A stretch of DNA of 64,000 nt from Mesorhizobium sp. (GTDB lineage Bacteria; Pseudomonadota; Alphaproteobacteria; Rhizobiales; Rhizobiaceae), in assembly GCA_004017535.1 (NCBI GenBank), contig SAJS01000001.1, positions 620,001 through 684,000 of the forward strand, in the 5' to 3' direction. Under the pieces are notes generated by a model. It was not told the origin of the DNA. It worked only from the letters and a program-made list of their open reading frames with translations, and searched no databases. The position numbers and the translations under genes were made by a program. Below are positions 1-64,000 of this stretch, piece by piece; the first letter of the stretch is position 1; each line of letters starts with the position of its first letter.

Positions 1-362
1 GTCGGATGATCGGAGACATAGAGTTCCATGACGCCGCGGCGGATGGCGTCGAGCCGGTCCGACTGCGTGCGCACCACCATGCCATCGCCGACCGGCGTCG
101 TGCACGAGGCGGGCGTGCCGCCGCGGCCTTCGATCTCGACCAGGCAGACGCGGCAGGAGCCGAAGGAGTCCAGCATGTCGGTGGCGCAGAGCTTCGGGAT
201 CTCGACCCCGCCTTCCATCGCCGCGCGCATGATCGAGGTGCCTTCCGGCACGGTGATGCTTTGCCCGTCGACCGTCAGCGTGACCTGCTTCGTCGCTTTC
301 GACTCCGGCGTTCCGTAGTCGATCTCCTGGATGAGTGTCGGGAAGTCGGCCTTGATGTTCAT
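1..362 (-). CDS. fdsA: Formate dehydrogenase alpha subunit, N-terminal part (runs off window)
   Basis: Partial gene; about 120 N-terminal residues are visible, starting MNIKADFPTLIQEIDYG at 362. They form a plant-type 2Fe-2S ferredoxin domain with a C-x10-C-x2-C-x13-C cysteine pattern (LCATDMLDSFGSCRVC followed by PASC), as in FdsA and NuoG. The full protein would be the large molybdenum- or tungsten-bis-MGD catalytic subunit of the soluble NAD-dependent formate dehydrogenase, which oxidises formate to CO2 in the cytoplasm. It lies 10 bases downstream of fdsB on the same strand, which supports the assignment. The catalytic domain is outside the window. Confidence 0.9.
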   Translation of the reverse strand, partial: MNIKADFPTLIQEIDYGTPESKATKQVTLTVDGQSITVPEGTSIMRAAMEGGVEIPKLCATDMLDSFGSCRVCLVEIEGRGGTPASCTTPVGDGMVVRTQSDRLDAIRRGVMELYVSDHP

Positions 363-372
363 CTGCCAGCTC

Positions 373-1929
373 CTATTCAGCCGCCACGCGCGCCGGCGCG
401 GGCTTGAAATCCTCGGGGAAATGCGTGATCGAGCTCATCACCGGATAAGGCGTGAAGCCGCCCAGCGCGCATAGCGATCCGAACTTCATCGTGTTGCAAA
501 GGTCGGTGACCAAAGCGAGGTTCTTCTCCGCCTCGATGCCGGCGGCTAGCCTGTCCAGAACCTCCACGCCGCGCGTCGAGCCGATGCGGCAGGGGGTGCA
601 CTTGCCGCAGCTTTCCACGGCGCAGAATTCCATGGCGAAGCGCGCCTGCTTCAGCATGTCGGCCGTGTCGTCGAACACGGTGATGCCGGCATGGCCGATG
701 AGTCCGTCGCGCTTGGCGAATTCCTCATAGTCGAAGGGCGTGTCGAACAGCGCGCGAGGGAAATAGGCGCCGAGCGGCCCGCCGACCTGCACCGCCTTCA
801 CCGGACGCCCGGAAGCCGTGCCGCCGCCGATGTCGTCGACGATTTCGCCCAGTGTCAGGCCGAAGGCGGTCTCGAACAGCCCGCCATGCTTGACGTTACC
901 CGCGATCTGGATCGGGATCGTGCCGCGCGAGCGGCCCATGCCGAAATCCTTGTAGTAGGTGGCGCCCTTGTCCATGATGATCGGCACCGAGGCCAGGCTG
1001 ATCACATTGTTGATCACCGTAGGCTTGCCGAACAACCCTTGAATGGCCGGCAGCGGCGGCTTGGCGCGCACCACGCCGCGCTTACCCTCGAGGCTGTTGA
1101 GCAGCGAGGTTTCCTCGCCGCAGACATAGGCGCCGGCGCCGACGCGGATTTCCATGTCGAAGGCGTTGGGCGAGCCCAGCACGTTGAGGCCCAGCACGCC
1201 GGCCTTGCGGGCGATCGCGACGGCCTTGTTCATCGTCGCCACCGCATGCGGATATTCCGAGCGGATATAGACGAAACCCTTGGTGGCGCCGGTGGCAATG
1301 CCGGCGATCGCCATGCCTTCGATCAGCACGAAGGGGTCGCCTTCCATGATCATGCGGTCGGCAAAAGTGGCGCTGTCGCCTTCGTCGGCATTGCAGACGA
1401 TGTATTTCTGCGCGCCAGCCGTATCCAGCACCGTCTTCCACTTGATGCCGGTCGGGAAGCCGGCGCCGCCGCGGCCGCGCAGGCCGGACTCGGTCACTTG
1501 GCTGACGACATCGGCCGGCGCCATCGCGACGGCGTTCTGCAGGCCGCGCAAGCCGCCTAGCGACTTGTAGGCATCGAGCGACAGCGGATCGTTGATGCCG
1601 CAGCGCGCGAAGGTCAGCCGCGTCTGCTTGGCGAAGAAGGGGATCTTGTCGGGCGCGCCCAGCCAGCGCTTGTGGTGACCGCCGGTGAGGAAGCCGCTGT
1701 CGAACAGGCTCTTCACGTCGGACGGCTTGACCGGCCCGTAGGCGACGCGACCCTTGTCGGTCGCAACTTCGACCATGGGCTCCAGGAAATAGGCGCCGCG
1801 CGAGCCGTTGCGCACGATCTTGGCCTCGACGCCGCGCTCCTTGAGCTCCTTCTCGATCGCCCTGGCGACCTTCTCGGCGCCGAGCGCCAGCGCGCCGGAG
1901 TCTGCGGGGATATAGATGCGCGGGATCAT
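373..1929 (-). CDS. fdsB: Formate dehydrogenase beta subunit (NuoF-like, FMN/NADH site)
   Basis: 518 residues, the usual FdsB length. It carries the FMN- and NAD-binding part of NAD-dependent formate dehydrogenase and passes electrons from FdsA to NAD+. A thioredoxin-like N-terminal third is followed by a NuoF-like core with the glycine-rich RGRGGAGFPTGIKWK motif, CNADEGDSATFADR, and GAGAYVCGEETSLLNS. The 4Fe-4S ligands appear in ESCGKCTPCRIGSTRG plus the later Cys of KFGSLCALGG. The start overlaps the fdsG stop by 4 bases (ATGA), so the two are translationally coupled. It is the second gene of the fdsGBA operon. Confidence 0.95.
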   Translation of the reverse strand: MIPRIYIPADSGALALGAEKVARAIEKELKERGVEAKIVRNGSRGAYFLEPMVEVATDKGRVAYGPVKPSDVKSLFDSGFLTGGHHKRWLGAPDKIPFFAKQTRLTFARCGINDPLSLDAYKSLGGLRGLQNAVAMAPADVVSQVTESGLRGRGGAGFPTGIKWKTVLDTAGAQKYIVCNADEGDSATFADRMIMEGDPFVLIEGMAIAGIATGATKGFVYIRSEYPHAVATMNKAVAIARKAGVLGLNVLGSPNAFDMEIRVGAGAYVCGEETSLLNSLEGKRGVVRAKPPLPAIQGLFGKPTVINNVISLASVPIIMDKGATYYKDFGMGRSRGTIPIQIAGNVKHGGLFETAFGLTLGEIVDDIGGGTASGRPVKAVQVGGPLGAYFPRALFDTPFDYEEFAKRDGLIGHAGITVFDDTADMLKQARFAMEFCAVESCGKCTPCRIGSTRGVEVLDRLAAGIEAEKNLALVTDLCNTMKFGSLCALGGFTPYPVMSSITHFPEDFKPAPARVAAE

Positions 1930-2399
1930 GAACGCACCTCCGCGACGATCTCTTCGATCTTCTCGTCATCGAGCCGGCCGATGACCTCGCCGTCGAGCAT
2001 CGCCGACGGCGAGCAGGCGCAAAGCCCGAGGCAGTAGACCGGCTCCAGTGTAACCGATCCGTCGCGCGTGGTCTCGTGGAAATCGATGCCGAGCAACTGC
2101 TTGACCTTGGCGGCGACCGCATCCGAGCCCATCGACTGGCAGGCTTCCGCCTGGCAGAGCTTAAGCACGTGCCGGCCGGCGGGCTTGGCGCGGAAATCGT
2201 GATAAAAGCTGACCACGCCATGCACTTCCGCGCGGGAAAGGTTCAGCCCGTCGGCGATCACCGGCAGCGAGTCCTTCGGAAGGTATCCGAACTCTTCCTG
2301 TAGGCTGTGCAGGATCGGCAGCAGCGGGCCTTCGAGGCCCTTCATCTCGTCAATGATCGCCGCCGTGCGCGACGCGATCTCGGTACTTGCGGCCTGCAT
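1926..2399 (-). CDS. fdsG: Formate dehydrogenase gamma subunit (NuoE-like, 2Fe-2S)
   Basis: 157 residues from the ATG at 2399 (MQAASTEIASR). This start is preferred over an upstream one at 2444 because GGAGGG lies just before it. It is a NuoE-like thioredoxin-fold subunit with four cysteines for one 2Fe-2S cluster, in CQAEACQSMG and CLGLCACSPS. It relays electrons in the soluble NAD-dependent formate dehydrogenase. It is the first gene of fdsGBA, so the promoter must lie in 2400-2598, where the palindrome at 2553-2573 is found. Confidence 0.94.
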   Translation of the reverse strand: MQAASTEIASRTAAIIDEMKGLEGPLLPILHSLQEEFGYLPKDSLPVIADGLNLSRAEVHGVVSFYHDFRAKPAGRHVLKLCQAEACQSMGSDAVAAKVKQLLGIDFHETTRDGSVTLEPVYCLGLCACSPSAMLDGEVIGRLDDEKIEEIVAEVRS

Positions 2400-2552
2400 G
2401 GTCACGCAGCGCCCTCCCTGGTCGTGGCGGCCAATGTATGTCACCCCGGGATATAGAGCGGTTTCGGGGCAACGACATGCATAGGGCGCAATATCGCTAA
2501 GTCCTTACGAAATCAGAGGAAACCTCCGAAATCAATAAAGCGCTCCCGTTGA

Positions 2553-2573
2553 TCGATAGAAATTTTCTATCGA
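2553..2573. promoter_or_regulatory. Palindromic LysR-type operator upstream of fdsG
   Basis: Perfect inverted repeat with 10-bp arms TCGATAGAAA and TTTCTATCGA around a single T. It contains ATAG-N7-CTAT, a spacing typical of LysR-family (including OxyR-type) sites. It lies about 165 bases before the fdsG start and just after the stop of the LysR gene that precedes the operon. Binding by that LysR protein is inferred from position. Confidence 0.7.
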
Positions 2574-2598
2574 AAAGCGGTAGCTCGCATTCTCTAGC

Positions 2599-3498
2599 CT
2601 AGCGATGACGACGGAAATCGTCTGCCAGCGCCATCGCCTCGTCCAGCAGCGCCTGCACCAGCGGCGTGTGCGGCTCGCGGGGTGCTGCCACCAGACCGAC
2701 CGTGTGGCTGGCGTCCGGCTCGACGATCGGAATGGCGCGGATCGGCTCGGAAAAGCCGAATGTTTCCGCGAGGTTGAGCGGCATGATCGACGACCATTTG
2801 CCGGTCCTTATATGCGAGAACAGCACGATCATCGAGTTGGATTCCAGCGTCGGCCGCACCTGCACGCCGGCTTCCGCCAGATGCTGGTCGATGATGCGAC
2901 GGTTCTGCATGTCAGGCGTCAGCAGGCAGAGCGGCAGCTGGCTGATCTCGGCCCACGTCACTTTGTCGCGATCGGAATAGGGGTTCCCGATCGCGGTGAT
3001 GAGTTGGTAGCGCTCGTCATAGAGCGGCACGCTGGTGACGCGACCGAGCGGCTCGTTGTCGAGATAGGTGATGCCGGCATCGACGTCGAAATTGCCGAGC
3101 AGCGACAGCACCTCGATCGAGGTCCGCGACAGGATGGAGAAGGTGACGCCCGGATGCTTTTCGCGAAACGGCGTCGTCAGCCGCGCCACCATGGCCAGGG
3201 CCGTGGGAACGGCGGCGATGCGGATACGACCGGCAAGGCCGTGGCGCGCCGCCCGCATCTCCTCGCGCATCGTCCTTGTGTCGCCGACGATGCGACGCGC
3301 CCAGCCCAGTACCTGCCTGCCTTCCGGCGTCAGCCCCTGGAAGCGCGACCCGCGCAGCACCAGCATGACGCCGAGCTGCTCCTCAAGCTGCTTGATCCCG
3401 GCCGACAGCGTCGGCTGGGTGACGCCGCACACCTCCGCCGCCCGGCCGAAATGCTCCTCCTTGGCCAGCGCCAGGAAGAACTCCAGTTTGTCGATCAT
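2599..3498 (-). CDS. LysR-family regulator, probably of the formate dehydrogenase operon
   Basis: 299 residues from MIDKLEFFLALAKEEHFGRAA; longer upstream starts would add an untypical N-terminus before the helix-turn-helix. The winged HTH lies in residues 1-60 (AAEVCGVTQPTLSAGIKQLE), followed by a LysR substrate-binding domain. It sits directly upstream of fdsGBA on the same strand, with the palindrome at 2553-2573 between them. LysR regulators are commonly found next to fds operons, so regulation of formate oxidation is likely. The effector cannot be read from sequence. Confidence 0.85.
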   Translation of the reverse strand: MIDKLEFFLALAKEEHFGRAAEVCGVTQPTLSAGIKQLEEQLGVMLVLRGSRFQGLTPEGRQVLGWARRIVGDTRTMREEMRAARHGLAGRIRIAAVPTALAMVARLTTPFREKHPGVTFSILSRTSIEVLSLLGNFDVDAGITYLDNEPLGRVTSVPLYDERYQLITAIGNPYSDRDKVTWAEISQLPLCLLTPDMQNRRIIDQHLAEAGVQVRPTLESNSMIVLFSHIRTGKWSSIMPLNLAETFGFSEPIRAIPIVEPDASHTVGLVAAPREPHTPLVQALLDEAMALADDFRRHR

Positions 3499-3658
3499 GC
3501 CATCCGATCCAACGCGGTTTAGCCCAGGGTCGGGGAAATCGCATCGCTTCGCAATACGCACGCACAATCGGACCTCGTCCACATTTTTGAGCCGGCTATC
3601 TGTTTTCCCGCGCCGCACATGGCGCTATGTGGGGGTAGGGCGGATTGAGGAGGACGAC

Positions 3659-4300
3659 ATGCTGGGCTGGTTTCGCAAGCTGTTGCCGCGCGAGGATCGC
3701 TTCTTCGAGCTGTTCGAGCGGCATTCGCGCACCGTGGTCGGCGGGGCCGAAGCCCTTCAGCATCTTCTCAACGGCGATGACATCGACCGCTGGTGCCAGA
3801 CGATCGTCGATCTCGAAAACGAGGCTGACGGCATCACTGCCGAGGTCCTGCTTGCGGTCAGACGCTCCTTCATCACCCCTTTCGATCGCGGCGACATCAA
3901 GGACCTGATCCAGTCGATGGATGACGCGATCGACATGATGCACAAGACTGTCAAGACGGTGAAGCTGTTCGAGGTGAGGGAGTTCGATCCGCTGATGCGG
4001 GAAATGGGCGGCGTCATCGTCCAGGCTGCCCGGCTGGTAGCTGAGGCGATCCCGCTGCTCGGCAAGGTCGGCGCCAACACAGCGCGCCTCAACGCCATCG
4101 CCGAAGAGGTCATGCGCGTCGAAGGCCGCGCCGACGACCTGCACGAGCAGGGCCTCAAGGATCTCTTCAGGCATCACGGCCGCAGCGACCCGATGGCTTA
4201 CCTGATCGGCTCGGAGATCTATAGCCAGCTGGAAAAGGTGGTCGACCGCTTCGAGGACGTCGCCAACGAGATCAGCGGCATCGTGATCGAGAACGTTTAG
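3659..4300 (+). CDS. DUF47 (PhoU-like) protein, partner of Pit phosphate transporter
   Basis: 213 residues from MLGWFRKLLPRED, with a GAGGA ribosome-binding site; a much longer open frame upstream is not used. DUF47 proteins are all-helical PhoU relatives encoded next to PiT transporters. This matches the orfA-pit pair known in Sinorhizobium meliloti. Long amphipathic helices run through the whole length (for example DLIQSMDDAIDMMHKTVKTV). It ends 3 bases before pit, so the two are co-transcribed. The likely role is cytoplasmic control of phosphate uptake by Pit. Confidence 0.88.
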   Translation: MLGWFRKLLPREDRFFELFERHSRTVVGGAEALQHLLNGDDIDRWCQTIVDLENEADGITAEVLLAVRRSFITPFDRGDIKDLIQSMDDAIDMMHKTVKTVKLFEVREFDPLMREMGGVIVQAARLVAEAIPLLGKVGANTARLNAIAEEVMRVEGRADDLHEQGLKDLFRHHGRSDPMAYLIGSEIYSQLEKVVDRFEDVANEISGIVIENV

Positions 4301-4303
4301 GCG

Positions 4304-5308
4304 ATGGACGCCACGATCGCTTTTCCGCTCCTGATCGGCCTCGTCGCCGTGGCCCTGTTCTTCGATTTCCTCAACGGCCTGCACGATGCCGCGAATTCGA
4401 TCGCGACCATCGTTTCCACCCGGGTGCTCAGACCGCATTACGCGGTGTTCTGGGCGGCTTTCTTCAATTTCATCGCCTTCCTGTTCTTCGGCCTGCATGT
4501 TGCCGAGACGGTGGGCAAAGGCATTGTCGACGCCAGCATCGTCACGCCGGCGGTGATTTTCTCGGCACTTGTCGGCGCCATCGTCTGGAACATCGTCACC
4601 TGGGTCGCCGGCATTCCGTCGAGCAGCTCGCATGCGCTGATCGGCGGGCTGGTCGGCGCCGGCGTCGCCAAGGCCGGTACCGGCGCCATCGTCTGGTCCG
4701 GGCTCGGCAAGACGGTCGCGGCGATCGTGCTCTCGCCGGCGACCGGATTCGTGCTGGCGCTCGTCCTGGTTCTCGTCGTCTCCTGGCTGTTCGTGCGCCA
4801 GACGCCGTTCGCGGTCGACAACACGTTTCGCGTGCTGCAGTTCTTTTCCGCGTCGCTCTATTCGCTGGGACATGGCGGCAACGACGCGCAGAAGACCATG
4901 GGCATCATCGCCGTGCTGCTCTATTCGCAAGGCATGCTCGGCCAGAGCTTCTACGTGCCGCTGTGGGTGGTCCTCACCTGCCAGTCGGCGCTGGCGCTGG
5001 GCACGCTGCTTGGCGGCTGGCGCATCGTGCACACGATGGGATCGAAGATCACGCGGCTGAATCCGATGCAGGGTTTTTGCGCCGAGACCGGCGGCGCCAT
5101 CACGCTTTTCGCCGCCACCTGGCTCGGTGTTCCGGTCTCGACCACCCACACCATCACCGGCGCCATCATCGGCGTGGGCGCCGCCCGCCGCGTCTCCGCC
5201 GTGCGCTGGGGCATCGCAGGCAACATCGTCGTCGCCTGGGTGATCACCCTGCCGGCGACGGCGGCGATTTCGGCGCTCACCTATCTCGCGACGCGACTGG
5301 CCGGATGA
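4304..5308 (+). CDS. pit: Low-affinity inorganic phosphate transporter (PiT family)
   Basis: 334-residue inner-membrane protein with about ten hydrophobic segments. It has the two signature repeats of the family: FDFLNGLHDAANSIATIVST near the N-terminus and SLGHGGNDAQKTMGI in the second half. It imports metal-phosphate with protons. It follows the DUF47 gene by 3 bases. Length and motifs are normal for rhizobial Pit. Confidence 0.93.
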   Translation: MDATIAFPLLIGLVAVALFFDFLNGLHDAANSIATIVSTRVLRPHYAVFWAAFFNFIAFLFFGLHVAETVGKGIVDASIVTPAVIFSALVGAIVWNIVTWVAGIPSSSSHALIGGLVGAGVAKAGTGAIVWSGLGKTVAAIVLSPATGFVLALVLVLVVSWLFVRQTPFAVDNTFRVLQFFSASLYSLGHGGNDAQKTMGIIAVLLYSQGMLGQSFYVPLWVVLTCQSALALGTLLGGWRIVHTMGSKITRLNPMQGFCAETGGAITLFAATWLGVPVSTTHTITGAIIGVGAARRVSAVRWGIAGNIVVAWVITLPATAAISALTYLATRLAG

Positions 5309-5335
5309 TCGCCGGCGGTCAACCTAGTAGCAGGG

Positions 5336-5713
5336 CTACTTGTCCACCAGGTTCAGGATGTTGCCGTCGGGATCCCTGAACCAGGCGACTTTCATGCCTT
5401 GGCCGACATGCATGTCGCCCTCGAGCGTCAGCCCCGGCATGTCGTAATGTTCGAAAGTGACGCCCTTCGATTTCAGCGATTCGACGATCGGCTCGATCTG
5501 GTCGCCGACTGCCCAGGTTACGGCCGTCGCCTTATTGGTGCCGGCGAATTGCGAATGGTAGACGTTGATGAGCGTGTCCCCGCTCTTGTAGACGACGAGC
5601 TCGCCGCCCATGTCGTCGACCTGGCGAAGGCCCAGCGTTCCAGCATAGAAAGCCTTGGCCTTTTCCTGATCTTTGACCGCGAGATTGGCGGTGGCGTTGC
5701 TGTTTGCGAGCAT
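5336..5713 (-). CDS. Glyoxalase/bleomycin-resistance (VOC) family protein
   Basis: 125 residues from MLANSNATANLAVKDQEKA, with AGGAG upstream; longer in-frame starts lack a ribosome site. It has a single VOC beta-alpha-beta module pair: NLAVKDQEKAKAFYAGTLGL at the start and KVAWFRDPDGNILNLVDK at the end. Such proteins are small cytoplasmic metalloenzymes or binding proteins of varied function. It stands alone, convergent with pit and divergent from mrp, and nothing here fixes its substrate. Confidence 0.8.
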   Translation of the reverse strand: MLANSNATANLAVKDQEKAKAFYAGTLGLRQVDDMGGELVVYKSGDTLINVYHSQFAGTNKATAVTWAVGDQIEPIVESLKSKGVTFEHYDMPGLTLEGDMHVGQGMKVAWFRDPDGNILNLVDK

Positions 5714-5965
5714 GGATTTCTCCTTTCTCTGTCGGCTGCTCCGTTTTGGCGGCCGCGCCGGAAACCGGGAAGATAGGGTTGCGTCGTCTTCCGGCGACTG
5801 CAGCTGCGCAGTCGGATGCCTCTGTCTGGAAGACGAAAGGCGCCCGCGAAACCCGACAGGTGCGTGCAAGTTTTTTGAAGGCATGTCGCCGCACATGTCG
5901 TTCCGAAGCTTGGTTCTCGCCCGGAACTGCATTATCTGACCCGGCAAACGCTCGGGAAAAAGCTC

Positions 5966-7138
5966 ATGTCCATTACCAAGGAATCCGTCATCGAGCGCCT
6001 GAAGACGGTGAATGGGCCGGACTTCACCGGCAACATCGTCGATCTCGGCATGGTCTCGGAGATATTCATCGCCGATTCCAAGGTCTTCTTCTCGATCACC
6101 GTTCCCGCCGCGCGCGCCCAGGAGCTGGAGCCGCTGCGCGCTGCCGCCGAGCGCGCGGTGAAGGGCATACCGGGCGTCGCCAGCGCCGTCGTCGCGCTCA
6201 CGGCTGAGAAGAAGGGCGGCGGCATGGAAGCGCCGGTTCCGGCGCGCCCAGCAGCGCCGAGGCCCGCAGCCCCGCAGTCGTCACAGCGTCCCACGCCGCA
6301 GGCACCGGCTTCGCACAGCCACGGCAAGCGCGGGGTGCCCGGCATCGACTCCATCATCGCGGTCGCTTCCGGCAAGGGCGGCGTCGGCAAGTCGACTACC
6401 GCCGTCAACCTGGCGCTTGGCCTTGCGGCCAACGGGCTGAAGGTCGGCGTGCTCGATGCCGATATTTACGGCCCGTCTATGCCGCGGCTGCTCAACATCC
6501 ATGGCCGGCCACAGACGGTCGACGGCAAGATCCTGAAGCCGATGCAGAATTACGGCCTCAAGGTGATGTCGATGGGCTTCCTTGTCGATGAGGAGACGCC
6601 GATGATCTGGCGCGGCCCGATGGTGATGTCGGCGCTGACGCAGATGCTGCGCGAGGTCGAATGGGGCCCGCTCGACGTGCTGGTGGTCGACATGCCGCCC
6701 GGCACCGGCGACGCCCAGCTCACCATGGCGCAGCAGGTGCCGCTCGCCGGCGCCGTCATCGTCTCGACGCCGCAGGACTTGGCGCTGATCGACGCCCGCA
6801 AGGGCCTCAACATGTTCAAGAAGGTCGACGTGCCGCTGCTCGGCATCGTCGAGAACATGAGCTACTTCCTCGCGCCCGACACCGGCAAGCACTACGACAT
6901 CTTCGGTCACGGCGGCGCGCGGCGCGAGGCCGAGCGCCTTGGCGTCACCTTCCTCGGCGAGGTGCCGCTGGAAATGGGCATCCGCGAAAGCTCGGACGCC
7001 GGCGCGCCGGTCGTCGCCTCCAAGCCGGAGGGCGCGGAGGCGAAAATCTATCGCGACATCGCCTCGAAGGTCTGGGGTCGGGTCCAGGAAGAGCGCGGCG
7101 CGGCCGAAGCCGCCGTGCCGAGCATCGTGTTCGAATAA
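5966..7138 (+). CDS. mrp: Mrp/NBP35-family Fe-S cluster carrier ATPase
   Basis: 390 residues. The N-terminal DUF59 (MIP18-like) domain spans about residues 1-85, followed by a Pro/Ala-rich linker (90-118) and a ParA/MinD-type ATPase domain. The deviant Walker A motif GKGGVGKST is at about residues 136-144, and VVDMPPGTGDAQLT is the Walker B region. Mrp/ApbC proteins deliver Fe-S clusters to apo-proteins in the cytoplasm. I do not see the usual paired CxxC near the C-terminus, which many proteobacterial Mrp proteins have. It is a single gene with its own start at 5966. Confidence 0.92.
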   Translation: MSITKESVIERLKTVNGPDFTGNIVDLGMVSEIFIADSKVFFSITVPAARAQELEPLRAAAERAVKGIPGVASAVVALTAEKKGGGMEAPVPARPAAPRPAAPQSSQRPTPQAPASHSHGKRGVPGIDSIIAVASGKGGVGKSTTAVNLALGLAANGLKVGVLDADIYGPSMPRLLNIHGRPQTVDGKILKPMQNYGLKVMSMGFLVDEETPMIWRGPMVMSALTQMLREVEWGPLDVLVVDMPPGTGDAQLTMAQQVPLAGAVIVSTPQDLALIDARKGLNMFKKVDVPLLGIVENMSYFLAPDTGKHYDIFGHGGARREAERLGVTFLGEVPLEMGIRESSDAGAPVVASKPEGAEAKIYRDIASKVWGRVQEERGAAEAAVPSIVFE

Positions 7139-7153
7139 CCCTCGAAGGAAGGG

Positions 7154-7603
7154 TCAGGCGCCGACCTTGTCCCCGAACGTCGAGAAGAACTGCCCCGCAA
7201 GCTTCTTCGATGTCGACTGGATCAGCCGGCTGCCGAGCTGCGCGATCTTGCCGCCGACCTCGGCCTTGGCGGCGTATTTGAGCACCGTCGCATCCGGCCC
7301 GTCCTCGGTCAGCGTCACGTCGGCGCCTCCCTTGGCGAAACCGGCAATGCCGCCCTTTCCTTCGCCCTGGATGGTGTAGGAATGAGGCGGCTTGAGGTTC
7401 TTCAGCGTCACTTCGCCGTTGAAGGTTGCCTTGATCGGCCCGATCTTCAGCACCACGGTCGCCGCCATCTCGGTGTCCGAATTCTTCTCGAGGCTCTGGC
7501 AGCCGGGAATCGCCTCTTTCAAGATTTCCGGGTCGTTGAGGGCCTCCCACACTTTTTTGACGGGTGCGGCGATCCGCTCCTCGCCTTCGATCACCAAAGC
7601 CAT
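7154..7603 (-). CDS. CoxG-like SRPBCC (carbon monoxide dehydrogenase subunit G) family protein
   Basis: 149 residues starting at the ATG at 7603, 3 bases inside an alternative TTG, with GGGAGGG upstream. It begins [34 protein letters not shown], a START-like SRPBCC fold typical of CoxG. CoxG family members assist membrane anchoring or maturation of molybdenum hydroxylases. No cox structural genes are nearby, so the partner is unknown. It converges on mrp, leaving only 15 bases between the stops. Confidence 0.82.
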
Positions 7604-7725
7604 CAAACCCTCCCGGATTGCTGTTATCGATTGGTCGTAGCGCGCGGTCCGTTACAAGTCTATCGCACCAAAGTCCGGTCCCGGCAGCGTCTGCCTCTTG
7701 CTTGCGCTCGCGCGTTGTCCTATCG

Positions 7726-7740
7726 ATTTGTCATACAAAT
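7726..7740. promoter_or_regulatory. GntR/FCD-type operator before the sugar-acid dehydratase gene
   Basis: The 15-base palindrome ATTTGTCATACAAAT (6-bp arms ATTTGT and ACAAAT around CAT) ends 12 bases before the ATG at 7753. TTGT-N3-ACAA is the common form of operators of FadR/FCD-subfamily GntR regulators, which often control sugar-acid catabolism. Binding this close to the start would repress transcription. The cognate regulator is not encoded in this window. Confidence 0.65.
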
Positions 7741-7752
7741 ACGGAGACCACC

Positions 7753-9558
7753 ATGGCAGGCGCCCCCACCAGGAAGAAGAAATTTCGCTCGCAGGAGTGG
7801 TTCGACAACCCCGACAATCCGGGCATGACCGCGCTCTATCTCGAGCGTTATCTGAACTATGGCCTGACCCGCGCCGAGCTGATGTCGGGCAAGCCGCTGA
7901 TCGGCATCGCGCAGACCGGCTCCGATCTTTCGCCCTGCAACCGCCACCATCTCGAGCTTGCCAAGCGCGTGCGCGAAGGCATCGTCTCTATGGGCGGCAT
8001 CCCCTTCGAGTTCCCGTGCCATCCGATCCAGGAGACCGGCAAGCGCCCTACCGCCGCGCTCGACCGCAACCTCGCCTATCTCAGCCTCGTCGAGGTGCTC
8101 TACGGCTATCCGCTCGACGGCGTCGTGCTCACCATCGGCTGCGACAAGACCACGCCCGCGCTGCTGATGGCGGCGGCCACCGTCAACATTCCGGCCATCG
8201 CGCTGTCGGTTGGCCCGATGCTCAATGGCTGGCACAAAGGCAAGCGCACCGGCTCCGGCACCATCGTCTGGGAATCGCGCCAGCGCCTGTCTGCCGGCGA
8301 GATCAACTATGACGAGTTCATGGATATCGTCGCTTCCTCGGCGCCGTCGACCGGCTATTGCAACACCATGGGCACCGCCACCACGATGAACTCGCTGGCC
8401 GAGGCGCTCGGCATGCAGCTCCCCGGTTCGGCCGCCATTCCGGCGCCCTATCGCGAGCGGGGCCAGATCGCCTACGAGACCGGCAAGCGCATCGTCGACA
8501 TGGTGCATGAGGACCTGAAGCCCTCCGACATCATGACGCGCCAGGCCTTCGAGAACGCCATCGTCGTCAACTCGGCCATCGGCGGCTCCACCAATGCGCC
8601 GATCCACCTCAACGCCATCGCCCGCCATCTCGGCGTGCCGCTCGACAATGACGACTGGCAGAAGATCGGCCTCGACGTGCCGCTGCTCGTCAACCTGCAG
8701 CCGACCGGCGAATATCTCGGCGAGGACTATCACCATGCCGGCGGCGTGCCGGCGGTCGTCGCCGAACTGATGAAGGGTGGCCTGCTGCCGCATCCCGAAG
8801 CGATCACCGTCAACGGCAAGTCGATGGGCGACAATTGCCGGGATGCCGTCAACGAGAACCACGAGGTCATCCGCAGCGCCGACCAGCCGCTCAAGGCCAA
8901 TGCCGGCTTCATCAATCTCAAGGGCAATCTGTTCGATTCCGCCATCATGAAGACCAGCGGCATCTCGCCCGAATTCCGTGAGCGTTATCTCTCCAATCCG
9001 AACGATCCGGAGGCCTTCGAGGGCAACGCTATGGTCTTCGACGGGCCGGAGGATTACCACGCCCGCATTGACGATCCGGCGCAGGGCATCGACGAGCACA
9101 CGATCCTGTTCATGCGCGGCGCCGGTCCGGTCGGCTATCCGGGCGGCGCCGAGGTGGTCAACATGCAGCCGCCGGCCTACCTCATCAAGAAAGGCATCCA
9201 TTCTCTGGCCTGCATCGGCGACGGTCGCCAGTCCGGCACGTCCGGCTCGCCGTCGATCCTCAACGCCTCACCGGAAGCCGCGATCGGCGGCGGCCTCGCC
9301 CTGCTCAAGACCGGCGACCGCGTCCGCATCGACCTGAAGAAGGGCACGGCCAACATTCTCGTCAGCGACGAGGAGATCGCCAAGCGCCGCGCCGCGCTGC
9401 AGGCCAATGGCGGCTATCACTATCCCAAGCACCAGACGCCGTGGCAGGAGATCCAGCGCGGCATGGTCGACCAATTCTCGGCCGGCATGGTGCTCAAGCC
9501 GGCGGTCAAGTACCAGGACGTCGCCCACACCAGCGGCGTGCCGCGCGACAATCACTGA
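7753..9558 (+). CDS. IlvD/EDD-family sugar-acid dehydratase (xylonate/arabinonate type)
   Basis: 601 residues from [19 protein letters not shown] with a GGAG ribosome site. It belongs to the Fe-S and Mg-dependent dehydratase family that includes dihydroxy-acid dehydratase, phosphogluconate dehydratase and the pentonate dehydratases. Cluster cysteines are seen in [17 protein letters not shown] and [10 protein letters not shown], and the conserved [12 protein letters not shown] is near the C-terminus. Length and N-terminus resemble the L-arabinonate/D-xylonate dehydratases of rhizobia and Caulobacter more than IlvD. It would convert an aldonate to its 2-keto-3-deoxy form. The GntR-type operator in front supports a catabolic role. 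Confidence 0.85.
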
Positions 9559-9579
9559 TCTTGCAGTCGACTAAATCGT

Positions 9580-9614
9580 AAGGACGGCTCGCCTCCGGCG
9601 AGCCGTCCTTTTTC
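9580..9614 (+). terminator. Intrinsic terminator after the dehydratase gene
   Basis: A perfect 14-bp stem (AAGGACGGCTCGCC and its complement, loop TCC) is followed directly by a T run. It lies 21 bases after the stop at 9558 and ends that transcript. Confidence 0.9.
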
Positions 9615-9687
9615 GTGCCCTTGTTTCGGCCACGCCCAGCCCACAGATAAGGTCGATATCGGCAGACCGTGAAGGGGAGAGATCATC

Positions 9688-10086
9688 GTGGCAAAACGGC
9701 GTTCTTCCCTCGGCTTCCTCGGCGTGTTCGGCCGCTCGGGCGACCTGCGGCAGTTGGATGAGGCATTGCGCAAGGCCGACCTGCATCCGGCCCTGGTGCC
9801 GGAAGGCGTGAAACTCACCATCGTCAATCTGATGAACGACCGCTGGCCGGACGAGCCGCCGGCCGATGCCTATACTTCGGTGGCGCAGCTTTGCGGCTAT
9901 TGCGTCGCCGGGCCGCAGGTGTTCGAGCAGGCCAATGGCCGTGAGCCGACCTTGGCGGTCGAGCGACGCATCGAGGCGGCGCTGGAGGCCGGCGACAGTT
10001 TCGATGCGCAGATCGTGCTGATGACGCTGCACGCCAAGCTGATCAACCCCGAAGTGGTTGAGCGCTACGGACTGAGCGCCGAGTAG
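9688..10086 (+). CDS. Conserved hypothetical protein
   Basis: 132 residues, starting GTGGCAAAACGGCG or the equivalent at 9688, with a GGGGAGA ribosome site. It is soluble, with no signal peptide or membrane segment. The N-terminus is basic (MAKRRSSLGFLGVFGRSG) and the rest is mainly helical. I do not recognise a named domain. It lies between an intrinsic terminator and a long hairpin repeat and so forms a single-gene unit. Codon use matches its neighbours, so it is probably a genuine lineage-specific gene. Confidence 0.7.
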   Translation: MAKRRSSLGFLGVFGRSGDLRQLDEALRKADLHPALVPEGVKLTIVNLMNDRWPDEPPADAYTSVAQLCGYCVAGPQVFEQANGREPTLAVERRIEAALEAGDSFDAQIVLMTLHAKLINPEVVERYGLSAE

Positions 10087-10097
10087 GATCCGTTGAG

Positions 10098-10215
10098 ATT
10101 CAGGTCAGGCCGAGTCGAAGACGGGATCTTTCGAGAACCGGAGCGCAGCGTACTCAAAGTACGTGAGCACCGGAAGGGCAGGAAGATCCCGTTTGCAGAC
10201 CGGCCTCACCTGAAT
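10098..10215. repeat. Intergenic hairpin repeat (RIME-like mosaic element)
   Basis: A 118-base imperfect inverted repeat fills the gap between convergent genes. The outer arms are ATTCAGGTCAGGCCG and CGGCCTCACCTGAAT. A second pair is ACGGGATCTT and AAGATCCCGT. The inner hairpin is GCGTACT-CAA-AGTACGT, flanked by CCGGAGC and GCACCGG. The form is like the mosaic intergenic repeats of rhizobial genomes. It may also act as a two-way terminator. Only one copy lies in this window. Confidence 0.75.
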
Positions 10216-10216
10216 A

Positions 10217-11806
10217 TTAGCCGCCCATGCCGCTGCGCGGCAGCTTGATCATCTCGCCGAAGCGGGCGCGCAATTTGTCGTCGAGCAGGCGCGAGACATG
10301 GCGCGGGAAGCGTTCTGCAAGCACGCGCTTTTTCTCCGCAATCGCCCGCGACAGGATGTCGGGCCGGCCCTTTTCGTTCCATTCCTTTGGTGAGAAGCGA
10401 TCGCCGACGGCGGGATAGAAATATTCGGTCTGCATCAGCTTCAGCGTCTGGTCGTTGCCGAGATAATGCCCTGGACCCTTCAGGCAAACCTCGGCAATGG
10501 TGTCGATCGACAGCGCGTCGTCGGTCACCTCGATGCCGCGCACGCAGCGCAGGCAATGTCCCAGCATGTCGTTGTCGATGATCAGGCTTTCCAGGCAGAA
10601 GCCGAGCAGCGAGGCGTGCATGCCGGCCGATTCATAGACCAGGTTGAGGCCGGACAGCCCCGCCATCACATTGGTGATGCCCTTCTCGTAGCCGGCCTGG
10701 ATGTCGGGCAGCTTGGAGTCCGACATGCCGGCGGCCGAGCCGCCGGGCAGGTCGTAATATTGCGCCATCTGCGCGCAGGCAGCGGTCAGCACCGCCTGCT
10801 CGGCCGAGCCGCCGGACATGGCTCCTGTCCTGAGGTCCGAGACGAACGGCCAGGTGCCGAAGATCGCAGGATGTCCGGGCTTGATCGCGTTGACATAGAC
10901 CAGGCCCATCAGCACTTCCGCCACTGCCTGGACCACGGCGCCGGCAATCGCGGCGGGTGCCGTGGCGCCGGCCTGGCCGGCCGACAGAAGCAGGATCGGA
11001 ATGCCGCCTTCCACGCAGGCTTCGAGCACACCGCAGGCGTCCTCAGCGAACTTCATCGGCGGCACGACGAAGCAGTTCGAGTTGGACACGAAAGGCCGCG
11101 CCCGGAAATTCTCCTCGCCGCCGGCGATCGCATAGAGCATCTCCAGCGCCGGCTTGACGTTCTCGCGCACGGTGAACGAGGTGCCGACATGCTTGGATGT
11201 CCCCGTCACGCAGGCATAGAGCGTGTTGAAATCCATATCGAGCGGGTCGGGAATGTCGCGCGGCACCATGGTGCGCTGGAAGAAATGGATGTTGTCCAGC
11301 CCGTCGACGAGACGGGCGGCGTCATAGAGGTCCTGCAGCAGCGATTCGCGATATTCGCGCTTCTCGACATCGACCAGATGCACCGCCGCGCCCGCCGTGC
11401 CGTAATGCACGCGTTTGCCCTGGATCAGCATGTCGTGCTTGGGATCCTGGCCGTAGAGGGTGAAGTTGCGCGCTGCCCTTTTGATCGTGTCCAGCACCAG
11501 CGCGCGCGGCAGCCGGATGCGGCCGTCGTCGCCATAAACGCCGCCGACCCCGGTCAGCGCTTCAATGCAGGACGGGATGGCATTGGCGAAGCCGACCGTC
11601 TCCAGCAGCGTCAGCACCGCTTCGTGGATGCGTTCCTGGTCGTTCTGGCTCAACGGCCCGTAGCTGCCGCCTTCAAGCCCTGGCCGCACCGGGCGGATAT
11701 CGTCGGCCAAGGGCGCTGCCCGCATCGCGCGGCGCGCTTCGCGCCCGCCGGAACGCCGCGAACGCTGGTCCGACGACGCTTCCTGCTTCTCGAGAGCCAC
11801 TGACAT
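10217..11806 (-). CDS. MttB-superfamily methyltransferase (non-pyrrolysine, betaine-type)
   Basis: 529 residues from MSVALEKQEASSDQ with a GGTGGAG ribosome site. It belongs to the trimethylamine methyltransferase (MttB) superfamily, TIM-barrel enzymes that move a methyl group from a quaternary amine to a corrinoid protein. The frame is continuous, with no in-frame amber codon, so it is a non-pyrrolysine member like the glycine-betaine methyltransferases. Typical stretches are FLESLIIDNDMLGHCLRC-like and HYLGNDQTLKLMQTEYFYP-like C-terminal segments. No corrinoid protein or reactivating ATPase is encoded beside it, so its partner must be elsewhere. Confidence 0.85.
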   Translation of the reverse strand: MSVALEKQEASSDQRSRRSGGREARRAMRAAPLADDIRPVRPGLEGGSYGPLSQNDQERIHEAVLTLLETVGFANAIPSCIEALTGVGGVYGDDGRIRLPRALVLDTIKRAARNFTLYGQDPKHDMLIQGKRVHYGTAGAAVHLVDVEKREYRESLLQDLYDAARLVDGLDNIHFFQRTMVPRDIPDPLDMDFNTLYACVTGTSKHVGTSFTVRENVKPALEMLYAIAGGEENFRARPFVSNSNCFVVPPMKFAEDACGVLEACVEGGIPILLLSAGQAGATAPAAIAGAVVQAVAEVLMGLVYVNAIKPGHPAIFGTWPFVSDLRTGAMSGGSAEQAVLTAACAQMAQYYDLPGGSAAGMSDSKLPDIQAGYEKGITNVMAGLSGLNLVYESAGMHASLLGFCLESLIIDNDMLGHCLRCVRGIEVTDDALSIDTIAEVCLKGPGHYLGNDQTLKLMQTEYFYPAVGDRFSPKEWNEKGRPDILSRAIAEKKRVLAERFPRHVSRLLDDKLRARFGEMIKLPRSGMGG

Positions 11807-11981
11807 GGAAGCACTCCACCTTTTGTCTTTATTTGCGACGCGGCCCGCGGCGGTTGGTCCACCATCGGCCTGCCTCGTCCCCTTATGGCCCCGACTATGC
11901 CGCCGGCATTGGTACAGCCTATGAGCCAAGCAATCCCGTCGAATATGCCAGAGTGCTAAAGCGGCTAGCATGCGTGCAAAC

Positions 11982-12012
11982 AAAAAGAGCCGGCGCTGGG
12001 CCGGCCCTTTCT
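11982..12012 (-). terminator. Intrinsic terminator after the MocR gene
   Basis: Read on the minus strand, an AAAGGGCCGGC / GCCGGCTCTTT stem-loop (one mismatch) is followed by TTTTTGTTTG. It lies 17 bases past the stop at 12029 and separates this unit from the mttB-like gene. Confidence 0.85.
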
Positions 12013-12028
12013 TGAAAGTCGGTGGCGA

Positions 12029-13522
12029 TCAGGCCGCCGCGGGCCTGCGCCCGGCAGCGGTGGCGAGCTCGCGGATGCCCGGCTCGATATGCTGCAGGGA
12101 GATCGAGGAGATGCCCAAGCGCATGAAACGCGAAGGCTTTTCGCTGCGATCGAAGAACCGGTCGCCGGGTTCGATGATGACGCTGCGCGAAGCTGCCGCT
12201 TCCGCCAGGCCGCGTGAATCGGTGCCCCGCGGCCCTTCCAGCCAGAGCGATGTGCCGCCCGCCGAGTCAGTCGAGCGCCATTCTGGCAGGAAAGCGGAAA
12301 TCGCATGGACCAGCCGCTTGCGCCGCTCGTCGAAGGCGGCGGAAAGCCTGCGCACCAGCGCCTCGTGATGGCCGAGCGACAGGAACAGCGCGACAGCGCG
12401 CTGGTTGTTCGCCGGCGGGTGCCTCAGCATGAAGCGGCGCAGCGCGCGCAGCTCCGCGATCAGCCCGGCCGAGGCCACGATGTAGCCAAGCCTGAGGCCC
12501 GGAGCCAGCGTCTTCGACATCGAGCCGACATAGATGACGCGGCCCGAGCGGTCGAGGCTCTTCAGCGCCTGCTGAGGCGCCTCGTCGAGCAGCTGGCTGT
12601 CATAGCCGTCCTCGATGATGATCTGGTTGTTGCGATTGGCGCGCGCCAAAAGGTCCTGCCGACGTTCCGCCGATAGCGGCACCATGGTCGGGCAGTGGTG
12701 GCTGGGCGTGACGAAGACGAAGCCGGAATCGCTGGGGATCGCCGAGGTGACGATGCCCTGCTGGTCGACCGGGACCGGCTGGATGTCGGCGCCGGCCAGC
12801 CGGAAGATCGAGCGGGCGTCGGGATAGCCGGGATCTTCCATCGCCACTTTCGAACCCTTGGTCATCAGCAGCGAGGCCAGCATATAGAGCGCGTTCTGCG
12901 CGCCCAGCGTCACGATGATCTCGTCCGGATTGGCGAAGATGCCGCGCCGCGGCAGGAGCCTGGCCTGGATCTGCTCGATCAGCAGCGGATCGTCGCGGTC
13001 CACCATGTCGGAGGCCCAGTTGCGGATCTCGAGCACGGCCAGCGCCATGCGGTTGCACTCGCGCCATTCGGCGGTCGGAAACAGCGCGGGATCGAACTGG
13101 CCGTAGACGAACGGGTAGGAGGACTTGATCCAGTTGTCGTGCTTGGCGGGCGGCGGCATATCGCTTGCGGCGATCTGCCGGCGCGCCTTCCAGTCGATCT
13201 CGTTCTGCTGGTCGGGCGCCTTCTGATGCGGCTTGGCCGGGGTGGCCAGCACGTCAGGGTTGACGAAATGGCCGCGCCGCTCGCGCGCCACCAGGAAGCC
13301 CTGGTCGACCAACTGCTGGAAGGCCAGCACCACCGTGCCGCGGGCAACCCCAAGTTTTTCGGCGAGAATCCGGCAAGACGGCAACGGCATCGAAGCGGCG
13401 ATCTGTCGGTCCAGAATGGCCGCGACGATCGCCTGGCGTATCTGCGCCTGGAGGGTTTGGCCGGATTCGGCCGAAATCCGGAACAGGCCGGACCATATGG
13501 CCGTGTCATTGCGCTGTGGCAT
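12029..13522 (-). CDS. MocR-family (GntR HTH plus aminotransferase fold) regulator
   Basis: 497 residues. The N-terminal winged HTH of GntR type spans about residues 15-85 (SCRILAEKLGVARGTVVLAFQQL). After a linker comes a class-I aminotransferase-like domain with the PLP lysine in VGSMSKTLAPGLRLGY. MocR proteins sense PLP or PLP adducts of amines and control genes such as gabT, tauT or pdx. The gene is divergent from pgi, with a 320-base gap. Its target is not evident, although it lies upstream of the MttB-family gene on the same strand, beyond a terminator. Confidence 0.9.
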   Translation of the reverse strand: MPQRNDTAIWSGLFRISAESGQTLQAQIRQAIVAAILDRQIAASMPLPSCRILAEKLGVARGTVVLAFQQLVDQGFLVARERRGHFVNPDVLATPAKPHQKAPDQQNEIDWKARRQIAASDMPPPAKHDNWIKSSYPFVYGQFDPALFPTAEWRECNRMALAVLEIRNWASDMVDRDDPLLIEQIQARLLPRRGIFANPDEIIVTLGAQNALYMLASLLMTKGSKVAMEDPGYPDARSIFRLAGADIQPVPVDQQGIVTSAIPSDSGFVFVTPSHHCPTMVPLSAERRQDLLARANRNNQIIIEDGYDSQLLDEAPQQALKSLDRSGRVIYVGSMSKTLAPGLRLGYIVASAGLIAELRALRRFMLRHPPANNQRAVALFLSLGHHEALVRRLSAAFDERRKRLVHAISAFLPEWRSTDSAGGTSLWLEGPRGTDSRGLAEAAASRSVIIEPGDRFFDRSEKPSRFMRLGISSISLQHIEPGIRELATAAGRRPAAA

Positions 13523-13842
13523 GGGAAATCATCCTCGGATGGCCAGCTGTTTTCACTTGGCTGGACCAGTGGAGTGTATGGGTGGCATAAGGGGTTGCGC
13601 CAATCAATTTTTCTGATCGCTGGGATTTATGCCAGTGATCTATTGGCCGCGTAAGCGGTTCATCTAGCGGTCGGCAAAAACAATGCTGCAGTGCATCATA
13701 AAGGCGTGATGCACTGCGGCAATGCCGCGCTTGAATGAAATGGAAATCGGCTCAATAGAATGATGCGAATATGACCCGACGACACGCGCCGGAAACATCC
13801 GGCCTGTTAAGATAAATCTAAAAACCCGCCAGGAGCCCGCCA
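13523..13842. promoter_or_regulatory. Divergent promoter region between mocR-like gene and pgi, with an 11-bp dyad
   Basis: 320 bases without a gene. At 13688-13717 a perfect 11-bp inverted repeat GCAGTGCATCA / TGATGCACTGC with an 8-base loop is visible. No T run follows on the plus strand, so it looks more like an operator than a terminator. A short palindrome CTGGACCAG at 13561-13569, 39 bases upstream of the MocR start, could be part of an autoregulatory site. The region is richer in A+T near 13600-13640. No open frame here is convincing. Confidence 0.5.
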
Positions 13843-15486
13843 GTGGATCAGTCATCTTTCGACAAGCAACTTGCCGCCCTGCGTGATCAGCGCGCGGCGG
13901 CCAAGGGTACGATGCGCGAGGCCTTCGCCGCCGATCCCAAGCGCTTCGAGACGTTCTCCGCCACCGACGGCGACCTCCTCCTCGACTGGTCGAAATGCGC
14001 GGTCGACGCAAATACCATGACGATGCTGGAGAGGCTCGCCGGCGCCGCCGATCTCGCGGGACGACGCGCCGCGATGTTCGAAGGCAAGAAGGTCAACATC
14101 ACTGAGAACCGCGCCGTTCTGCACACCGCGCTGCGCAACCTGACCGGCAAGAGCGTCGTGGTCGATGGCCAGGACACCAAGGCCGATGTGATTGCCGTGC
14201 TCGACGCCATGGGCGCCTTCGCCGACGCCATCCGCTCCGGCAAGGCGCTAGGTGCCACCGGCAAGAAGATCACCGACATCGTCAATATCGGCATCGGCGG
14301 CTCGGACCTCGGCCCGGCGATGGTGACGCTTGCGCTGGCGCCCTACCATGACGGGCCGCGCGCGCACTACGTTTCCAATGTCGACGGCGCCCATATCCAC
14401 GACACGCTGAAGGGCCTGTCCGCCGAGACGACTTTATTCATTGTCGCCTCCAAGACCTTCACCACAGTCGAGACGATGACGAATGCTGAGACGGCGCGCG
14501 AATGGGTGCAGAAGGCGCTTGGCAAGGAGGCGGTCGGCAAGCATTTCGCAGCTGTGTCGACCGCCCTCGATCTGGTGGCGAAGTTCGGCATCGAGCAGGA
14601 CCGCGTCTTCGGCTTCTGGGACTGGGTCGGCGGCCGCTACTCGGTGTGGAGCGCCATCGGCCTGCCGGTGATGATCGCCGTCGGCCCGCGCAACTTCCGC
14701 GCCTTCCTGGACGGCGCGCATGAGATGGACGAGCATTTCCGCTCAGCACCCTTGCAGAAGAATCTGCCGGTGCTGCTGGGGCTGATCGGCTGGTGGCACC
14801 GGGTCGTCTGCAAATATCCGGCCCGCGCCGTCATCCCCTACGACCAGCGCCTGTCGCGCCTGCCGGCCTATCTGCAGCAGCTCGACATGGAATCGAATGG
14901 CAAGAGCGTCACGCTGGACGGCACCGCGGTCGCCACGCCGACCGGCCCGCTGGTCTGGGGCGAGCCTGGCACCAACGGCCAGCATGCCTTCTTCCAGCTT
15001 CTGCATCAGGGCACCGACTTCATCCCGGTCGAATTCCTCGCCGCCGCCGTCGGTCACGAGCCCGAACTGAAGCACCAGCACGATCTTCTGCTCGCCAACT
15101 GCCTGGCGCAATCGGAGGCCTTCATGAAGGGACGCACGCTGGAAGAAGCGCGCGCGCAGATGCTGGCCAAGGGCATGAAACCGGCTGATGTCGACCGCAT
15201 CGCGCCGCACCGCGTCTTCTCGGGCAACCGCCCCTCGCTCACCATCCTCTACCGAAAGCTCGATCCGCGCACGTTAGGCCGCATAATCGCGCTCTATGAG
15301 CATCGCGTCTTCGTCGAGGGCACGCTCTTCAACATCAATTCCTTCGATCAATGGGGCGTCGAGCTCGGCAAGGAACTGGCGACGGGCCTGCTGCCTGTCG
15401 TTGAGGGCAAGGAGACTGCCGCAAACCGCGACGCCTCGACTGCCGGACTGGTGGCTCATATCCACCAATTGCGCGGCAAGGAGTAA
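13843..15486 (+). CDS. pgi: Glucose-6-phosphate isomerase
   Basis: 547 residues starting at a GTG codon (13843), chosen because AGGAG lies 7 bases before it. It interconverts glucose-6-phosphate and fructose-6-phosphate in the cytoplasm. Family signatures are present: [14 protein letters not shown] for the phosphate site, [16 protein letters not shown], and [19 protein letters not shown]. Length is normal. A HAD phosphatase gene begins 5 bases after the stop and is co-transcribed. Confidence 0.97.
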
Positions 15487-15491
15487 AAGGA

Positions 15492-16217
15492 TTGGCGGAT
15501 ATCAAGGGAATATTGTTCGACAAGGACGGCACGCTTGTCGACTTCAATGCAACCTGGCTCGGTGTCGCGGACTTCATGGCGATGGACGCCGCTGAAGGCG
15601 ATCGCTGGAAGGCCGATCGCCTGCTCGCCGCCGCCGGCTTCGACTTCGTCACGAAACGCTTCAAGCCCGATTCGATCTTCGCCTCCGGCTCGAATATGGA
15701 CGTCGTCGAACTGTGGTTTCCGCGCCTGTCCGACGAGGACCAGATGCATGCCGTTTCCCGCTTCAACGAGATCACCTCGGTGCAGGGCTCGTCGATGGCG
15801 GTGGCGCTTCCCGGCGTTCTCGATTCACTGCGGGCGCTGCACACGCGATCCTACCGCATGGGCGTCGCCACCAATGATTCCACCAGCGGCGCCGAGAAGA
15901 CGCTCGCCACCCTCGGTGTCGCGCAGCTCTTCGACGCCGCCTTCGGCTATGATGCCGTGGCCAACCCGAAGCCCGCGCCGGACACCGTCATTGCCTTCTG
16001 CGATCTGACCGGGCTGAAGCCGGGCGAGATCGCCATGGTTGGCGACAACCGCCATGATCTCGAAATGGCGCGTGCTGGCGGCTGCGGCCTGGCGGTAGGC
16101 GTGCTTTCCGGCACAGGCACGCGCGACTCGTTGGCGCCGATGGCCGATGTCATCCTGGACTCGGTCGCCGACCTGCCGGATTTTCTCGCCGCGCGGGTGA
16201 ACGTGCCTGCGGGCTAA
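15492..16217 (+). CDS. HAD-family phosphatase (phosphoglycolate phosphatase-like)
   Basis: 241 residues from a TTG start at 15492, 5 bases after pgi. HAD motif I is at the N-terminus (LFDKDGTLVDFNATW), the motif III lysine region is NPKPAPD, and motif IV is VGDNRHDLEMARAGG. A helical cap between motifs I and II makes it a subclass IA enzyme, as in Gph. It hydrolyses small phosphate esters in the cytoplasm. Coupling to pgi suggests a sugar-phosphate or repair role, but the substrate is not fixed. Its stop overlaps the end of the convergent methyltransferase gene by 4 bases. Confidence 0.85.
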   Translation: MADIKGILFDKDGTLVDFNATWLGVADFMAMDAAEGDRWKADRLLAAAGFDFVTKRFKPDSIFASGSNMDVVELWFPRLSDEDQMHAVSRFNEITSVQGSSMAVALPGVLDSLRALHTRSYRMGVATNDSTSGAEKTLATLGVAQLFDAAFGYDAVANPKPAPDTVIAFCDLTGLKPGEIAMVGDNRHDLEMARAGGCGLAVGVLSGTGTRDSLAPMADVILDSVADLPDFLAARVNVPAG

Positions 16218-16921
16218 CCGGGTTCGGCCACAAGCGCGAACACCGCGCTTGGCTTCGGCTCGCCGCCGCCGTTTCCGCCGACATCCGGCACCTGATATTC
16301 GCCGAGCAGGCAAAGCCGCGACCGGGGCAGCCAGGCGCGCCCGGGATCGCCGACCAGAACGTCGATGCCGGCGGCGAGGCAGCGCTCGAGGAACGGCATC
16401 ATCCGCTGCCCGACATCCTGCGCGTAGAAGATGTCGCCCGCGAGCACCAGCTCGACCGCCGGCGGCGGACCGGCTGTGACATCCCCCTCGCATATCTCGA
16501 TGGCGACGCCATTGGCTTCCGCGTTGAGGCGGAGCGCCACCACACCATTGCGGTCGATTTCCGCCGCGATCACCGCGCGCGCCCCGGCTTTTGCCGCCGC
16601 GATGCCGACGAGCCCCGAGCCGGCGCCGAGATCGAGCACGCGTTTGCCGGCGACGATCGATGGGCGGTCCAAGACATAGCGGGCCAGCACCGCGCCGCCG
16701 GCCCAGGCATAGGCCCAGTAGGGCGGCTGGGGCTCTGCCTCGCCTTCGTCACCGTCATCCGGTTCGAGCAGCCGCCGCAGGCCGCTGCCGGGATGCGCCA
16801 GATAGAGCCGGATCTCCCGCAGCGCCGGTACCGGCGCCAGCCGCATGTTCGCCTTGATGAACTCCGCCGGATCGAGCGCTTTCGCCTGCTCTCGCCTCAG
16901 GTTGGCCGTGTTATCGCTCAA
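16214..16921 (-). CDS. ETF-beta/L11-type protein lysine methyltransferase
   Basis: 235 residues if the TTG at 16921 is the start; it overlaps the fadD stop (TTGA), suggesting coupled translation. The SAM-binding motif is LDLGAGSGLVGIAAAKAG, followed by AAEIDRNG and LVLAGDIFYAQD. FIKANMRLAPVPALREI near the N-terminus is typical of bacterial homologues of the ETF-beta lysine methyltransferase, often annotated as PrmA or nicotinamide N-methyltransferase. It probably trimethylates lysines on electron-transfer flavoprotein. A start at a later ATG (MRLAPVP) is possible but would lose this conserved part. Confidence 0.75.
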   Translation of the reverse strand: MSDNTANLRREQAKALDPAEFIKANMRLAPVPALREIRLYLAHPGSGLRRLLEPDDGDEGEAEPQPPYWAYAWAGGAVLARYVLDRPSIVAGKRVLDLGAGSGLVGIAAAKAGARAVIAAEIDRNGVVALRLNAEANGVAIEICEGDVTAGPPPAVELVLAGDIFYAQDVGQRMMPFLERCLAAGIDVLVGDPGRAWLPRSRLCLLGEYQVPDVGGNGGGEPKPSAVFALVAEPG

Positions 16922-18858
16922 GCCTGGTCCCGCAGCGCCCGACGCAGGATCTTGCCGACCGGCGTCTTCGGCAGTTCGGTGCGGAACTCGATGTATCTCG
17001 GCCGCTTGTAGCCGGTCAGGTTCTCGCGGCAATAAGCCATCAGCGCCTCGACGGTCAGCGCCGGATCCTTCTTGACCACGAACAATTTAGGCACTTCGCC
17101 GGAATGCTCGTCCGGCACGCCGACCGCGGCCGCTTCCAGCACGCCAGGGTGATGCGCCACCACTTCTTCCAGTTCGTTCGGATAGACGTTGAAGCCGGAG
17201 ACCAGGATCATGTCCTTCTTGCGGTCGACGATCTTGGTGTAGCCGCGCTCGTCCATGAAGCCCATGTCGCCGGATTTGAAGAAGCCGTCCTTGGTCATCA
17301 CCTTGGCGGTCTCGTCGGGCCGGTTCCAGTAGCCGGCCATCACCTGCGGGCCGCGGATGCATATCTCGCCCACCTCGCCGAGCGGCACGTTGTTGCCGTC
17401 GTCGTCGCGGATGGCGATCTCGGTCGAAGGTAGCGGCAGCCCGATCGTGCCGGTGAAGTCGCTGGAGCTGAACTTGTTGGCGGTTGCCACCGGCGATGTT
17501 TCGGACAGTCCGTAACCTTCGCTCACCGGGCAGCCGGTCAGCGCCTTCCAGCGTTCGGCGACGCCCTTCTGCACCGCCATGCCGCCGCCCAGCGTCAGGA
17601 TCAGCGGCTTGAAGTCCAGCTTGCGGAACTCCTCATTGTTGAGCAGCGCGTTGAACAGCGTGTTGAGGCCCGGGAAGATGTGCATCGGGTATTTCGCCAG
17701 TTCCTTGACGAAGCCCGGAATGTCGCGCGGGTTGGGGATCAGCACGTTCTGCGCGCCCTGCTGCATGCCCATCAGCGCGTTCACCGTCAGCGCGAAGATG
17801 TGGTAGAGCGGCAGCGCGCAGATGAAGTTTTGATGCGCCGGCTTGGGCTTCACCGTATAGGCGTCCTCCACCCAAAGCGAGTTCTGCGCGACGTTCGAAA
17901 GCACGTTGCGATGCAGCAGCACGGCGCCCTTCGAGACGCCGGTGGTGCCGCCCGTATATTGCAGGAAGGCGATGTCGTCGCCGGAGACCGTCGGCGGCTT
18001 GAAGGCGATGGACGCGCCGGTCTTGAGCACGGCGTTGAACTTCACATGACCGGGCAGCGACCATGCCGGCACCATCTTCTTCACCCGCCGCACGACGAGG
18101 TTGACGATGGCGCCCTTGAGGCCGCCCAGCATGTCGCCCATCGACGCCACGATGACATGCTTCACAGGCGTCCTGGCGATGACCGCCTGCAGTGTGCCGG
18201 CGAAGTTTTCCAGGATGACAATCGCCTGCGCGCCGGAATCCTTCAACTGATGTTCCAGTTCGCGCGGCGTGTAGAGCGGATTGATATTCACCACCGTGTA
18301 GCCGGCGCGGAGCACCGCCATCATCGCCACCGGATATTGAAGCACGTTCGGCATCATCAGCGCCACGCGCGCGCCCTTCTCCAGGCCTCTTGCCTGCAGG
18401 TAGGCGCCGAACGCGGCCGACAGCCGCTCGAGCTCGGCATAGGTGATCGACTTGCCCATGCACACGAAGGCCGGCTGCCCGGCGAATTGCTTGCAGGCGC
18501 CGACCAGGAACTCGCCGATGGACTTGTAGGGTAGGGCGCCGATCTCTGCCGGCATGTTCTTGGGATAGCTTTTCAGCCACGGCTTTTCCGGCAGGCCTAC
18601 CGTGAGTTCGGTGATCGCCTTAGGCAAGCCCTTCGAGGCAGATTTGGCGGTGGCCGGCTCTGTGGCTTTCGCGGCTGCCGCCTTGGCCTTTGGCGCTGCG
18701 GGTTTGGCGGCGGCCGGCTTTGCCGCTTTGGCGGGCGCTGCCTTCGCGGCCGTCTTCAGCTTCGGCGCGGCGGCAGCCTTGGCAGCCTTGGGCGCATCGC
18801 TTTCAGCGGCCTTGGCTTTTGCTTTCGCCGGGCCTGTCGTCTTGGCTGCTTTTGCCAC
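16918..18858 (-). CDS. fadD: Long-chain acyl-CoA synthetase with Lys/Ala-rich N-terminal tail
   Basis: 646 residues from the GTG at 18858, preceded by GGGAGAGA. The adenylate-forming core begins at about residue 85 (LPEKPWLKSYPKNMPAEI). It shows QYTGGTTGVSKGA (P-loop), GYGLSETSP, GDMGFMDERGY and the catalytic lysine in PKTPVGKILRR. It activates fatty acids to acyl-CoA, probably at the inner membrane face. The first 75 or so residues are almost only K, A and P (for example AKAKAKAAESDAPKAAKAA), like histone H1 tails. This extension is not part of the standard enzyme. Confidence 0.9.
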   Translation of the reverse strand: MAKAAKTTGPAKAKAKAAESDAPKAAKAAAAPKLKTAAKAAPAKAAKPAAAKPAAPKAKAAAAKATEPATAKSASKGLPKAITELTVGLPEKPWLKSYPKNMPAEIGALPYKSIGEFLVGACKQFAGQPAFVCMGKSITYAELERLSAAFGAYLQARGLEKGARVALMMPNVLQYPVAMMAVLRAGYTVVNINPLYTPRELEHQLKDSGAQAIVILENFAGTLQAVIARTPVKHVIVASMGDMLGGLKGAIVNLVVRRVKKMVPAWSLPGHVKFNAVLKTGASIAFKPPTVSGDDIAFLQYTGGTTGVSKGAVLLHRNVLSNVAQNSLWVEDAYTVKPKPAHQNFICALPLYHIFALTVNALMGMQQGAQNVLIPNPRDIPGFVKELAKYPMHIFPGLNTLFNALLNNEEFRKLDFKPLILTLGGGMAVQKGVAERWKALTGCPVSEGYGLSETSPVATANKFSSSDFTGTIGLPLPSTEIAIRDDDGNNVPLGEVGEICIRGPQVMAGYWNRPDETAKVMTKDGFFKSGDMGFMDERGYTKIVDRKKDMILVSGFNVYPNELEEVVAHHPGVLEAAAVGVPDEHSGEVPKLFVVKKDPALTVEALMAYCRENLTGYKRPRYIEFRTELPKTPVGKILRRALRDQA

Positions 18859-19318
18859 CTGTCTCTCCCTGTCGCCTTCGATATGGGCGCCCGCTTCCGC
18901 AAGAAGCGTCCTCCACGCCGGTTCGGATTTTCCGGGAAATCCCCCCACCATCTATGTATTGCCTCTATCTGCGACCGTGCAAGCCTTGCCCCAGCGGCAG
19001 GGCGGGGAAAGATTTGCCGTCGAAATCCACTCCTCGACGGCCTCCCGCATCATGCCTGGAGGGCAGGCGGACCTCCGGCGGCGCGGCCTCACCGGCCCGT
19101 TTCCCAAGGCGGCCGATCAATAAAAAAAATGCCGTCGTTAATAATGTTGTGAGCGGAAAAGAATGCTCATTTTTTCTATTGTTGGAGCACAATCTAGATT
19201 TTTTTCCTGCTTCCCATGGGGTACGCACGCGAGGTGTTCCAAAGGCGAAGAAACGGTGCTTATATGCGCGCTTCGCGAGCCTGATAGAGGGGCTTGAGAG
19301 AACATCAGGGAGTGCTCA
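18859..19318. promoter_or_regulatory. Divergent intergenic region between fadD and the peptide-binding protein gene
   Basis: 460 bases with no convincing gene. The half nearer the binding-protein gene is A+T-rich (for example 19120-19205, with runs of A and T), as expected for its promoter, and AGGGAG lies just before the ATG at 19319. Short open frames here have no ribosome site and odd composition. No strong palindrome was found. Confidence 0.5.
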
Positions 19319-20917
19319 ATGAAAAAGACAATGACTTTTGCAGCCGCGTTGCTGGCTGCAAGCGTCCTCAGCGGCATGGCCAGTGCCAAGACGCTCGTTT
19401 ATTGCTCGGAAGCGTCGCCGGCCAATTTCGATCCCGGCACGACGACCGGCGGCAACGACTTCGACGCTTCGTCGCGCACGGTCTATTCGCGACTGGTCGA
19501 GTTCAAGCATGGCGGCACGGAGATCGAGCCGGGTCTTGCCGACAAGTGGGAGATTTCCGACGACGGCCTTGTCTACACTTTCCATCTGCATCCGGGTGTG
19601 AAGTTCCAGACCACCGATTATTTCAAGCCGACGCGCGACCTCAACGCCGATGACGTCGTCTTCTCCTTCGATCGCCAGTTCAATAAGCAGAATCCGTGGA
19701 ACGGCGACAAGTATCTGCCGAACCTCACCTGGGACTATTACACCGGCATGGACATGCCGAAATATGTCGCCAAGTGGGAGAAGGTCGACGACCTCACCGT
19801 CAAGCTGACGCTGACCGAGCCGAACGCGCCGATGCTGGCCAATCTCGGCATGGACTTCGCGTCCATCGTGTCGAAGGAATATGCCGATCAGCTCGAGAAG
19901 GACGGCAAGATGGCCGACTTTTCGACCAAGCCGATCGGCACCGGTCCGTTCCAGTTCGTCGACTACCAACTGGATGCCGTCATCCGCTATGCGGCCAACC
20001 CGGACTATTTCAAGGGCAAGGAAAAGATCGACGACCTGGTCTTCGCCATCACGCCTGACGCGACCGCCCGCATCCAGAAGGTGCTGGCCGGCGAGTGCGA
20101 CGTGGCCCCGTATCCGAACCCGGCCGACATCGCCACCATCAAGGCCAACAAGGACGTGACCTTGATGGATCAGGCCGGTCTCAACATCGGCTATATGAGC
20201 TACAACACCACGATCCCGCCGCTCGACAAGCCTGAAGTGCGTCATGCGCTCAACCAGGCGATCGACCGGGAAGCGCTGATCAAGTCGCTGTTCCAGGATG
20301 CCGGCGCCACGCCCGCCGAAAACCTGATCCCGCCGACCATGTGGTCGTGGGACAAGGACGTGAAGACCGACGCCTACAATCCGGATGAGGCCAAGAAGGT
20401 GCTCGAGGCTGCCGGCTTGAAGGAAATCCAGCTTTGGGCTTCCGACCGCGTTCGTCCGTATAACCCGAACTTCCAGCGAGCGGCCGAGCTGATCCAGGCG
20501 GACTGGGCCAAGGTGGGCGTCAAGGCGACCATCGTCAACTACGAGTGGACGAAGTATCGCGAGGAAGGCAAGAAGAAGGACCGTCCCGGCGCCTTCCAGA
20601 TCGGCTGGACCGGCGACAATGGCGATCCGGACAACTTCTTCGCCACTCTCTTCGCCTGCTCCGCCATCGGCGTCTCGAACTACTCCAGCTGGTGCGACAA
20701 GGACTTCGAGGACCTGATCCAGAAGGCCAAGAAGACCAGCGACCAGGCCGAGCGCACCAAGCTCTATGAGCAGGCGCAGGTGATCTTCGCCAAGCAGGCT
20801 CCGGCTTTCCTGCTGGCTCACAGCCAGGTTTATGCGGTCGTTCGCAACAATGTCAGCGGCTTCAAGATGGACCCGCTCGGCATTCATCGCTTCGACGGCG
20901 TTGACAAGGCCGAATAA
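19319..20917 (+). CDS. Peptide ABC transporter periplasmic binding protein (DppA-like)
   Basis: 532 residues with a Sec signal peptide (MKKTMTFAAALLAASVLSGMASA). It is a family-5 extracellular solute-binding protein: YCSEASPANFDPGTTTGGND at the start of the mature part, then GLADKWEISDDGLVYTFHL and FYVVRNN-like C-terminal segments. Closest in style to DppA. It would bind di- or oligopeptides or related compounds such as 5-aminolevulinate or heme in the periplasm. It is the first gene of a complete five-gene importer, followed by a strong hairpin at 20928 that should favour its expression over the permeases. Confidence 0.9.
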   Translation: MKKTMTFAAALLAASVLSGMASAKTLVYCSEASPANFDPGTTTGGNDFDASSRTVYSRLVEFKHGGTEIEPGLADKWEISDDGLVYTFHLHPGVKFQTTDYFKPTRDLNADDVVFSFDRQFNKQNPWNGDKYLPNLTWDYYTGMDMPKYVAKWEKVDDLTVKLTLTEPNAPMLANLGMDFASIVSKEYADQLEKDGKMADFSTKPIGTGPFQFVDYQLDAVIRYAANPDYFKGKEKIDDLVFAITPDATARIQKVLAGECDVAPYPNPADIATIKANKDVTLMDQAGLNIGYMSYNTTIPPLDKPEVRHALNQAIDREALIKSLFQDAGATPAENLIPPTMWSWDKDVKTDAYNPDEAKKVLEAAGLKEIQLWASDRVRPYNPNFQRAAELIQADWAKVGVKATIVNYEWTKYREEGKKKDRPGAFQIGWTGDNGDPDNFFATLFACSAIGVSNYSSWCDKDFEDLIQKAKKTSDQAERTKLYEQAQVIFAKQAPAFLLAHSQVYAVVRNNVSGFKMDPLGIHRFDGVDKAE

Positions 20918-20927
20918 TATTGCGAAC

Positions 20928-20955
20928 GGGGCGGCGCCAATTCCAGCGCCGCCCC
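20928..20955 (+). terminator. Attenuating hairpin between binding protein and permease genes
   Basis: Perfect 10-bp GC stem GGGGCGGCGC / GCGCCGCCCC with an 8-base loop, 10 bases after the binding-protein stop, without a T run. It probably protects or partly ends the upstream message, a common arrangement in ABC operons. Confidence 0.7.
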
Positions 20956-20968
20956 ATTCCATTTGACG

Positions 20969-21976
20969 ATGCTCCGATATCTTCTCAACAAGATCGCCCT
21001 CCTGATCCCGACTTTGGTCGGCATCACCATCTGCGCCTTCGCGTTCGTGCGCCTGCTGCCGGGCGACCCGATCCTGGCCATGGCCGGCGAGCATGGCGTC
21101 GCCCCCGCCCGCTACGAAGAGCTCAAGCAGCAATTCGGCTACAATTTGCCGATCTGGGAGCAGTACGCGCGCTATGTCGGTGAGGTCGCCACCGGCGATT
21201 TCGGCGTCTCCATTTCGTCCAAACGGCCGGTTCTCGAGGAGTTCAAGACGCTCTTCCCGGCGACGCTGGAACTCTCCTTCTTCGCCATGATCTTCGCCAT
21301 GGTCATCGGCATCCCCGCCGGCATCTTCGCCGCCGTCAAGCGCGGCTCATGGTTCGACCAGTCGCTGATGGGCACGGCCCTTGTCGGCTATTCGATGCCG
21401 ATCTTCTGGTGGGGCCTCCTGCTCATCATATTCTTTTCCGGCTATCTCGGCTGGACGCCGGTCTCGGGCCGCATCGGCCTGCAGTTCTTCTTCAAGCCGA
21501 TCACCGGCTTCATGACCATCGACAGCCTGCTCCACGGCAAATGGGACGCGTTCCGTTCCGCGCTCAGCCATCTCGTCCTGCCGGCGATCGTGCTCGGCAC
21601 CATTCCGCTGGCGGTGATCGCGCGCCAGACGCGCTCGGCCATGCTCGAGGTGCTGGGCGAGGACTATGTCCGCACCGCGCGCGCCAAAGGTCTGTCGGGG
21701 GCGCGCGTCATCGGCGTGCATGCGCTGCGCAACGCGCTGATCCCGGTCGTCACCACCATCGGCCTGCAGGTCGGCACGCTGCTCGCCGGCGCCATCCTCA
21801 CCGAGACCATATTCGCCTGGCCGGGCATCGGCAAATGGATGGTCGATTCCATCTTCAAGCGCGACTACGTCGTCGTGCAGTCGGGTCTGCTGTTGATCGC
21901 GCTCATCGTCATGGCGGTGAACCTCATCGTCGATGTGCTTTACGCCGTCATCAACCCGCGCATCAGGGCGGCATAA
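20969..21976 (+). CDS. Peptide ABC transporter permease (DppB-like)
   Basis: 335 residues from MLRYLLNKIALLIPTLVGI. This is a typical first permease with six membrane spans and the cytoplasmic EAA loop (DYVRTARAKGLSGARVIGVHALRNALIP) that docks on the ATPases. GDFGVSISSKRPV in the periplasmic loop is characteristic of DppB/OppB. It forms the inner-membrane channel with the next gene product. Its stop abuts the following start (TAAATG). Confidence 0.92.
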   Translation: MLRYLLNKIALLIPTLVGITICAFAFVRLLPGDPILAMAGEHGVAPARYEELKQQFGYNLPIWEQYARYVGEVATGDFGVSISSKRPVLEEFKTLFPATLELSFFAMIFAMVIGIPAGIFAAVKRGSWFDQSLMGTALVGYSMPIFWWGLLLIIFFSGYLGWTPVSGRIGLQFFFKPITGFMTIDSLLHGKWDAFRSALSHLVLPAIVLGTIPLAVIARQTRSAMLEVLGEDYVRTARAKGLSGARVIGVHALRNALIPVVTTIGLQVGTLLAGAILTETIFAWPGIGKWMVDSIFKRDYVVVQSGLLLIALIVMAVNLIVDVLYAVINPRIRAA

Positions 21977-22885
21977 ATGACCCAGACCGAAATCGCCCCG
22001 ATGGCCGCCGGCAGCCCGGATCGTCTCACCGGGCTGAAAACCTTCTGGCACTATTTTTCGGTGAACCGCGGCGCGGTCATCGGCCTGTTCGTCTTCATCC
22101 TGCTGGTGCTGGCCGCGCTTTTCGCGCCGCTGCTCGCGCCCTACGCGCCCGACATCCAGGACAAGACCGCGTTCCTGCGGCCTCCGGCATGGCAGGAGGG
22201 CGGCTCGACGCAATATCTGCTCGGCACCGATCCGGTCGGCCGCGACATCCTCTCGCGCCTGCTCTATGGCGCACGCTTCTCGCTGCTGATCGGCGCGGTC
22301 GTGGTCACGCTGGCGCTCACCGGCGGCATCACGCTCGGCCTCTTGGCAGGCTATTTCCGCGGCTGGGTCGACGTCGCGATCATGCGCGTCATGGACCTGA
22401 TCCTGGCCTTCCCGTCGCTGCTGCTGGCGCTGGTGCTGGTGACGATCCTCGGGCCAGGCCTGTTCAACGCCATGCTGGCGATCGCGCTTGTCCTGCAGCC
22501 GCATTTCGCCCGCCTGGTGCGCGCCGCCGTGATGGCGGAGAAGAGCCGCGAATATGTCGTGGCGGCGAAGGTCGCGGGCGCCGGCCATCTCAGGCTGATG
22601 CTCGCCACCATCCTGCCCAACTGCCTGGCGCCGCTCATCGTCCAGGGCACGCTGTCCTTCTCCAACGCCATCCTCGAAGCGGCCGCGCTCGGCTTCCTTG
22701 GTCTCGGCGCGCAGCCGCCGACGCCGGAATGGGGCACCATGCTTGCCTCGGCGCGAGAGTTCATCCTGCGCGCCTGGTGGGTGGTGACGTTCCCGGGTCT
22801 CGCCATCCTCATAACCGTGCTTGCCATCAACCTGATCGGCGACGGCCTGCGCGATGCGCTCGATCCCAAGCTCAGGAGGTCGTGA
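21977..22885 (+). CDS. Peptide ABC transporter permease (DppC-like)
   Basis: 302 residues. The N-terminal cytoplasmic stretch is followed by a membrane span ([21 protein letters not shown]) and the [20 protein letters not shown] motif typical of DppC/OppC. The EAA loop ([20 protein letters not shown]) and five more spans follow. It is the heterodimer partner of the preceding permease. The stop and the next start overlap in TGATG. Confidence 0.92.
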
Positions 22886-23736
22886 TGGCGCTGCTCGACA
22901 TCCAGAACCTCGTCGTAGAATTCCAGACCGCGTCGGGCCCGTTCCGCGCCGTCGACGGCGTCTCGCTTCATGTCGACGAGCGCGAGGTGCTCGCCATCGT
23001 CGGCGAATCCGGTTCCGGCAAGTCGGTGTCGATGCTGGCCGTGATGGGGCTCCTGCCATGGACGGCCGCCGTCACCGCCGACCGCATGACCTTCAACGGC
23101 CGCGACCTGTTGAAGATCAGCCCGGCCGACCGCCGCAAGATCATCGGCAAGGACATCGCCATGATCTTCCAGGAACCGATCGCCAGCCTCAATCCCTGCT
23201 TCACCGTCGGCTTCCAGATCGAGGAAGTGCTGCGCTTCCATATGGGCATGGACAAGGCCCAGCGCCGCGCGCGCGCCATCGAGCTCTTCAAGCAGGTCGG
23301 CATTCCGGATCCCGCCGACCGGCTGAACTCCTTCCCGCATCAGATGTCGGGCGGCCAATGCCAGCGCGTCATGATCGCGATGGCGATCGCCTGCAATCCG
23401 AAGCTGCTGATCGCCGACGAGCCGACCACCGCGCTCGACGTCACCATCCAGAAGCAGATCCTCGATCTGCTGGTCTCGCTACAGGCCAAGTACGGCATGG
23501 GCCTGATCATGATCACTCACAATATGGGCGTGGTGGCCGAAACCGCTGATCGCGTCATCGTCCAGTACAAGGGCCGCAAGATGGAAGAGGCCGACGTGCT
23601 GTCGCTGTTTGAATCGCCGAAGAGCAACTACACGCGCGCGCTGCTCTCGGCACTGCCGGAAAACGCCGTCGGCGACCGGCTGCCGACCGTCACGGACATG
23701 CTGTTCGAGGCCGCGCCTTCAGGAGCCGGCGCATGA
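22885..23736 (+). CDS. Peptide ABC transporter ATP-binding protein (DppD-like)
   Basis: 283 residues from [18 protein letters not shown] with AGGAGG upstream. Walker A is [11 protein letters not shown], the Q-loop is [12 protein letters not shown], the signature is MSGGQCQRV and Walker B is [15 protein letters not shown] short C-terminal oligopeptide-transporter extension is present. It energises import from the cytoplasmic face. The start overlaps the DppC-like stop by one base, and its own stop overlaps the next start (ATGA). Confidence 0.92.
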
Positions 23737-24560
23737 CCAAGGTCGTCGAAGGCAAGGACATCAAGCGCGACTACCATGTCGGCGGCGGCCTGTTCCGCGG
23801 CGCGCGCACCGTGCATGCGGTGAAGGGCGTCTCCTTCAGTGTCGAGAAGGGCAAGACGCTGGCGATCGTCGGCGAGTCCGGTTGCGGCAAGTCCACGCTC
23901 GCCCGCATCATCACGCTCATCGATCCGGCCACCTCCGGCGAGCTCTTCATCGACGGCAACAAGGTCGACATCGCCAGGGACGGGCTCACCAAGGAAATGC
24001 GCCGCAAGGTGCAGATCGTGTTCCAGAACCCTTACGGCTCGCTCAACCCGCGCCAGAAGATCGGCGATGTGCTGGGCGAGCCGCTCCTCATCAACACCGA
24101 CAAGCCGGCCGAGGAGCGCCGCGACCTTGCGATGAAGATGCTGAAGAAGGTCGGCCTCGGACCCGAGCACTACAACCGCTACCCGCACATGTTCTCGGGC
24201 GGCCAGCGCCAGCGCATTGCCATTGCTCGCGCGCTGATGCTGAACCCGAGCCTGCTGGTGCTCGACGAACCGGTCTCGGCGCTCGACCTGTCGGTGCAGG
24301 CGCAGGTGCTCAACCTGCTCGCCGACCTGCAGGACGAGTTCCAGCTGACCTACGTCTTCATCAGTCATGACCTCTCGGTGGTGCGCTACATCGCCGACGA
24401 CGTGATGGTGATGTATTTCGGCGAAGCGGTCGAATACGGTCCGCGCGACGAGGTCTTCTCCGACCCCAAGCATGCCTATACCAAGACGCTGTTCGCCGCG
24501 ACGCCCCGCGCCGACATCGCCAGCATCAAGGCGAGGCTGGCGAAGAAGAAGGCGGCTTAG
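23733..24560 (+). CDS. Peptide ABC transporter ATP-binding protein (DppF-like)
   Basis: 275 residues. Walker A is VGESGCGKSTLA, the Q-loop is IVFQNPYGSLNPRQK (typical of DppF), the signature is FSGGQRQRI and Walker B is LLVLDEPVSALDLS. It pairs with the DppD-like ATPase. It is the last gene of the operon and is followed by the hairpin at 24575-24604. The five genes together make a complete importer. Confidence 0.92.
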   Translation: MTKVVEGKDIKRDYHVGGGLFRGARTVHAVKGVSFSVEKGKTLAIVGESGCGKSTLARIITLIDPATSGELFIDGNKVDIARDGLTKEMRRKVQIVFQNPYGSLNPRQKIGDVLGEPLLINTDKPAEERRDLAMKMLKKVGLGPEHYNRYPHMFSGGQRQRIAIARALMLNPSLLVLDEPVSALDLSVQAQVLNLLADLQDEFQLTYVFISHDLSVVRYIADDVMVMYFGEAVEYGPRDEVFSDPKHAYTKTLFAATPRADIASIKARLAKKKAA

Positions 24561-24574
24561 TCCAGCACGTGTGG

Positions 24575-24604
24575 CGCTCCCGGCACGAAGGCGCGCCGGG
24601 AGCG
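24575..24604. terminator. Hairpin between convergent importer operon and hydrolase gene
   Basis: Perfect 10-bp stem CGCTCCCGGC / GCCGGGAGCG with a 10-base loop in the 50-base gap between convergent stops. No T run follows, so it may stop transcripts from both sides only partly. Confidence 0.55.
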
Positions 24605-24610
24605 GGATCG

Positions 24611-25381
24611 TCACTTCACCAGCGTGGCCTTTTCAATCACCGCGGCGACTTCCTTCGCGTGGACGACGAGGGAGGCGTGGCTGCCGGCGACCTCCGTCGT
24701 CCGGGCTTTCATATTGTTGGCGAATATCTTCTGAACCTTGGGTGCGATGACCTTGTCCTTCGTGCTGATCACGTAGAACGTCGGCTTGTCGTGCCAGGCT
24801 GCTGTATCGACCGGAGCCTCGAACGCTGCGTGGTTCAACGGGAGTTGATGGTTTGCCAAGGATTGAGCGATTTCCGGAGGAAGGTCAGCCGCGACCGCCG
24901 AAGGAAACACTTTGGGATCGATGTAGAGATTGCCCTTGTCATCGGGATGAATCGCCGCGGCGCCTTCGGTTGCCGGACCGCTCTTGGCTAAGATCGCCAG
25001 AGATTGTCCCACGTCGGGAGCGAACGCCGAGACATACACCAGCGCCGAGACGTTGGGGTCGTCACCTACTTGCGTGATGACGACCCCACCCCAGGAGTGG
25101 CCAACGAGAACGGTCTTCCCGTTCTGTTTCGCAAGCGCCTGTTTGGTTGCATCGACGTCCGCCGCCAGGGAGGTGAGCGGGTTTTCGACAAGCGTCACGT
25201 TGTAGCCCTTCTTCGTGAGGATATCGGCAACCGGCTTCCAACTCGTCTCGTCGACGAAAGCACCATGGACAAGGACAATATTGTGAGCCGCCCCCTTGGG
25301 CAGTTGAGCTGATTGGGCCGGGGCGGCAAGTGTGGCTCCGGCCATGAGGACGGTGGCGACGGAGAGTAGAAGATTTCGCAT
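24611..25381 (-). CDS. Exported alpha/beta hydrolase
   Basis: 256 residues with a Sec signal peptide (MRNLLLSVATVLMAGATLAAPAQSA-like, cleaved near residue 25). The alpha/beta hydrolase core has HGAFVDETSW for the oxyanion region, the nucleophile elbow GHSWGG with Ser, and the catalytic His in AGSHASLVVH. Such proteins are periplasmic esterase-like enzymes of unknown substrate. It is divergent from an AraC-family gene 210 bases away, which may control it. Confidence 0.85.
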   Translation of the reverse strand: MRNLLLSVATVLMAGATLAAPAQSAQLPKGAAHNIVLVHGAFVDETSWKPVADILTKKGYNVTLVENPLTSLAADVDATKQALAKQNGKTVLVGHSWGGVVITQVGDDPNVSALVYVSAFAPDVGQSLAILAKSGPATEGAAAIHPDDKGNLYIDPKVFPSAVAADLPPEIAQSLANHQLPLNHAAFEAPVDTAAWHDKPTFYVISTKDKVIAPKVQKIFANNMKARTTEVAGSHASLVVHAKEVAAVIEKATLVK

Positions 25382-25591
25382 TTATTGCTCCTGTTGAGAT
25401 CACGGACGACTCGGGTCCGGGGAAGGCGTGTCGGCAGAGTTGCGGTTCTTCCATCTGCCGATTTGCGAAATGGTCCGCCGCGCAGCCCGGCGGCTCGCCT
25501 TGAGATGACGTATTGCGCGGAGCCTTCGGACGTTAGGCCTCAATCGTCCGAATATTGTGTCCTACCGTCCATCAGTGTTAACATCGCGAAG

Positions 25592-26554
25592 ATGGACATT
25601 CTCGCCCAAGTGCTCGATCGCGTTCGTCTCGGCGGAACTCTGCTCTTCCACTTCGAGTTGGGCCATCCATGGAACTTGGCATTGCCGGCGCGCCCCTACG
25701 CCCTATTCCATTATCTCAGCCGTGGCTCAGCGACTCTCGCGCTCGATCAGGAACGAGAACTCCACATGACGGCCGGCGACTTTGTCGTCATCACACGCGG
25801 CGAGTCTCATCTGATTTATTCTGATCGGCGGACGGAGCCGTTACCGATTCTGAATCTGGATCGGCTACCCGGACGTCTTGGCGTCGTTCATCATGGAGGC
25901 AACGCGCAGCCACTCTCAACGATGATCTGTGGCAATTTCACCGTCGAGCGGCCCTCGCGCGGCAGCGTGTTGGAATTGCTTCCGCCCTTGCTTCACCTGA
26001 AGCCCGCGGAAGACGGCGGATGGCTCGAGGCGATTCTGCAACGCATGGTGAGCGAGTCGGCGCTTGCGCGTCCCGGCCAGGACGTGGCGCTCTCGCGACT
26101 GACAGAGGTGCTCTTCGTCGAGGTGTTGCGAAGCTGGATCAAGTCTCTCAAATCCGGAGAAGGCGGTTGGCTGGGAGCTATGGCGGACCCGCACATAGGA
26201 CCGGCCCTTCAGTTGATCCACGAACGACCGGATCAGCCCTGGACCCTCGGCGACCTGGGGCAGCGCGTAGGGCTCGGTCGCTCGGCGTTCTCGGCTCGTT
26301 TCACCAATCTCGTCGGCCAGCCCATGTACCGCTATTTGATCGCACGCCGGATGTCGGAGGCTGCGTTTCTACTCGAAGCAACAGACGAGGCAATTGCACG
26401 GATTGCGACCCGTGTAGGCTACGAGACCACGGCCGCGTTTTCGAAACTGTTTCATCGACATCATGGCCTATCGCCTGGCCGTTATCGAGCGGTTCGCCGG
26501 TCTGACGGTGGTCGAACCCCAAGGGGCGTTTTGGAAACAGAAGCCGCTGATTGA
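25592..26554 (+). CDS. AraC-family regulator (cupin-type sensor)
   Basis: 320 residues from MDILAQVLDRVRLGGTLLF; an open frame begins earlier at 25385 but its first 69 residues look non-coding. The N-terminal cupin-like AraC_binding domain (LALDQERELHMTAGDFVVITRG) is followed by the C-terminal double HTH (PWTLGDLGQRVGLGRSAFSA and IARIATRVGYETTAAFSKLF). It belongs to the group often placed beside hydrolases or dehydrogenases. Divergence from the exported hydrolase suggests that gene as target. Confidence 0.85.
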   Translation: MDILAQVLDRVRLGGTLLFHFELGHPWNLALPARPYALFHYLSRGSATLALDQERELHMTAGDFVVITRGESHLIYSDRRTEPLPILNLDRLPGRLGVVHHGGNAQPLSTMICGNFTVERPSRGSVLELLPPLLHLKPAEDGGWLEAILQRMVSESALARPGQDVALSRLTEVLFVEVLRSWIKSLKSGEGGWLGAMADPHIGPALQLIHERPDQPWTLGDLGQRVGLGRSAFSARFTNLVGQPMYRYLIARRMSEAAFLLEATDEAIARIATRVGYETTAAFSKLFHRHHGLSPGRYRAVRRSDGGRTPRGVLETEAAD

Positions 26555-26583
26555 CCTTGGCAACGCAGTAGGCCAGGCCAAGA

Positions 26584-27870
26584 TCACGACAGCTTCGCGA
26601 TGATCGCCCGCAGCGCCTCACCGAATTTGTGCACTTCCTCCACCGTGTTGTAGTGCACCAGCGAGGCGCGGATCGCGCCGCTGTCCATCGACAGGTTGAG
26701 CCGCTTCATCAGCCGCGGCGCATACATGTGGCCGTCGCGGATGCCGATCTGCAGGGCCGCCATCTCCTCGACGACCCGCTGCGGCGAAAGCTTGCCAATA
26801 TTGAAGCAGAAGGTCGGCACGCGCTCGTGGATGCGCGTCTCGTCCGAGACGCCGTAGATGGTCGCGCCGCAATCCTTCAGCACCTTCATCATCTCGCGCG
26901 CCAGCATCAGCTCGTAGTCGCGGATGGCGCTCATGCCGGCGACGATGTTGTCGCGGCGTGAGCGGTTGTTCTCGGGCAGGAAATTGCGGCCCACCGATTC
27001 CAGGTAGCGCACCGCCGCGTCCATGCCCGACACGTTCTCGTAGATGAAGGTGCCGGCCTCGACCTTGTAGGGCGGCTCGTCCGGAATGAAATCCTCGCGG
27101 AAGGTCGGCAGCCGCTTCAGCGTGTCGAAGCGGCCCCAGAGGAAGCCCATATGCGGCGAGAAATTCTTGTAGCCGGAGCAGACGAGGTAGTCGCAGTCCC
27201 AGGCTCGCACGTCCATCAGCCCGTGCGGGCCGTAATGCACGCAGTCGAGGAACACTTCGGCGCCTGCCGCATGCGCGATCCTGGCCACCGAGGCGACGTC
27301 GACGATCGAGCCGATCGAATGCGCCGTTACCGTGCAGGCCACGAGGCGGGTGCGCTCCGACACCAGCGGCTTGAGGTCGTCGACATGCAGGTTGCCGTCC
27401 TCGCGCATGCGCCACCATTTGAACTTCGCGCCGGCCGGCTCCAGTGCCAGCCAGGTGGCGATATTGGCGTCGTGATCCATGTCGGTGACGATGATCTCGT
27501 CGCGTCCCCCATCCGCGTCCTTGGCGAGCATCTGGCCGATGCCGAGGCTGACCAGGCGGATGAACGAGGTCGCGTTCATGCCGAAGCAGATTTCGGACGG
27601 GCTGTAGGCGTTGATCAGGAGCGCGACGCTCTCGCGCGCCGTCGCGACCGACTGGTCGACGGTGACGCTGCGGCCATAGCGGCCGCCGCGCTGCACATTG
27701 TGCGCCACCAGATGGTTGGTCACCGCATCGAGCACGCTCTGCGGAATCTGGGCGCCCGCGGCATTGTCCATGAAGATGAAGTCGCCGGCCCGCTGCAAGG
27801 CGGGAAACATGGCGCGGATCTTTTCGACCGGGAAGGCGGCGCTGGTGCTGTCGGTCTGATGCTTGTTCAC
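26584..27870 (-). CDS. Class-V aminotransferase / SufS-like PLP enzyme lacking the catalytic Cys
   Basis: 428 residues with a full SufS-like fold. The PLP lysine is in [13 protein letters not shown], the phosphate-site aspartate in [11 protein letters not shown], and the N-terminus has [14 protein letters not shown]. Where SufS has its sulfur-carrying Cys (GHHCAMP type), this protein reads GHMYAPRLM, so Tyr replaces Cys. It therefore should not be a desulfurase. More likely it is a C-S or C-N lyase, or a related amino-acid enzyme. It is the last gene of the minus-strand unit with the amino-acid importer and a class-I aminotransferase, under the palindrome at 30951. Confidence 0.75.
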
Positions 27871-27919
27871 GGGGCAGGCTCCTGCGAGGGGCTTGGGCGG
27901 GGATGGGTATCGATGGCGG

Positions 27920-28594
27920 TCAGCGCGCTTTCTCGTCCTTGAAGCGGCGCTCGAGCAGGCTGACGAGGCGCACCATCGGCCAGAGGAAGATGAGGTAGAC
28001 CAACGCGGCGCCGATCAGCGGCGAGGGGTTGGCGTAGAGCGACTGCGCGTTGGTCGCTTCCTTCAGAAGTTCCGGCAGCGCCACGGTCGAGGCAAGCGAG
28101 GTATCCTTGAACATCGAGACGCAGTTGCTGGTCATCGGCGGGATGACGACGCGGATCGCTTGCGGCAGCACCACCTTGCGCAAGGTGAGCATGAAGGGCA
28201 GGCCGAGCGCCTGCGCCGCCTCGAACTGGCCCTTCGGGATGCTTTCGATGCCGGAGCGGAACACTTCGGCCGAATAGGCCGACATGATGATGGCGAAAGC
28301 GGTCACGGCCGATGCCCAGGACGACAGACGGATGCCGAGGAAGGGCAGCGCGTAATAGATCAGGATCAGCACCACCAGCACCGGCAGGGCGCGGAAGATG
28401 TCGGTATAGCCGATGGCGAGCCAGCGCAGCGGCTTCGGCGCATAGAGCCGCACCAGGCTGATCGCCAGCCCAACCGCGATGCCGATGACGATGCTCATGA
28501 TCCCCAGCAGTAGCGTGTTGAGGAAGCCGCGCAGCAGCGCCGGCAAACTCGACGCAATGACCTCGGGATTGAAGAAGGTGTCGATCAGCGACAT
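27920..28594 (-). CDS. Polar amino-acid ABC transporter permease (HisM/GlnP type)
   Basis: 224 residues from [20 protein letters not shown]; earlier in-frame starts give an unlikely N-terminus. About five membrane spans are seen, with the HisMQ-type EAA loop ([29 protein letters not shown]). It would carry amino acids across the inner membrane with the binding protein encoded upstream. A single permease implies a homodimer. No ATPase gene is in this unit, so the ATPase must be supplied from elsewhere. Confidence 0.88.
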
Positions 28595-28754
28595 GGGAGC
28601 ATTCCCGGACCGTGTTGCGTCATGCGATGTCCTGACAAGACCCGGACTACCCAAATCGGATTGGCCGAAAGCGTGGCGGTCCGGGGACGTCACGCGTCAA
28701 ACAAGATGTGCCGGCCTTTGGAGCCGGCACGTCGCTCGTTTTGCCCCTGGCCGC

Positions 28755-29552
28755 TCAGGCCTTGGGCAGCGGCATTTCCTTGACCGTCGAGGAATCTGCC
28801 GGCGCGTCGGTGCCGAACCACTTCTTGTGGATCGCGGCCAGAGTGCCGTCCTTCTTCATCGCCGTCAGCGCGTCGTTGAGCTTGCCGAGCAGCGGATGGT
28901 CCTTGCTCATCATCAGGCCGTACTGCTCGCCGGTCTTGATGCGTTCCTTGACGACGAGGTCCTTCATCTTCTGGAACGAATACTGCATGCCGGGGATGTC
29001 GCTGACGGCGGCATCGACGCGACCGGCGCTGAGGTCGAGCAACAGGTTCTGCTGCGTGTCATAGCCCTTCACGTCGCTGAAGCCGTCGGCAGCCTGATGG
29101 TTCTTGACCCAGGTCTCGCCGGTCGACCCGGAGAGCACGCCGACGACCTTGCCCTTTAGATCGGCTTCCTTGCTGATCGCGCTGTCGGTCTTGGTGGCGA
29201 TGCCCATGTCGGAATCATAGTAGGGCTGGGTGAAGGAGAGCGTTTTCAACCGCTCCGGGGTGATGGTGATCGACGAGATCGCGACATCGATGCGGTTGGA
29301 ACCGACAGCCGCGAACAGCGCCTGGAAGCCGAGATCGGCGATATCGGTGGTCATGCCGATGCGCTTGGCCGCTTCATTGACGATGTCGACCTCGAAGCCT
29401 TCGAAAGTGCCGCTCTCGTTCTTGTATTCGAAAGGCGGATTGGTCGGGTAGGCGCCGACATTGAGCACATCGGCGGCATAGGCCGTGGCGGGACCGGTGG
29501 CGATGCCGATGGCGGCGGCCAGAACAAGCAGATTGCGACGCGTAAAGCTCAT
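28755..29552 (-). CDS. Amino-acid ABC transporter periplasmic binding protein
   Basis: 265 residues with a signal peptide (MSFTRRNLLVLAAAIGIATG; the TRRNLL start is close to a Tat motif). It is a family-3 solute-binding protein: YPTNPPFEYKNESGTFEGFEVDI, the ligand-Arg region, and VVGVLSGSTGETWVKNHQ. It binds an amino acid or related small acid in the periplasm. Its AGAGGGAAACC ribosome site is good. Neighbouring aminotransferases and the aromatic island suggest an aromatic or anthranilate-like ligand, but this is inference. Confidence 0.87.
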   Translation of the reverse strand: MSFTRRNLLVLAAAIGIATGPATAYAADVLNVGAYPTNPPFEYKNESGTFEGFEVDIVNEAAKRIGMTTDIADLGFQALFAAVGSNRIDVAISSITITPERLKTLSFTQPYYDSDMGIATKTDSAISKEADLKGKVVGVLSGSTGETWVKNHQAADGFSDVKGYDTQQNLLLDLSAGRVDAAVSDIPGMQYSFQKMKDLVVKERIKTGEQYGLMMSKDHPLLGKLNDALTAMKKDGTLAAIHKKWFGTDAPADSSTVKEMPLPKA

Positions 29553-29640
29553 TTGGTTTCCCTCTGGGTCTTCCCTCTGTTGTCGATCGGGCGGGGCTTG
29601 CCCCGCACGGTTTGTTGCCGTCCCGCCTCCCAGCGGGGCG

Positions 29641-30840
29641 TCAATTCATGGCGGCGACCATGCGCTCGAGCGCCGTTTCTATCTGACCGCTGTCGCGGCA
29701 CACACACATGCGCAGGAATGCCGCCGCCGAATTTCCAAACAGGTGGCCGGGCGCCAGCCCGACGCGCGCTGTCTCCAGTATCCTGGCGCAGACCTGCCGC
29801 GCATCGGCTTCGCCTTCCATGGCGAAGAATGCGTACATGCCGCCGCGTGGCTTGGTCGGCAGGATGACGCCGGGGATCCGGGCCAGCCGGTCATAGGCGA
29901 GGTCGAGCCCGGTCCTGATCCGTTGCCTGATGTCTTCGACCAGCGGCTCGCCCTGGCGGATCGCCGCCACGGCGCCGGCCTGGATCGGCGCGGCGGTGCC
30001 GCTGTTGATGTACTGGGTCATGGCGCCGAGCTGGTCGGCAACGCCCGACGGATGCGTCAGCCAGCCTATGCGCCAGCCGGTCATCGCCCAGGCTTTCGAA
30101 AAACTGTTGACCGACAGCACCCGGTCGCCGTCCTCGGCGATCTGCAGGATCGAGGGTGCGACGTCGCCGTCGAAATAGAGCCGGCCATAGACCTCGTCGG
30201 AAATGATCCAGATGCCGGTGCGCCGGCTGAAATCAAGCAGCGCCTGCATCTCCTCGCGCGACGCGGTCCAGCCGGTCGGGTTGGACGGCGTCGACAGGAA
30301 GATCGCGCGGGTGCGCGCGTCGCAGGCGGCGAACAGCCGGTCGAGGTCGAGCCGCCAATCATCCTTGAAGTCGAGCGGGAGCGGCCGCGGCTCGCCGCCG
30401 ATCAGGTGGATGGCGTTGTGGATGTTGGGCCATTGCGGCGCGACATAGACGACATTGGTGCCGGTATCGACCAGCAGCTCCAGGGCAAGATAAAGCGCCT
30501 GCATGCCGCCCGGCGTGACCGTGGTGCGTGCGATCGGGATCGGGCGGCCATGGATGCGCGTCTGGTATTCCGACAGCGCTTCATTCAGCGGGCCATGCCC
30601 GCGCATGTTGGGGACGTAGAAGGTCAGGCCTTCGTCGAAGGCCGCCTTTGCCGCGTCGCGGATGAAGGCCGGCGTCACCACGTCGCCTTCGCCGTACCAG
30701 AGCGCGATGACATCGCCGAGCTCGCGCGCGCGGACCGCGAGGTTGGCGATGTTTTCCGTGTGCAGGTCGCGGATCTGGGCGCGCACGCCATCGAAGGCAT
30801 AGCGCGCGCTGGACGACGACTGGGGCAACACAAACGACAA
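29641..30840 (-). CDS. Class-I/II aminotransferase
   Basis: About 399 residues if translation starts at the TTG at 30840, which has GGAAGGGG 9 bases before it; no ATG fits, and the upstream frame crosses the operator at 30951. It has the aspartate-aminotransferase fold: the PLP lysine is in VNSFSKAWAMTGWRIGW, the site aspartate in IISDEVYGRLYFD, and STPSNPTGW is present. It would exchange an amino group between an amino acid and a 2-oxo acid. In this setting an aromatic amino acid such as tryptophan is plausible. It is the first gene of a four-gene unit. Confidence 0.83.
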   Translation of the reverse strand: MSFVLPQSSSSARYAFDGVRAQIRDLHTENIANLAVRARELGDVIALWYGEGDVVTPAFIRDAAKAAFDEGLTFYVPNMRGHGPLNEALSEYQTRIHGRPIPIARTTVTPGGMQALYLALELLVDTGTNVVYVAPQWPNIHNAIHLIGGEPRPLPLDFKDDWRLDLDRLFAACDARTRAIFLSTPSNPTGWTASREEMQALLDFSRRTGIWIISDEVYGRLYFDGDVAPSILQIAEDGDRVLSVNSFSKAWAMTGWRIGWLTHPSGVADQLGAMTQYINSGTAAPIQAGAVAAIRQGEPLVEDIRQRIRTGLDLAYDRLARIPGVILPTKPRGGMYAFFAMEGEADARQVCARILETARVGLAPGHLFGNSAAAFLRMCVCRDSGQIETALERMVAAMN

Positions 30841-30950
30841 GGACTGAAACCCCTTCCACCCGGGCGACGACGGACCGACAGGAAAACCGCTCTGCCGCGG
30901 CAGCCGCCATCCGGATGCTATCCAAAGTGCCGCGCTTTTCAAGGCAAAAG

Positions 30951-30964
30951 TTTTAAGCTTAAAA
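30951..30964. promoter_or_regulatory. Island operator, site A (TTTTAAGCTTAAAA)
   Basis: Perfect 14-bp palindrome in the promoter region of the class-I aminotransferase unit, about 110 bases before its start. Sites B, C and D share its core. It is the probable binding site of a MarR protein of this island. Confidence 0.7.
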
Positions 30965-31008
30965 AATTTGGCGCCCCTGCTGCCCAACGGATGCGGGTCG
31001 CGTCCCTT

Positions 31009-31770
31009 TTACGCCAGCTCGTCGCGCGCCGCTGCAGAATTGGCCGCCGCGCCGGCGCCAAGGAACATCGTGTCGCTGGCCAGCACGAAGAAGCTGGCGC
31101 CGAGGGCGCCCCAGCGGCCGACATTCTGCGGGCTGGCGCAGAATATGCCGGTCGTCCTGCCGCGCGCGAGCGCTGCGCCGATGATGCTCTTGATCGCCGC
31201 ATTGAGCTTGTCCGCGCCGGCAGGCCCGGCCGCGTCGATCGACACCGAGAGATCGCCCGGGCCGACGAAGATCAGGTCGACGCCGTCGACGGCGGCGATT
31301 GCTTCGATGTTGGCGAGACCTTCCGCCGTCTCGACCTGGACCGCGACGACGATCCGCTCATTGGCGGCGGCAAGATATTCGGGAATGCGATAGCCATAGC
31401 CGGCGGCGCGACCGGGACCGACCCCGCGTTCGCCGAGCGGCGGATAGCGCGAGGCCTTCACGGCAAATGCGGCCTGCTCTGCGGTCGAGACACGCGGCAC
31501 AAGCACGCCCTGCGCGCCGCTGTCCAGCGCCGCCTGGATCGCCTCCGGCGCATGGCCGGGAACGCGCACCATGGCCGGCACGCGATGCACGTCGGCTGCC
31601 CGCACCATGGCCTCGATCGTCTCGCGCGAGATCTGGGCGTGTTCCCAGTCTATGCAGAGGAAATCGAGCCCGGACGATGCCATGACTTCGACGGCAACCG
31701 GATGGGGGACAGCGGAAAAGGACCCGACGAGGTTGGTCCTGCTGATGCATTTCTGGCGGAACTCGCTCAT
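31009..31770 (-). CDS. HpcH/HpaI-family aldolase
   Basis: 253 residues from MSEFRQKCISRTNLVGSFS, with GGGG upstream of the ATG. It is a class-II, metal-dependent pyruvate aldolase fold. FLCIDWEHAQ has the metal or substrate acid, VLVPRVSTAEQA and VQVETAEGLANIEAI (Glu ligand) follow, and VDLIFVGPGDLSVSI supplies the Asp. Family members cleave 4-hydroxy-2-oxo acids (such as 4-hydroxy-2-oxoheptanedioate) to pyruvate and an aldehyde. It is divergent from the LLM monooxygenase, sharing operator site B, and is probably a lower-pathway enzyme of the island. Confidence 0.87.
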   Translation of the reverse strand: MSEFRQKCISRTNLVGSFSAVPHPVAVEVMASSGLDFLCIDWEHAQISRETIEAMVRAADVHRVPAMVRVPGHAPEAIQAALDSGAQGVLVPRVSTAEQAAFAVKASRYPPLGERGVGPGRAAGYGYRIPEYLAAANERIVVAVQVETAEGLANIEAIAAVDGVDLIFVGPGDLSVSIDAAGPAGADKLNAAIKSIIGAALARGRTTGIFCASPQNVGRWGALGASFFVLASDTMFLGAGAAANSAAARDELA

Positions 31771-31829
31771 GCCGATCCCCTTTTCATATTGCCCAATCCA
31801 TATCCGCAAACGACGACGAGGCGAAGCTA

Positions 31830-31843
31830 TTTCAGGCTTGAAA
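31830..31843. promoter_or_regulatory. Island operator, site B (TTTCAGGCTTGAAA)
   Basis: Palindrome with one mismatched pair; extended symmetry gives TATTTCAGGCTTGAAATA at 31828-31845. It lies in the divergent promoter between the aldolase (start 31770) and the LLM monooxygenase (start 31893), so one site could control both. Confidence 0.7.
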
Positions 31844-31892
31844 TATTTTCACGCCGGCCTAGCGTGTGGCGTTCCGCCCGAGAGTTTCCAAG

Positions 31893-32984
31893 ATGATCAA
31901 AGCGCATCCCCTGCATGGCCTGAACAGACTGAAGCTTGGCGTGTTCTCGACCAACGCGGATGGCGGGCTTGCCATCACCGACGTGCCGGAGCGCTGGACG
32001 GCAAGCTGGCAGGACAATCTGACGGCGGCCCAGATCGCCGACCGCGCCGGGCTGGAATTCATGCTGCCGATCGCGCGCTGGCGCGGTTTCGGCGGCCGCA
32101 ACAAGGTGCGCGAATTCTCGTTCGAGACTTTCACCTGGGCGGCAGCCCTTGCCGCGGCCACGGAGCAGATCGGCCTGTTCATGACGGTGCATGTGCCGCT
32201 CGTGCATCCGCTCTACGCCGCCAAGGCGCTGGCGACGGTCGACCATATCAGCCAGGGCCGCGCGGGGCTCAACATCGTCTGCGGCTGGAACCCGAAGGAA
32301 TTCGGAATGTTCGGCACGCCGCTGGTCGAGAAGGGGTACGACCAGGCGGCCGAATGGATCGAGATCCTGGAGCGGCTTTACGCGTCGAGCGAGCCGCTCG
32401 ATTATGAGGGCGCCTATTATCGCCTGAAGGAGGCGGTGAGCCGGCCGGCCAGTCTACAGGTGCCGCGTCCGGTGACCATGAACGCCGCTTTCGGCGGCCC
32501 GGGCCGCGACTTCGCCGCCGCCCGATGTGATTATCTGTTCACGACCTTCTCCGAGATGAGCGATGCCGGCAAGCATGTCGCCGATATCGGCGAGCGCGCC
32601 GCCAAGGTCGGTCGTGACGTCGGCGTCTACACCGTGGCGCATGTCGTCTGCCGCGCGACGATGGAAGAAGCGCAAGCCTATTACACGCGCTACGCCGTCG
32701 CGATGGCCGACCACGAAGCCGTCGACGCCCACATGGCCGGCAAGAAGGAATTCTCGCAGTCGCATGACCCGCACGCCTATGACCGCTACCGCCAGCGCTT
32801 CGCCGGCGGTGCCGGCACCTATCCGCTGGTTGGAACCCCCGAAACGATTGCCGCCGACATGGCCGAAATAGCCGGGCATGGCTACCAGGGAATCGCGCTG
32901 TCCTTCGTCAACTACACGCAGGAGCTGCCCTATTTCTGCGATCACGTTCTGCCGCTCCTGAAGCAGGCCGGGCTGCGTCAGTAG
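31893..32984 (+). CDS. LLM-class flavin monooxygenase (RutA/SfnG-like)
   Basis: 363 residues from MIKAHPLHGLNRLKLG; a GTG 27 bases earlier is an alternative. It is a bacterial-luciferase-like TIM barrel using FMNH2. The N-terminal LKLGVFSTNADGGLAIT and LNIVCGWNPKEFGMFG resemble the RutA, SfnG and alkanesulfonate monooxygenase group. It would need a separate flavin reductase, which is not seen here. RutA relatives open N-heterocyclic rings or attack amides, so a nitrogen heterocycle or C-S substrate is possible. Its stop abuts that of the Rid gene on the other strand. Confidence 0.85.
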   Translation: MIKAHPLHGLNRLKLGVFSTNADGGLAITDVPERWTASWQDNLTAAQIADRAGLEFMLPIARWRGFGGRNKVREFSFETFTWAAALAAATEQIGLFMTVHVPLVHPLYAAKALATVDHISQGRAGLNIVCGWNPKEFGMFGTPLVEKGYDQAAEWIEILERLYASSEPLDYEGAYYRLKEAVSRPASLQVPRPVTMNAAFGGPGRDFAAARCDYLFTTFSEMSDAGKHVADIGERAAKVGRDVGVYTVAHVVCRATMEEAQAYYTRYAVAMADHEAVDAHMAGKKEFSQSHDPHAYDRYRQRFAGGAGTYPLVGTPETIAADMAEIAGHGYQGIALSFVNYTQELPYFCDHVLPLLKQAGLRQ

Positions 32985-33380
32985 TCAGTCAGGTATGACT
33001 GCGGTCGCCTGGATCTCGACCTTGGCGCGGTCCTCGACCAGCGCCACCACCTGCATGGCCGCCATCGCCGGAAAGTGCCGGCCGATAATGGCGCGATAGG
33101 CCTCGCCTATGCCTTTGAGGTTACCGACATATTCGGCCTTGTCGGTGAAGTACCAGGTCATCGAGGTGATGTGCCGCGGCTCGCCGCCGGCTTCGGCCAG
33201 CACTGCGACGACGTTGGCGAGCGTCTGGCGCACCTGGCCGACGAAGTCGTCGGTCTCGAATTTGCACTCGGCGTTCCAGCCGACCTGGCCGCCGATAAAG
33301 ACAAGCCGGCCACGCGCGGCCACGCCGTTGGCATAGCCGACCGGCTTGGCCCAGCCCTCAGGCTGCAGGATGGTGTGCAT
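32985..33380 (-). CDS. Rid-family (YjgF/2-aminomuconate deaminase-like) protein
   Basis: 131 residues from MHTILQPEGWAKPVGYANG, chosen over an upstream ATG at 33419 because GGGGGAG directly precedes it. It has the trimeric YjgF/YER057c/UK114 fold. The arginine that RidA uses for imine hydrolysis (in a PAR-S context) appears as Met (FPAMAAMQVVALV), so it belongs to a non-RidA subfamily such as Rid4-7. It may hydrolyse an enamine or imine formed from the 2-amino ring intermediate, releasing ammonia. It is the last gene of the 2-aminobenzoyl-CoA unit. Confidence 0.83.
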   Translation of the reverse strand: MHTILQPEGWAKPVGYANGVAARGRLVFIGGQVGWNAECKFETDDFVGQVRQTLANVVAVLAEAGGEPRHITSMTWYFTDKAEYVGNLKGIGEAYRAIIGRHFPAMAAMQVVALVEDRAKVEIQATAVIPD

Positions 33381-33415
33381 GTCTCCCCCCATTTCAGATG
33401 CGGTTGGCATAGGTT

Positions 33416-34564
<1,149 letters not shown>

Positions 34565-34603
34565 TTGCGCCTCCGCAGTTCTGCGAGGTCTGTGCACCCA
34601 TCC

Positions 34604-35416
34604 TCAATTCCCCTCGAACACCGGCTTTTCCTTGGCGACGAACGCCTTGTAGGCCCGCTCGAAATCGCCGGTCTGCATGCAGATCGCCTGCGCTTGCGCT
34701 TCCGCCTCGATCGCCTGGTCGAGACCCATCGACCATTCCTGGTTGAGCTGCGTCTTGGTGATGCCATGCGCGAAGGTCGGGCCTGAAACGATGCGCGCCG
34801 CCATGTCGAGCGCGTCGGCTTCGAGCGCTGCCGCAGCGACCAGGCGGTTGTAGAACCCCCAGCGCTCGCCTTCGGCAGCGCTCATGGTTCGGCCGGTATA
34901 GAGCAGCTCGGCGGCGCGGCCCTGGCCGATGATGCGCGGCAGGATCGCGCAGGCGCCCATGTCGCATCCGGCGAGCCCGACACGGGTGAACAGGAAGGCT
35001 GTCTTTGCTTCAGGGGTGGCGATGCGGATGTCGGAGGCCATGGCGATGATGGCGCCGGCGCCGACCGCCACGCCGTCGACGGCGGAGATGATGGGCTTGC
35101 CGCAATTCAGCATCGCCTTGACGAAATCGCCCGTCATGCGCGTGAAGGCCAGCAGCGCCTTCATGTCCATCTTGACCAGCGGCCCGATGATGTCATGGAC
35201 ATCGCCGCCAGAGCAGAAATTGCCGCCATTGGGCAGGAACACGACGGCGTCGACATCGTCGGCATAGACGAGGTCGCGAAACGTGTCGCGCAGCTCGGCA
35301 TAGCTGTCGAAGGTCAGCGGGTTCTTGCGCTCCGGCCGGTCGAGCCGGATCTTCGCGATCCGGCCTTCGACCTCCCAGAGAAAGTGCTTCGGCTTGAGCT
35401 TTGCCATGGCGCTCAT
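34604..35416 (-). CDS. Enoyl-CoA hydratase/isomerase (crotonase) family protein
   Basis: 270 residues from [20 protein letters not shown], overlapping the MarR stop (ATGA). Crotonase fold: oxyanion-hole segments are [11 protein letters not shown] and [19 protein letters not shown]. Where hydratases carry the first catalytic Glu (GLPE type) this one has [16 protein letters not shown], so the residue is not Glu. It may therefore do a different crotonase reaction such as ring opening or C-C hydrolysis. It sits in the 2-aminobenzoyl-CoA unit. Confidence 0.85.
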
Positions 35417-35877
35417 TCGCGTCCCTCCCAATTGCTGCGGAACGATTTCAGCATGCCGGTGAGCCGCTTCGCTTCCTCCTCGCTGACACCGCCGAGCAGC
35501 TCGCCGACCCAGCCCTCATGGACGGCCGCGATCTTCGCGAAAGCTTTGCTGCCTTCCTCGGTCAGCCGCACCATCGATGTGCGGCGGTCGCCGTTGCGGC
35601 GCGCGCGCGTCACCAGCCCTTCCGAAACCAGCCGGTCGACGATGCCCGTCACATTGCCGTTCGACACCAGAAGGAAGCGCGACAGGTCGCTCATCAGCAT
35701 CCCTTCCGGTACGCGGTAGAGCGCCGCCATCACGTCGAAGCGCGGCAGCGTGGTGTCGAATTCCTTCTTCAGCCGTTCGCGCAGCTCCGCCTCGATGGTG
35801 CGCGAGGCGCGCAGCAGGCGGATCCACAACCGCAGCCTCTCCTTGCCCGGCCCGGTGGAGGTCGGTCCCGCTACCAT
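35413..35877 (-). CDS. MarR-family regulator (first of two in the island)
   Basis: 154 residues from [19 protein letters not shown]; the start lies inside the end of the SDR gene, overlapping by 7 bases. The winged HTH is visible in [35 protein letters not shown], with the dimer helices at both ends. MarR proteins usually repress catabolic operons and are released by an aromatic acid or its CoA ester. Being inside the 2-aminobenzoyl-CoA unit behind operator site C, it may control itself and the other sites. Confidence 0.9.
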
Positions 35878-36644
35878 GTCTCGCCTCCGGAAATGGAGAT
35901 TGCCTGTCCGGTGATCGATCGCGCCGCATCGCTGCACAGCCACAGCACCGCGTCTGCCACCTCGTCCGGCTGGATGAAACGTCCCTGCGGGTTCACGGCC
36001 GACAGGCTCTGCCTTGCTTCCGCTGCCGAGCGGCCGGTCTTTTCGACGATGCGTTGGACGGACTCCTCCAGCATGTTGGTCTCGACAAAGCCTGGGCAGA
36101 CGGCGTTGACCGTCACGCCCGACTTGGCGGTTTCGGCGGCCAAGGCGCGCATCAGCCCGACGACGCCATGCTTGGCGGCGACGTAAGGCGCGACATAGGC
36201 ATAGCCTTTCAGACCGGCGGTCGAGGCGACGAAGACGATATGGCCTGCCTTCCGCGCGAGCATGCCGGCCAGCGCCGGCTTCACCGTCAGGAAGGCGCCA
36301 GTGAGGTTGACGTCGAGCGTGCGCTGCCAGCCGGCCAAAGACGTCTTGTGCGCCGGCGCGCTGCCGGCCGTTCCGGCATTGGCGACGACGATGTCGAACG
36401 GTCCGCGCGCCGCCTCGGCCTGCTGATAAAGGCCCGCCATCGACGCCTCATCGGTGACGTCGGCGGCAATGCCGAGGATGCGGTCGCTTGCGCGAGCCAC
36501 CTTGGCAAGCTCCGCCTCGCGCCGCCCGCAGATCGTTACGTTCACGCCGGCTTCCGCCAGCGCCAGCGCGATGGCCTTGCCGACGCCGGAGCCGCCGCCG
36601 GTGACCAGCGCATGCTTCCCGGCAATTGCCCGCGCGGCGCTCAT
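35871..36644 (-). CDS. Short-chain dehydrogenase/reductase
   Basis: 257 residues from [20 protein letters not shown], overlapping the monooxygenase stop (ATGA). The NAD(P) motif [13 protein letters not shown]-type VVANAGTAG, catalytic Ser in VASTAGLKG and the Y-x3-K of [10 protein letters not shown] are all present. It would oxidise a 3-hydroxyacyl-CoA or reduce the oxo group of the ring product. The context suggests action right after the monooxygenase/reductase. Confidence 0.92.
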
Positions 36645-38935
36645 ACTTTCAGCCCCGCTGCCGCTTCGCGCTCGGCCAGCCGGTAGATCTGGTCGCGTCC
36701 CGGCAGATAGGGATCGGGCCATTTGACGCCGCGGTCGCCGAGCGTCACCGCCGCATGCAGCGTCCAGTAGGGGTCGGCAAGATGCGGCCTTGCCAGCGCC
36801 ACAAGATCGGCGCGGCCGGCCATCAGGATCGAGTTGGCATGGTCCGGCTCGTAGATGTTGCCGACCGCCATCGTCGCCATGCCGACCTCGTTGCGGATGC
36901 GGTCGGAGAACGGCGTCTGGAACATGCGGCCATAGACCGGCTTGGCGGCGATCGAGGTCTGTCCGGCCGAGACGTCGCAGAGATCGACGCCGGCTTCGCG
37001 CAGCAGCTTTGCGATCTCGACGGCGTCCGCCGGCGTCACGCCTTCGATGCCGACCCAGTCATTGGCCGAGATGCGCATCGAGATCGGCTTTTCCGCCGGC
37101 CACACCGCGCGCACCGCGTGGAAAATCTCCAGCGGATAGCGCATGCGGTTTTCCAGCGAGCCGCCATACTCGTCGGTGCGGCGATTGGTCAGCGGTGTGA
37201 TGAAGGCCGACAGCAGATAGCCATGCGCGGCATGGATCTCCAGCATGTCGAAGCCGCAACGCCCGGCCATCTCAGCCGAGGCGACGAATTGGTCGCGAAC
37301 CATGTCCATGTCGGCGCGGCCCATCGCCTTCGGCACCTGGTTCTGCGGCGACCACGCCACCGCCGACGGCGCCATCACCGGCCAGTTGCCGGAAGGCAAC
37401 GGCACGTCGGTTCCTTCCCAGCCGACGCGGGTCGAGCCCTTGGCGCCGGAGTGGCCGATCTGCGCGCAGATCTTGGCCTCCGTTTCGGCATGGACGAAAT
37501 CGACCAGCCGTTTCCAGGCGACCTCATGCTCCGGCTTGTAGAAGCCGGGGCATCCGGGCGTGATGCGCCCTTCCGGGCTGACGCAGGTCATCTCGATATA
37601 GAGCAGCCCGGCGCCACCCTTGGCGCGCTCGGCATAGTGGGCAAAATGCCAGTCGGTCGGGCAGCCGTCGACCGCCTTGTACTGCGCCATCGGCGAGACG
37701 ACGACGCGGTTGGTGAGCGTCATGTCGCGCAGCTTGAACGGCGCGAACATCGGCGCGCGGCGCAGCATGTTGCCGCCGGCGCCGGCCTTGCGCTGGAACC
37801 ATTCCTCGGCCCCCGCCAGCCATTCGGCATCGCGCAGGCGCAGGTTCTCGTGGCTGATGCGCTGAGAACGGGTGAGCAGCGAATAGTTGAACTGAACTGG
37901 ATCAAGTCCGAGATATCGTTCGACTTCCTCGAACCATTCGAGAGAGTTGCGCGCCGCCGATTGCAGTTTCAGCACCTCGGTACGCCGCGCGTCTTCGTAT
38001 TTGCGGAAGGCCGCCTCGAGGTCCGGCTCCGACTCGACATAGTCGGCCAGCGCGACGGCGCTCTCCAGCGCCAGCTTGGTGCCTGAGCCGATCGAGAAAT
38101 GCGCCGATGCCGCCGCGTCGCCCATCAGTGCCAGGTTCTTGTAAGACCAGCGTTCGCACAGCACGCGGGGGAAGTTGATCCAGGCCGAACCCCTGATGTG
38201 GTTGGCGTTGGTCATCAGCGGGTGGCCGCCGAGATGCTTTGCAAAAATGCGCTCGCAGGCTGCGATCGATTCCTGCTGCGTCATCTGGCCGAAGCCGAAG
38301 GCGTTCCAGGTCTGCTCGCTGCATTCGACGATGAAGGTCGCCGTCTCGCTGTCGAACTGGTAGGCATGTGCCCACACCCAGCCATGTTCCGTCTTCTCGA
38401 AGATGAAGGTGAAGGCGTCGTCGAATTTCTGCGTCGTGCCGAGCCAGACGAACTTGCATTTGCGTGTGTCGATGTCAGGCTTGAACACGTCGGCGAAAGT
38501 GGCGCGGGATTTGGAGTTCAGCCCATCCGAAGCAACCACCAGGTCATGCGTTTCCATGAAGGGTCGCGGATCGGAAATCTCGGTCTCGAACTGCAGCTTG
38601 ATGCCGAGCTCGCGAGCGCGGCGCTGCAGGAGGATCAGCAGCCGCTTGCGGCCGATGCCGCAGAAGCCGTGGCCAGAGGAGACGGTGCGCACGCCGTCAT
38701 GGATGACCGCGATGTCGTCCCAATAGGCAAAGTGCTTCCTGATCCAGACGGCGCTGACCGGGTCGTTCCTGGTCAGGTTATCGAGCGTCTCCGCCGAGAG
38801 CACCACGCCCCAGCCGAACGTATCGTCCGGGCGGTTGCGCTCATAGACCGTCACCTCATGCGCGGCGTCGCGCAGCTTCAGCGAGATGGCAAAGTAGAGG
38901 CCGGCCGGTCCGCCGCCGAGAACCGCAACCTTCAT
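36641..38935 (-). CDS. Bifunctional 2-aminobenzoyl-CoA monooxygenase/reductase (ABM; salicylyl-CoA hydroxylase family)
   Basis: 764 residues, two flavin domains. Residues 1-370 form a PHBH-type FAD monooxygenase ([17 protein letters not shown], then [13 protein letters not shown], and [20 protein letters not shown]). Residues about 395-764 form an Old-Yellow-Enzyme domain ([50 protein letters not shown]). This architecture is that of 2-aminobenzoyl-CoA monooxygenase/reductase from Azoarcus evansii, which hydroxylates and then reduces the ring of anthraniloyl-CoA. A salicylyl-CoA 5-hydroxylase is the alternative. It heads a tightly overlapping six-gene unit with site C in front. Confidence 0.88.
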
Positions 38936-39076
38936 GTCTTGCGATCTCCTCTAGAGCAATTCCAGGAAAAGTGCGAAGCGGTTTTCCGTCCGGAATTGCG
39001 TGAACTCTATAAGATGTCCGGAACCGCCGGATGGACCAGCGGTTCCGACTGTCAGTATTGCGCCAGGGGTCAATTA

Positions 39077-39090
39077 TTTCAAGCTTGAAG
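39077..39090. promoter_or_regulatory. Island operator, site C (TTTCAAGCTTGAAG)
   Basis: The inner 12 bases TTCAAGCTTGAA (39078-39089) are a perfect palindrome. The site lies in the 195-base gap before the 2-aminobenzoyl-CoA monooxygenase gene (start 38935), inside an A+T-rich stretch, and just after the stop of the VOC gene. Confidence 0.72.
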
Positions 39091-39130
39091 TTTTATAATT
39101 GAACGATGGGTTGGGCGCGGGCGGTTGAAG

Positions 39131-39730
39131 TCATTTGCTCGGATCCTTCGGGCTCCACAACACGGTCTCCGCCCCCTTCTCATAGGCCATGCCCTGCGGG
39201 TAGCTGATCGCTTCCAGCTGCAGTCCCCACGGCGCCTGGAAATAGAGGATGGTCTGGCCGGCGGCGGGGCCTTCCTTCACCGGAAGCGGTCCCAGCCTGG
39301 TCTTCACGCCCTTGCCGTCGAGATAGGCCTTCGCGGCGGCGACGTCGTCGACATAGAAGGCGATATGGAAGCCGCCGATATCGCTGTTCTTCGGCGTCAA
39401 ATCCTTCTGGTCGGGCGCGGTGTATTTGAACAACTCGATGTTGGAACCGTTGCCGCAGCGGACCATGGTGATCTCCTGGATCACCGCCTTCGGATCGACG
39501 CCGAGCAGATCCTGCATAAAGGTGCCTTTGTCGTCGGCAAACGGGCCGAACGACATCGCCTTCTTGCAGCCGACGACATCGGTGAAGAAGTCGACGGCCT
39601 GTTTCATGTCGGGCACGGTGATGCCGGTATGGTCGTGCCCGCGCATGCCGGGAATCGAATCCGCCGATGCCGCTCCCATTGCGCCGAACAAGGAGGCCGC
39701 GAGGACCGCTGCCTGGATTGCGTATTTCAT
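39131..39730 (-). CDS. Exported VOC (glyoxalase-like) protein
   Basis: 199 residues with a clear Sec signal peptide (MKYAIQAAVLAASLFGAMGAASA). The mature part is a two-module VOC fold: HDHTGITVPDMKQAVDFFTD at its start and FHIAFYVDDVAAAKAYLDGK in the second module, each with a His at the metal position. VOC domains bind a metal and often aromatic ligands. A periplasmic one is unusual and may bind or modify a substrate before import. It follows the second ABC importer on the same strand, 81 bases after its last gene. Confidence 0.82.
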   Translation of the reverse strand: MKYAIQAAVLAASLFGAMGAASADSIPGMRGHDHTGITVPDMKQAVDFFTDVVGCKKAMSFGPFADDKGTFMQDLLGVDPKAVIQEITMVRCGNGSNIELFKYTAPDQKDLTPKNSDIGGFHIAFYVDDVAAAKAYLDGKGVKTRLGPLPVKEGPAAGQTILYFQAPWGLQLEAISYPQGMAYEKGAETVLWSPKDPSK

Positions 39731-39810
39731 GTCACCCTCCGTTGGCGGGCCGGCTTGTCCTTGCGCACATCCGAGGCCCGCTGGTCGGCGTGCGGATATC
39801 GAAGCTCAAT

Positions 39811-40635
39811 TCATCCCGGCGCCTTGGGCCGCAGCCAGTCCGGATCGATCTCCGGCAGCGGAATGGCGGCGAGCAGGTCGCGCGTGTAGGCCTCCTGCGG
39901 ATCGTCGAACAGCGCGTCCGTGGCGCTCGCCTCGACGATCCTGCCTTCGCGCATGACGATGACCTGCTGGCAGAGCCGCCGGATCACCGACAGATCATGG
40001 CTGATGAAGGCGACCGTCAGCCCCATCTCGGCCGCCAGCTTTTCCAGCAGCGTCAGGATCTGCGCCTGGGTCGAGACGTCGAGGCCGGAGACGATCTCGT
40101 CGGCCAGCACGAATTTCGGCGAGAGCGCGAGCGCCCGCGCGATGCCGACGCGCTGCCGCTGGCCCCCGGACAATTCGTGGCGGTAGCGGCTGGCAAAATT
40201 CTGCGGCAGGCCGACGCGCTGCAGCGCTTCCGCGACGCGTTCCTTCAGCCGGTCGCCGAGGCCGTTCTGCCGCAAGGGCGCCGCGATGATGTTGAAGATC
40301 GTGTGCCGCGGATTGAGCGACGACATCGGGTCCTGGAAGATCATTTGCAGGTCGCGGCGCAGCGGCCTGAGCTCAGCCTCCGAAAGATGGCTGATGTCGC
40401 GCCCCTCGAGGCTGATCGCGCCGGCGCTCGGCTCGAGCAGCCGCACCAGCGCGCGCCCGAGCGTCGACTTGCCGGAGCCGGACTCGCCGACGATGCCGGT
40501 GACTGAGCCTTTCGGAAGATCGAAGTCGAGCCCTTTCAGGATTTCGGCCAGCGGCGCGCGGCCGATCAGCGGCTTGCGCGTCATGTCGGGCAGCGCCACC
40601 TTCAGCCCGCGCACGGAAAACAGCGGCTCAGCCAT
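39811..40635 (-). CDS. Oligopeptide-type ABC transporter ATP-binding protein (DppF/OppF-like)
   Basis: 274 residues from MAEPLFSVRGLKVALPDM, overlapping the preceding ATPase gene by 8 bases. Walker A is [12 protein letters not shown], the Q-loop is MIFQDPMSSLNPRHT, the signature is LSGGQRQRV and Walker B is FVLADEIVSGLDVS. It is the second ATPase of the importer encoded at 39.8-45.1 kb. Confidence 0.91.
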   Translation of the reverse strand: MAEPLFSVRGLKVALPDMTRKPLIGRAPLAEILKGLDFDLPKGSVTGIVGESGSGKSTLGRALVRLLEPSAGAISLEGRDISHLSEAELRPLRRDLQMIFQDPMSSLNPRHTIFNIIAAPLRQNGLGDRLKERVAEALQRVGLPQNFASRYRHELSGGQRQRVGIARALALSPKFVLADEIVSGLDVSTQAQILTLLEKLAAEMGLTVAFISHDLSVIRRLCQQVIVMREGRIVEASATDALFDDPQEAYTRDLLAAIPLPEIDPDWLRPKAPG

Positions 40636-41518
40636 GGCTGGGCCTCCAATCCTTGTCGGCGGCTGCGATTTCGGCCGTGAGCCCGGCAAGCACGCTTTCA
40701 TCCACTGGCTTCAGCGAGGCATAGGGATCGGTGTAGCGCGGCGTCGCAGCGATCAGCGCCCGCGTGTAGGGATGCTGCGGAGCGGCGAAGAGCTGCGCGG
40801 TCTCGGCCTCCTCCACCACCTTGCCGGCATAGAGCACCGACACTTTCTGGCTGATCTTGGCGACGACGCCGAGATCGTGGGTCACGAACAGTATTGCCGT
40901 GCCGTGGTCGCGCTGCAACTGCGCGATCAGCCGCAGGATCTGCTTCTGCACGGTGACGTCAAGCGCCGTCGTCGGCTCATCGGCAACGATCAGCCTCGGT
41001 TCCGCGGCGAAGGCGGCCGCGATCAGCACGCGCTGGCGCATGCCTCCTGAAAGCTCGTGCGGATAGCTTTTCAGCACGCGCTCCGGGTCGCGGATCTGCA
41101 CCTCGTCGAGCAATTGCCGGATGCGTGCGTCGGCCCGCTCGCCGCTCCAGCCGAGGATGCGGACCAGACGGTCGGTCATCTGCGCGCCGATGCGGCGCGA
41201 CGGGTTGAGCGCGGTCAGCGGATCCTGCGGGATCAGCGCCGTGCGCGCACCGATCAGGGTCCGCCGCGCCTTGGCATCGAGGCGTCCGAGGTCCTCGCCC
41301 TCGATCAGCATCTCGCCTTCGACGACGCGCACGCTTTTCGGCAGCACGCCGAGCACCGCCTTGCCGATCATCGTCTTGCCGGCGCCGCTCTCGCCGACCA
41401 GCGCGCGCACCTCGCCCGGCTGCACGCTGAGCGACACTGAGCGCAGCACGCGCTGGCCGTTAGGCAGCACGGCGCTCAGGCCGCGGATGTCCAGACATGG
41501 TTCCATATTGGCGCTCAT
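40628..41518 (-). CDS. Oligopeptide-type ABC transporter ATP-binding protein (DppD/OppD-like)
   Basis: 296 residues from MSANMEPCLDIRGLSAVL; the start overlaps the permease stop (ATGA). Walker A is VGESGAGKTMIG, the Q-loop is ALIPQDPLTALNP, the signature is LSGGMRQRV and Walker B is [16 protein letters not shown]-terminal extension typical of the family is present. It works with the next gene product on the cytoplasmic face. Confidence 0.91.
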   Translation of the reverse strand: MSANMEPCLDIRGLSAVLPNGQRVLRSVSLSVQPGEVRALVGESGAGKTMIGKAVLGVLPKSVRVVEGEMLIEGEDLGRLDAKARRTLIGARTALIPQDPLTALNPSRRIGAQMTDRLVRILGWSGERADARIRQLLDEVQIRDPERVLKSYPHELSGGMRQRVLIAAAFAAEPRLIVADEPTTALDVTVQKQILRLIAQLQRDHGTAILFVTHDLGVVAKISQKVSVLYAGKVVEEAETAQLFAAPQHPYTRALIAATPRYTDPYASLKPVDESVLAGLTAEIAAADKDWRPSHG

Positions 41519-42363
41519 CGCAGCACCGGATCGAAGCGCGCCTTCAGCGCTTCGCCGAACTGGCTGAAGGAGAGCACTGTGAGGATTAGCGTGATCAGCG
41601 GGAACACCAGCACCCACCAGGCCTGGTGGATCGATAGCCGGCCCTCGGCGATGATGCTGCCCCAGGTCGGGTCGTCGGTCGAGATCGACAGATTGACGAA
41701 GGACAGGATCGCCTCGACGATCACGGCGATGCCCATTTCGAGCGACAAAAGCGCCACCACCGACGGCAGCACATTGGGCAGCACTTCGCGCAGCATGATG
41801 CCGATGCGGCCATAGCCGGCGATGCGCGCACTCTCGACATAGTCCATCCGCGCCTGGCTCATCGCCTCGGCGCGGATGACCCGGCAGAAGCGCGTCCAGT
41901 CGATGATCGCAATCGCAAGGATGACGGAGCTCAGGCCCGTGCCCAGCACCGCGACCAGCAGGATCGCGAACAGGACCGGCGGGAACGCCATCCAGACATC
42001 GACGACGCGCGAGATGATGCGCTCGGGCCAGCCACCGAAATAGCCGGCGATCAGCCCGAGCGCCGAACCGAGAAGGCAGGCGGACGTCGCCGCGGCAAAG
42101 GCGACGATGAAGGCAATGCGGCCGCCGAAGATCAGCCGCGACAGCAGATCACGTCCCAAGCTGTCGGTGCCCAGCCAATAGCCGGGCTCGGCCCCGTCCA
42201 GCCAGAAGGGCGGCAGCCGCTCCAGCATCAGATCCTGCGCCAGCGGGTCCTGCGGCGCAATCAGCGGCGCGAAGATGGCCGCCAGTAGCGCCATGAGCAG
42301 CCAGCAGCCGGCCAGCCACAGCCGTGGGCTTACCGGCCGTCGGGAGATGCGCGCCTCATCCAT
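41515..42363 (-). CDS. Oligopeptide-type ABC transporter permease (DppC-like)
   Basis: 282 residues from MDEARISRRPVSPRLWLAG, overlapping the DppB-like stop by 8 bases. It has about six spans, the YWLGTDSLGRDLLSRLIFGGR motif and the EAA loop (YVESARIAGYGRIGIMLREVLP). It is the heterodimer partner of the permease encoded just before it. Confidence 0.91.
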   Translation of the reverse strand: MDEARISRRPVSPRLWLAGCWLLMALLAAIFAPLIAPQDPLAQDLMLERLPPFWLDGAEPGYWLGTDSLGRDLLSRLIFGGRIAFIVAFAAATSACLLGSALGLIAGYFGGWPERIISRVVDVWMAFPPVLFAILLVAVLGTGLSSVILAIAIIDWTRFCRVIRAEAMSQARMDYVESARIAGYGRIGIMLREVLPNVLPSVVALLSLEMGIAVIVEAILSFVNLSISTDDPTWGSIIAEGRLSIHQAWWVLVFPLITLILTVLSFSQFGEALKARFDPVLR

Positions 42364-43363
42364 GGCGCAGCCTCGGATTGAGCAACGCATACATCATGTC
42401 GACGGCAAGGTTGATCAGCACAAAGAGCAGCGCGAAGACCAGCACGATGCCCTGGATCAGCGGCAGGTCGCGGTTGATGACGGCGTCGATCGCCATGTTG
42501 CCGAGGCCTTCATAGGAAAACAGCCGCTCGACGATGACGGTGCCGCCGATGAGGAAGGTGAATTGCACGCCGACCAGCGTCAGCGTCGGCAGGGCCGCGT
42601 TCTTCAGCGCCTCGCGCAGGATCACCTGTGTCTCAGAAAAGCCTTTGACACGCGCCAGCACGACATAGTCGAGGTCGAGCACTTCCTTCAGCGACTGTTT
42701 GAGCAATTGCGCGATGATCGCCGCCAGCGGCAACGCCAGCGCAACGGCCGGCATGAGCATGTGCTTGAGCAGGTCCCAGGTCAGGTCGAAACGCAGCCTG
42801 AGAATGCTCTCGACAAGATAGAACTGGGTGACGAAAGGCAGATCGAGCTGCGGCGACACCCGGCCGGAAATGTCGAATACCGGCACCAGCACGCCAAACA
42901 AAAGGATCAGCACCAGACCCCACAAGAAGTCGGGGATGGAGAGCGTCGCGCCGCTGGCGATGTCGATGCCGGCCTCGATGGCCGTGCCGCGCGAGCGCGC
43001 GCCGAGGATCGCGGCGGTGACGCCGAGCGCGATCGCCATCAGCAGGGCCACGGTCGCCAGCTCCAGCGTCGCCGGCAGCCGGTCGAAGACAAGGCCGAGC
43101 ACGTCCTGGCGCAACGAGATCGACGTGCCGAAATCGCCTTGCAGCACGCCGCCGAGCCAGATGAAGAATTGCTGCACGATTGACTTGTCGAGCCCGTAGA
43201 GCGCGCGCAGCCGGGCGATGTCGTCATCGCTGGCGCCGGGCGGCAGCATCATGGCGATCGGGTCGCCGGGGGCGACGCGGATGACGACGAAGACGACGAT
43301 GGCGACGCCAAACAGCGTCACCAGCATCGTCAACAGACGAACGAGGAATCTCTGCAGCAGCAT
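42356..43363 (-). CDS. Oligopeptide-type ABC transporter permease (DppB-like)
   Basis: 335 residues from MLLQRFLVRLLTMLVTLFG at 43363. An earlier start at 43417 would reach into the repeat at 43391 and gives an odd N-terminus. It has six spans and the usual GDFGTSISLRQDVL periplasmic loop and EAA loop (DYVVLARVKGFSETQVILREAL). Confidence 0.9.
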   Translation of the reverse strand: MLLQRFLVRLLTMLVTLFGVAIVVFVVIRVAPGDPIAMMLPPGASDDDIARLRALYGLDKSIVQQFFIWLGGVLQGDFGTSISLRQDVLGLVFDRLPATLELATVALLMAIALGVTAAILGARSRGTAIEAGIDIASGATLSIPDFLWGLVLILLFGVLVPVFDISGRVSPQLDLPFVTQFYLVESILRLRFDLTWDLLKHMLMPAVALALPLAAIIAQLLKQSLKEVLDLDYVVLARVKGFSETQVILREALKNAALPTLTLVGVQFTFLIGGTVIVERLFSYEGLGNMAIDAVINRDLPLIQGIVLVFALLFVLINLAVDMMYALLNPRLRHG

Positions 43364-43390
43364 GCGTGCGTAATCACTCTGAACGGACTC

Positions 43391-43508
43391 CCCCCTCATC
43401 CGGCCCTTCGCGGCCACCTTCTCCCCGAGGGGAGAAGAGGTCGCGGAGGCTGAGCTGGTCTCCTCTCCCTCGGGGAGAAGGTGGCCGCGAAGCGGCCGGA
43501 TGAGGGGG
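43391..43508. repeat. Palindromic intergenic repeat between binding-protein and permease genes
   Basis: 118-base inverted repeat with arms of about 47 bases, beginning CCCCCTCATCCGGCCCTTCG and ending with its near-perfect complement. The middle holds CCTTCTCCCCGAGGG repeats. This CCTCATCCGGC/CCACCTTCTCCCC family is common between genes in rhizobia. Inside this operon it would fold in mRNA and could raise the level of the binding protein over the permeases. Confidence 0.85.
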
Positions 43509-43547
43509 CCCTGCCGGGCGAAGACCGGCAGGGTGCAAGGCCGATGA

Positions 43548-45074
43548 TCAGGCCGGGGTCATCAGCGCCGGCAGCAACGCGCCGGACACGTGCTGCACGA
43601 CATTGACCTTCTTCGAATGCACGATCGGCTGCGCATACTGCATCAGCGGCAGCACATAGGCCTGCTCGGCGATATATTTGTCGACCGCCTTCCAGCCGGC
43701 GATGCGCTTGGCCTCGTCCTTCTCGCCCCAGAGCGGGTTGATCATGTCGACAAGGTCCTTGCTGTCCCACACCGAATGCGGGCTCGGGCCGTACATGGCG
43801 AAGCCGGTCGAGGTGGTCGGGTCGCCGATGGAATTGCCCCAATTGTAGAAGGCGGCCGGCGCCAGCTTGTCGGCAGCGCGCAGCTCGTAATGCTTGGCGA
43901 TCTCGTAGACCTCGATCTTGGCCTCGATGCCGACCTTGCGCCACATGCCGACGATCGCCTGGATCATCTCATAGTCCTTGGGTTTGAAGCCCTTGGTGGT
44001 CTGTATGGTGAACTTGACCGGCTTCTTGGGCGAATAGCCGGAGGCGGCTAGCAATTCCTTGGCTTTCTCCGGGTTGTGCTCGACCTTGATCGAGGGATCG
44101 AAGGCCGTGTATTCCGGCGTCTCCAGCGTCGCGATCGGCTGGCCGTAGCCGCGCAGCAGGCGCTTGACCAGGAGTTCCTTGTCGACCGCCATCACGGCCG
44201 CCTGGCGGACGTTCTTGTCCAGCATCGCCTCGATGTCGTTGAAGAAGATCATGCCGATGTCGGAGACGTTCTTGATTGAGCCGGCAAGCCCGTCCTTGGC
44301 GATCAGCCGGTCATACTCCTCATAGGGGATTTCGAGCGTCACCTGCGAGGAGCCGGACTCGATCTCGGCGACACGGCTCGCCGCGTCGGTGACGAACTTG
44401 ATCGTCACATTTTCGAAGGCCGGCTTCGTGCCCCAATAATGCGGATTGGCCTTCAGCCGCAGGAAGGCGTTGCGCTCGAACTTGTCGACCATATAGGGGC
44501 CGGTGCCGATCGGCGCCTTCTCGAAGCCTTCGGCCCCGACCTTCTCGTAATAGGCTTTCGGCAGGATGTAGCCGGTCAGGAACGACATCCACTTGAAATA
44601 GACCGGATCGAACTGGACGACGTCGCCGGTGATCTTGTTGCCGTCGATCTTGAAGTTGTTGACGTTCTTCCAGACGAACTGGATCGGGTTGCCGGTCTTC
44701 TCGTCGCCGGCGCGGGTCAGCGACCACACGACGTCTTCCGGCGTGAAAGGCGAGCCGTCATGCCATTTGACGCCCTCGCGCACCGTCATCGTCACCTTGG
44801 TGCGGTCGTCGTTCCAGCCCCATTCGGTGAGCAGCCCGGGCGTGAAGGAGAGGTCCGGCTTCTGACCTATGATCTGGTCGAACACCGACTGGTAGAGGCC
44901 CTGGATGGTCGGGTTGACAGCCGAGGGCCCGGTGGTCGGGTCCCAGGAGGGCAGGTTGACGTTGTAGGCGATGGTGAGCTCATCGGCCGCCTTGGCCGCC
45001 CTCGGCAGGCCAAGCGTCGCCGCGCCGATCGCGGCGGCGCCATATCCAAGCAAGTCGCGTCTGTTGATGGTCAT
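43548..45074 (-). CDS. Family-5 ABC transporter binding protein, Tat-type signal
   Basis: 508 residues. The signal sequence has a twin-arginine motif (MTINRRDLLGYGAAAIGAAT) and ends near RAAKA. The mature part is a DppA/OppA-type solute-binding protein (YNVNLPSWDPTTGPSAVNPT, GLLTEWGWNDDRTKVTMTVR, KWHDGSPFTPEDVVWSLTR). It delivers a peptide-like or other compound to the permeases that follow. Placed between the FAD oxidoreductase next to isatin hydrolase and the permeases, it may bind an island substrate, which need not be a peptide. Confidence 0.88.
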   Translation of the reverse strand: MTINRRDLLGYGAAAIGAATLGLPRAAKAADELTIAYNVNLPSWDPTTGPSAVNPTIQGLYQSVFDQIIGQKPDLSFTPGLLTEWGWNDDRTKVTMTVREGVKWHDGSPFTPEDVVWSLTRAGDEKTGNPIQFVWKNVNNFKIDGNKITGDVVQFDPVYFKWMSFLTGYILPKAYYEKVGAEGFEKAPIGTGPYMVDKFERNAFLRLKANPHYWGTKPAFENVTIKFVTDAASRVAEIESGSSQVTLEIPYEEYDRLIAKDGLAGSIKNVSDIGMIFFNDIEAMLDKNVRQAAVMAVDKELLVKRLLRGYGQPIATLETPEYTAFDPSIKVEHNPEKAKELLAASGYSPKKPVKFTIQTTKGFKPKDYEMIQAIVGMWRKVGIEAKIEVYEIAKHYELRAADKLAPAAFYNWGNSIGDPTTSTGFAMYGPSPHSVWDSKDLVDMINPLWGEKDEAKRIAGWKAVDKYIAEQAYVLPLMQYAQPIVHSKKVNVVQHVSGALLPALMTPA

Positions 45075-45157
45075 GGTCGTTCCCCTTGTTGGTTGTCATT
45101 GTACGCGCGGCGTTTTCATTCGGTGGTGGGCAACCGCGCCTTGTCCATCCCGGAATT

Positions 45158-46732
45158 CTAGTTCCCTCCCAGCTGTTGGGCGAGCATGTAGCCGGAGCCC
45201 GCGCCTGTGCCGGCGCCCGGCCATGTGGCAGCGCCGGTGAGGTAGAGGTTCGAGACCGGCGTGTTCCAGCGCGCGAAGCCGCGCGCCGGGCGGAAGAGAA
45301 AATTCTGCGCCAGATGGTGGCTGCCGCAGATCTGGTCGCCGCCGACCAGGTTCGGGTTTTCGCGCTCGAGATCGAGCGGCGAGAAGATCGCGCGGCCAAG
45401 GATTTTTTGGCGCAGCCCAGGCGCGTAGCTCTCGATGATGTCGAGCACGCGCTCGGCATAGGCTTCCTTGACCGCATCCCACTTCGCCGGCGCGATCTTG
45501 CCCGCGGCATCACCGAGGATCTCGGCCGGCAACATGCGCACCTGCACCCACAGCACATGCTTGCCTTGCGGCGCGCGCGACGGGTCGACGGCCGTCGGCT
45601 GGCCGACCACGAGCACGGGCTGATCGGGCAACTGGCCGGCGATCGCCTGCTGGTAGGTGCGCGACATGGCATCGAGCGACGGCGCCAGATGCACATAGGC
45701 GAACTGGCGAAGCTCGGCGCCGGCGCTCCAGTCCGGCAACTCGTCCATCGCCAGATGGATCATCATGGTGCCCGGCGCATGGCGGAATTTCCGCATTGCC
45801 GCATCGAAGCCGGCGTTGCCCGACCCGTTGGGCAGCAGCTTGCCCGGCAGCGCTTTCGGCGCGACACCGGCGATGACGGCCTTGGTCGCGACATGGGTTT
45901 CGCCGGATGCCAGCCGCACCCCAGTCGCCTTGCCGTTGGAAACCATGATCTCGGCGACATCCGCGCCGGTCGTGATCTGGCCGCCGGCCGCCTTCACCAT
46001 GCCGGCGAGCGCGAGGATGATGGTGTCGGCGCCGCCTTTGCCCAGCACCATGCCGAAGCTCTGGTTGGCCATCGACTCCAGATAGGGGAAGACGGCGCCC
46101 CCGGCGATGTCGGGCGCGAAGTCGAGATGCATGCCCCAGGCGGCGAGCGTCGTCCGCACATGCGGCGTCTCGAAATTTTCATCCAGCCACGCGCGCGGCG
46201 ATGACAGCAGCAATCGGGCCGTATCCAGCGCGCCGGCAAGGCCCTTCTTGCGCCAGAGATTCCAGCCCGTGCCTGCCAGCGCCCTTGCGCTCATCGGAGA
46301 CCCCAGCAGCCGGAACAGATGCTCGGCCTCGCCCGGAAAAGCGCCCACCAGTTTCCGCCATGTGGCCGCGTCTGCCGCGGAGAAGGCGGCCAGCCGAGAG
46401 GCGGTCTTTTCAAGGTCGTTGCTGACGCCGAACCATTTCCCATCCGGGAAGGCGCTGGCGAAACAATCGGCCACGGGCGCAAACTCCAACCCTTGGCTTT
46501 TCAATTCATTTGCATATTTCCGGTGGAAGGCGGAGCCGGCGAAAAGGCTCAGATTCATCGCGCCGAAATCGTGGCGGAAGCCGGGAAGCGTGTATTCGGC
46601 GGTCCGCACCGCGCCGCCAATCGTCTGGCTGCGCTCGAAAACCGCTATTTTCCAGCCTTTGAGCGCCAGATGCGCGGCGCATGCCAGACTGTTGTGGCCC
46701 GCCCCGACAAAGATGGCGTCGAACTCGCTCAC
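45158..46732 (-). CDS. FAD-dependent oxidoreductase (phytoene dehydrogenase-like), paralogue 1
   Basis: About 524 residues from the GTG at 46732 (VSEFDAIFVGAGHNSL); a TTG 12 bases earlier is possible. The Rossmann motif is VGAGHNSLACAAHLALKG, with the second FAD segment GAVRTAEYTLPGFRHDFGA and the C-terminal LYLTGAATWPGAGTGAGSG. It belongs to the phytoene desaturase/amine-oxidase superfamily (flavoprotein dehydrogenases or oxidases). It resembles the gene at 47795 along its whole length. It is divergent from isatin hydrolase with site D between, so it may act on an indole-type precursor of isatin. Confidence 0.83.
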   Translation of the reverse strand: MSEFDAIFVGAGHNSLACAAHLALKGWKIAVFERSQTIGGAVRTAEYTLPGFRHDFGAMNLSLFAGSAFHRKYANELKSQGLEFAPVADCFASAFPDGKWFGVSNDLEKTASRLAAFSAADAATWRKLVGAFPGEAEHLFRLLGSPMSARALAGTGWNLWRKKGLAGALDTARLLLSSPRAWLDENFETPHVRTTLAAWGMHLDFAPDIAGGAVFPYLESMANQSFGMVLGKGGADTIILALAGMVKAAGGQITTGADVAEIMVSNGKATGVRLASGETHVATKAVIAGVAPKALPGKLLPNGSGNAGFDAAMRKFRHAPGTMMIHLAMDELPDWSAGAELRQFAYVHLAPSLDAMSRTYQQAIAGQLPDQPVLVVGQPTAVDPSRAPQGKHVLWVQVRMLPAEILGDAAGKIAPAKWDAVKEAYAERVLDIIESYAPGLRQKILGRAIFSPLDLERENPNLVGGDQICGSHHLAQNFLFRPARGFARWNTPVSNLYLTGAATWPGAGTGAGSGYMLAQQLGGN

Positions 46733-46748
46733 GCCCCGCCCCAAAATG

Positions 46749-46762
46749 CTTTATGCTTAAAG
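46749..46762. promoter_or_regulatory. Island operator, site D (CTTTATGCTTAAAG)
   Basis: Palindrome with one mismatched pair, 17 bases before the FAD-oxidoreductase start on one side and 90 bases before isatin hydrolase on the other. It sits in the divergent promoter that heads the two largest units of the island. A TATATT at 46797-46802 could be the -10 box of the rightward promoter. Confidence 0.66.
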
Positions 46763-46851
46763 ATAATTGCAGATGCATATGTTTTCGTCTAGTAGGTATA
46801 TTAAGGGCCGCAACGAGCCTTGATCATCAGAGACAAGAGGGAACAAAGACC

Positions 46852-47643
46852 ATGGACACGCAGAAACTCCTCGGCGAGGTCGCCGGCCAGCTGCTCTCGG
46901 GCGCCATCAAGGTGGTCGACCTGACGGCGCCGCTCGGGCCGAACACGCCACTGATCAAGCTGCCGCCGGAGCTTGCCGTCGACACGCCGAAGGTCGAGAT
47001 CCACGAGATTTCCAAATACGACAAGAACGGTCCGTGGTGGGCCTGGAACTGGCTGAAGCTCGGCGAGCATTCGGGCACGCATTTCGACGCGCCGCAGCAC
47101 TGGATCACTGGCAAGGACTATCCGGACGGCGCCACCGACACCATTCCGGCGCAGAATTTTATCGGCCCGGTCAACGTGATCGACTGCTCCAAGGAAGCGG
47201 CTGAAGACCACGACTTCCTGCTCACCGTCGACCACATCAAGGCCTGGGAGGCCAAGCATGGCGCCATCAATGCCGGCGAGTGGGTGGTGATGCGCACCGA
47301 CTGGTACAAGCGCAACGGCTCGGAAGCCGAGTTCCTCAACGCCAACGAGACCGGCCCGCACACGCCCGGCCCGACGGCCGAGGCCATCCAGTTCCTGATC
47401 AGCAAGGACATCAAGGGCTGGGGCTCGGAGACGATCGGCACCGATGCTGGTAAAGCAGGAGGAATGGAGCCGCCGTTCCCGGCGCACACGCTGATGCACA
47501 AGGCCAATCGCTATGGCCTCGCCAGCCTCTGCAATCTCGACCAGCTGCCGCCGAAGGGCGCTATCCTGATCGCGGCCCCGCTCAAGATCGAGCGCGGCAC
47601 CGGCAGCCCGATCCGCGCGCTGGCGCTGGTGCCGGGCAAATAG
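46852..47643 (+). CDS. Isatin hydrolase (metal-dependent cyclase/kynurenine formamidase fold)
   Basis: 263 residues from MDTQKLLGEVAGQLLSG with AAGAGGGAA before the ATG. The metal-site motif HSGTHFDAPQHW places His73, His77 and Asp79. To my knowledge these are the Mn ligands in the isatin hydrolase of Labrenzia aggregata, and the sequence around it (WWAWNWLKLGEHSGTHFDAP, GTDAGKAGGMEPPFPAH) also matches that enzyme as I remember it. It opens the lactam ring of isatin to isatinate (2-aminophenylglyoxylate). A general cyclase-family amidase is the alternative. It is the first gene of the rightward unit ending with the ferredoxin oxidoreductase. Confidence 0.88.
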   Translation: MDTQKLLGEVAGQLLSGAIKVVDLTAPLGPNTPLIKLPPELAVDTPKVEIHEISKYDKNGPWWAWNWLKLGEHSGTHFDAPQHWITGKDYPDGATDTIPAQNFIGPVNVIDCSKEAAEDHDFLLTVDHIKAWEAKHGAINAGEWVVMRTDWYKRNGSEAEFLNANETGPHTPGPTAEAIQFLISKDIKGWGSETIGTDAGKAGGMEPPFPAHTLMHKANRYGLASLCNLDQLPPKGAILIAAPLKIERGTGSPIRALALVPGK

Positions 47644-47794
47644 GGCGAGGCGGCGGTCTTCGGGAGAAGATCATGCTCGAGGGCAATGGAGTGATGGAGG
47701 CGATGCGACCGTCCTGGAGCGTCAGCGCTCTACTGCGCGAAGGAACTCGGCTTTGCGCGATTGACGTCCATTTCTTGACCGCGAGCACCCCTCA

Positions 47795-49366
47795 ATGACC
47801 GCCGCCGATCACATCATCGTCGGCAGCGGCATCAACGCCCTGGTCTGCGCGGCGATGCTTGGCGCCAAGGGCGCCAAGGTGCTCGTGCTCGAGCGCAACG
47901 ACCGCATCGGCGGCTGCATGCGGACCGAGGAGATCACCGCGCCGGGCTTCGTTCATGACGTGATGGCCACGACCTTCGTCCTGTTCGTCACGTCGCCGGC
48001 CTTTGCAGCACTCGGCAAGGACCTCGCGCGGCATGGGCTGGAGTTCTGCCATACGGCCACGCCCACCGGCGTGCTCACGCCCGACGGCAGCCATGCCGTG
48101 CTCACCACCGACCGCGCCGCCAACATTGCGGCGTTGAACCGGATCGCCTCGGGCGACGGCGACCGCCATGGCGGCGATGTCGGCGGCATCGAGCGCGATG
48201 CCGGGCTGCTGTTCGGCCTGCTCGGCGGCGCGCTCTGGTCCTATCCGACCACGAAGCTGCTTGCCGGCGAAGCCTGGCGGCGCGGCTCGCGCAACCTCGC
48301 CGCCTTCATGGGCGAGGCGCTGGTGCCCGCGCGCGGCTGGCTGGAAACGAGCTACACCTCCGATATTGTCCGCGCGCTCTGGGCGCCCTGGGTGCTGCAT
48401 GCCGGGCTTGGACCGGAAGACGCCTTCTCCGGCCAGATCGCCAAGGTCATCGCCTTCGCGCTGGAGGCCGCCGGTGCCCCCATTGTGAAGGGCGGCGCGA
48501 AAAACCTGCTCGCCGCCTTGGAAGCGCTGATCAAGGAACGAGGCGGCGAGATCCGCGTCAGTGCCGATGTCGCCTCGGTCGTCCAGAGCGGCGGCCGTGC
48601 CACCGGTGTGCGGCTCGCCTCCGGCGAGACGTTGAGCGCCACGAAGAGCGTCATCTGCTCGGTCACGCCGACGCAGCTCTATGGCCGCCTGCTCGACAAG
48701 GATGCGCCGGAAGCAGCCACCAAGGCCACGCAGTCCTATCGCTACGGAAAGGGCAATTTCCAGATCCACTACGCGCTGAACAAGCCGCCCGCATGGCGAG
48801 GCGAGGGCCTCGACAAGGTGGCGCTGCTGCATTTGACGCCGGGGCTCGACGGCGTCTCCAAAGCCTGCAACGAAGCGGTGCGGGGCATGCTGCCTGAGGT
48901 GCCGACCATCTGCGTCGGCCAGCCGCACGCGCTCGATCCCTCGCGCTGCCCGGAAGGCAAGGCGATCCTGTGGCTGCAGCTTCCGGAAGCGCCGCGCCAC
49001 ATCAAGGGCGATGCCGCCGGCAAGCTGGAGGCGTCGGCTGACGGGCGCTGGACCGAGGCACTGCGCGAGGCCTATGCCGACCGGGTCGAGGCGATCCTCG
49101 CCAACCACATCGATGGTTTCCGCGACACGGTCATCGCGCGCCGTGCCTATTCGCCGGCTGATCTCGAGGCGATGAACATCAATCTGGTCGGCGGCGATCC
49201 GTATGGAGGCTCGTCCACCATCGACCAGTCCTTCCTGTGGCGGCCGTTCAAGGCGAGCCGCAACCACGAGACCGGCGTCAAAGGCCTCTACCATATCGGC
49301 GCTTCGACCCATCCGGGAGCCGGCCTAGGCGGCGGCTCCGGCTTCCTTCTGGCGGGGAGGCTCTGA
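47795..49366 (+). CDS. FAD-dependent oxidoreductase (phytoene dehydrogenase-like), paralogue 2
   Basis: 523 residues from MTAADHIIVGSGINALV. Rossmann motif VGSGINALVCAAMLGAKG, then ERNDRIGGCMRTEEITAPGF and the C-terminal LYHIGASTHPGAGLGGGSG. Same superfamily and length as the product of 45158-46732. The two genes flank isatin hydrolase and probably arose by duplication. It would transfer electrons from a cyclic or amine substrate to FAD. Its stop overlaps the MarR start by one base (TGATG). Confidence 0.83.
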   Translation: MTAADHIIVGSGINALVCAAMLGAKGAKVLVLERNDRIGGCMRTEEITAPGFVHDVMATTFVLFVTSPAFAALGKDLARHGLEFCHTATPTGVLTPDGSHAVLTTDRAANIAALNRIASGDGDRHGGDVGGIERDAGLLFGLLGGALWSYPTTKLLAGEAWRRGSRNLAAFMGEALVPARGWLETSYTSDIVRALWAPWVLHAGLGPEDAFSGQIAKVIAFALEAAGAPIVKGGAKNLLAALEALIKERGGEIRVSADVASVVQSGGRATGVRLASGETLSATKSVICSVTPTQLYGRLLDKDAPEAATKATQSYRYGKGNFQIHYALNKPPAWRGEGLDKVALLHLTPGLDGVSKACNEAVRGMLPEVPTICVGQPHALDPSRCPEGKAILWLQLPEAPRHIKGDAAGKLEASADGRWTEALREAYADRVEAILANHIDGFRDTVIARRAYSPADLEAMNINLVGGDPYGGSSTIDQSFLWRPFKASRNHETGVKGLYHIGASTHPGAGLGGGSGFLLAGRL

Positions 49367-49848
49367 TGGAACAGAAGCTCGCCGAAAAGCGCCAGCGCAT
49401 CTCGACCCTCGGCCAGATCGGCCTGCAGCAGTTCGCGCCCTATCTGATGAACCGTATCATGGGCCGCTACAACGCCACTTTGCGCGAGGATTTCCGTAAG
49501 CAGGGTCTTACCATTCCGCAGGTGCGGACGCTCGCCGTGCTCTCGGTCACCGACGGCGTCACCGTCAACGACCTCTCGGTCTACACGGTGATCGAGCAGT
49601 CGACCTTGAGCCGTACGCTCGACACGCTGGAGGGCCAGGGCCTTGTGCGGCGCGAGCAAGGCGTCACCGACAGCCGGATCCGCCATGTGTTCCTGACCGA
49701 TGACGGACGCGCGCTGTTCACCCGCGCCTGGCCGGCCATGCACGACGCTTTCGAGGCGATGTTCGAGGATGTCGACGATGCCGAATACGCCGCGCTGATC
49801 GCGATCCTGCAGAAGATGCTGAGGAACATCCGCAAGCACGACATCTGA
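49366..49848 (+). CDS. MarR-family regulator (second of two in the island)
   Basis: 160 residues from MEQKLAEKRQRISTLGQIG; GGGGAGG precedes the ATG and the start overlaps the FAD-gene stop by one base. The winged HTH is VNDLSVYTVIEQSTLSRTLDTLEGQGLVRREQGV followed by the wing DSRIRHVFLTDDG. Being inside the isatin hydrolase unit behind site D, it is the other candidate to bind the four palindromes. Its ligand may be an indole acid, isatin or isatinate. Confidence 0.9.
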   Translation: MEQKLAEKRQRISTLGQIGLQQFAPYLMNRIMGRYNATLREDFRKQGLTIPQVRTLAVLSVTDGVTVNDLSVYTVIEQSTLSRTLDTLEGQGLVRREQGVTDSRIRHVFLTDDGRALFTRAWPAMHDAFEAMFEDVDDAEYAALIAILQKMLRNIRKHDI

Positions 49849-49893
49849 GTTGACATACGCGCCGCCTGACTGCGGCAACGGAAGGAGGCAGAG

Positions 49894-52047
49894 ATGGCCG
49901 AACGGTCTTTTGCCAAGGAAGTCGAAAAGCTGAGGCTGGGCGCCGGCCAGGAATTCGCCGGCGAGGGCATCCTCGCCATCACCAAGGCGCTGCTGCAATG
50001 CGGCGTCGGCTACGTCGGCGGCTACCAGGGCGCGCCGATCAGCCACCTGATGGACGTGCTCGCCGACGCGCAGGACATTCTGGGCGAGCTCGGCGTGCAT
50101 TTCGAGGCAAGCGCCTCGGAAGCGACCGCCACAGCCATGCTTGCCGCTTCGGTGCACTACCCGATCCGCGGTGCGGCCACCTTCAAGTCGACCGTCGGCA
50201 CCAACGTCGCTTCCGATGCGCTCGCCAATCTGGCGTCCGGCGGCGTCACCGGCGGCGCGCTCATCATTGTCGGCGAGGACTATGGCGAGGGCTCCTCCAT
50301 CATGCAGGAGCGCAGCCATGCCTTCGCCATGAAGAGCCAGGTCTGGCTGCTCGACCCGCGCCCGAACCTGCCCTCGATCGTCAAGGCGGTCGAGGACGGC
50401 TTCGAATTGTCGGAGGTCTCCAACACGCCGGTAATGCTGCAGGTGCGCATCCGCTGCTGCCACGTCCATGGCCACTTCACCGCCAAGGACAACAAGCGCC
50501 CGCCAATGTCGGTCGCCGATGCGCTTGCCGCGCCGCGCCGCGACACCGGCCGCATCGTGCTGCCGCCCGCTTCCTTCCTGCATGAGAAGGAGAAGGTCGC
50601 CAAGCGCTGGCCGGCCGCGGTGGATTTCATCAAGAGCCGCAAGATCAATGAGATGTTCGGGTCGGCCCATGGCTCGGTCGGCATCGTCATGCAGGGCGGC
50701 ATGTACAATTCCGTCATCCGCGCACTGCAGCGGCTCGGCCTTGCCGACACCTATGGCGAAACCGACGTGCCGCTTTATGTGCTGAACGCCGTCTACCCGT
50801 TGATTGACGACGAGTTCCTCGCCTTCTGCGAAGGCAAGCAGGCGGTGCTGGTCGTCGAGGAAGGCCAGCCGAACTATATCGAGCAGGCGTTCGCGGCCAT
50901 GCTGCACAAGGCCGGCCGCGGCACGAAGCTCGTCGGCAAGGAGCATCTGCCGATGGCCGGCGAATATACTGGACAGATCATGCTTGACGGCATCGGCTCC
51001 TTTCTGCGCGCCAACGCCCCGCATCTCTTGCCTGGCGAGGTGCGCGCGCCGAACAAGCTGGGCGAGGGCGTCGACACGGCGGACCTCATCAATGTCGTGC
51101 CTGGACGTCCGCCGGGCTTCTGCGTCGGCTGTCCGGAGCGGCCGATCTTCGCCGCGACCAAGCTGGTCGAGCAGGAGCTCGGCAAGCACCACATCGCCTC
51201 CGACATCGGCTGCCACCTGTTCTCGATCATGCCGCCCTTCGAGCTCGGCGCCACCACCATGGGCTACGGGCTGGGGCCCGCCTCGGCCTCCGCCTTCAAC
51301 TCGCCGGAAGCGAAACGCCGCTCGATCTCCTTCGTCGGCGACGGCGGTTTCTGGCACAACGGCCTCACCTCCTCGATCGGCAACGCCGTCTTCAACCGGA
51401 ATGACGGCGTCATCGTCATCGTCGACAACTTTTACTCCGCAGCCACCGGCGGCCAGGACATCCTGTCATCGCGCGCCAACAACCGCACCAAGTCGACCAA
51501 GCATCCGATCGACGAGGCGGTGAAGGGCATGGGGGTCAAATGGCTGCGCCACATCGACCGCACCTATGATGTCGGCAAGATGCGCGCTGCATTGCGCGAC
51601 GCGCTGACGACCGAGGAGAAGGGGCCGAAGGTCATCGTTGCCTCATCCGAATGCATGCTCAACCGCCAGCGCCGCGAAAAACCGCTGGTCGACAAGGCGA
51701 TCAAGGGCGGTGAGCGCGTGGTGAAGCCGAAATTCGGGGTCGACGAGGACATCTGCACCGGCGACCATGCCTGCATGCGGCTCTCCGGCTGTCCGTCGCT
51801 GTCGGTGAAGTCGCTCGACGATCCGCTGCGTGACGATCCGGTCGCCTCGATCGACCAGAACTGCGTCGGCTGCGGCAATTGCGGCGAGGTGGCGGATGCC
51901 GCGGTGCTCTGCCCCTCCTTCTACCGCGCTGATGTCGTGCACAATCCTAGCCGCTGGGACCGCTTCCTCGAAAGCGCGCGCCGCGCCGTGATCGGCCGTT
52001 TGCAGCGCCGCCGCGAGAGCCGCCGTTTGATGTTCGCCGATGCTTGA
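49894..52047 (+). CDS. 2-oxoacid:ferredoxin oxidoreductase, TPP/Fe-S subunit (IorA-like)
   Basis: 717 residues with GGAAGGAGG upstream. Domains in order: pyrimidine-binding and transketolase-like part (VGGYQGAPISHLMDVLADAQ at about 40-60), TPP-binding core with CVGCPERP (about 410) and SFVGDGGFWHNG, and a C-terminal 2x4Fe-4S ferredoxin domain (CTGDHACMRLSGCPS and CVGCGNCGEVADAAVLCPS). This is the alpha subunit type of indolepyruvate:ferredoxin oxidoreductase. The enzyme oxidatively decarboxylates an aryl 2-oxo acid with CoA. Next to isatin hydrolase, isatinate (itself an aryl 2-oxo acid) is the proposed substrate, giving 2-aminobenzoyl-CoA. Confidence 0.88.
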   Translation: MAERSFAKEVEKLRLGAGQEFAGEGILAITKALLQCGVGYVGGYQGAPISHLMDVLADAQDILGELGVHFEASASEATATAMLAASVHYPIRGAATFKSTVGTNVASDALANLASGGVTGGALIIVGEDYGEGSSIMQERSHAFAMKSQVWLLDPRPNLPSIVKAVEDGFELSEVSNTPVMLQVRIRCCHVHGHFTAKDNKRPPMSVADALAAPRRDTGRIVLPPASFLHEKEKVAKRWPAAVDFIKSRKINEMFGSAHGSVGIVMQGGMYNSVIRALQRLGLADTYGETDVPLYVLNAVYPLIDDEFLAFCEGKQAVLVVEEGQPNYIEQAFAAMLHKAGRGTKLVGKEHLPMAGEYTGQIMLDGIGSFLRANAPHLLPGEVRAPNKLGEGVDTADLINVVPGRPPGFCVGCPERPIFAATKLVEQELGKHHIASDIGCHLFSIMPPFELGATTMGYGLGPASASAFNSPEAKRRSISFVGDGGFWHNGLTSSIGNAVFNRNDGVIVIVDNFYSAATGGQDILSSRANNRTKSTKHPIDEAVKGMGVKWLRHIDRTYDVGKMRAALRDALTTEEKGPKVIVASSECMLNRQRREKPLVDKAIKGGERVVKPKFGVDEDICTGDHACMRLSGCPSLSVKSLDDPLRDDPVASIDQNCVGCGNCGEVADAAVLCPSFYRADVVHNPSRWDRFLESARRAVIGRLQRRRESRRLMFADA

Positions 52048-53608
52048 TCACAACGCAGCGCTGCGCCCGAAGACGGGCGCCTCTGATGACGAGCGGGTGA
52101 TAAAACTCGCCGTTCTCGCCGTCGGCGGCCAGGGCGGCGGCGTGTTGGCCGATTGGATCACCGACGTCGCCGAGCGCAACGGCTACATCGCGCAATCGAC
52201 CTCCGTGGCCGGCGTCGCCCAGCGCACCGGTGCGACGATCTACTACATCGAGATGGCCCGCGACATCGGCCGGCTGCCCGTCTTCGCGTTGTCGCCCTCG
52301 CAGGGCGATGTCGACATCCTGATCGCCGCCGAGCTGATGGAAGCCGGCCGCGCCATCATCCGCGGCTTCGTCACGCCCGAGCGCACCACGCTGATCACCT
52401 CCTCGCACCGCATCGCCGCCGTCTCGGAAAAGATCGAGCCGGGCGACGGGCGCGCCTCGTCGGAAAAGGTGCACGCGACGGCTGAGGCCGCGGCGAAGCG
52501 CTTCATCGCCTTCGACATGGAAAAGATCGCTGCCGATAACGGCACCATGATCTCGGCCAGCCTGCTCGGCGCGCTGGCCGGGTCCGGCGCGTTGCCCTTC
52601 ACCCGCGAAAGCTATGAGCAGGCGATCGGCGCCGGCGGTCGTGGTGTGAAAGCCAGCCTCGCCGCCTTCGGCGCGGGTTGTGACCGCGCACGCGGCATCG
52701 CGGCCGCGCCAACAAGCGAGAAGGTGGCGAAGCCTGCCGCCGAACCCAACTCGACGGCGAAGGTCAGCGGACCGGAAACCCTGCTGAAGGGCTGGCAGCA
52801 GCTTGCCGCCCGCGTCGCGGCGCTGCCGGAGCCGCTGCGCGACATGGCCGACCGCGGCCTGAAAAAGGTGGTCGACTACCAGGACATCGCCTATGGCGGC
52901 GAATATCTCGACCGGCTGGACAAGGCGGTCCCGCTGGACAATGCGGAGCGCGGCTATGCGCTGTCGATCGCCGCGGCAAAGCATCTCGCCAACGCCATGT
53001 GCTACGACGACATGATCCGCGTCGCCGATCTGAAGACGCGTTCGACCCGCGACAAGCGCGTGCGCAAGGAGGTCGGGGTCAAGGAAGGTTCGGTCCTGCA
53101 GGTCACCGAATATTTCCATCCGCGCATCGAGGAATTCTGCGGCACAATGCCGGCAGGGCTCGGCAGCTACATCGAGAGCCGGCCGAAACTCGCCGCCTTC
53201 CTCGACCGCCGCATCAATCGCGGCCGCCACATTCGCACCGACAGTCTTTCAGGCTTCGCCATGCTGTGGTTCATCGGCGGTCTGCGCCGCTGGCGCCGCC
53301 GCCTGCTGCGTCACAAAGTCGAAGTCGAGCATCTTGAGCAGTGGTACCAACTGGCGCTCAGCAATGCGCGCCAGGACTACGCTCTAGCCACCGAAATCCT
53401 GAACTGCCGCCGGCTGATCAAGGGCTACAGCGACACCCATGCCCGCGCCCAGTCGAAATTCGACCGCGTGCTCTCGGCCCTGCCCATGCTCAAGGGCCGC
53501 GACGACGCCGCCGACTGGCTCCGTCGGCTGCGCGAGGCGGCGCTGAAGGACGAAAAGGGCGACATGCTCGACGGCGCGCTGAAGACGGTGGCGACGCTGG
53601 GCCGATAG
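52040..53608 (+). CDS. 2-oxoacid:ferredoxin oxidoreductase, gamma-domain subunit with C-terminal extension (IorB-like)
   Basis: 522 residues, overlapping the alpha-subunit stop by 8 bases. The first 200 or so residues form the gamma domain typical of IorB (LAVLAVGGQGGGVLADWITD, STSVAGVAQRTGATIYYIEM). The remaining 320 residues, rich in Arg and Lys and mainly helical, look like the DUF6537-type extension seen in large IOR proteins of aerobic proteobacteria. It completes the enzyme with the preceding subunit. It is the last gene of the rightward unit. Confidence 0.85.
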   Translation: MLDHNAALRPKTGASDDERVIKLAVLAVGGQGGGVLADWITDVAERNGYIAQSTSVAGVAQRTGATIYYIEMARDIGRLPVFALSPSQGDVDILIAAELMEAGRAIIRGFVTPERTTLITSSHRIAAVSEKIEPGDGRASSEKVHATAEAAAKRFIAFDMEKIAADNGTMISASLLGALAGSGALPFTRESYEQAIGAGGRGVKASLAAFGAGCDRARGIAAAPTSEKVAKPAAEPNSTAKVSGPETLLKGWQQLAARVAALPEPLRDMADRGLKKVVDYQDIAYGGEYLDRLDKAVPLDNAERGYALSIAAAKHLANAMCYDDMIRVADLKTRSTRDKRVRKEVGVKEGSVLQVTEYFHPRIEEFCGTMPAGLGSYIESRPKLAAFLDRRINRGRHIRTDSLSGFAMLWFIGGLRRWRRRLLRHKVEVEHLEQWYQLALSNARQDYALATEILNCRRLIKGYSDTHARAQSKFDRVLSALPMLKGRDDAADWLRRLREAALKDEKGDMLDGALKTVATLGR

Positions 53609-53709
53609 CCGCTCTCCGTGGTGTTTGAGTTGGCACCTTTGACGATGCCGGATGCGCGAAGCACCGGCAATGGCGCTTCATCATGAGAGCCCGGCTCGCG
53701 CCGAGTTGA

Positions 53710-54153
53710 TTATTCGCTCGCTTCCCGTCCTGAAATCTGCTCGACGAGGATCCGGAAAAAAACGTGCGGAATGGTGTCCGATGTGGGGGGCGTGACGGGC
53801 CTGAGCGCGCCTGGCTCCCACCAATCGGTGTGCTTGCTCAAGACGGACCAGGCGTGGTCGCGCTCTACCTTATGGCCGACTCGGTCGGGCAGTTCCTCAA
53901 AGCGGCCGTCCACAACAACGCTTCTCCATCCGCGTCCTTGCGTATGTTCCTGTACCTGGGCGCACACCAGGGGATTGGCCCGCATCCAGTCGATCTTTTT
54001 ACCCTCCAAGGAGAATGCATAGAGATGGCTGTCGGCGTAGGCATAGTTGAAGCATACGACGTAAGGTTGACCATCCTTCACGCATGCCAGATGGCCGATG
54101 CGGTTTGCCGCCAGCAATTTCGTGCATTCCAAAGTGGAGAGCGTGCGGATCAT
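53710..54153 (-). CDS. PNPOx-like (pyridoxamine 5'-phosphate oxidase fold) flavin-binding protein
   Basis: 147 residues from the second of two adjacent ATG codons, with GGGAG upstream. It starts MIRTLSTLECTKLLAANRIGHLACVKDGQPYV, a split-barrel flavin-binding fold of the NimA/PNPOx-like group. Such proteins bind FMN or F420-like cofactors and are often stress- or oxygen-regulated. A perfect FNR/FixK box lies about 104 bases before the start, so it is probably induced at low oxygen. It converges with the IorB-like gene. Confidence 0.83.
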   Translation of the reverse strand: MIRTLSTLECTKLLAANRIGHLACVKDGQPYVVCFNYAYADSHLYAFSLEGKKIDWMRANPLVCAQVQEHTQGRGWRSVVVDGRFEELPDRVGHKVERDHAWSVLSKHTDWWEPGALRPVTPPTSDTIPHVFFRILVEQISGREASE

Positions 54154-54250
54154 CATCGCTATGAACTCCCGTCTTCGACCAGCCTTCGGCCGGTCTTCGC
54201 CGATTGGCCTTAATCAATCTAAAGCCTAGAGCGGGGCACGTCCTGGCTCA

Positions 54251-54264
54251 TTGATGTGGATCAA
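54251..54264. promoter_or_regulatory. FNR/FixK-type box (TTGATGTGGATCAA)
   Basis: Perfect TTGAT-N4-ATCAA palindrome, the consensus of FNR, FixK and FnrN proteins. Its centre is about 104 bases before the PNPOx-like start, a usual distance for activation with a 40-65 base leader. It is about 190 bases before the small exported protein on the other strand, less likely its target. Confidence 0.78.
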
Positions 54265-54447
54265 TTTGATGCCGGGCGACGGCCGTGGCAATGCCATTTC
54301 AACGGCGCAACCGCGAGGCGCCGCGTGCCGAACCGCCGCGGGGCGGCACCGTCGATGGGCTAACGAAGATGTGATCCGCACCGCTCCGACGGAATTCGGC
54401 CCTGTCCTCCGTTTCACGGGGGTAGGGACGAATTACGGAGACAACGC

Positions 54448-54717
54448 ATGTTCACAAGATACTTTCTGCCTATCGCTCTGGCCGCCGGCACATTGACGCT
54501 TTCCGCCGTCGGCTCGCAGGCCATGCCGCTTGTCAAGCCAAGCGCATCTTCGCTGCCGATCGAGACCGTCGGCTGGCGCTGCGGCCCCGGCTGGCACATG
54601 AACCGCTGGGGTAGATGCGTGGCGAACGGCCGGGTGATCATCCGCCCGATGCATGTGCGCCACTGGCACCCCGGCTTCTGGTATCACGGCCGCTGGCATC
54701 GCGGTTTTTGGAGCTGA
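54448..54717 (+). CDS. Small exported protein with GCGPGWH-type motif (paralogue 1)
   Basis: 89 residues with a Sec signal peptide (MFTRYFLPIALAAGTLTLSA, cleavage near SQA). The mature part holds CGPGWHMNRWGRCV and ends rich in His, Trp and Arg (WHPGFWYHGRWHRGFW). The same block occurs in the product of 57877-58164, so two copies lie within 4 kb. The two Cys could form a disulfide, and the His-rich tail could bind metal. Function is unknown. Confidence 0.75.
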   Translation: MFTRYFLPIALAAGTLTLSAVGSQAMPLVKPSASSLPIETVGWRCGPGWHMNRWGRCVANGRVIIRPMHVRHWHPGFWYHGRWHRGFWS

Positions 54718-54821
54718 TGATCGCTCCGGATCGCCGTTGATGCCCGCTCCGGCAACGGCGCGGGCGTTTTGGCTAAGACCCCACGCACCTCCGCGCCAGC
54801 GTTCGTGATTGGCCGCGGCCC

Positions 54822-55016
54822 CTCAGCCTCGTCATCCACGGGCGGAGCAAGGAGCGAAGCGACGCGGCGCAGACCCGAGGATCCATTCCGTTACGTTGAG
54901 GCGTTGCGACGGTTCAGAATTCCGCTCCGCCGCGCCCTTCGGTGAATGTAACGGAATGGATCCTCGGGTCTCCGCGTCCGCTTCGCTCCCGCTCGGCCCA
55001 TGGATGACGAACTGAG
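54822..55016. repeat. Long inverted repeat (MITE- or mosaic-type intergenic element)
   Basis: A 195-base element with arms of about 77 bases fills the gap between convergent genes (the whole gap is 54718-55054). The outer part is CTCGTCATCCA with complement TGGATGACGA, then GGAGCGAAGCG with CGCTTCGCTCC. The strongest stretch is AGACCCGAGGATCCATTCCG with CGGAATGGATCCTCGGGTCT, followed by TTAC/GTAA. It has no coding capacity and looks like a non-autonomous repeat family. The remaining parts of the gap show nothing. Confidence 0.82.
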
Positions 55017-55054
55017 AGGGCGCCGAAGCCATCTCTGACCGGCAAACCCAGGCT

Positions 55055-56293
55055 TCACGCCACCAGATCCCGCATCGGCTTCACGCCCGCTGAGTCCGGA
55101 AACACCTTGTCGCCAAGCACCGCCGCCGAAAGCCCGAACTGATCCGCCAGCAGCCCCTTCAGCACCGCGCGCACATCGCTGGTCGGCGCAAGGTCGCGGC
55201 CTTCATAGAGCTGCGCCGGCTTCAGGCCCGGCCAGTCGGCGATGACGCGGCCGCCCTTGATCGCGCCGCCGGCCAAAAGCACCACCGTGCCGGTGCCGTG
55301 GTCGGTGCCGACGGTGCCGTTGATGCGCGCCGTGCGGCCGAACTCGGTGATCGCGACGACCGCCGTGTCCTTCCAGCGCGCGCCGAGCCCTTTCTCGAAT
55401 TCCTCGAAGGCGCCGTCGAGGCCGCCGAGCAGGTTGGCGAGCCGCCCCGTCGCGCCGCCTTCGTTGACATGTGTGTCCCAGCCGTCGAAGGCCAAAGCCG
55501 CGATGCGCGGCCCGTCGTCGGCAGCCATCAGCCTTGCAGCACCTTGCGCCGACTGGCGCATGCCGACGGCATTGTCGAGGCCGCCCTTCGGCTTCATCGT
55601 CTTGCCGTCGAGCTGATCGCCCATCGCCATGCGATCGGCGTCGAGACCTTTCTGCAGGGCTGCGGCCAGAATCGGGTCACGATGGTTGTAGAGGTCGAGC
55701 ACGCGCTCGGCCAAGGCGTCGCCGGGGGTCGGCAGCGCCTGTGGCGCCCAGCCGAGCACGGGCGCGGCGCCGCGGATCACCAGCGGCGTCGACGGCCCGA
55801 CCGCGAGTCCGCCGAGCTTCGCCACGCGTTCGCCCGCCGGCAGGCTGGCCAAGCCCCGGTTGAGCCAGCCGGTGGTGGGGTTGCCGGGACCGGGAAGGCC
55901 GCTTTCCAGCACGTCCTGGCCGTCGAAATGCGAGCGGTCGCGATAGCCGGTGGCGGCGGCATGCACCACCGCCGCCTGGCCGGCCTTGAACAGGCGCGCA
56001 AACACCGGCATTGCCGGGTTGACGGCGAAGAAACCGTCGAGCGGCAATGCCGGGTTGGCGCCTGAAAGCGAAAGCGCGATATCGCCATGCAGGCCGGCAT
56101 AGTCCGCGTCGCCGACCGGCCCGACCGTCGACAGCCCGTCCAGCGCGCCGCGCAGCACAATGACGATCAGGCGCGGGTCGCGCTTGTCGGCGGCGCGGGC
56201 GAAGCGCGGTAGATAGGCCCAGGCAAACAGCGCCCCGCCGGTCATCAGCATCGCGCGCCGGGACAGGGTTGGGGTTTCGCAAAGAAGGCTCAT
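55055..56293 (-). CDS. DUF1501 protein with Tat signal
   Basis: 412 residues. The N-terminus has a Tat signal (TLSRRAMLMTGGALFAWAYL). The mature part is a DUF1501 domain, related to sulfatases/alkaline phosphatase fold, with FDGWDTHVNEGGATGRLANL and ITEFGRTARINGTVGTDHGTG. These proteins are periplasmic or surface-located and almost always occur beside DUF1800 proteins, as here (20 bases apart). The biochemical role is not known. Confidence 0.88.
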   Translation of the reverse strand: MSLLCETPTLSRRAMLMTGGALFAWAYLPRFARAADKRDPRLIVIVLRGALDGLSTVGPVGDADYAGLHGDIALSLSGANPALPLDGFFAVNPAMPVFARLFKAGQAAVVHAAATGYRDRSHFDGQDVLESGLPGPGNPTTGWLNRGLASLPAGERVAKLGGLAVGPSTPLVIRGAAPVLGWAPQALPTPGDALAERVLDLYNHRDPILAAALQKGLDADRMAMGDQLDGKTMKPKGGLDNAVGMRQSAQGAARLMAADDGPRIAALAFDGWDTHVNEGGATGRLANLLGGLDGAFEEFEKGLGARWKDTAVVAITEFGRTARINGTVGTDHGTGTVVLLAGGAIKGGRVIADWPGLKPAQLYEGRDLAPTSDVRAVLKGLLADQFGLSAAVLGDKVFPDSAGVKPMRDLVA

Positions 56294-56312
56294 GGCCGCA
56301 TCTCCATTGCTG

Positions 56313-57770
56313 TCAGCGACGTTGGAACTCGGGCGCCATCAACAGCAGCGCCAGGCCCTGCTGCTTGGATTCGGCGCGCGAAATCGCTTGCCTTGTCTCG
56401 GCCGAGACGGATGCGCCGATCAGCGACGCCAGCATCTCGTCGGGATCGCCGATGTCGTCCGCCTGCTTCGCGGCCTGCCAGGCGATGTCGAGACGCGTCT
56501 TGAGCCCCTCCGCCGAAGCCCAGGCGTCGGTGCTGTCTGAAAAGCCGTTCGGTCCCGGCGACTGCCACAGCGGCTCGCCGAGCACGCTTAGCCAGCGAAG
56601 CGACCGTTGCGGTTCGTTGCCGGCGGTCGCGCCGACCGCGCGGCGCAAGGCTACGACATAATCCAAGGGCGAGCGCAGCTTCGTGAGCGGCGTCGACCAG
56701 GCTTCGGGCATGTCGATCAGCGTCAAGGCGATCGAGCGCAGGTCGCCGTCGGTCTTGGTGAAGACCGAGGCCAGGCGGGCGACAGCCTCCGGCGGCGGAT
56801 CGTCCGCGATGAAATGGCGGGCAAGCTTGGTGGCGATGTGCCGCGCGGTGGCCGGATGGCGGGCAACGTCGTTGAGCGCGGCCTCCGCCTGGCCCATGCC
56901 GCCGTCGGGATAGGTCTTGCCGAGCAGCGCCGCCTTGCCCGGCTGATGCGCGTTGGCGTTGAAGACGAAGCTTCCCGGCTCTCCCAGCCGCCCCTCGCGG
57001 CCCGCCATGGTCCAGCCGGTCAGCATGGCGGCGAAACTGGTGACGTCGGTCTGGGCATAGCCGCTGCCGACGCCGAGCGTATGCAATTCCAGGATCTCGC
57101 GGGCGAGGTTCTCGTTGAGGCCGCGGCCGCGCCTTTTGCCTGCGCGCGAATCAGGCCCGATCGACTGCTGGTTGTCGAGATAGAACAGCATGGCCGGATG
57201 ATGCTCGACCGCAAGCAGCATGTCGGCAAAGCGGCCGAGCACGAAGGGGCGGATCGCCTCGCGCTCGAAGGCGCCGGCGCTTGCCCGCACGACCGGCGCC
57301 TTGGCGACGGAAACGCAGAAATGGTTCGACCAGAAGCCGACCAGCCGCTCCACGAAGCCGGGCGCAGCGGCAAGCGCCTTGTCGAACCGGGCTTGTGCCT
57401 CGTCGCGATAGATATCGGCCCCGACGCGCGGCACCGCGGGTTTGGCTTTTGCATTGGCCGGGCCGGCTGGATCATCCGCCGCCATCGGCTGCATGGTGGC
57501 CGCCGCCTTTTCATCCCGCGCCGCCTTGCGCTCCATGGCTGCCGCCATGCTGGCCTGGATCGCCGCGGTGCTGTCCAGCAGCCCGGCATTCCTCGGATCG
57601 TCGGGGGAAATCAGCGCGATGTCCTGCTGCTTGAGCTCGGCCCTGAGATAGCCGCGCGGATCGGCGGCGATCTTGCCGAGCTCGTCGCCCGGTCTTGCGC
57701 CGAGACCGAAGCGGTGGAGCGCCACCAGCGCCGGATCTGGTCGGACGGAATTGGAAACGGGTGCGGCCAA
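56313..57770 (-). CDS. DUF1800 protein
   Basis: About 485 residues if translation begins at the TTG at 57770, which has GGAGG five bases before it; the ATG at 57830 has no ribosome site. The family signatures ALHRFGLGARPGDELG at the N-terminus, GFWSNHFCVS, and NENLAREILELHTLGVG are all seen. An Ala/Lys-rich insert occurs at about residues 75-115. It is the usual upstream partner of DUF1501 proteins, and the pair is probably a two-part system of unknown function. Confidence 0.85.
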   Translation of the reverse strand: MAAPVSNSVRPDPALVALHRFGLGARPGDELGKIAADPRGYLRAELKQQDIALISPDDPRNAGLLDSTAAIQASMAAAMERKAARDEKAAATMQPMAADDPAGPANAKAKPAVPRVGADIYRDEAQARFDKALAAAPGFVERLVGFWSNHFCVSVAKAPVVRASAGAFEREAIRPFVLGRFADMLLAVEHHPAMLFYLDNQQSIGPDSRAGKRRGRGLNENLAREILELHTLGVGSGYAQTDVTSFAAMLTGWTMAGREGRLGEPGSFVFNANAHQPGKAALLGKTYPDGGMGQAEAALNDVARHPATARHIATKLARHFIADDPPPEAVARLASVFTKTDGDLRSIALTLIDMPEAWSTPLTKLRSPLDYVVALRRAVGATAGNEPQRSLRWLSVLGEPLWQSPGPNGFSDSTDAWASAEGLKTRLDIAWQAAKQADDIGDPDEMLASLIGASVSAETRQAISRAESKQQGLALLLMAPEFQRR

Positions 57771-57876
57771 TGAAGCCTCCGTCTGGAGCCGGCGCCGATC
57801 GTGCCGGCCGACATGTTCGATGGTTCGCAAGAGCGCTCACGACGCCGGCCGCAGCACCGGCGCCATGAGCGGGCCG

Positions 57877-58164
57877 TTACCAGCGGCGCCGGTGATGCCA
57901 GCGATGGTACGGATGCCAGACCGGACCGACATAGACGCGCGGTCCGCCCCAGTAATAATAGCCGGGATAGAGCACGCGACGGTTGGGAACGCAGCGGCCC
58001 CAGTAGTTGGGATGCCAGCCCGGACCGCAGCCCCAGGCGACATGCTCTATAATTGCGTGCGCCGGCGCGGCCGGTGCGATCGGCATGGCCGAAGCCGCGC
58101 TTGCCGCGGCCGTGCCGCCGATGACGAGCGCTGCCGCGAGCGAATATTTCGTCAGACTGTTCAT
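57877..58164 (-). CDS. Small exported protein with GCGPGWH-type motif (paralogue 2)
   Basis: 95 residues from MNSLTKYSLAAALVIGGTAA with GGGAG upstream. After the signal peptide comes CGPGWHPNYWGRCVPNRR, then a Tyr/Trp/His-rich tail (PYHRWHHRRRW). It shares the core block with the product of 54448-54717. It lies between the metal-sensor gene and the DUF1800 gene on the same strand. No function is known to me. Confidence 0.77.
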   Translation of the reverse strand: MNSLTKYSLAAALVIGGTAAASAASAMPIAPAAPAHAIIEHVAWGCGPGWHPNYWGRCVPNRRVLYPGYYYWGGPRVYVGPVWHPYHRWHHRRRW

Positions 58165-58272
58165 GGGGTACTCCCGAAGTTCCGAGGTTGAAGAGAACCT
58201 GCCGGCATCGACTGACGGCAGGCCTGTCCCTCTTCCCCTTGAACGGAGCACACCCGCCCTCTCCGTCGCCGC

Positions 58273-58716
58273 CTATGGCGATTTTTTTGCGGGCGGCGGC
58301 TGCCGACCCGCACGCCGCAGCAGGCCATCCGCCAGCAGCTGGCGGTCCTCCAGCGAGCCCGATGCGGCAAATTTGATGATGCGCTGTTCCAGCCGCGCCC
58401 GCACGGTGACGTCCGCATTGCGCGCCCGCTCCAGGGCGGCGGCAAGCGCGTTGCTGTCGAGGGTCGGCTGCTGCAGGAGGTTCGCCGCTTCGCGCCTTGC
58501 GGCCTGTCCATCAAGGATCACGTCGCGGGACTCTCGGCGCACCTCGCGCAGCGCCTGGCGGAAAATCTTGCGGTCGGCGGCGGGCAGCCGGCCGCCTGCC
58601 GATTCCAGCGAATAGCCCGAATTGGACTTGCCGATCAGCCAGCCCGCGCCGCCCGCGACCGCGCCGATCAGAAAGACGTTGAGCACCAGGGATGCCGCGA
58701 CAAGACGGGGGTTCAT
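58273..58716 (-). CDS. Periplasmic heavy-metal sensor-like protein (CnrX/Spy type)
   Basis: 147 residues from MNPRLVAASLVLNVFLIGAV, overlapping the preceding gene stop (ATGA) with GGAGGA upstream. One N-terminal membrane anchor is followed by a helical periplasmic domain (RLPAADRKIFRQALREVRRE, RRAG-rich end) of the metal-resistance or CnrX family. It is placed after an ECF sigma and an anti-sigma-like protein, as in CnrYXH-type systems. It may sense metal or envelope stress for them. Confidence 0.78.
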   Translation of the reverse strand: MNPRLVAASLVLNVFLIGAVAGGAGWLIGKSNSGYSLESAGGRLPAADRKIFRQALREVRRESRDVILDGQAARREAANLLQQPTLDSNALAAALERARNADVTVRARLEQRIIKFAASGSLEDRQLLADGLLRRAGRQPPPAKKSP

Positions 58717-59162
58717 AGATCCTCCTCCGCCTGGTCGGCATCGGGTCCGGCGTCGCCGAACGACGTCGCGTTGGTGTCCATCACATAATGGTCGGACTGG
58801 ATATCCGGGCTGACGACGGTCACCAGCGCCAGCCCTGCCACGGCGCCAGCGAGCCCGACGCCCGCAAGCCCGAAGCCCAGCCACCAGAACCGCCGGCGCC
58901 GCTCCTGCCTGACCTTGGTCGTTGCCCGGGCGACGATGGCGCGATGCAGCGCCGGGCTGGGTGTTTCGACCCGATGCCGGTCGAGCATGACGTCGAGCCT
59001 GCCGGCGCGCGCCAGGATGGCGCGGCCTTGCTCGGTTTCGGCAAACAGTGTCGCGGCGGCCTGCTCGGCCGGCGGCCAGCGGTGCAACGCGCTGCCATAG
59101 GCATCCGCCAGCGCGGCGAAGCGTCCGGCATCCATAGGCCCTTCTCTAGACCTCTCAGACAT
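58713..59162 (-). CDS. Anti-sigma-factor-like single-pass membrane protein
   Basis: 149 residues from the ATG at 59162, with GGGGG upstream; an ATG 27 bases later is an alternative. About 90 cytoplasmic residues (AALADAYGSALHRWPPAEQA) are followed by a basic stretch and one membrane span (FWWLGFGLAGVGLAGAVAGL), then a short acidic periplasmic tail. No zinc HxxxCxxC motif is present. Its place right after the ECF sigma gene points to an anti-sigma role, by context. Confidence 0.72.
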   Translation of the reverse strand: MSERSREGPMDAGRFAALADAYGSALHRWPPAEQAAATLFAETEQGRAILARAGRLDVMLDRHRVETPSPALHRAIVARATTKVRQERRRRFWWLGFGLAGVGLAGAVAGLALVTVVSPDIQSDHYVMDTNATSFGDAGPDADQAEEDL

Positions 59163-59236
59163 ATCGTTCCCCCTTCCACCGTTTTGACGTGGCCCCCCAC
59201 GCCCTCATCCGCGCAGCCGGCAACTCCCTTGCTGTC

Positions 59237-59797
59237 TCAGTCATCGCCATCATCTCCGATAAGCATCGCCTGCAGGGCGCGGCGACCCCGCGCGAGCAGG
59301 CTTTCCAGCGCATCGACGCTGACCTGCATGGCGCCGGCGGCCTCGATGTTGGACAGCTCCTGATAATAGACCAGCACGATCGCCTCGCGCTGGCGTGGCG
59401 CGAGGCGCTGCAGCGCCTGGTTGACCCTGCGCTCTTCGTCGCCCGGCATGGCATCGGGAAGCGGTGCGTCATCGGCCAGCTCCGGCAGCTCGTCCGTTAC
59501 CCATTCGCGCCGGCGCCGCAGCCGGTCGTAGCAGAGGTTGAGCGCGACGCGATGGATCCAGGTGTCGAATCGCGCGTGCCCCTGGCGCCAGCCTGAGGCG
59601 TGGCGCCAGATGCGCACGAAAGTCTCCTGCGCGACATCCTCGGCCTCCGCAGGATCGCCGAGCATCCGCGCCGCCAGAGCCAGGATGCGCGGCAGCTTGC
59701 GCGCCACCATCGCCTGCATTGCGGCGGGGTCGCCGGCGCCGATGCGGCGTACCAGTTCCTCGTCCGGATCGGCGCCCATCAACAGGGGCGCTCGCAT
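59237..59797 (-). CDS. ECF-type RNA polymerase sigma factor
   Basis: 186 residues. Region sigma-2 is ARMLGDPAEAEDVAQETFVR with IWRHASGWRQG, and sigma-4 is LAPRQREAIVLVYYQELSNI followed by the HTH MQVSVDALESLLARGRRAL. A second start, 6 codons in, is possible. It would direct transcription of its own unit and other envelope or metal genes. It is followed by the anti-sigma-like and metal-sensor-like genes. Confidence 0.9.
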   Translation of the reverse strand: MRAPLLMGADPDEELVRRIGAGDPAAMQAMVARKLPRILALAARMLGDPAEAEDVAQETFVRIWRHASGWRQGHARFDTWIHRVALNLCYDRLRRRREWVTDELPELADDAPLPDAMPGDEERRVNQALQRLAPRQREAIVLVYYQELSNIEAAGAMQVSVDALESLLARGRRALQAMLIGDDGDD

Positions 59798-59824
59798 GTG
59801 TCATTGCGCGGCATAACCTCTTGG

Positions 59825-60253
59825 TCATTGCTCCTGCTTGGGAGCGGATTTGTGGCTCGGCCGCTCGTCGGCGCCGAGCACCCCGTCGCCGTTCTTGTCC
59901 AGCTTGGCGAAGCGCTTGGCCAGGAAGGCGTCGAGTTCACCCTTGTCGACGAAGCCGTCCTTGTTGGTGTCCATGCGCGCGAAGGGTTTGGCCGGATCGC
60001 CCTTGGCCTTGCGCGCGGTCTGGAAAGCGGTCCATTCGGCGAGGCTGACCTTGCCGTCATTGTCGGTGTCGACCCGCATGAACGCCTTTTCCCGGCGCGC
60101 CTCGAACTTTTCCAGCGTCAGGCCGGACTTGGTTTGGTCAGGCTGGGCGGCAGCCGCAGTGTCCGGCGTCGTCTGGGCGGGCGCAGACGTCGTCGTCTGG
60201 GCGACCGCGACAGCGGTCTGCAGGCCAAGGGCAAAGGCGAATAGGCGGACCAT
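59825..60253 (-). CDS. Exported EF-hand calcium-binding protein
   Basis: 142 residues from MVRLFAFALGLQTAVAVAQT, a signal peptide. An Ala/Thr/Gln linker is followed by three EF-hand loops: DTDNDGKVSLAEW, DTNKDGFVDKGEL and DKNGDGVLGADE. Ca2+ binding in the periplasm is expected. Its gene ends 27 bases before the ECF sigma gene on the same strand, so the two are likely co-transcribed. This could couple calcium or envelope state to the sigma factor. Confidence 0.85.
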   Translation of the reverse strand: MVRLFAFALGLQTAVAVAQTTTSAPAQTTPDTAAAAQPDQTKSGLTLEKFEARREKAFMRVDTDNDGKVSLAEWTAFQTARKAKGDPAKPFARMDTNKDGFVDKGELDAFLAKRFAKLDKNGDGVLGADERPSHKSAPKQEQ

Positions 60254-60402
60254 GCTCTCGTCTCCGGTTGGCGCGGCCATTGGCGGCCACGCTACAGCCG
60301 TTGAACGCGGCGACGAGCAAAATCCGTCGGTCCTCTCGGCCGGACACCAATCCATCCGATCCGGCTGCGCCGGACCGGAATACGCCCGAACGGAAGCGGC
60401 GA

Positions 60403-60591
60403 CTATCTCTGGTTGTCAAGCACCACCAGCTGGTCCGGCTTGAAGCCGGCATGTTGCGGCGTCCAGACGTCGCCTTCGCGGTTGAACCAGTGGCACAGAT
60501 ACGTGCCGGAAGCAGCACCGTCGCTGACGGTCATTTCCGGCCCTCCGGATTTCAGCCTGACGACGTCTCCGGTCTTGAAACTATTTGGCAT
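60403..60591 (-). CDS. DUF2158 (YodC-like) small protein
   Basis: 62 residues from MPNSFKTGDVVRLKSGGPEM; a longer frame to 60789 has an untypical start. The YodC-type pattern is clear: KTGDVVRLKSGGPEMTV, then YLCHWFNREGDVW, and QLVVLD at the end. These are small SH3-like cytoplasmic proteins of unknown role. AGGTCAA lies before the ATG. Confidence 0.83.
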   Translation of the reverse strand: MPNSFKTGDVVRLKSGGPEMTVSDGAASGTYLCHWFNREGDVWTPQHAGFKPDQLVVLDNQR

Positions 60592-60785
60592 TTTGACCTC
60601 CCACGCTGACCGGCCGAGTTTCCCACCAACAGCTACTCCCGACAATGGTCGAGATGCGCCGATGACGTGGTACAGGATTGGGAAGGTGTCGATGCCGCTT
60701 GCCTGGCGCGCCGGGCAGCGCTCCATATGTGGCCGGATCGTGTCGGGGCTTCGCAGGCGAAGCGAGACCTGATCGCTACGTGTCT

Positions 60786-60998
60786 TCAATCGCTGTCTTG
60801 CTGAGGACCCGGCGGCTGCGCCGACTGGCTGTCTTGTCCGGCCGGGCGGACGGTCATGGACCTTTCATCGGGCCACAATGCCTGTGCCTTCATAACCGCT
60901 GCCAGGAGGTTCTCTGCTTCAACGCTTCCGATCTCGGTGAGAAGCGGGCTGTTGCCGCCTGCTGCGAAATCGACGTGATAGACAGTCCAACTCCTCAT
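60786..60998 (-). CDS. Small hypothetical protein
   Basis: 70 residues, MRSWTVYHVDFAAGGNSPLL then VEAENLLAAVMKAQALWPDE and a Pro/Gln/Ser-rich end. It is soluble. Its codon use is ordinary and the block VEAENLLAAVMKAQALWP looks like a folded domain of short rhizobial proteins, but I cannot name it. It may be real or spurious. Confidence 0.45.
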   Translation of the reverse strand: MRSWTVYHVDFAAGGNSPLLTEIGSVEAENLLAAVMKAQALWPDERSMTVRPAGQDSQSAQPPGPQQDSD

Positions 60999-61857
60999 TG
61001 CATTTCCGGCAATTTGCGTCTCGGCGGGGGCACGCGGATGAAGCCCGGCTCGCTTTTGTGGTTAGGATTTTGAGGTCCGCGAGCCGGGCATGCGCCAACC
61101 GATGGGCGGGGGGCTTGGGGTTATCAGCCGGCGCGATGGCGAGACTGTCTGATTTGCCCGCCGGTCCACAATCGACCGAGGTCCATCCTGCCGGACGCAT
61201 TGGTCCCAAAGGACCAAAGATATAGCCCCTTATTCCGTTGGGGCAGATTGCCCTGTGCCGGTGATCTGTCAGGATGGGCTTGGCAAAAATCTGCGGGCGC
61301 CAGCAGATACCTGTCCCAGGTCGCGGGCATCGGGCGCGGATCGAGTCAGGTCAAAAAGCAACAAAGACGCCGCTCTGGAGAGCCGGCAACCCGCGCTGGA
61401 TCACGTTTCTCCCGGATGGAGGCGAACTCTTCCTCCGCAGGCTGAAGCTACTCGGAAAGCAAAGCGGATCGCCGCAGGCCAAGGTCCAGCAGCATCAGCG
61501 ACTAGATCAAAGTTCGAGAGATTGGGTCGTCGCCACACCCCCCGGTCATTTCATTTGAGCAAGAGCCGCGACGCGCCCCTGTCGAAGGCGGCATCAAACG
61601 GCCGTCGGTGCACATTCATCGCGATGGCGTTCGCAGGGTTCTGACGCTCCTTCACACGCTCGCGCACGAATTAGAACCGGCAGGCATGACCTTCGTCAGC
61701 ACAGACGACAGCATGTGATTTATTCGCGGAGCGTCGAAAATTCACTTTGTCCGCAGGCGCAAACCGCGCCACCTCAGGGCCTGACCCCTGGCGATCGAAC
61801 CGGCGCATTCGGAGAGGCTTGTGCGGAAGAGCGAAAAACACTAAGCCAGCCCGCGTG
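60999..61857. other. Long non-coding or decayed stretch before the tRNA gene
   Basis: About 860 bases without a convincing gene; open frames here are short, overlap each other and lack ribosome sites. One dyad stands out: TTGGTCC-CAAA-GGACCAA at 61200-61217. Composition is lower in GC than the neighbouring genes in places (61640-61760). With the integrase remnant after the tRNA it may be the remains of an inserted element. Confidence 0.5.
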
Positions 61858-61933
61858 GGGCCTGTAGCTCAATGGTTAGAGCCGGCGGCTCATAACCGCT
61901 TGGTTGGGGGTTCGAGTCCCTCCGGGCCCACCA
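61858..61933 (+). tRNA. tRNA with CAU anticodon, probably tRNA-Ile2
   Basis: A 76-base cloverleaf including an encoded CCA. Acceptor stem GGGCCTG/CGGGCCC, D arm AGCTCAATGGTTAGAGC, anticodon loop CTCATAA and T arm GGTTCGAGTCC. The GGCGGCTCATAACCGCTTGGT part is very close to bacterial tRNA-Ile2, whose CAU is changed to lysidine-AU. An elongator Met tRNA is the alternative. Confidence 0.9.
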
Positions 61934-62001
61934 GAAATTACCGCACTGCAATGGATAACATTCGCATATTCGCCATCGCGGCGACCCGCTCTTGAAAGCG
62001 G

Positions 62002-62091
62002 CGTCCATCGTCGCTGCAGATGCTGGAAGAGAACTACGGTCACCACCACCCGGATTGGCAGAGGAAAGCGGTCGAGGGTTTAGGGTTGCCC
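62002..62091 (+). pseudogene. Remnant of a tyrosine recombinase (integrase) C-terminus
   Basis: An in-frame stretch starting after a stop at 61993 reads LQMLEENYGHHHPDWQRKAV. The YGHHHPD sequence is the hallmark of the C-terminal end of phage- and island-type integrases. Nothing of the catalytic R-H-R-Y domain is present. It lies 70-90 bases after the tRNA gene, where integrative elements often sit, so it is a relic of a past insertion. The open frame continues to 62229 but no longer resembles an integrase. Confidence 0.6.
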
Positions 62092-62241
62092 TTGCACTTC
62101 TGCGCGCTGTCGGCAATCGGCGTTAAGTTGAAGCGAAACATCAGGAGGTTTCTGTGGTTCGGGATCGATCTTCCCCTGAGCGTAAGCCGGTCTGTAGAAG
62201 CACGTAGATCGTGCGAGGCGATCGGCTAAGTGCTTGAATTT

Positions 62242-62317
62242 TGGTGCCGCTTGCGTGACTCGAACACGCGACCCCATCATTACGAATGATGTGCTCTACC
62301 AACTGAGCTAAAGCGGC
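62242..62317 (-). tRNA. tRNA-Thr (CGU anticodon)
   Basis: On the minus strand the sequence folds into a 76-base cloverleaf with encoded CCA: acceptor GCCGCTT/AAGCGGC, D arm AGCTCAGTTGGTAGAGC, anticodon arm with loop TTCGTAA (anticodon CGT), and T arm GTGTTCGAGTCAC. Length and all stems are normal. Confidence 0.93.
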
Positions 62318-62621
62318 CCGGGAAGCGTCAGGCTTCCAGAATGGGCTGCGTGATAGACTCAACCGCTCGCTAATTCAAGATGGGGAGCGGCGAATTCCGG
62401 CCTCTTTGCCGGCAATTCCCATCTACGGTTACCGCGCCACGGGCGCGGCCATGGCGCGCGGTGCCGTCCAAGCCGGCTGCTCCACGGCCGCATCGTCCGG
62501 AGTGTTCGCGACGAAAAATGTTGATTCTCCAGCAAAAAACGCCGAAATGCTTGGATACGCCGGCAAGGCAGCCGCTCGCCCGTTGATCGATTGGCCGCCT
62601 GCGGCTAACGATCAGGGAACT

Positions 62622-63845
62622 GTGAGCGAACGCGCAGAGGGAGCTCGCTTGGACCCCATCGAGAAAGCTATCCGCAATGCCTTCGAGAAAGGCAATGCCG
62701 AGGACCGGGCGTTCCGAGAGAAGGTCTATCGATCGGCATTTGCCGCGCTGGACCGCGTCCTGCAGGCCAATCCGAACATCACGGTCGAGGCCGCCATCGG
62801 CCGCCGCAAGGCGGTGCAAGCCAAGATCACCGAAATCGAATCAGAGTTCCTGCCGGCCGTCCCCGATGTGACGTTGCCGCCGGAAAATGTCGTGCCGGCC
62901 GGCAATGGCGCGCCGGCGCCCCGCGTCGATGCGCCGGCCGTTTCGGCCGCGCCTTCGATCGACGCGCCGCTGCCGCCGTCGCAATCAGCACGATCGCCCT
63001 CGATCACCGTCGACGGGCCGGTGCAGCCAGATGCCTCGGACCAGCCGCGTTCGCGCGTGCTGCCGCGTGTGCCCGACATCATGCCGGACGAGACGGCGCT
63101 GCCCGATGCGCCGTCGCTCGACGATTCGCCGGGTGCCCCCGTCGGCAACGGCGCCGAGGTCGCGCCCGATCGTGACGAGCGGCGGGTAAGGGGCCGGCGC
63201 CTGCCGCTGACCGCGATCTTCGTCGTCGCGACATTGCTCGCCGCCGCCGGCATCGGTCTCTACTTCGCCAAGCAGACCGGCGTCTTCAAGACGGCGGCCG
63301 AGCTCGACACCGGCCCGCCGGAACCGACGCCGACCCTTGACAGCGAGGACTCCTCGCAGCCGGGGGACACCGGCTCGCCGCAGAAGCCGGGCGAGGCGGA
63401 CCAGTCGAAGAACTGGATCAACGTCTTCTCGCCCGCCGACCCGACCCATGTCAGCACGCCGTCCGACGCCGGCGCCGAGGTGATGAAGGACGACACCGGC
63501 CAGTTCCTGCGCATCCGCTCCGGCGCTTCCGGTTCGGCCATTGCCTTCGATGTCGGCCAGGGCGTGCTGGAGAAGCTTGTCGGCAAGCACGCCATGTTCG
63601 ACGTCGTCGCCCGTTCGGAAGAGGGCAAGGAGACGCAGATATCGGTCGACTGCAATTTCGGCGATCTCGGCGATTGCGGCCGCAAGCGCTACGCCGTCGG
63701 CCATGAACGCAACGAATATCTGTTCGACGTGCAGTTCCCGGACAAGCATCCGGGCGCCGCCGGCACCATCGCCATCAACTCCGACATCGACCAGAAGGGC
63801 AAATCGGTCGATATCTACGAGATACGCGTTTCGATCGCGCAGTGA
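62622..63845 (+). CDS. Single-pass membrane protein of unknown function
   Basis: 407 residues from a GTG at 62622 with AGGGAA before it; a longer frame to 62406 runs back toward the tRNA gene and looks non-coding, and 62318-62621 shows no other gene. The helical N-terminal part (LDPIEKAIRNAFEKGNAEDR) is followed by a Pro/Ala/Asp-rich stretch. One membrane span (LPLTAIFVVATLLAAAGIGL) lies near residue 200. A Pro/Ser-rich linker leads to a beta-rich periplasmic domain with two Cys (DCNFGDLGDCGRK). No family is recognised. Confidence 0.75.
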   Translation: MSERAEGARLDPIEKAIRNAFEKGNAEDRAFREKVYRSAFAALDRVLQANPNITVEAAIGRRKAVQAKITEIESEFLPAVPDVTLPPENVVPAGNGAPAPRVDAPAVSAAPSIDAPLPPSQSARSPSITVDGPVQPDASDQPRSRVLPRVPDIMPDETALPDAPSLDDSPGAPVGNGAEVAPDRDERRVRGRRLPLTAIFVVATLLAAAGIGLYFAKQTGVFKTAAELDTGPPEPTPTLDSEDSSQPGDTGSPQKPGEADQSKNWINVFSPADPTHVSTPSDAGAEVMKDDTGQFLRIRSGASGSAIAFDVGQGVLEKLVGKHAMFDVVARSEEGKETQISVDCNFGDLGDCGRKRYAVGHERNEYLFDVQFPDKHPGAAGTIAINSDIDQKGKSVDIYEIRVSIAQ

Positions 63846-63913
63846 TCGCGTCTGTGTAGTTATCGACGCAGGCTCAGCGGGGTGACAGCGCCGACGTCGA
63901 ATTCTGCCAACTG

Positions 63914-64000
63914 TCAGTCCAGCAGCGCTTGCAGCGTCTCGATGCGGTCGGCCTCGGCCGCCGGCTTGTCCCAGCGCAGCCGCGAGATGCGGGGAAAGCG
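63914..64000 (-). CDS. C-terminal end of a probable ATP-dependent DNA ligase (runs off window)
   Basis: Only the last 28 residues are visible: RFPRISRLRWDKPAAEADRI then ETLQALLD and stop. The R-x-R-x-DKP-x-x-EADR pattern is the usual end of the large ATP-dependent DNA ligases of alphaproteobacteria (the cisplatin-damage-response type). Such a short piece leaves other identities possible. Confidence 0.5.
   Translation of the reverse strand, partial: RFPRISRLRWDKPAAEADRIETLQALLD

Follow-up and report, generated by a model that had tools for sequence, protein, structure and literature searches.

The IorA/IorB-like gene pair at 49894-53608 of the window (the whole analysed stretch of 64,000 nucleotides, which lies on contig 11 of a Mesorhizobium genome of 6.86 Mb) would, with a probability of roughly two thirds, encode an isatinate oxidoreductase which forms 2-aminobenzoyl-CoA and provides a ligase-free route from isatin. 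Isatin arises when plant auxin and indole are degraded, and isatinate is 2-aminophenylglyoxylate. In the proposed route, isatin hydrolase (IH, 46852-47643) would convert isatin into isatinate, which would be oxidatively decarboxylated by IorA/IorB, a predicted thiamine-diphosphate and iron-sulphur enzyme, with the acyl group trapped on CoA, giving 2-aminobenzoyl-CoA, and the electrons would pass to ferredoxin (or another low-potential carrier). The thioester would then enter the operon of a putative 2-aminobenzoyl-CoA monooxygenase/reductase (ABM, 36641-38935), whose beta-oxidation-like genes extend to 32985, so that free anthranilate and an ATP-using ligase are bypassed. What we infer is which substrate is used, that a CoA thioester is the product, which carrier takes the electrons and in which direction the pathway runs. 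No description of the conversion of isatinate to 2-aminobenzoyl-CoA was found in the excerpts of open-licence papers that were searched. The enzyme family itself is known, and by analogy the chemistry would have a precedent in phenylglyoxylate oxidoreductase.

Organisation of the locus

What is observed directly comprises the gene identities, their co-occurrence, the composition of the operons, the absence of a ligase and the selection acting on ABM. The unit at 46852-53608 is a plus-strand run of IH (46852-47643, predicted to make isatinate; Pfam Cyclase), a CrtO/CrtI-like FAD oxidoreductase (47795-49366; NF045689 at 171 bits, far under the cut-off of 1000), a MarR-family regulator (about 49387-49848, an approximate start within an ORF from 49237; HpaR-like at 49 bits, under the cut-off of 121), the IorA-like subunit with a TPP and a putative ferredoxin domain (49894-52047; TPP_enzyme_C) and the IorB-like subunit (52040-53608; POR gamma PF01558 and DUF6537 PF20169). 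The last two, putative orthologues of IadA and IadB, overlap by 8 bases. The earlier note had placed IH and the IorA/IorB-like genes in one unit; its coordinates are confirmed, and the FAD oxidoreductase and MarR genes lie inside as well. On the minus strand, divergent from IH, there is a second CrtO/CrtI-like FAD oxidoreductase (45158-46744, conserved in synteny), together with an Opp/Nik-type ABC transporter made of a binding protein, two permeases and two ATPases (39811-45074).

The ABM operon is also located on the minus strand and comprises the ABM-like fusion (36641-38935), an SDR dehydrogenase (35871-36722, start uncertain), a MarR-family regulator (35413-35943; weak MarR-type matches, the best of 48 bits being below cut-off), an enoyl-CoA hydratase (34604-35431; NF006107 at 479 bits, above the cut-off of 330) and an acyl-CoA dehydrogenase (33416-34597), after which a CoA ligase gene often comes in relatives. 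In the window the acyl-CoA dehydrogenase gene is abutted by that of a RidA-like protein (32985-33419, minus strand; TIGR00004 at 51 bits, under the cut-off of 106), which is a ligase-less junction. A gene of a VOC-like protein is carried on the minus strand of the window as well. The previous claim that no aryl-CoA ligase is present in the island holds: NCBIfam scans of the principal ORFs from 26.5 to 54.2 kb gave zero matches to ligase families. Among the 35 window ORFs scanned there is one ligase (16918-18951), and it was rejected as the missing aryl-CoA ligase because it is of the long-chain fatty-acid type (PRK07059, 1029 bits).

Identity of the encoded enzymes

The gene at 46852-47643 is firmly predicted to encode isatin hydrolase on the grounds of its match to isatin hydrolase B (PDB 4j0n; 438 bits, E 2e-130, 260 residues) and of the HxxxHxD motif in this alignment; metal ligands of isatin hydrolase are named in the excerpt of PMC6117287. 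Kynurenine formamidase was rejected, as a structure of this enzyme is matched with only 30 bits versus 438 for 4j0n, and the arylformamidase model gives only 33 bits where its cut-off is 223. The monooxygenase/reductase noted earlier at 36641-38935 is indeed ABM-like, an FAD monooxygenase fused to an old-yellow-enzyme domain, and matches NF006101 with 1266 bits (cut-off 1078). The name of this model in NCBIfam speaks of salicylyl-CoA, thus the substrate assignment of ABM is putative.

IorA contains a TPP domain (PF02775, 61 bits), and its residues G482, D483, G484, D511 and N512 are invariant in 36 aligned sequences (that of the window and 35 from the 80 IorA loci described below). GDG...N is the TPP motif of 2-oxo-acid:ferredoxin oxidoreductases. 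Also invariant in this alignment are the candidate Fe-S residues of a putative ferredoxin domain with two 4Fe-4S clusters, seven cysteines and one aspartate (C621, D624, C627, C633, C657, C660, C663 and C673); Fer4_10 reaches 21.5 bits, below its cut-off of 25.5. IorB carries the POR gamma domain (PF01558, 63 bits, cut-off 27) and scores 717 bits against NF006179/PRK08312, a looser model of the indolepyruvate oxidoreductase beta subunit (cut-off 348). Judged by the TPP and POR gamma domains, the predicted pair is a member of the 2-oxo-acid:ferredoxin oxidoreductase superfamily. The structure prediction of IorA was poor (mean pLDDT 67.9, pTM 0.54), and Foldseek with this model returned mostly general ThDP enzymes at TM about 0.2, with 2-oxoglutarate:ferredoxin oxidoreductase 6n2n_A ranked 44th (TMt 0.45); the model is uninformative as to substrate or CoA binding. 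In the sequence search of solved structures none matched IorA, and IorB gave only weak matches to unrelated proteins.

Co-occurrence of IH, IorA and ABM

IorA, ABM, the benzoate-CoA-ligase family and IH served as queries against one set of 397 genomes from the host's order. IorA (at least 65% identity) was found in 60 of them, IH in 53 and ABM in 128; 11 more genomes, in which the best IorA match is below 65%, stand outside the 60. All 53 IH genomes possess both IorA at this identity and ABM, and ABM occurs in 58/60 IorA genomes versus 70/337 others. The Fisher p values of the co-occurrence, 1e-58 and 5e-31, ignore shared ancestry. IH lies within 10 kb of IorA in 36/53 genomes and within 30 kb in 44/53, and the former figure indicates that the layout of the window is more than chance. 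Of the 67 genomes having any IorA match together with ABM, 26 carry the two no more than 30 kb apart. A defined reaction of the pair would explain why IorA and ABM are found in every sampled IH genome of the order.

These counts also bear on the idea that the substrate of IorAB is some other aryl 2-oxo acid, such as indolepyruvate or phenylpyruvate, and that the pair stands beside IH for regulatory reasons. The family names speak for it, as do the 7 of 60 IorA genomes devoid of IH. Against it, both subunits score far below the cut-offs of the indolepyruvate equivalogs TIGR03336 and TIGR03334 (272 bits where 651 are needed, and 45 where 206 are needed), IorA is found in all 53 IH genomes and ABM in 58 of the 60 IorA genomes, and the window's genome contains a further IOR-type gene in a single long frame (L001), which leaves IorAB free to use a substrate other than indolepyruvate. 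This alternative is considered unlikely.

The ligase in ABM regions and in whole genomes

If IorAB makes 2-aminobenzoyl-CoA, it can be predicted that an ABM operon beside IorAB needs no ligase. ABM regions were compared in all 53 genomes with IH, IorA and ABM and in 60 of the 61 ABM genomes without an IorA match (G395 was left out, as were 14 ABM genomes with an IorA match outside the group defined by IH and 65% identity). A ligase was called where a gene of the benzoate-CoA-ligase family had at least 45% identity to a reference. A common order in the absence of IorA is ABM, SDR, MarR, enoyl-CoA hydratase, acyl-CoA dehydrogenase, ligase and RidA, with variants. The ligase was found in 52/60 regions of genomes without IorA, in 8/26 with IorA within 30 kb and in 17/27 with IorA elsewhere (8/26 vs 52/60, p 5.9e-7, shared ancestry ignored); the window has the ligase-less form. 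These figures include regions cut by contig ends, which are excluded from the full-length figures of 46/54, 8/25 and 17/21, respectively. Here the p values, again ignoring ancestry, are 4.9e-6 for 46/54 vs 8/25, 0.001 for 8/25 vs 17/21 and 0.73 for 46/54 vs 17/21. When full-length regions were restricted to ABM of at least 51% identity, the ligase was present in 46/49 without IorA, 8/22 with IorA within 30 kb and 17/20 with IorA elsewhere. Counting each genus once by majority, again in full-length regions only, gave 4/14 with IorA within 30 kb versus 18/23 without IorA (p 0.005).

Whole genomes were searched with P0006, the ligase of a relative which itself exceeds the family cut-off; the 61 genomes covered were the 53 with IH, IorA and ABM and the 8 IorA-less ones lacking a ligase in the region. 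All 8 of the latter have a ligase elsewhere (54-83% identity), which brings the IorA-less genomes with a ligase to 60/60. Among the former, 44/53 keep a ligase (in G165 a fragment), and it is absent in nine: the window's genome (G000), G096, G079, G183, G188, G235 (only a 33% match), G255, G265 and G382. Genome-wide absence in 9/53 versus 0/60 corresponds to p 0.0007, ancestry being ignored. In the window's genome no gene matched P0006 (E <= 1e-60) or exceeded the cut-off of the benzoate-CoA-ligase model TIGR02262 (best 272.9 of 375 bits); the best TIGR02262-like gene (C55) was rejected as an orthologue of the ligase at only 30% identity. The earlier proposal of a bypass of anthranilate and its ligase agrees with these nine genomes, that of the window included, but the ligase is kept by 44 of the 53 similar genomes.

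A second set consisted of 45 genomes behind the IorA loci, partly overlapping the first set (L030 and L055 were left out). A ligase (E <= 1e-100) is present in 39 of these and missing in 6, five of which have IH and ABM. The ligase-less state extends beyond a single order, since Pacificibacter (L041, L043) and Yoonia (L046) are among these five.

Kynureninase and selection on ABM

The expectation that ligase-less genomes lack kynureninase failed for three of the nine (the window's genome, G096 and G188); the gene is found in 3/9 ligase-less versus 35/44 ligase-bearing genomes, and in the second set one of the six genomes lacking the ligase carries it (G415). Since kynureninase is kept in the window's genome, free anthranilate can still arise there without an orthologous ligase. 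In the 35 genomes with IH, IorA and ABM that have both genes, ligase and kynureninase are within 5 kb of each other in 15 and not in 20, and the 15 suggest that the ligase probably serves anthranilate that arises in other ways. One of the 15 is G123, where tryptophan 2,3-dioxygenase (429 bits, cut-off 391) and kynureninase (391 bits, cut-off 246) precede the ligase; past these two stands a gene of a TrpX-like transporter, and a lipase gene is found further on the other side of the ligase. Four more of the 15 are G064 and G279, which have the same content, G189 with kynureninase, dioxygenase and ligase, and G207 with kynureninase and ligase. At the matching site of the window's genome and of G096 kynureninase adjoins the lipase gene and the ligase is absent.

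ABM is intact and under purifying selection despite the absence of the ligase: its dN/dS between the ligase-less window genome and G096 is 0.063 (dN 0.022, dS 0.35), and the ratio against the ligase-bearing G207 is the same. Such constraint indicates that ABM is probably still useful without the ligase, and IorAB is its obvious feeder. The ligase-free sequence of IH, IorAB and ABM put forward in the earlier note is supported by co-occurrence, operon composition with and without IorAB, genome-wide ligase absence and selection on ABM; the expectation on kynureninase added in the present analysis has failed in part, and the reaction itself is inferred.

The retained kynureninase, together with the 44 relatives that keep the ligase, would also suit a scheme in which free anthranilate is what IorAB forms from isatinate, CoA taking no part, and the thioester is made afterwards by a ligase from a different family. 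Enzymes of the 2-oxo-acid oxidoreductase family usually make CoA thioesters. This fact argues against the scheme, and so do the nine genomes having IH, IorAB and ABM with no ligase orthologue and the finding that a missing ligase in ABM regions goes mostly with a nearby IorAB. Release of free anthranilate by IorAB is therefore regarded as improbable, and direct formation of the thioester is preferred.

IorAB loci of relatives

Relatives of IorA were examined with their flanks in the best 80 of at least 593 relatives (at least 596 pattern matches), and within these 80 the closest are nearly all Mesorhizobium. IorB is present in 79/80 loci and IH (at least 45% identity) in 52/80; among the 65 loci whose flanks are complete, 45 have IH. 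In many loci the MarR gene precedes IorA and the FAD oxidoreductase beside IH is conserved. ABM, IH and IorAB share one ligase-less locus in L043, L046, L050, L051 and L055, and the genomes of L050 and L051 have a ligase elsewhere. In Sulfitobacter sabulilitoris (L035, genome G407) one strand carries IorA, IorB, a 4HBT-type thioesterase, ABM, SDR, MarR, enoyl-CoA hydratase, acyl-CoA dehydrogenase and RidA. No ligase is found in this run; the genome has one about 0.9 kb from kynureninase and gave no match to IH, hence a link between IorAB and ABM can exist where this hydrolase is absent.

Seven of the 45 genomes of the second set, Sulfitobacter included, have IorA and ABM but no IH. These may be accounted for if the substrate of IorAB were a different ortho-amino aryl 2-oxo acid, made from some indole-type compound by means of both CrtO-like oxidases and the peptide-type transporter, isatinate being a side substrate; conservation of both CrtO-like genes and the transporter in many IorA loci is in line with it. 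The strong identification of IH, which directly precedes MarR-IorAB in the compact loci L022, L075 and L076, speaks against such a substrate, and this explanation is held to be very improbable.

Relation to iad auxin-degradation loci

The orthology of IorAB to IadA/IadB was not named in the earlier note and is added here. In Achromobacter veterisilvae (L073) IorA and IorB are 69% and 49% identical to the window pair, and the IorB scores 701 bits against PRK08312. The gene order, MarR, IorA, IorB, reductase, Rieske alpha, Rieske beta, AMP-ligase, thiolase and, further on, cyclase, fits that of the iad loci. From this identity and order, in a locus known from its genes, the window pair is predicted to be orthologous to IadA/IadB. 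According to the excerpt of PMC9613470, iadA and iadB are exclusive marker genes of iad-type auxin-degrading loci; in that of PMC8383072 the same names are used for a Pseudomonas cluster with another gene order (iadHABICDEFG). No reaction is assigned to IadAB in the excerpts consulted on iad loci.

Anthranilate is the end product of iad loci reported in excerpts of PMC9613470 and PMC12633357, a point in favour of the release of free anthranilate considered above. In the Variovorax work excerpted from PMC12633357, C8H7NO3 (the formula of isatinic acid) was strongly accumulated only in the iadC-K2 strain, and the authors regard the accumulated compounds as likely intermediates towards anthranilate. 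Going by its gene names, this construct apparently leaves out iadA and iadB, and the accumulation fits a missing isatinate-consuming enzyme. The Variovorax construct restored anthranilate (PMC12633357, excerpt); as it was apparently without iadAB, isatinate can reach anthranilate another way in that host. If thioester formation by IorAB is true, the free anthranilate of iad strains would be leakage or a side route.

The wider claim, somewhat less secure than the reading for the window but still probable, is that IorAB/IadAB is an isatinate:ferredoxin oxidoreductase (2-aminobenzoyl-CoA forming), the missing step by which isatin derived from auxin and indole enters the CoA pathway in aerobic bacteria, the ATP of the ligase being saved. 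The proposal gives the auxin-degradation pair IadAB a testable job, and its reaction, once defined, would fill in aerobic auxin catabolism at the isatin end.

Comparison with known systems

The iad loci of Variovorax, Bradyrhizobium and Achromobacter share with the window the putatively orthologous IadA/IadB pair. They carry Rieske, side-chain ligase and thiolase genes, whereas the window unit has none of these. Here the isatin must stem from a different source; the window's genome has four Rieske alpha matches. In the 2-aminobenzoyl-CoA pathway of Azoarcus evansii, as given in the excerpt of PMC4539516, the ABM fusion is followed by beta-oxidation enzymes as here, and its 170 kDa homodimer fits the 764-residue ABM subunit, but the thioester there is supplied by 2-aminobenzoate-CoA ligase, of which no orthologue was found in the window's genome. 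Indolepyruvate:ferredoxin oxidoreductase IorAB has its domain family and two-subunit plan in common with the window pair; it belongs to amino-acid degradation, while the window pair stands in the context of isatin and ABM and below the equivalog cut-offs. Phenylglyoxylate:acceptor oxidoreductase PadEFGHI converts phenylglyoxylate to benzoyl-CoA, and would thus perform on an unsubstituted substrate the same chemistry as proposed for IorAB. PadEFGHI is anaerobic and has five subunits; the window pair has two, and would be followed in the pathway by a monooxygenase, ABM. If the proposal is true, the thioester energy would be kept from a 2-oxo acid usually drawn as leading to free anthranilate, just before an oxygen-using enzyme.

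Isatin hydrolase (46852-47643, + strand) has a CrtO/CrtI-like FAD oxidoreductase on either side (45158-46744 and 47795-49366), the two sharing about 39% likeness, and in many relatives the locus comparison again places it between both of them. Isatin, or a precursor of isatin, may be the product of this pair. A VOC/glyoxalase-like protein, assigned by weak matches under the cut-offs, is encoded at 39131-39730 and carries at its N-terminus what looks, by eye, like a signal peptide. In several of the compared loci such a gene is found close to IorA or to the Opp/Nik-type ABC transporter (39811-45074, - strand, in the window). Elsewhere in the window, a trimethylamine methyltransferase-like gene (10217-11983) scores 353 bits, under the curated cut-off of 525.

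In the IorA locus of Sulfitobacter sabulilitoris (L035) a 4HBT-type thioesterase gene (L035:13706-14125) lies between IorB and the 2-aminobenzoyl-CoA monooxygenase/reductase-like fusion gene, a hint that this operon deals with CoA thioesters. In the window's genome kynureninase adjoins a lipase gene (L211:8413-10550), and at the matching site of relatives a CoA ligase sits between the two.

IorA itself (49894-52047, + strand) begins with MAERSF (residues 1-6), unvarying in all 36 aligned sequences, which seems unusual for an enzyme at the very N-terminal tip. Equally constant (36/36) is D624 in the ferredoxin domain (residues 621-673), an aspartate at the position of the first motif's second cysteine, and this substitution may affect a cluster. 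The same genome encodes, at another site than IorA/IorB, a second, separate indolepyruvate-type oxidoreductase of 1167 aa in a single long frame (L001, G000:C11:406658-407221 with flanks); a similar C-x-x-D is present in that protein.
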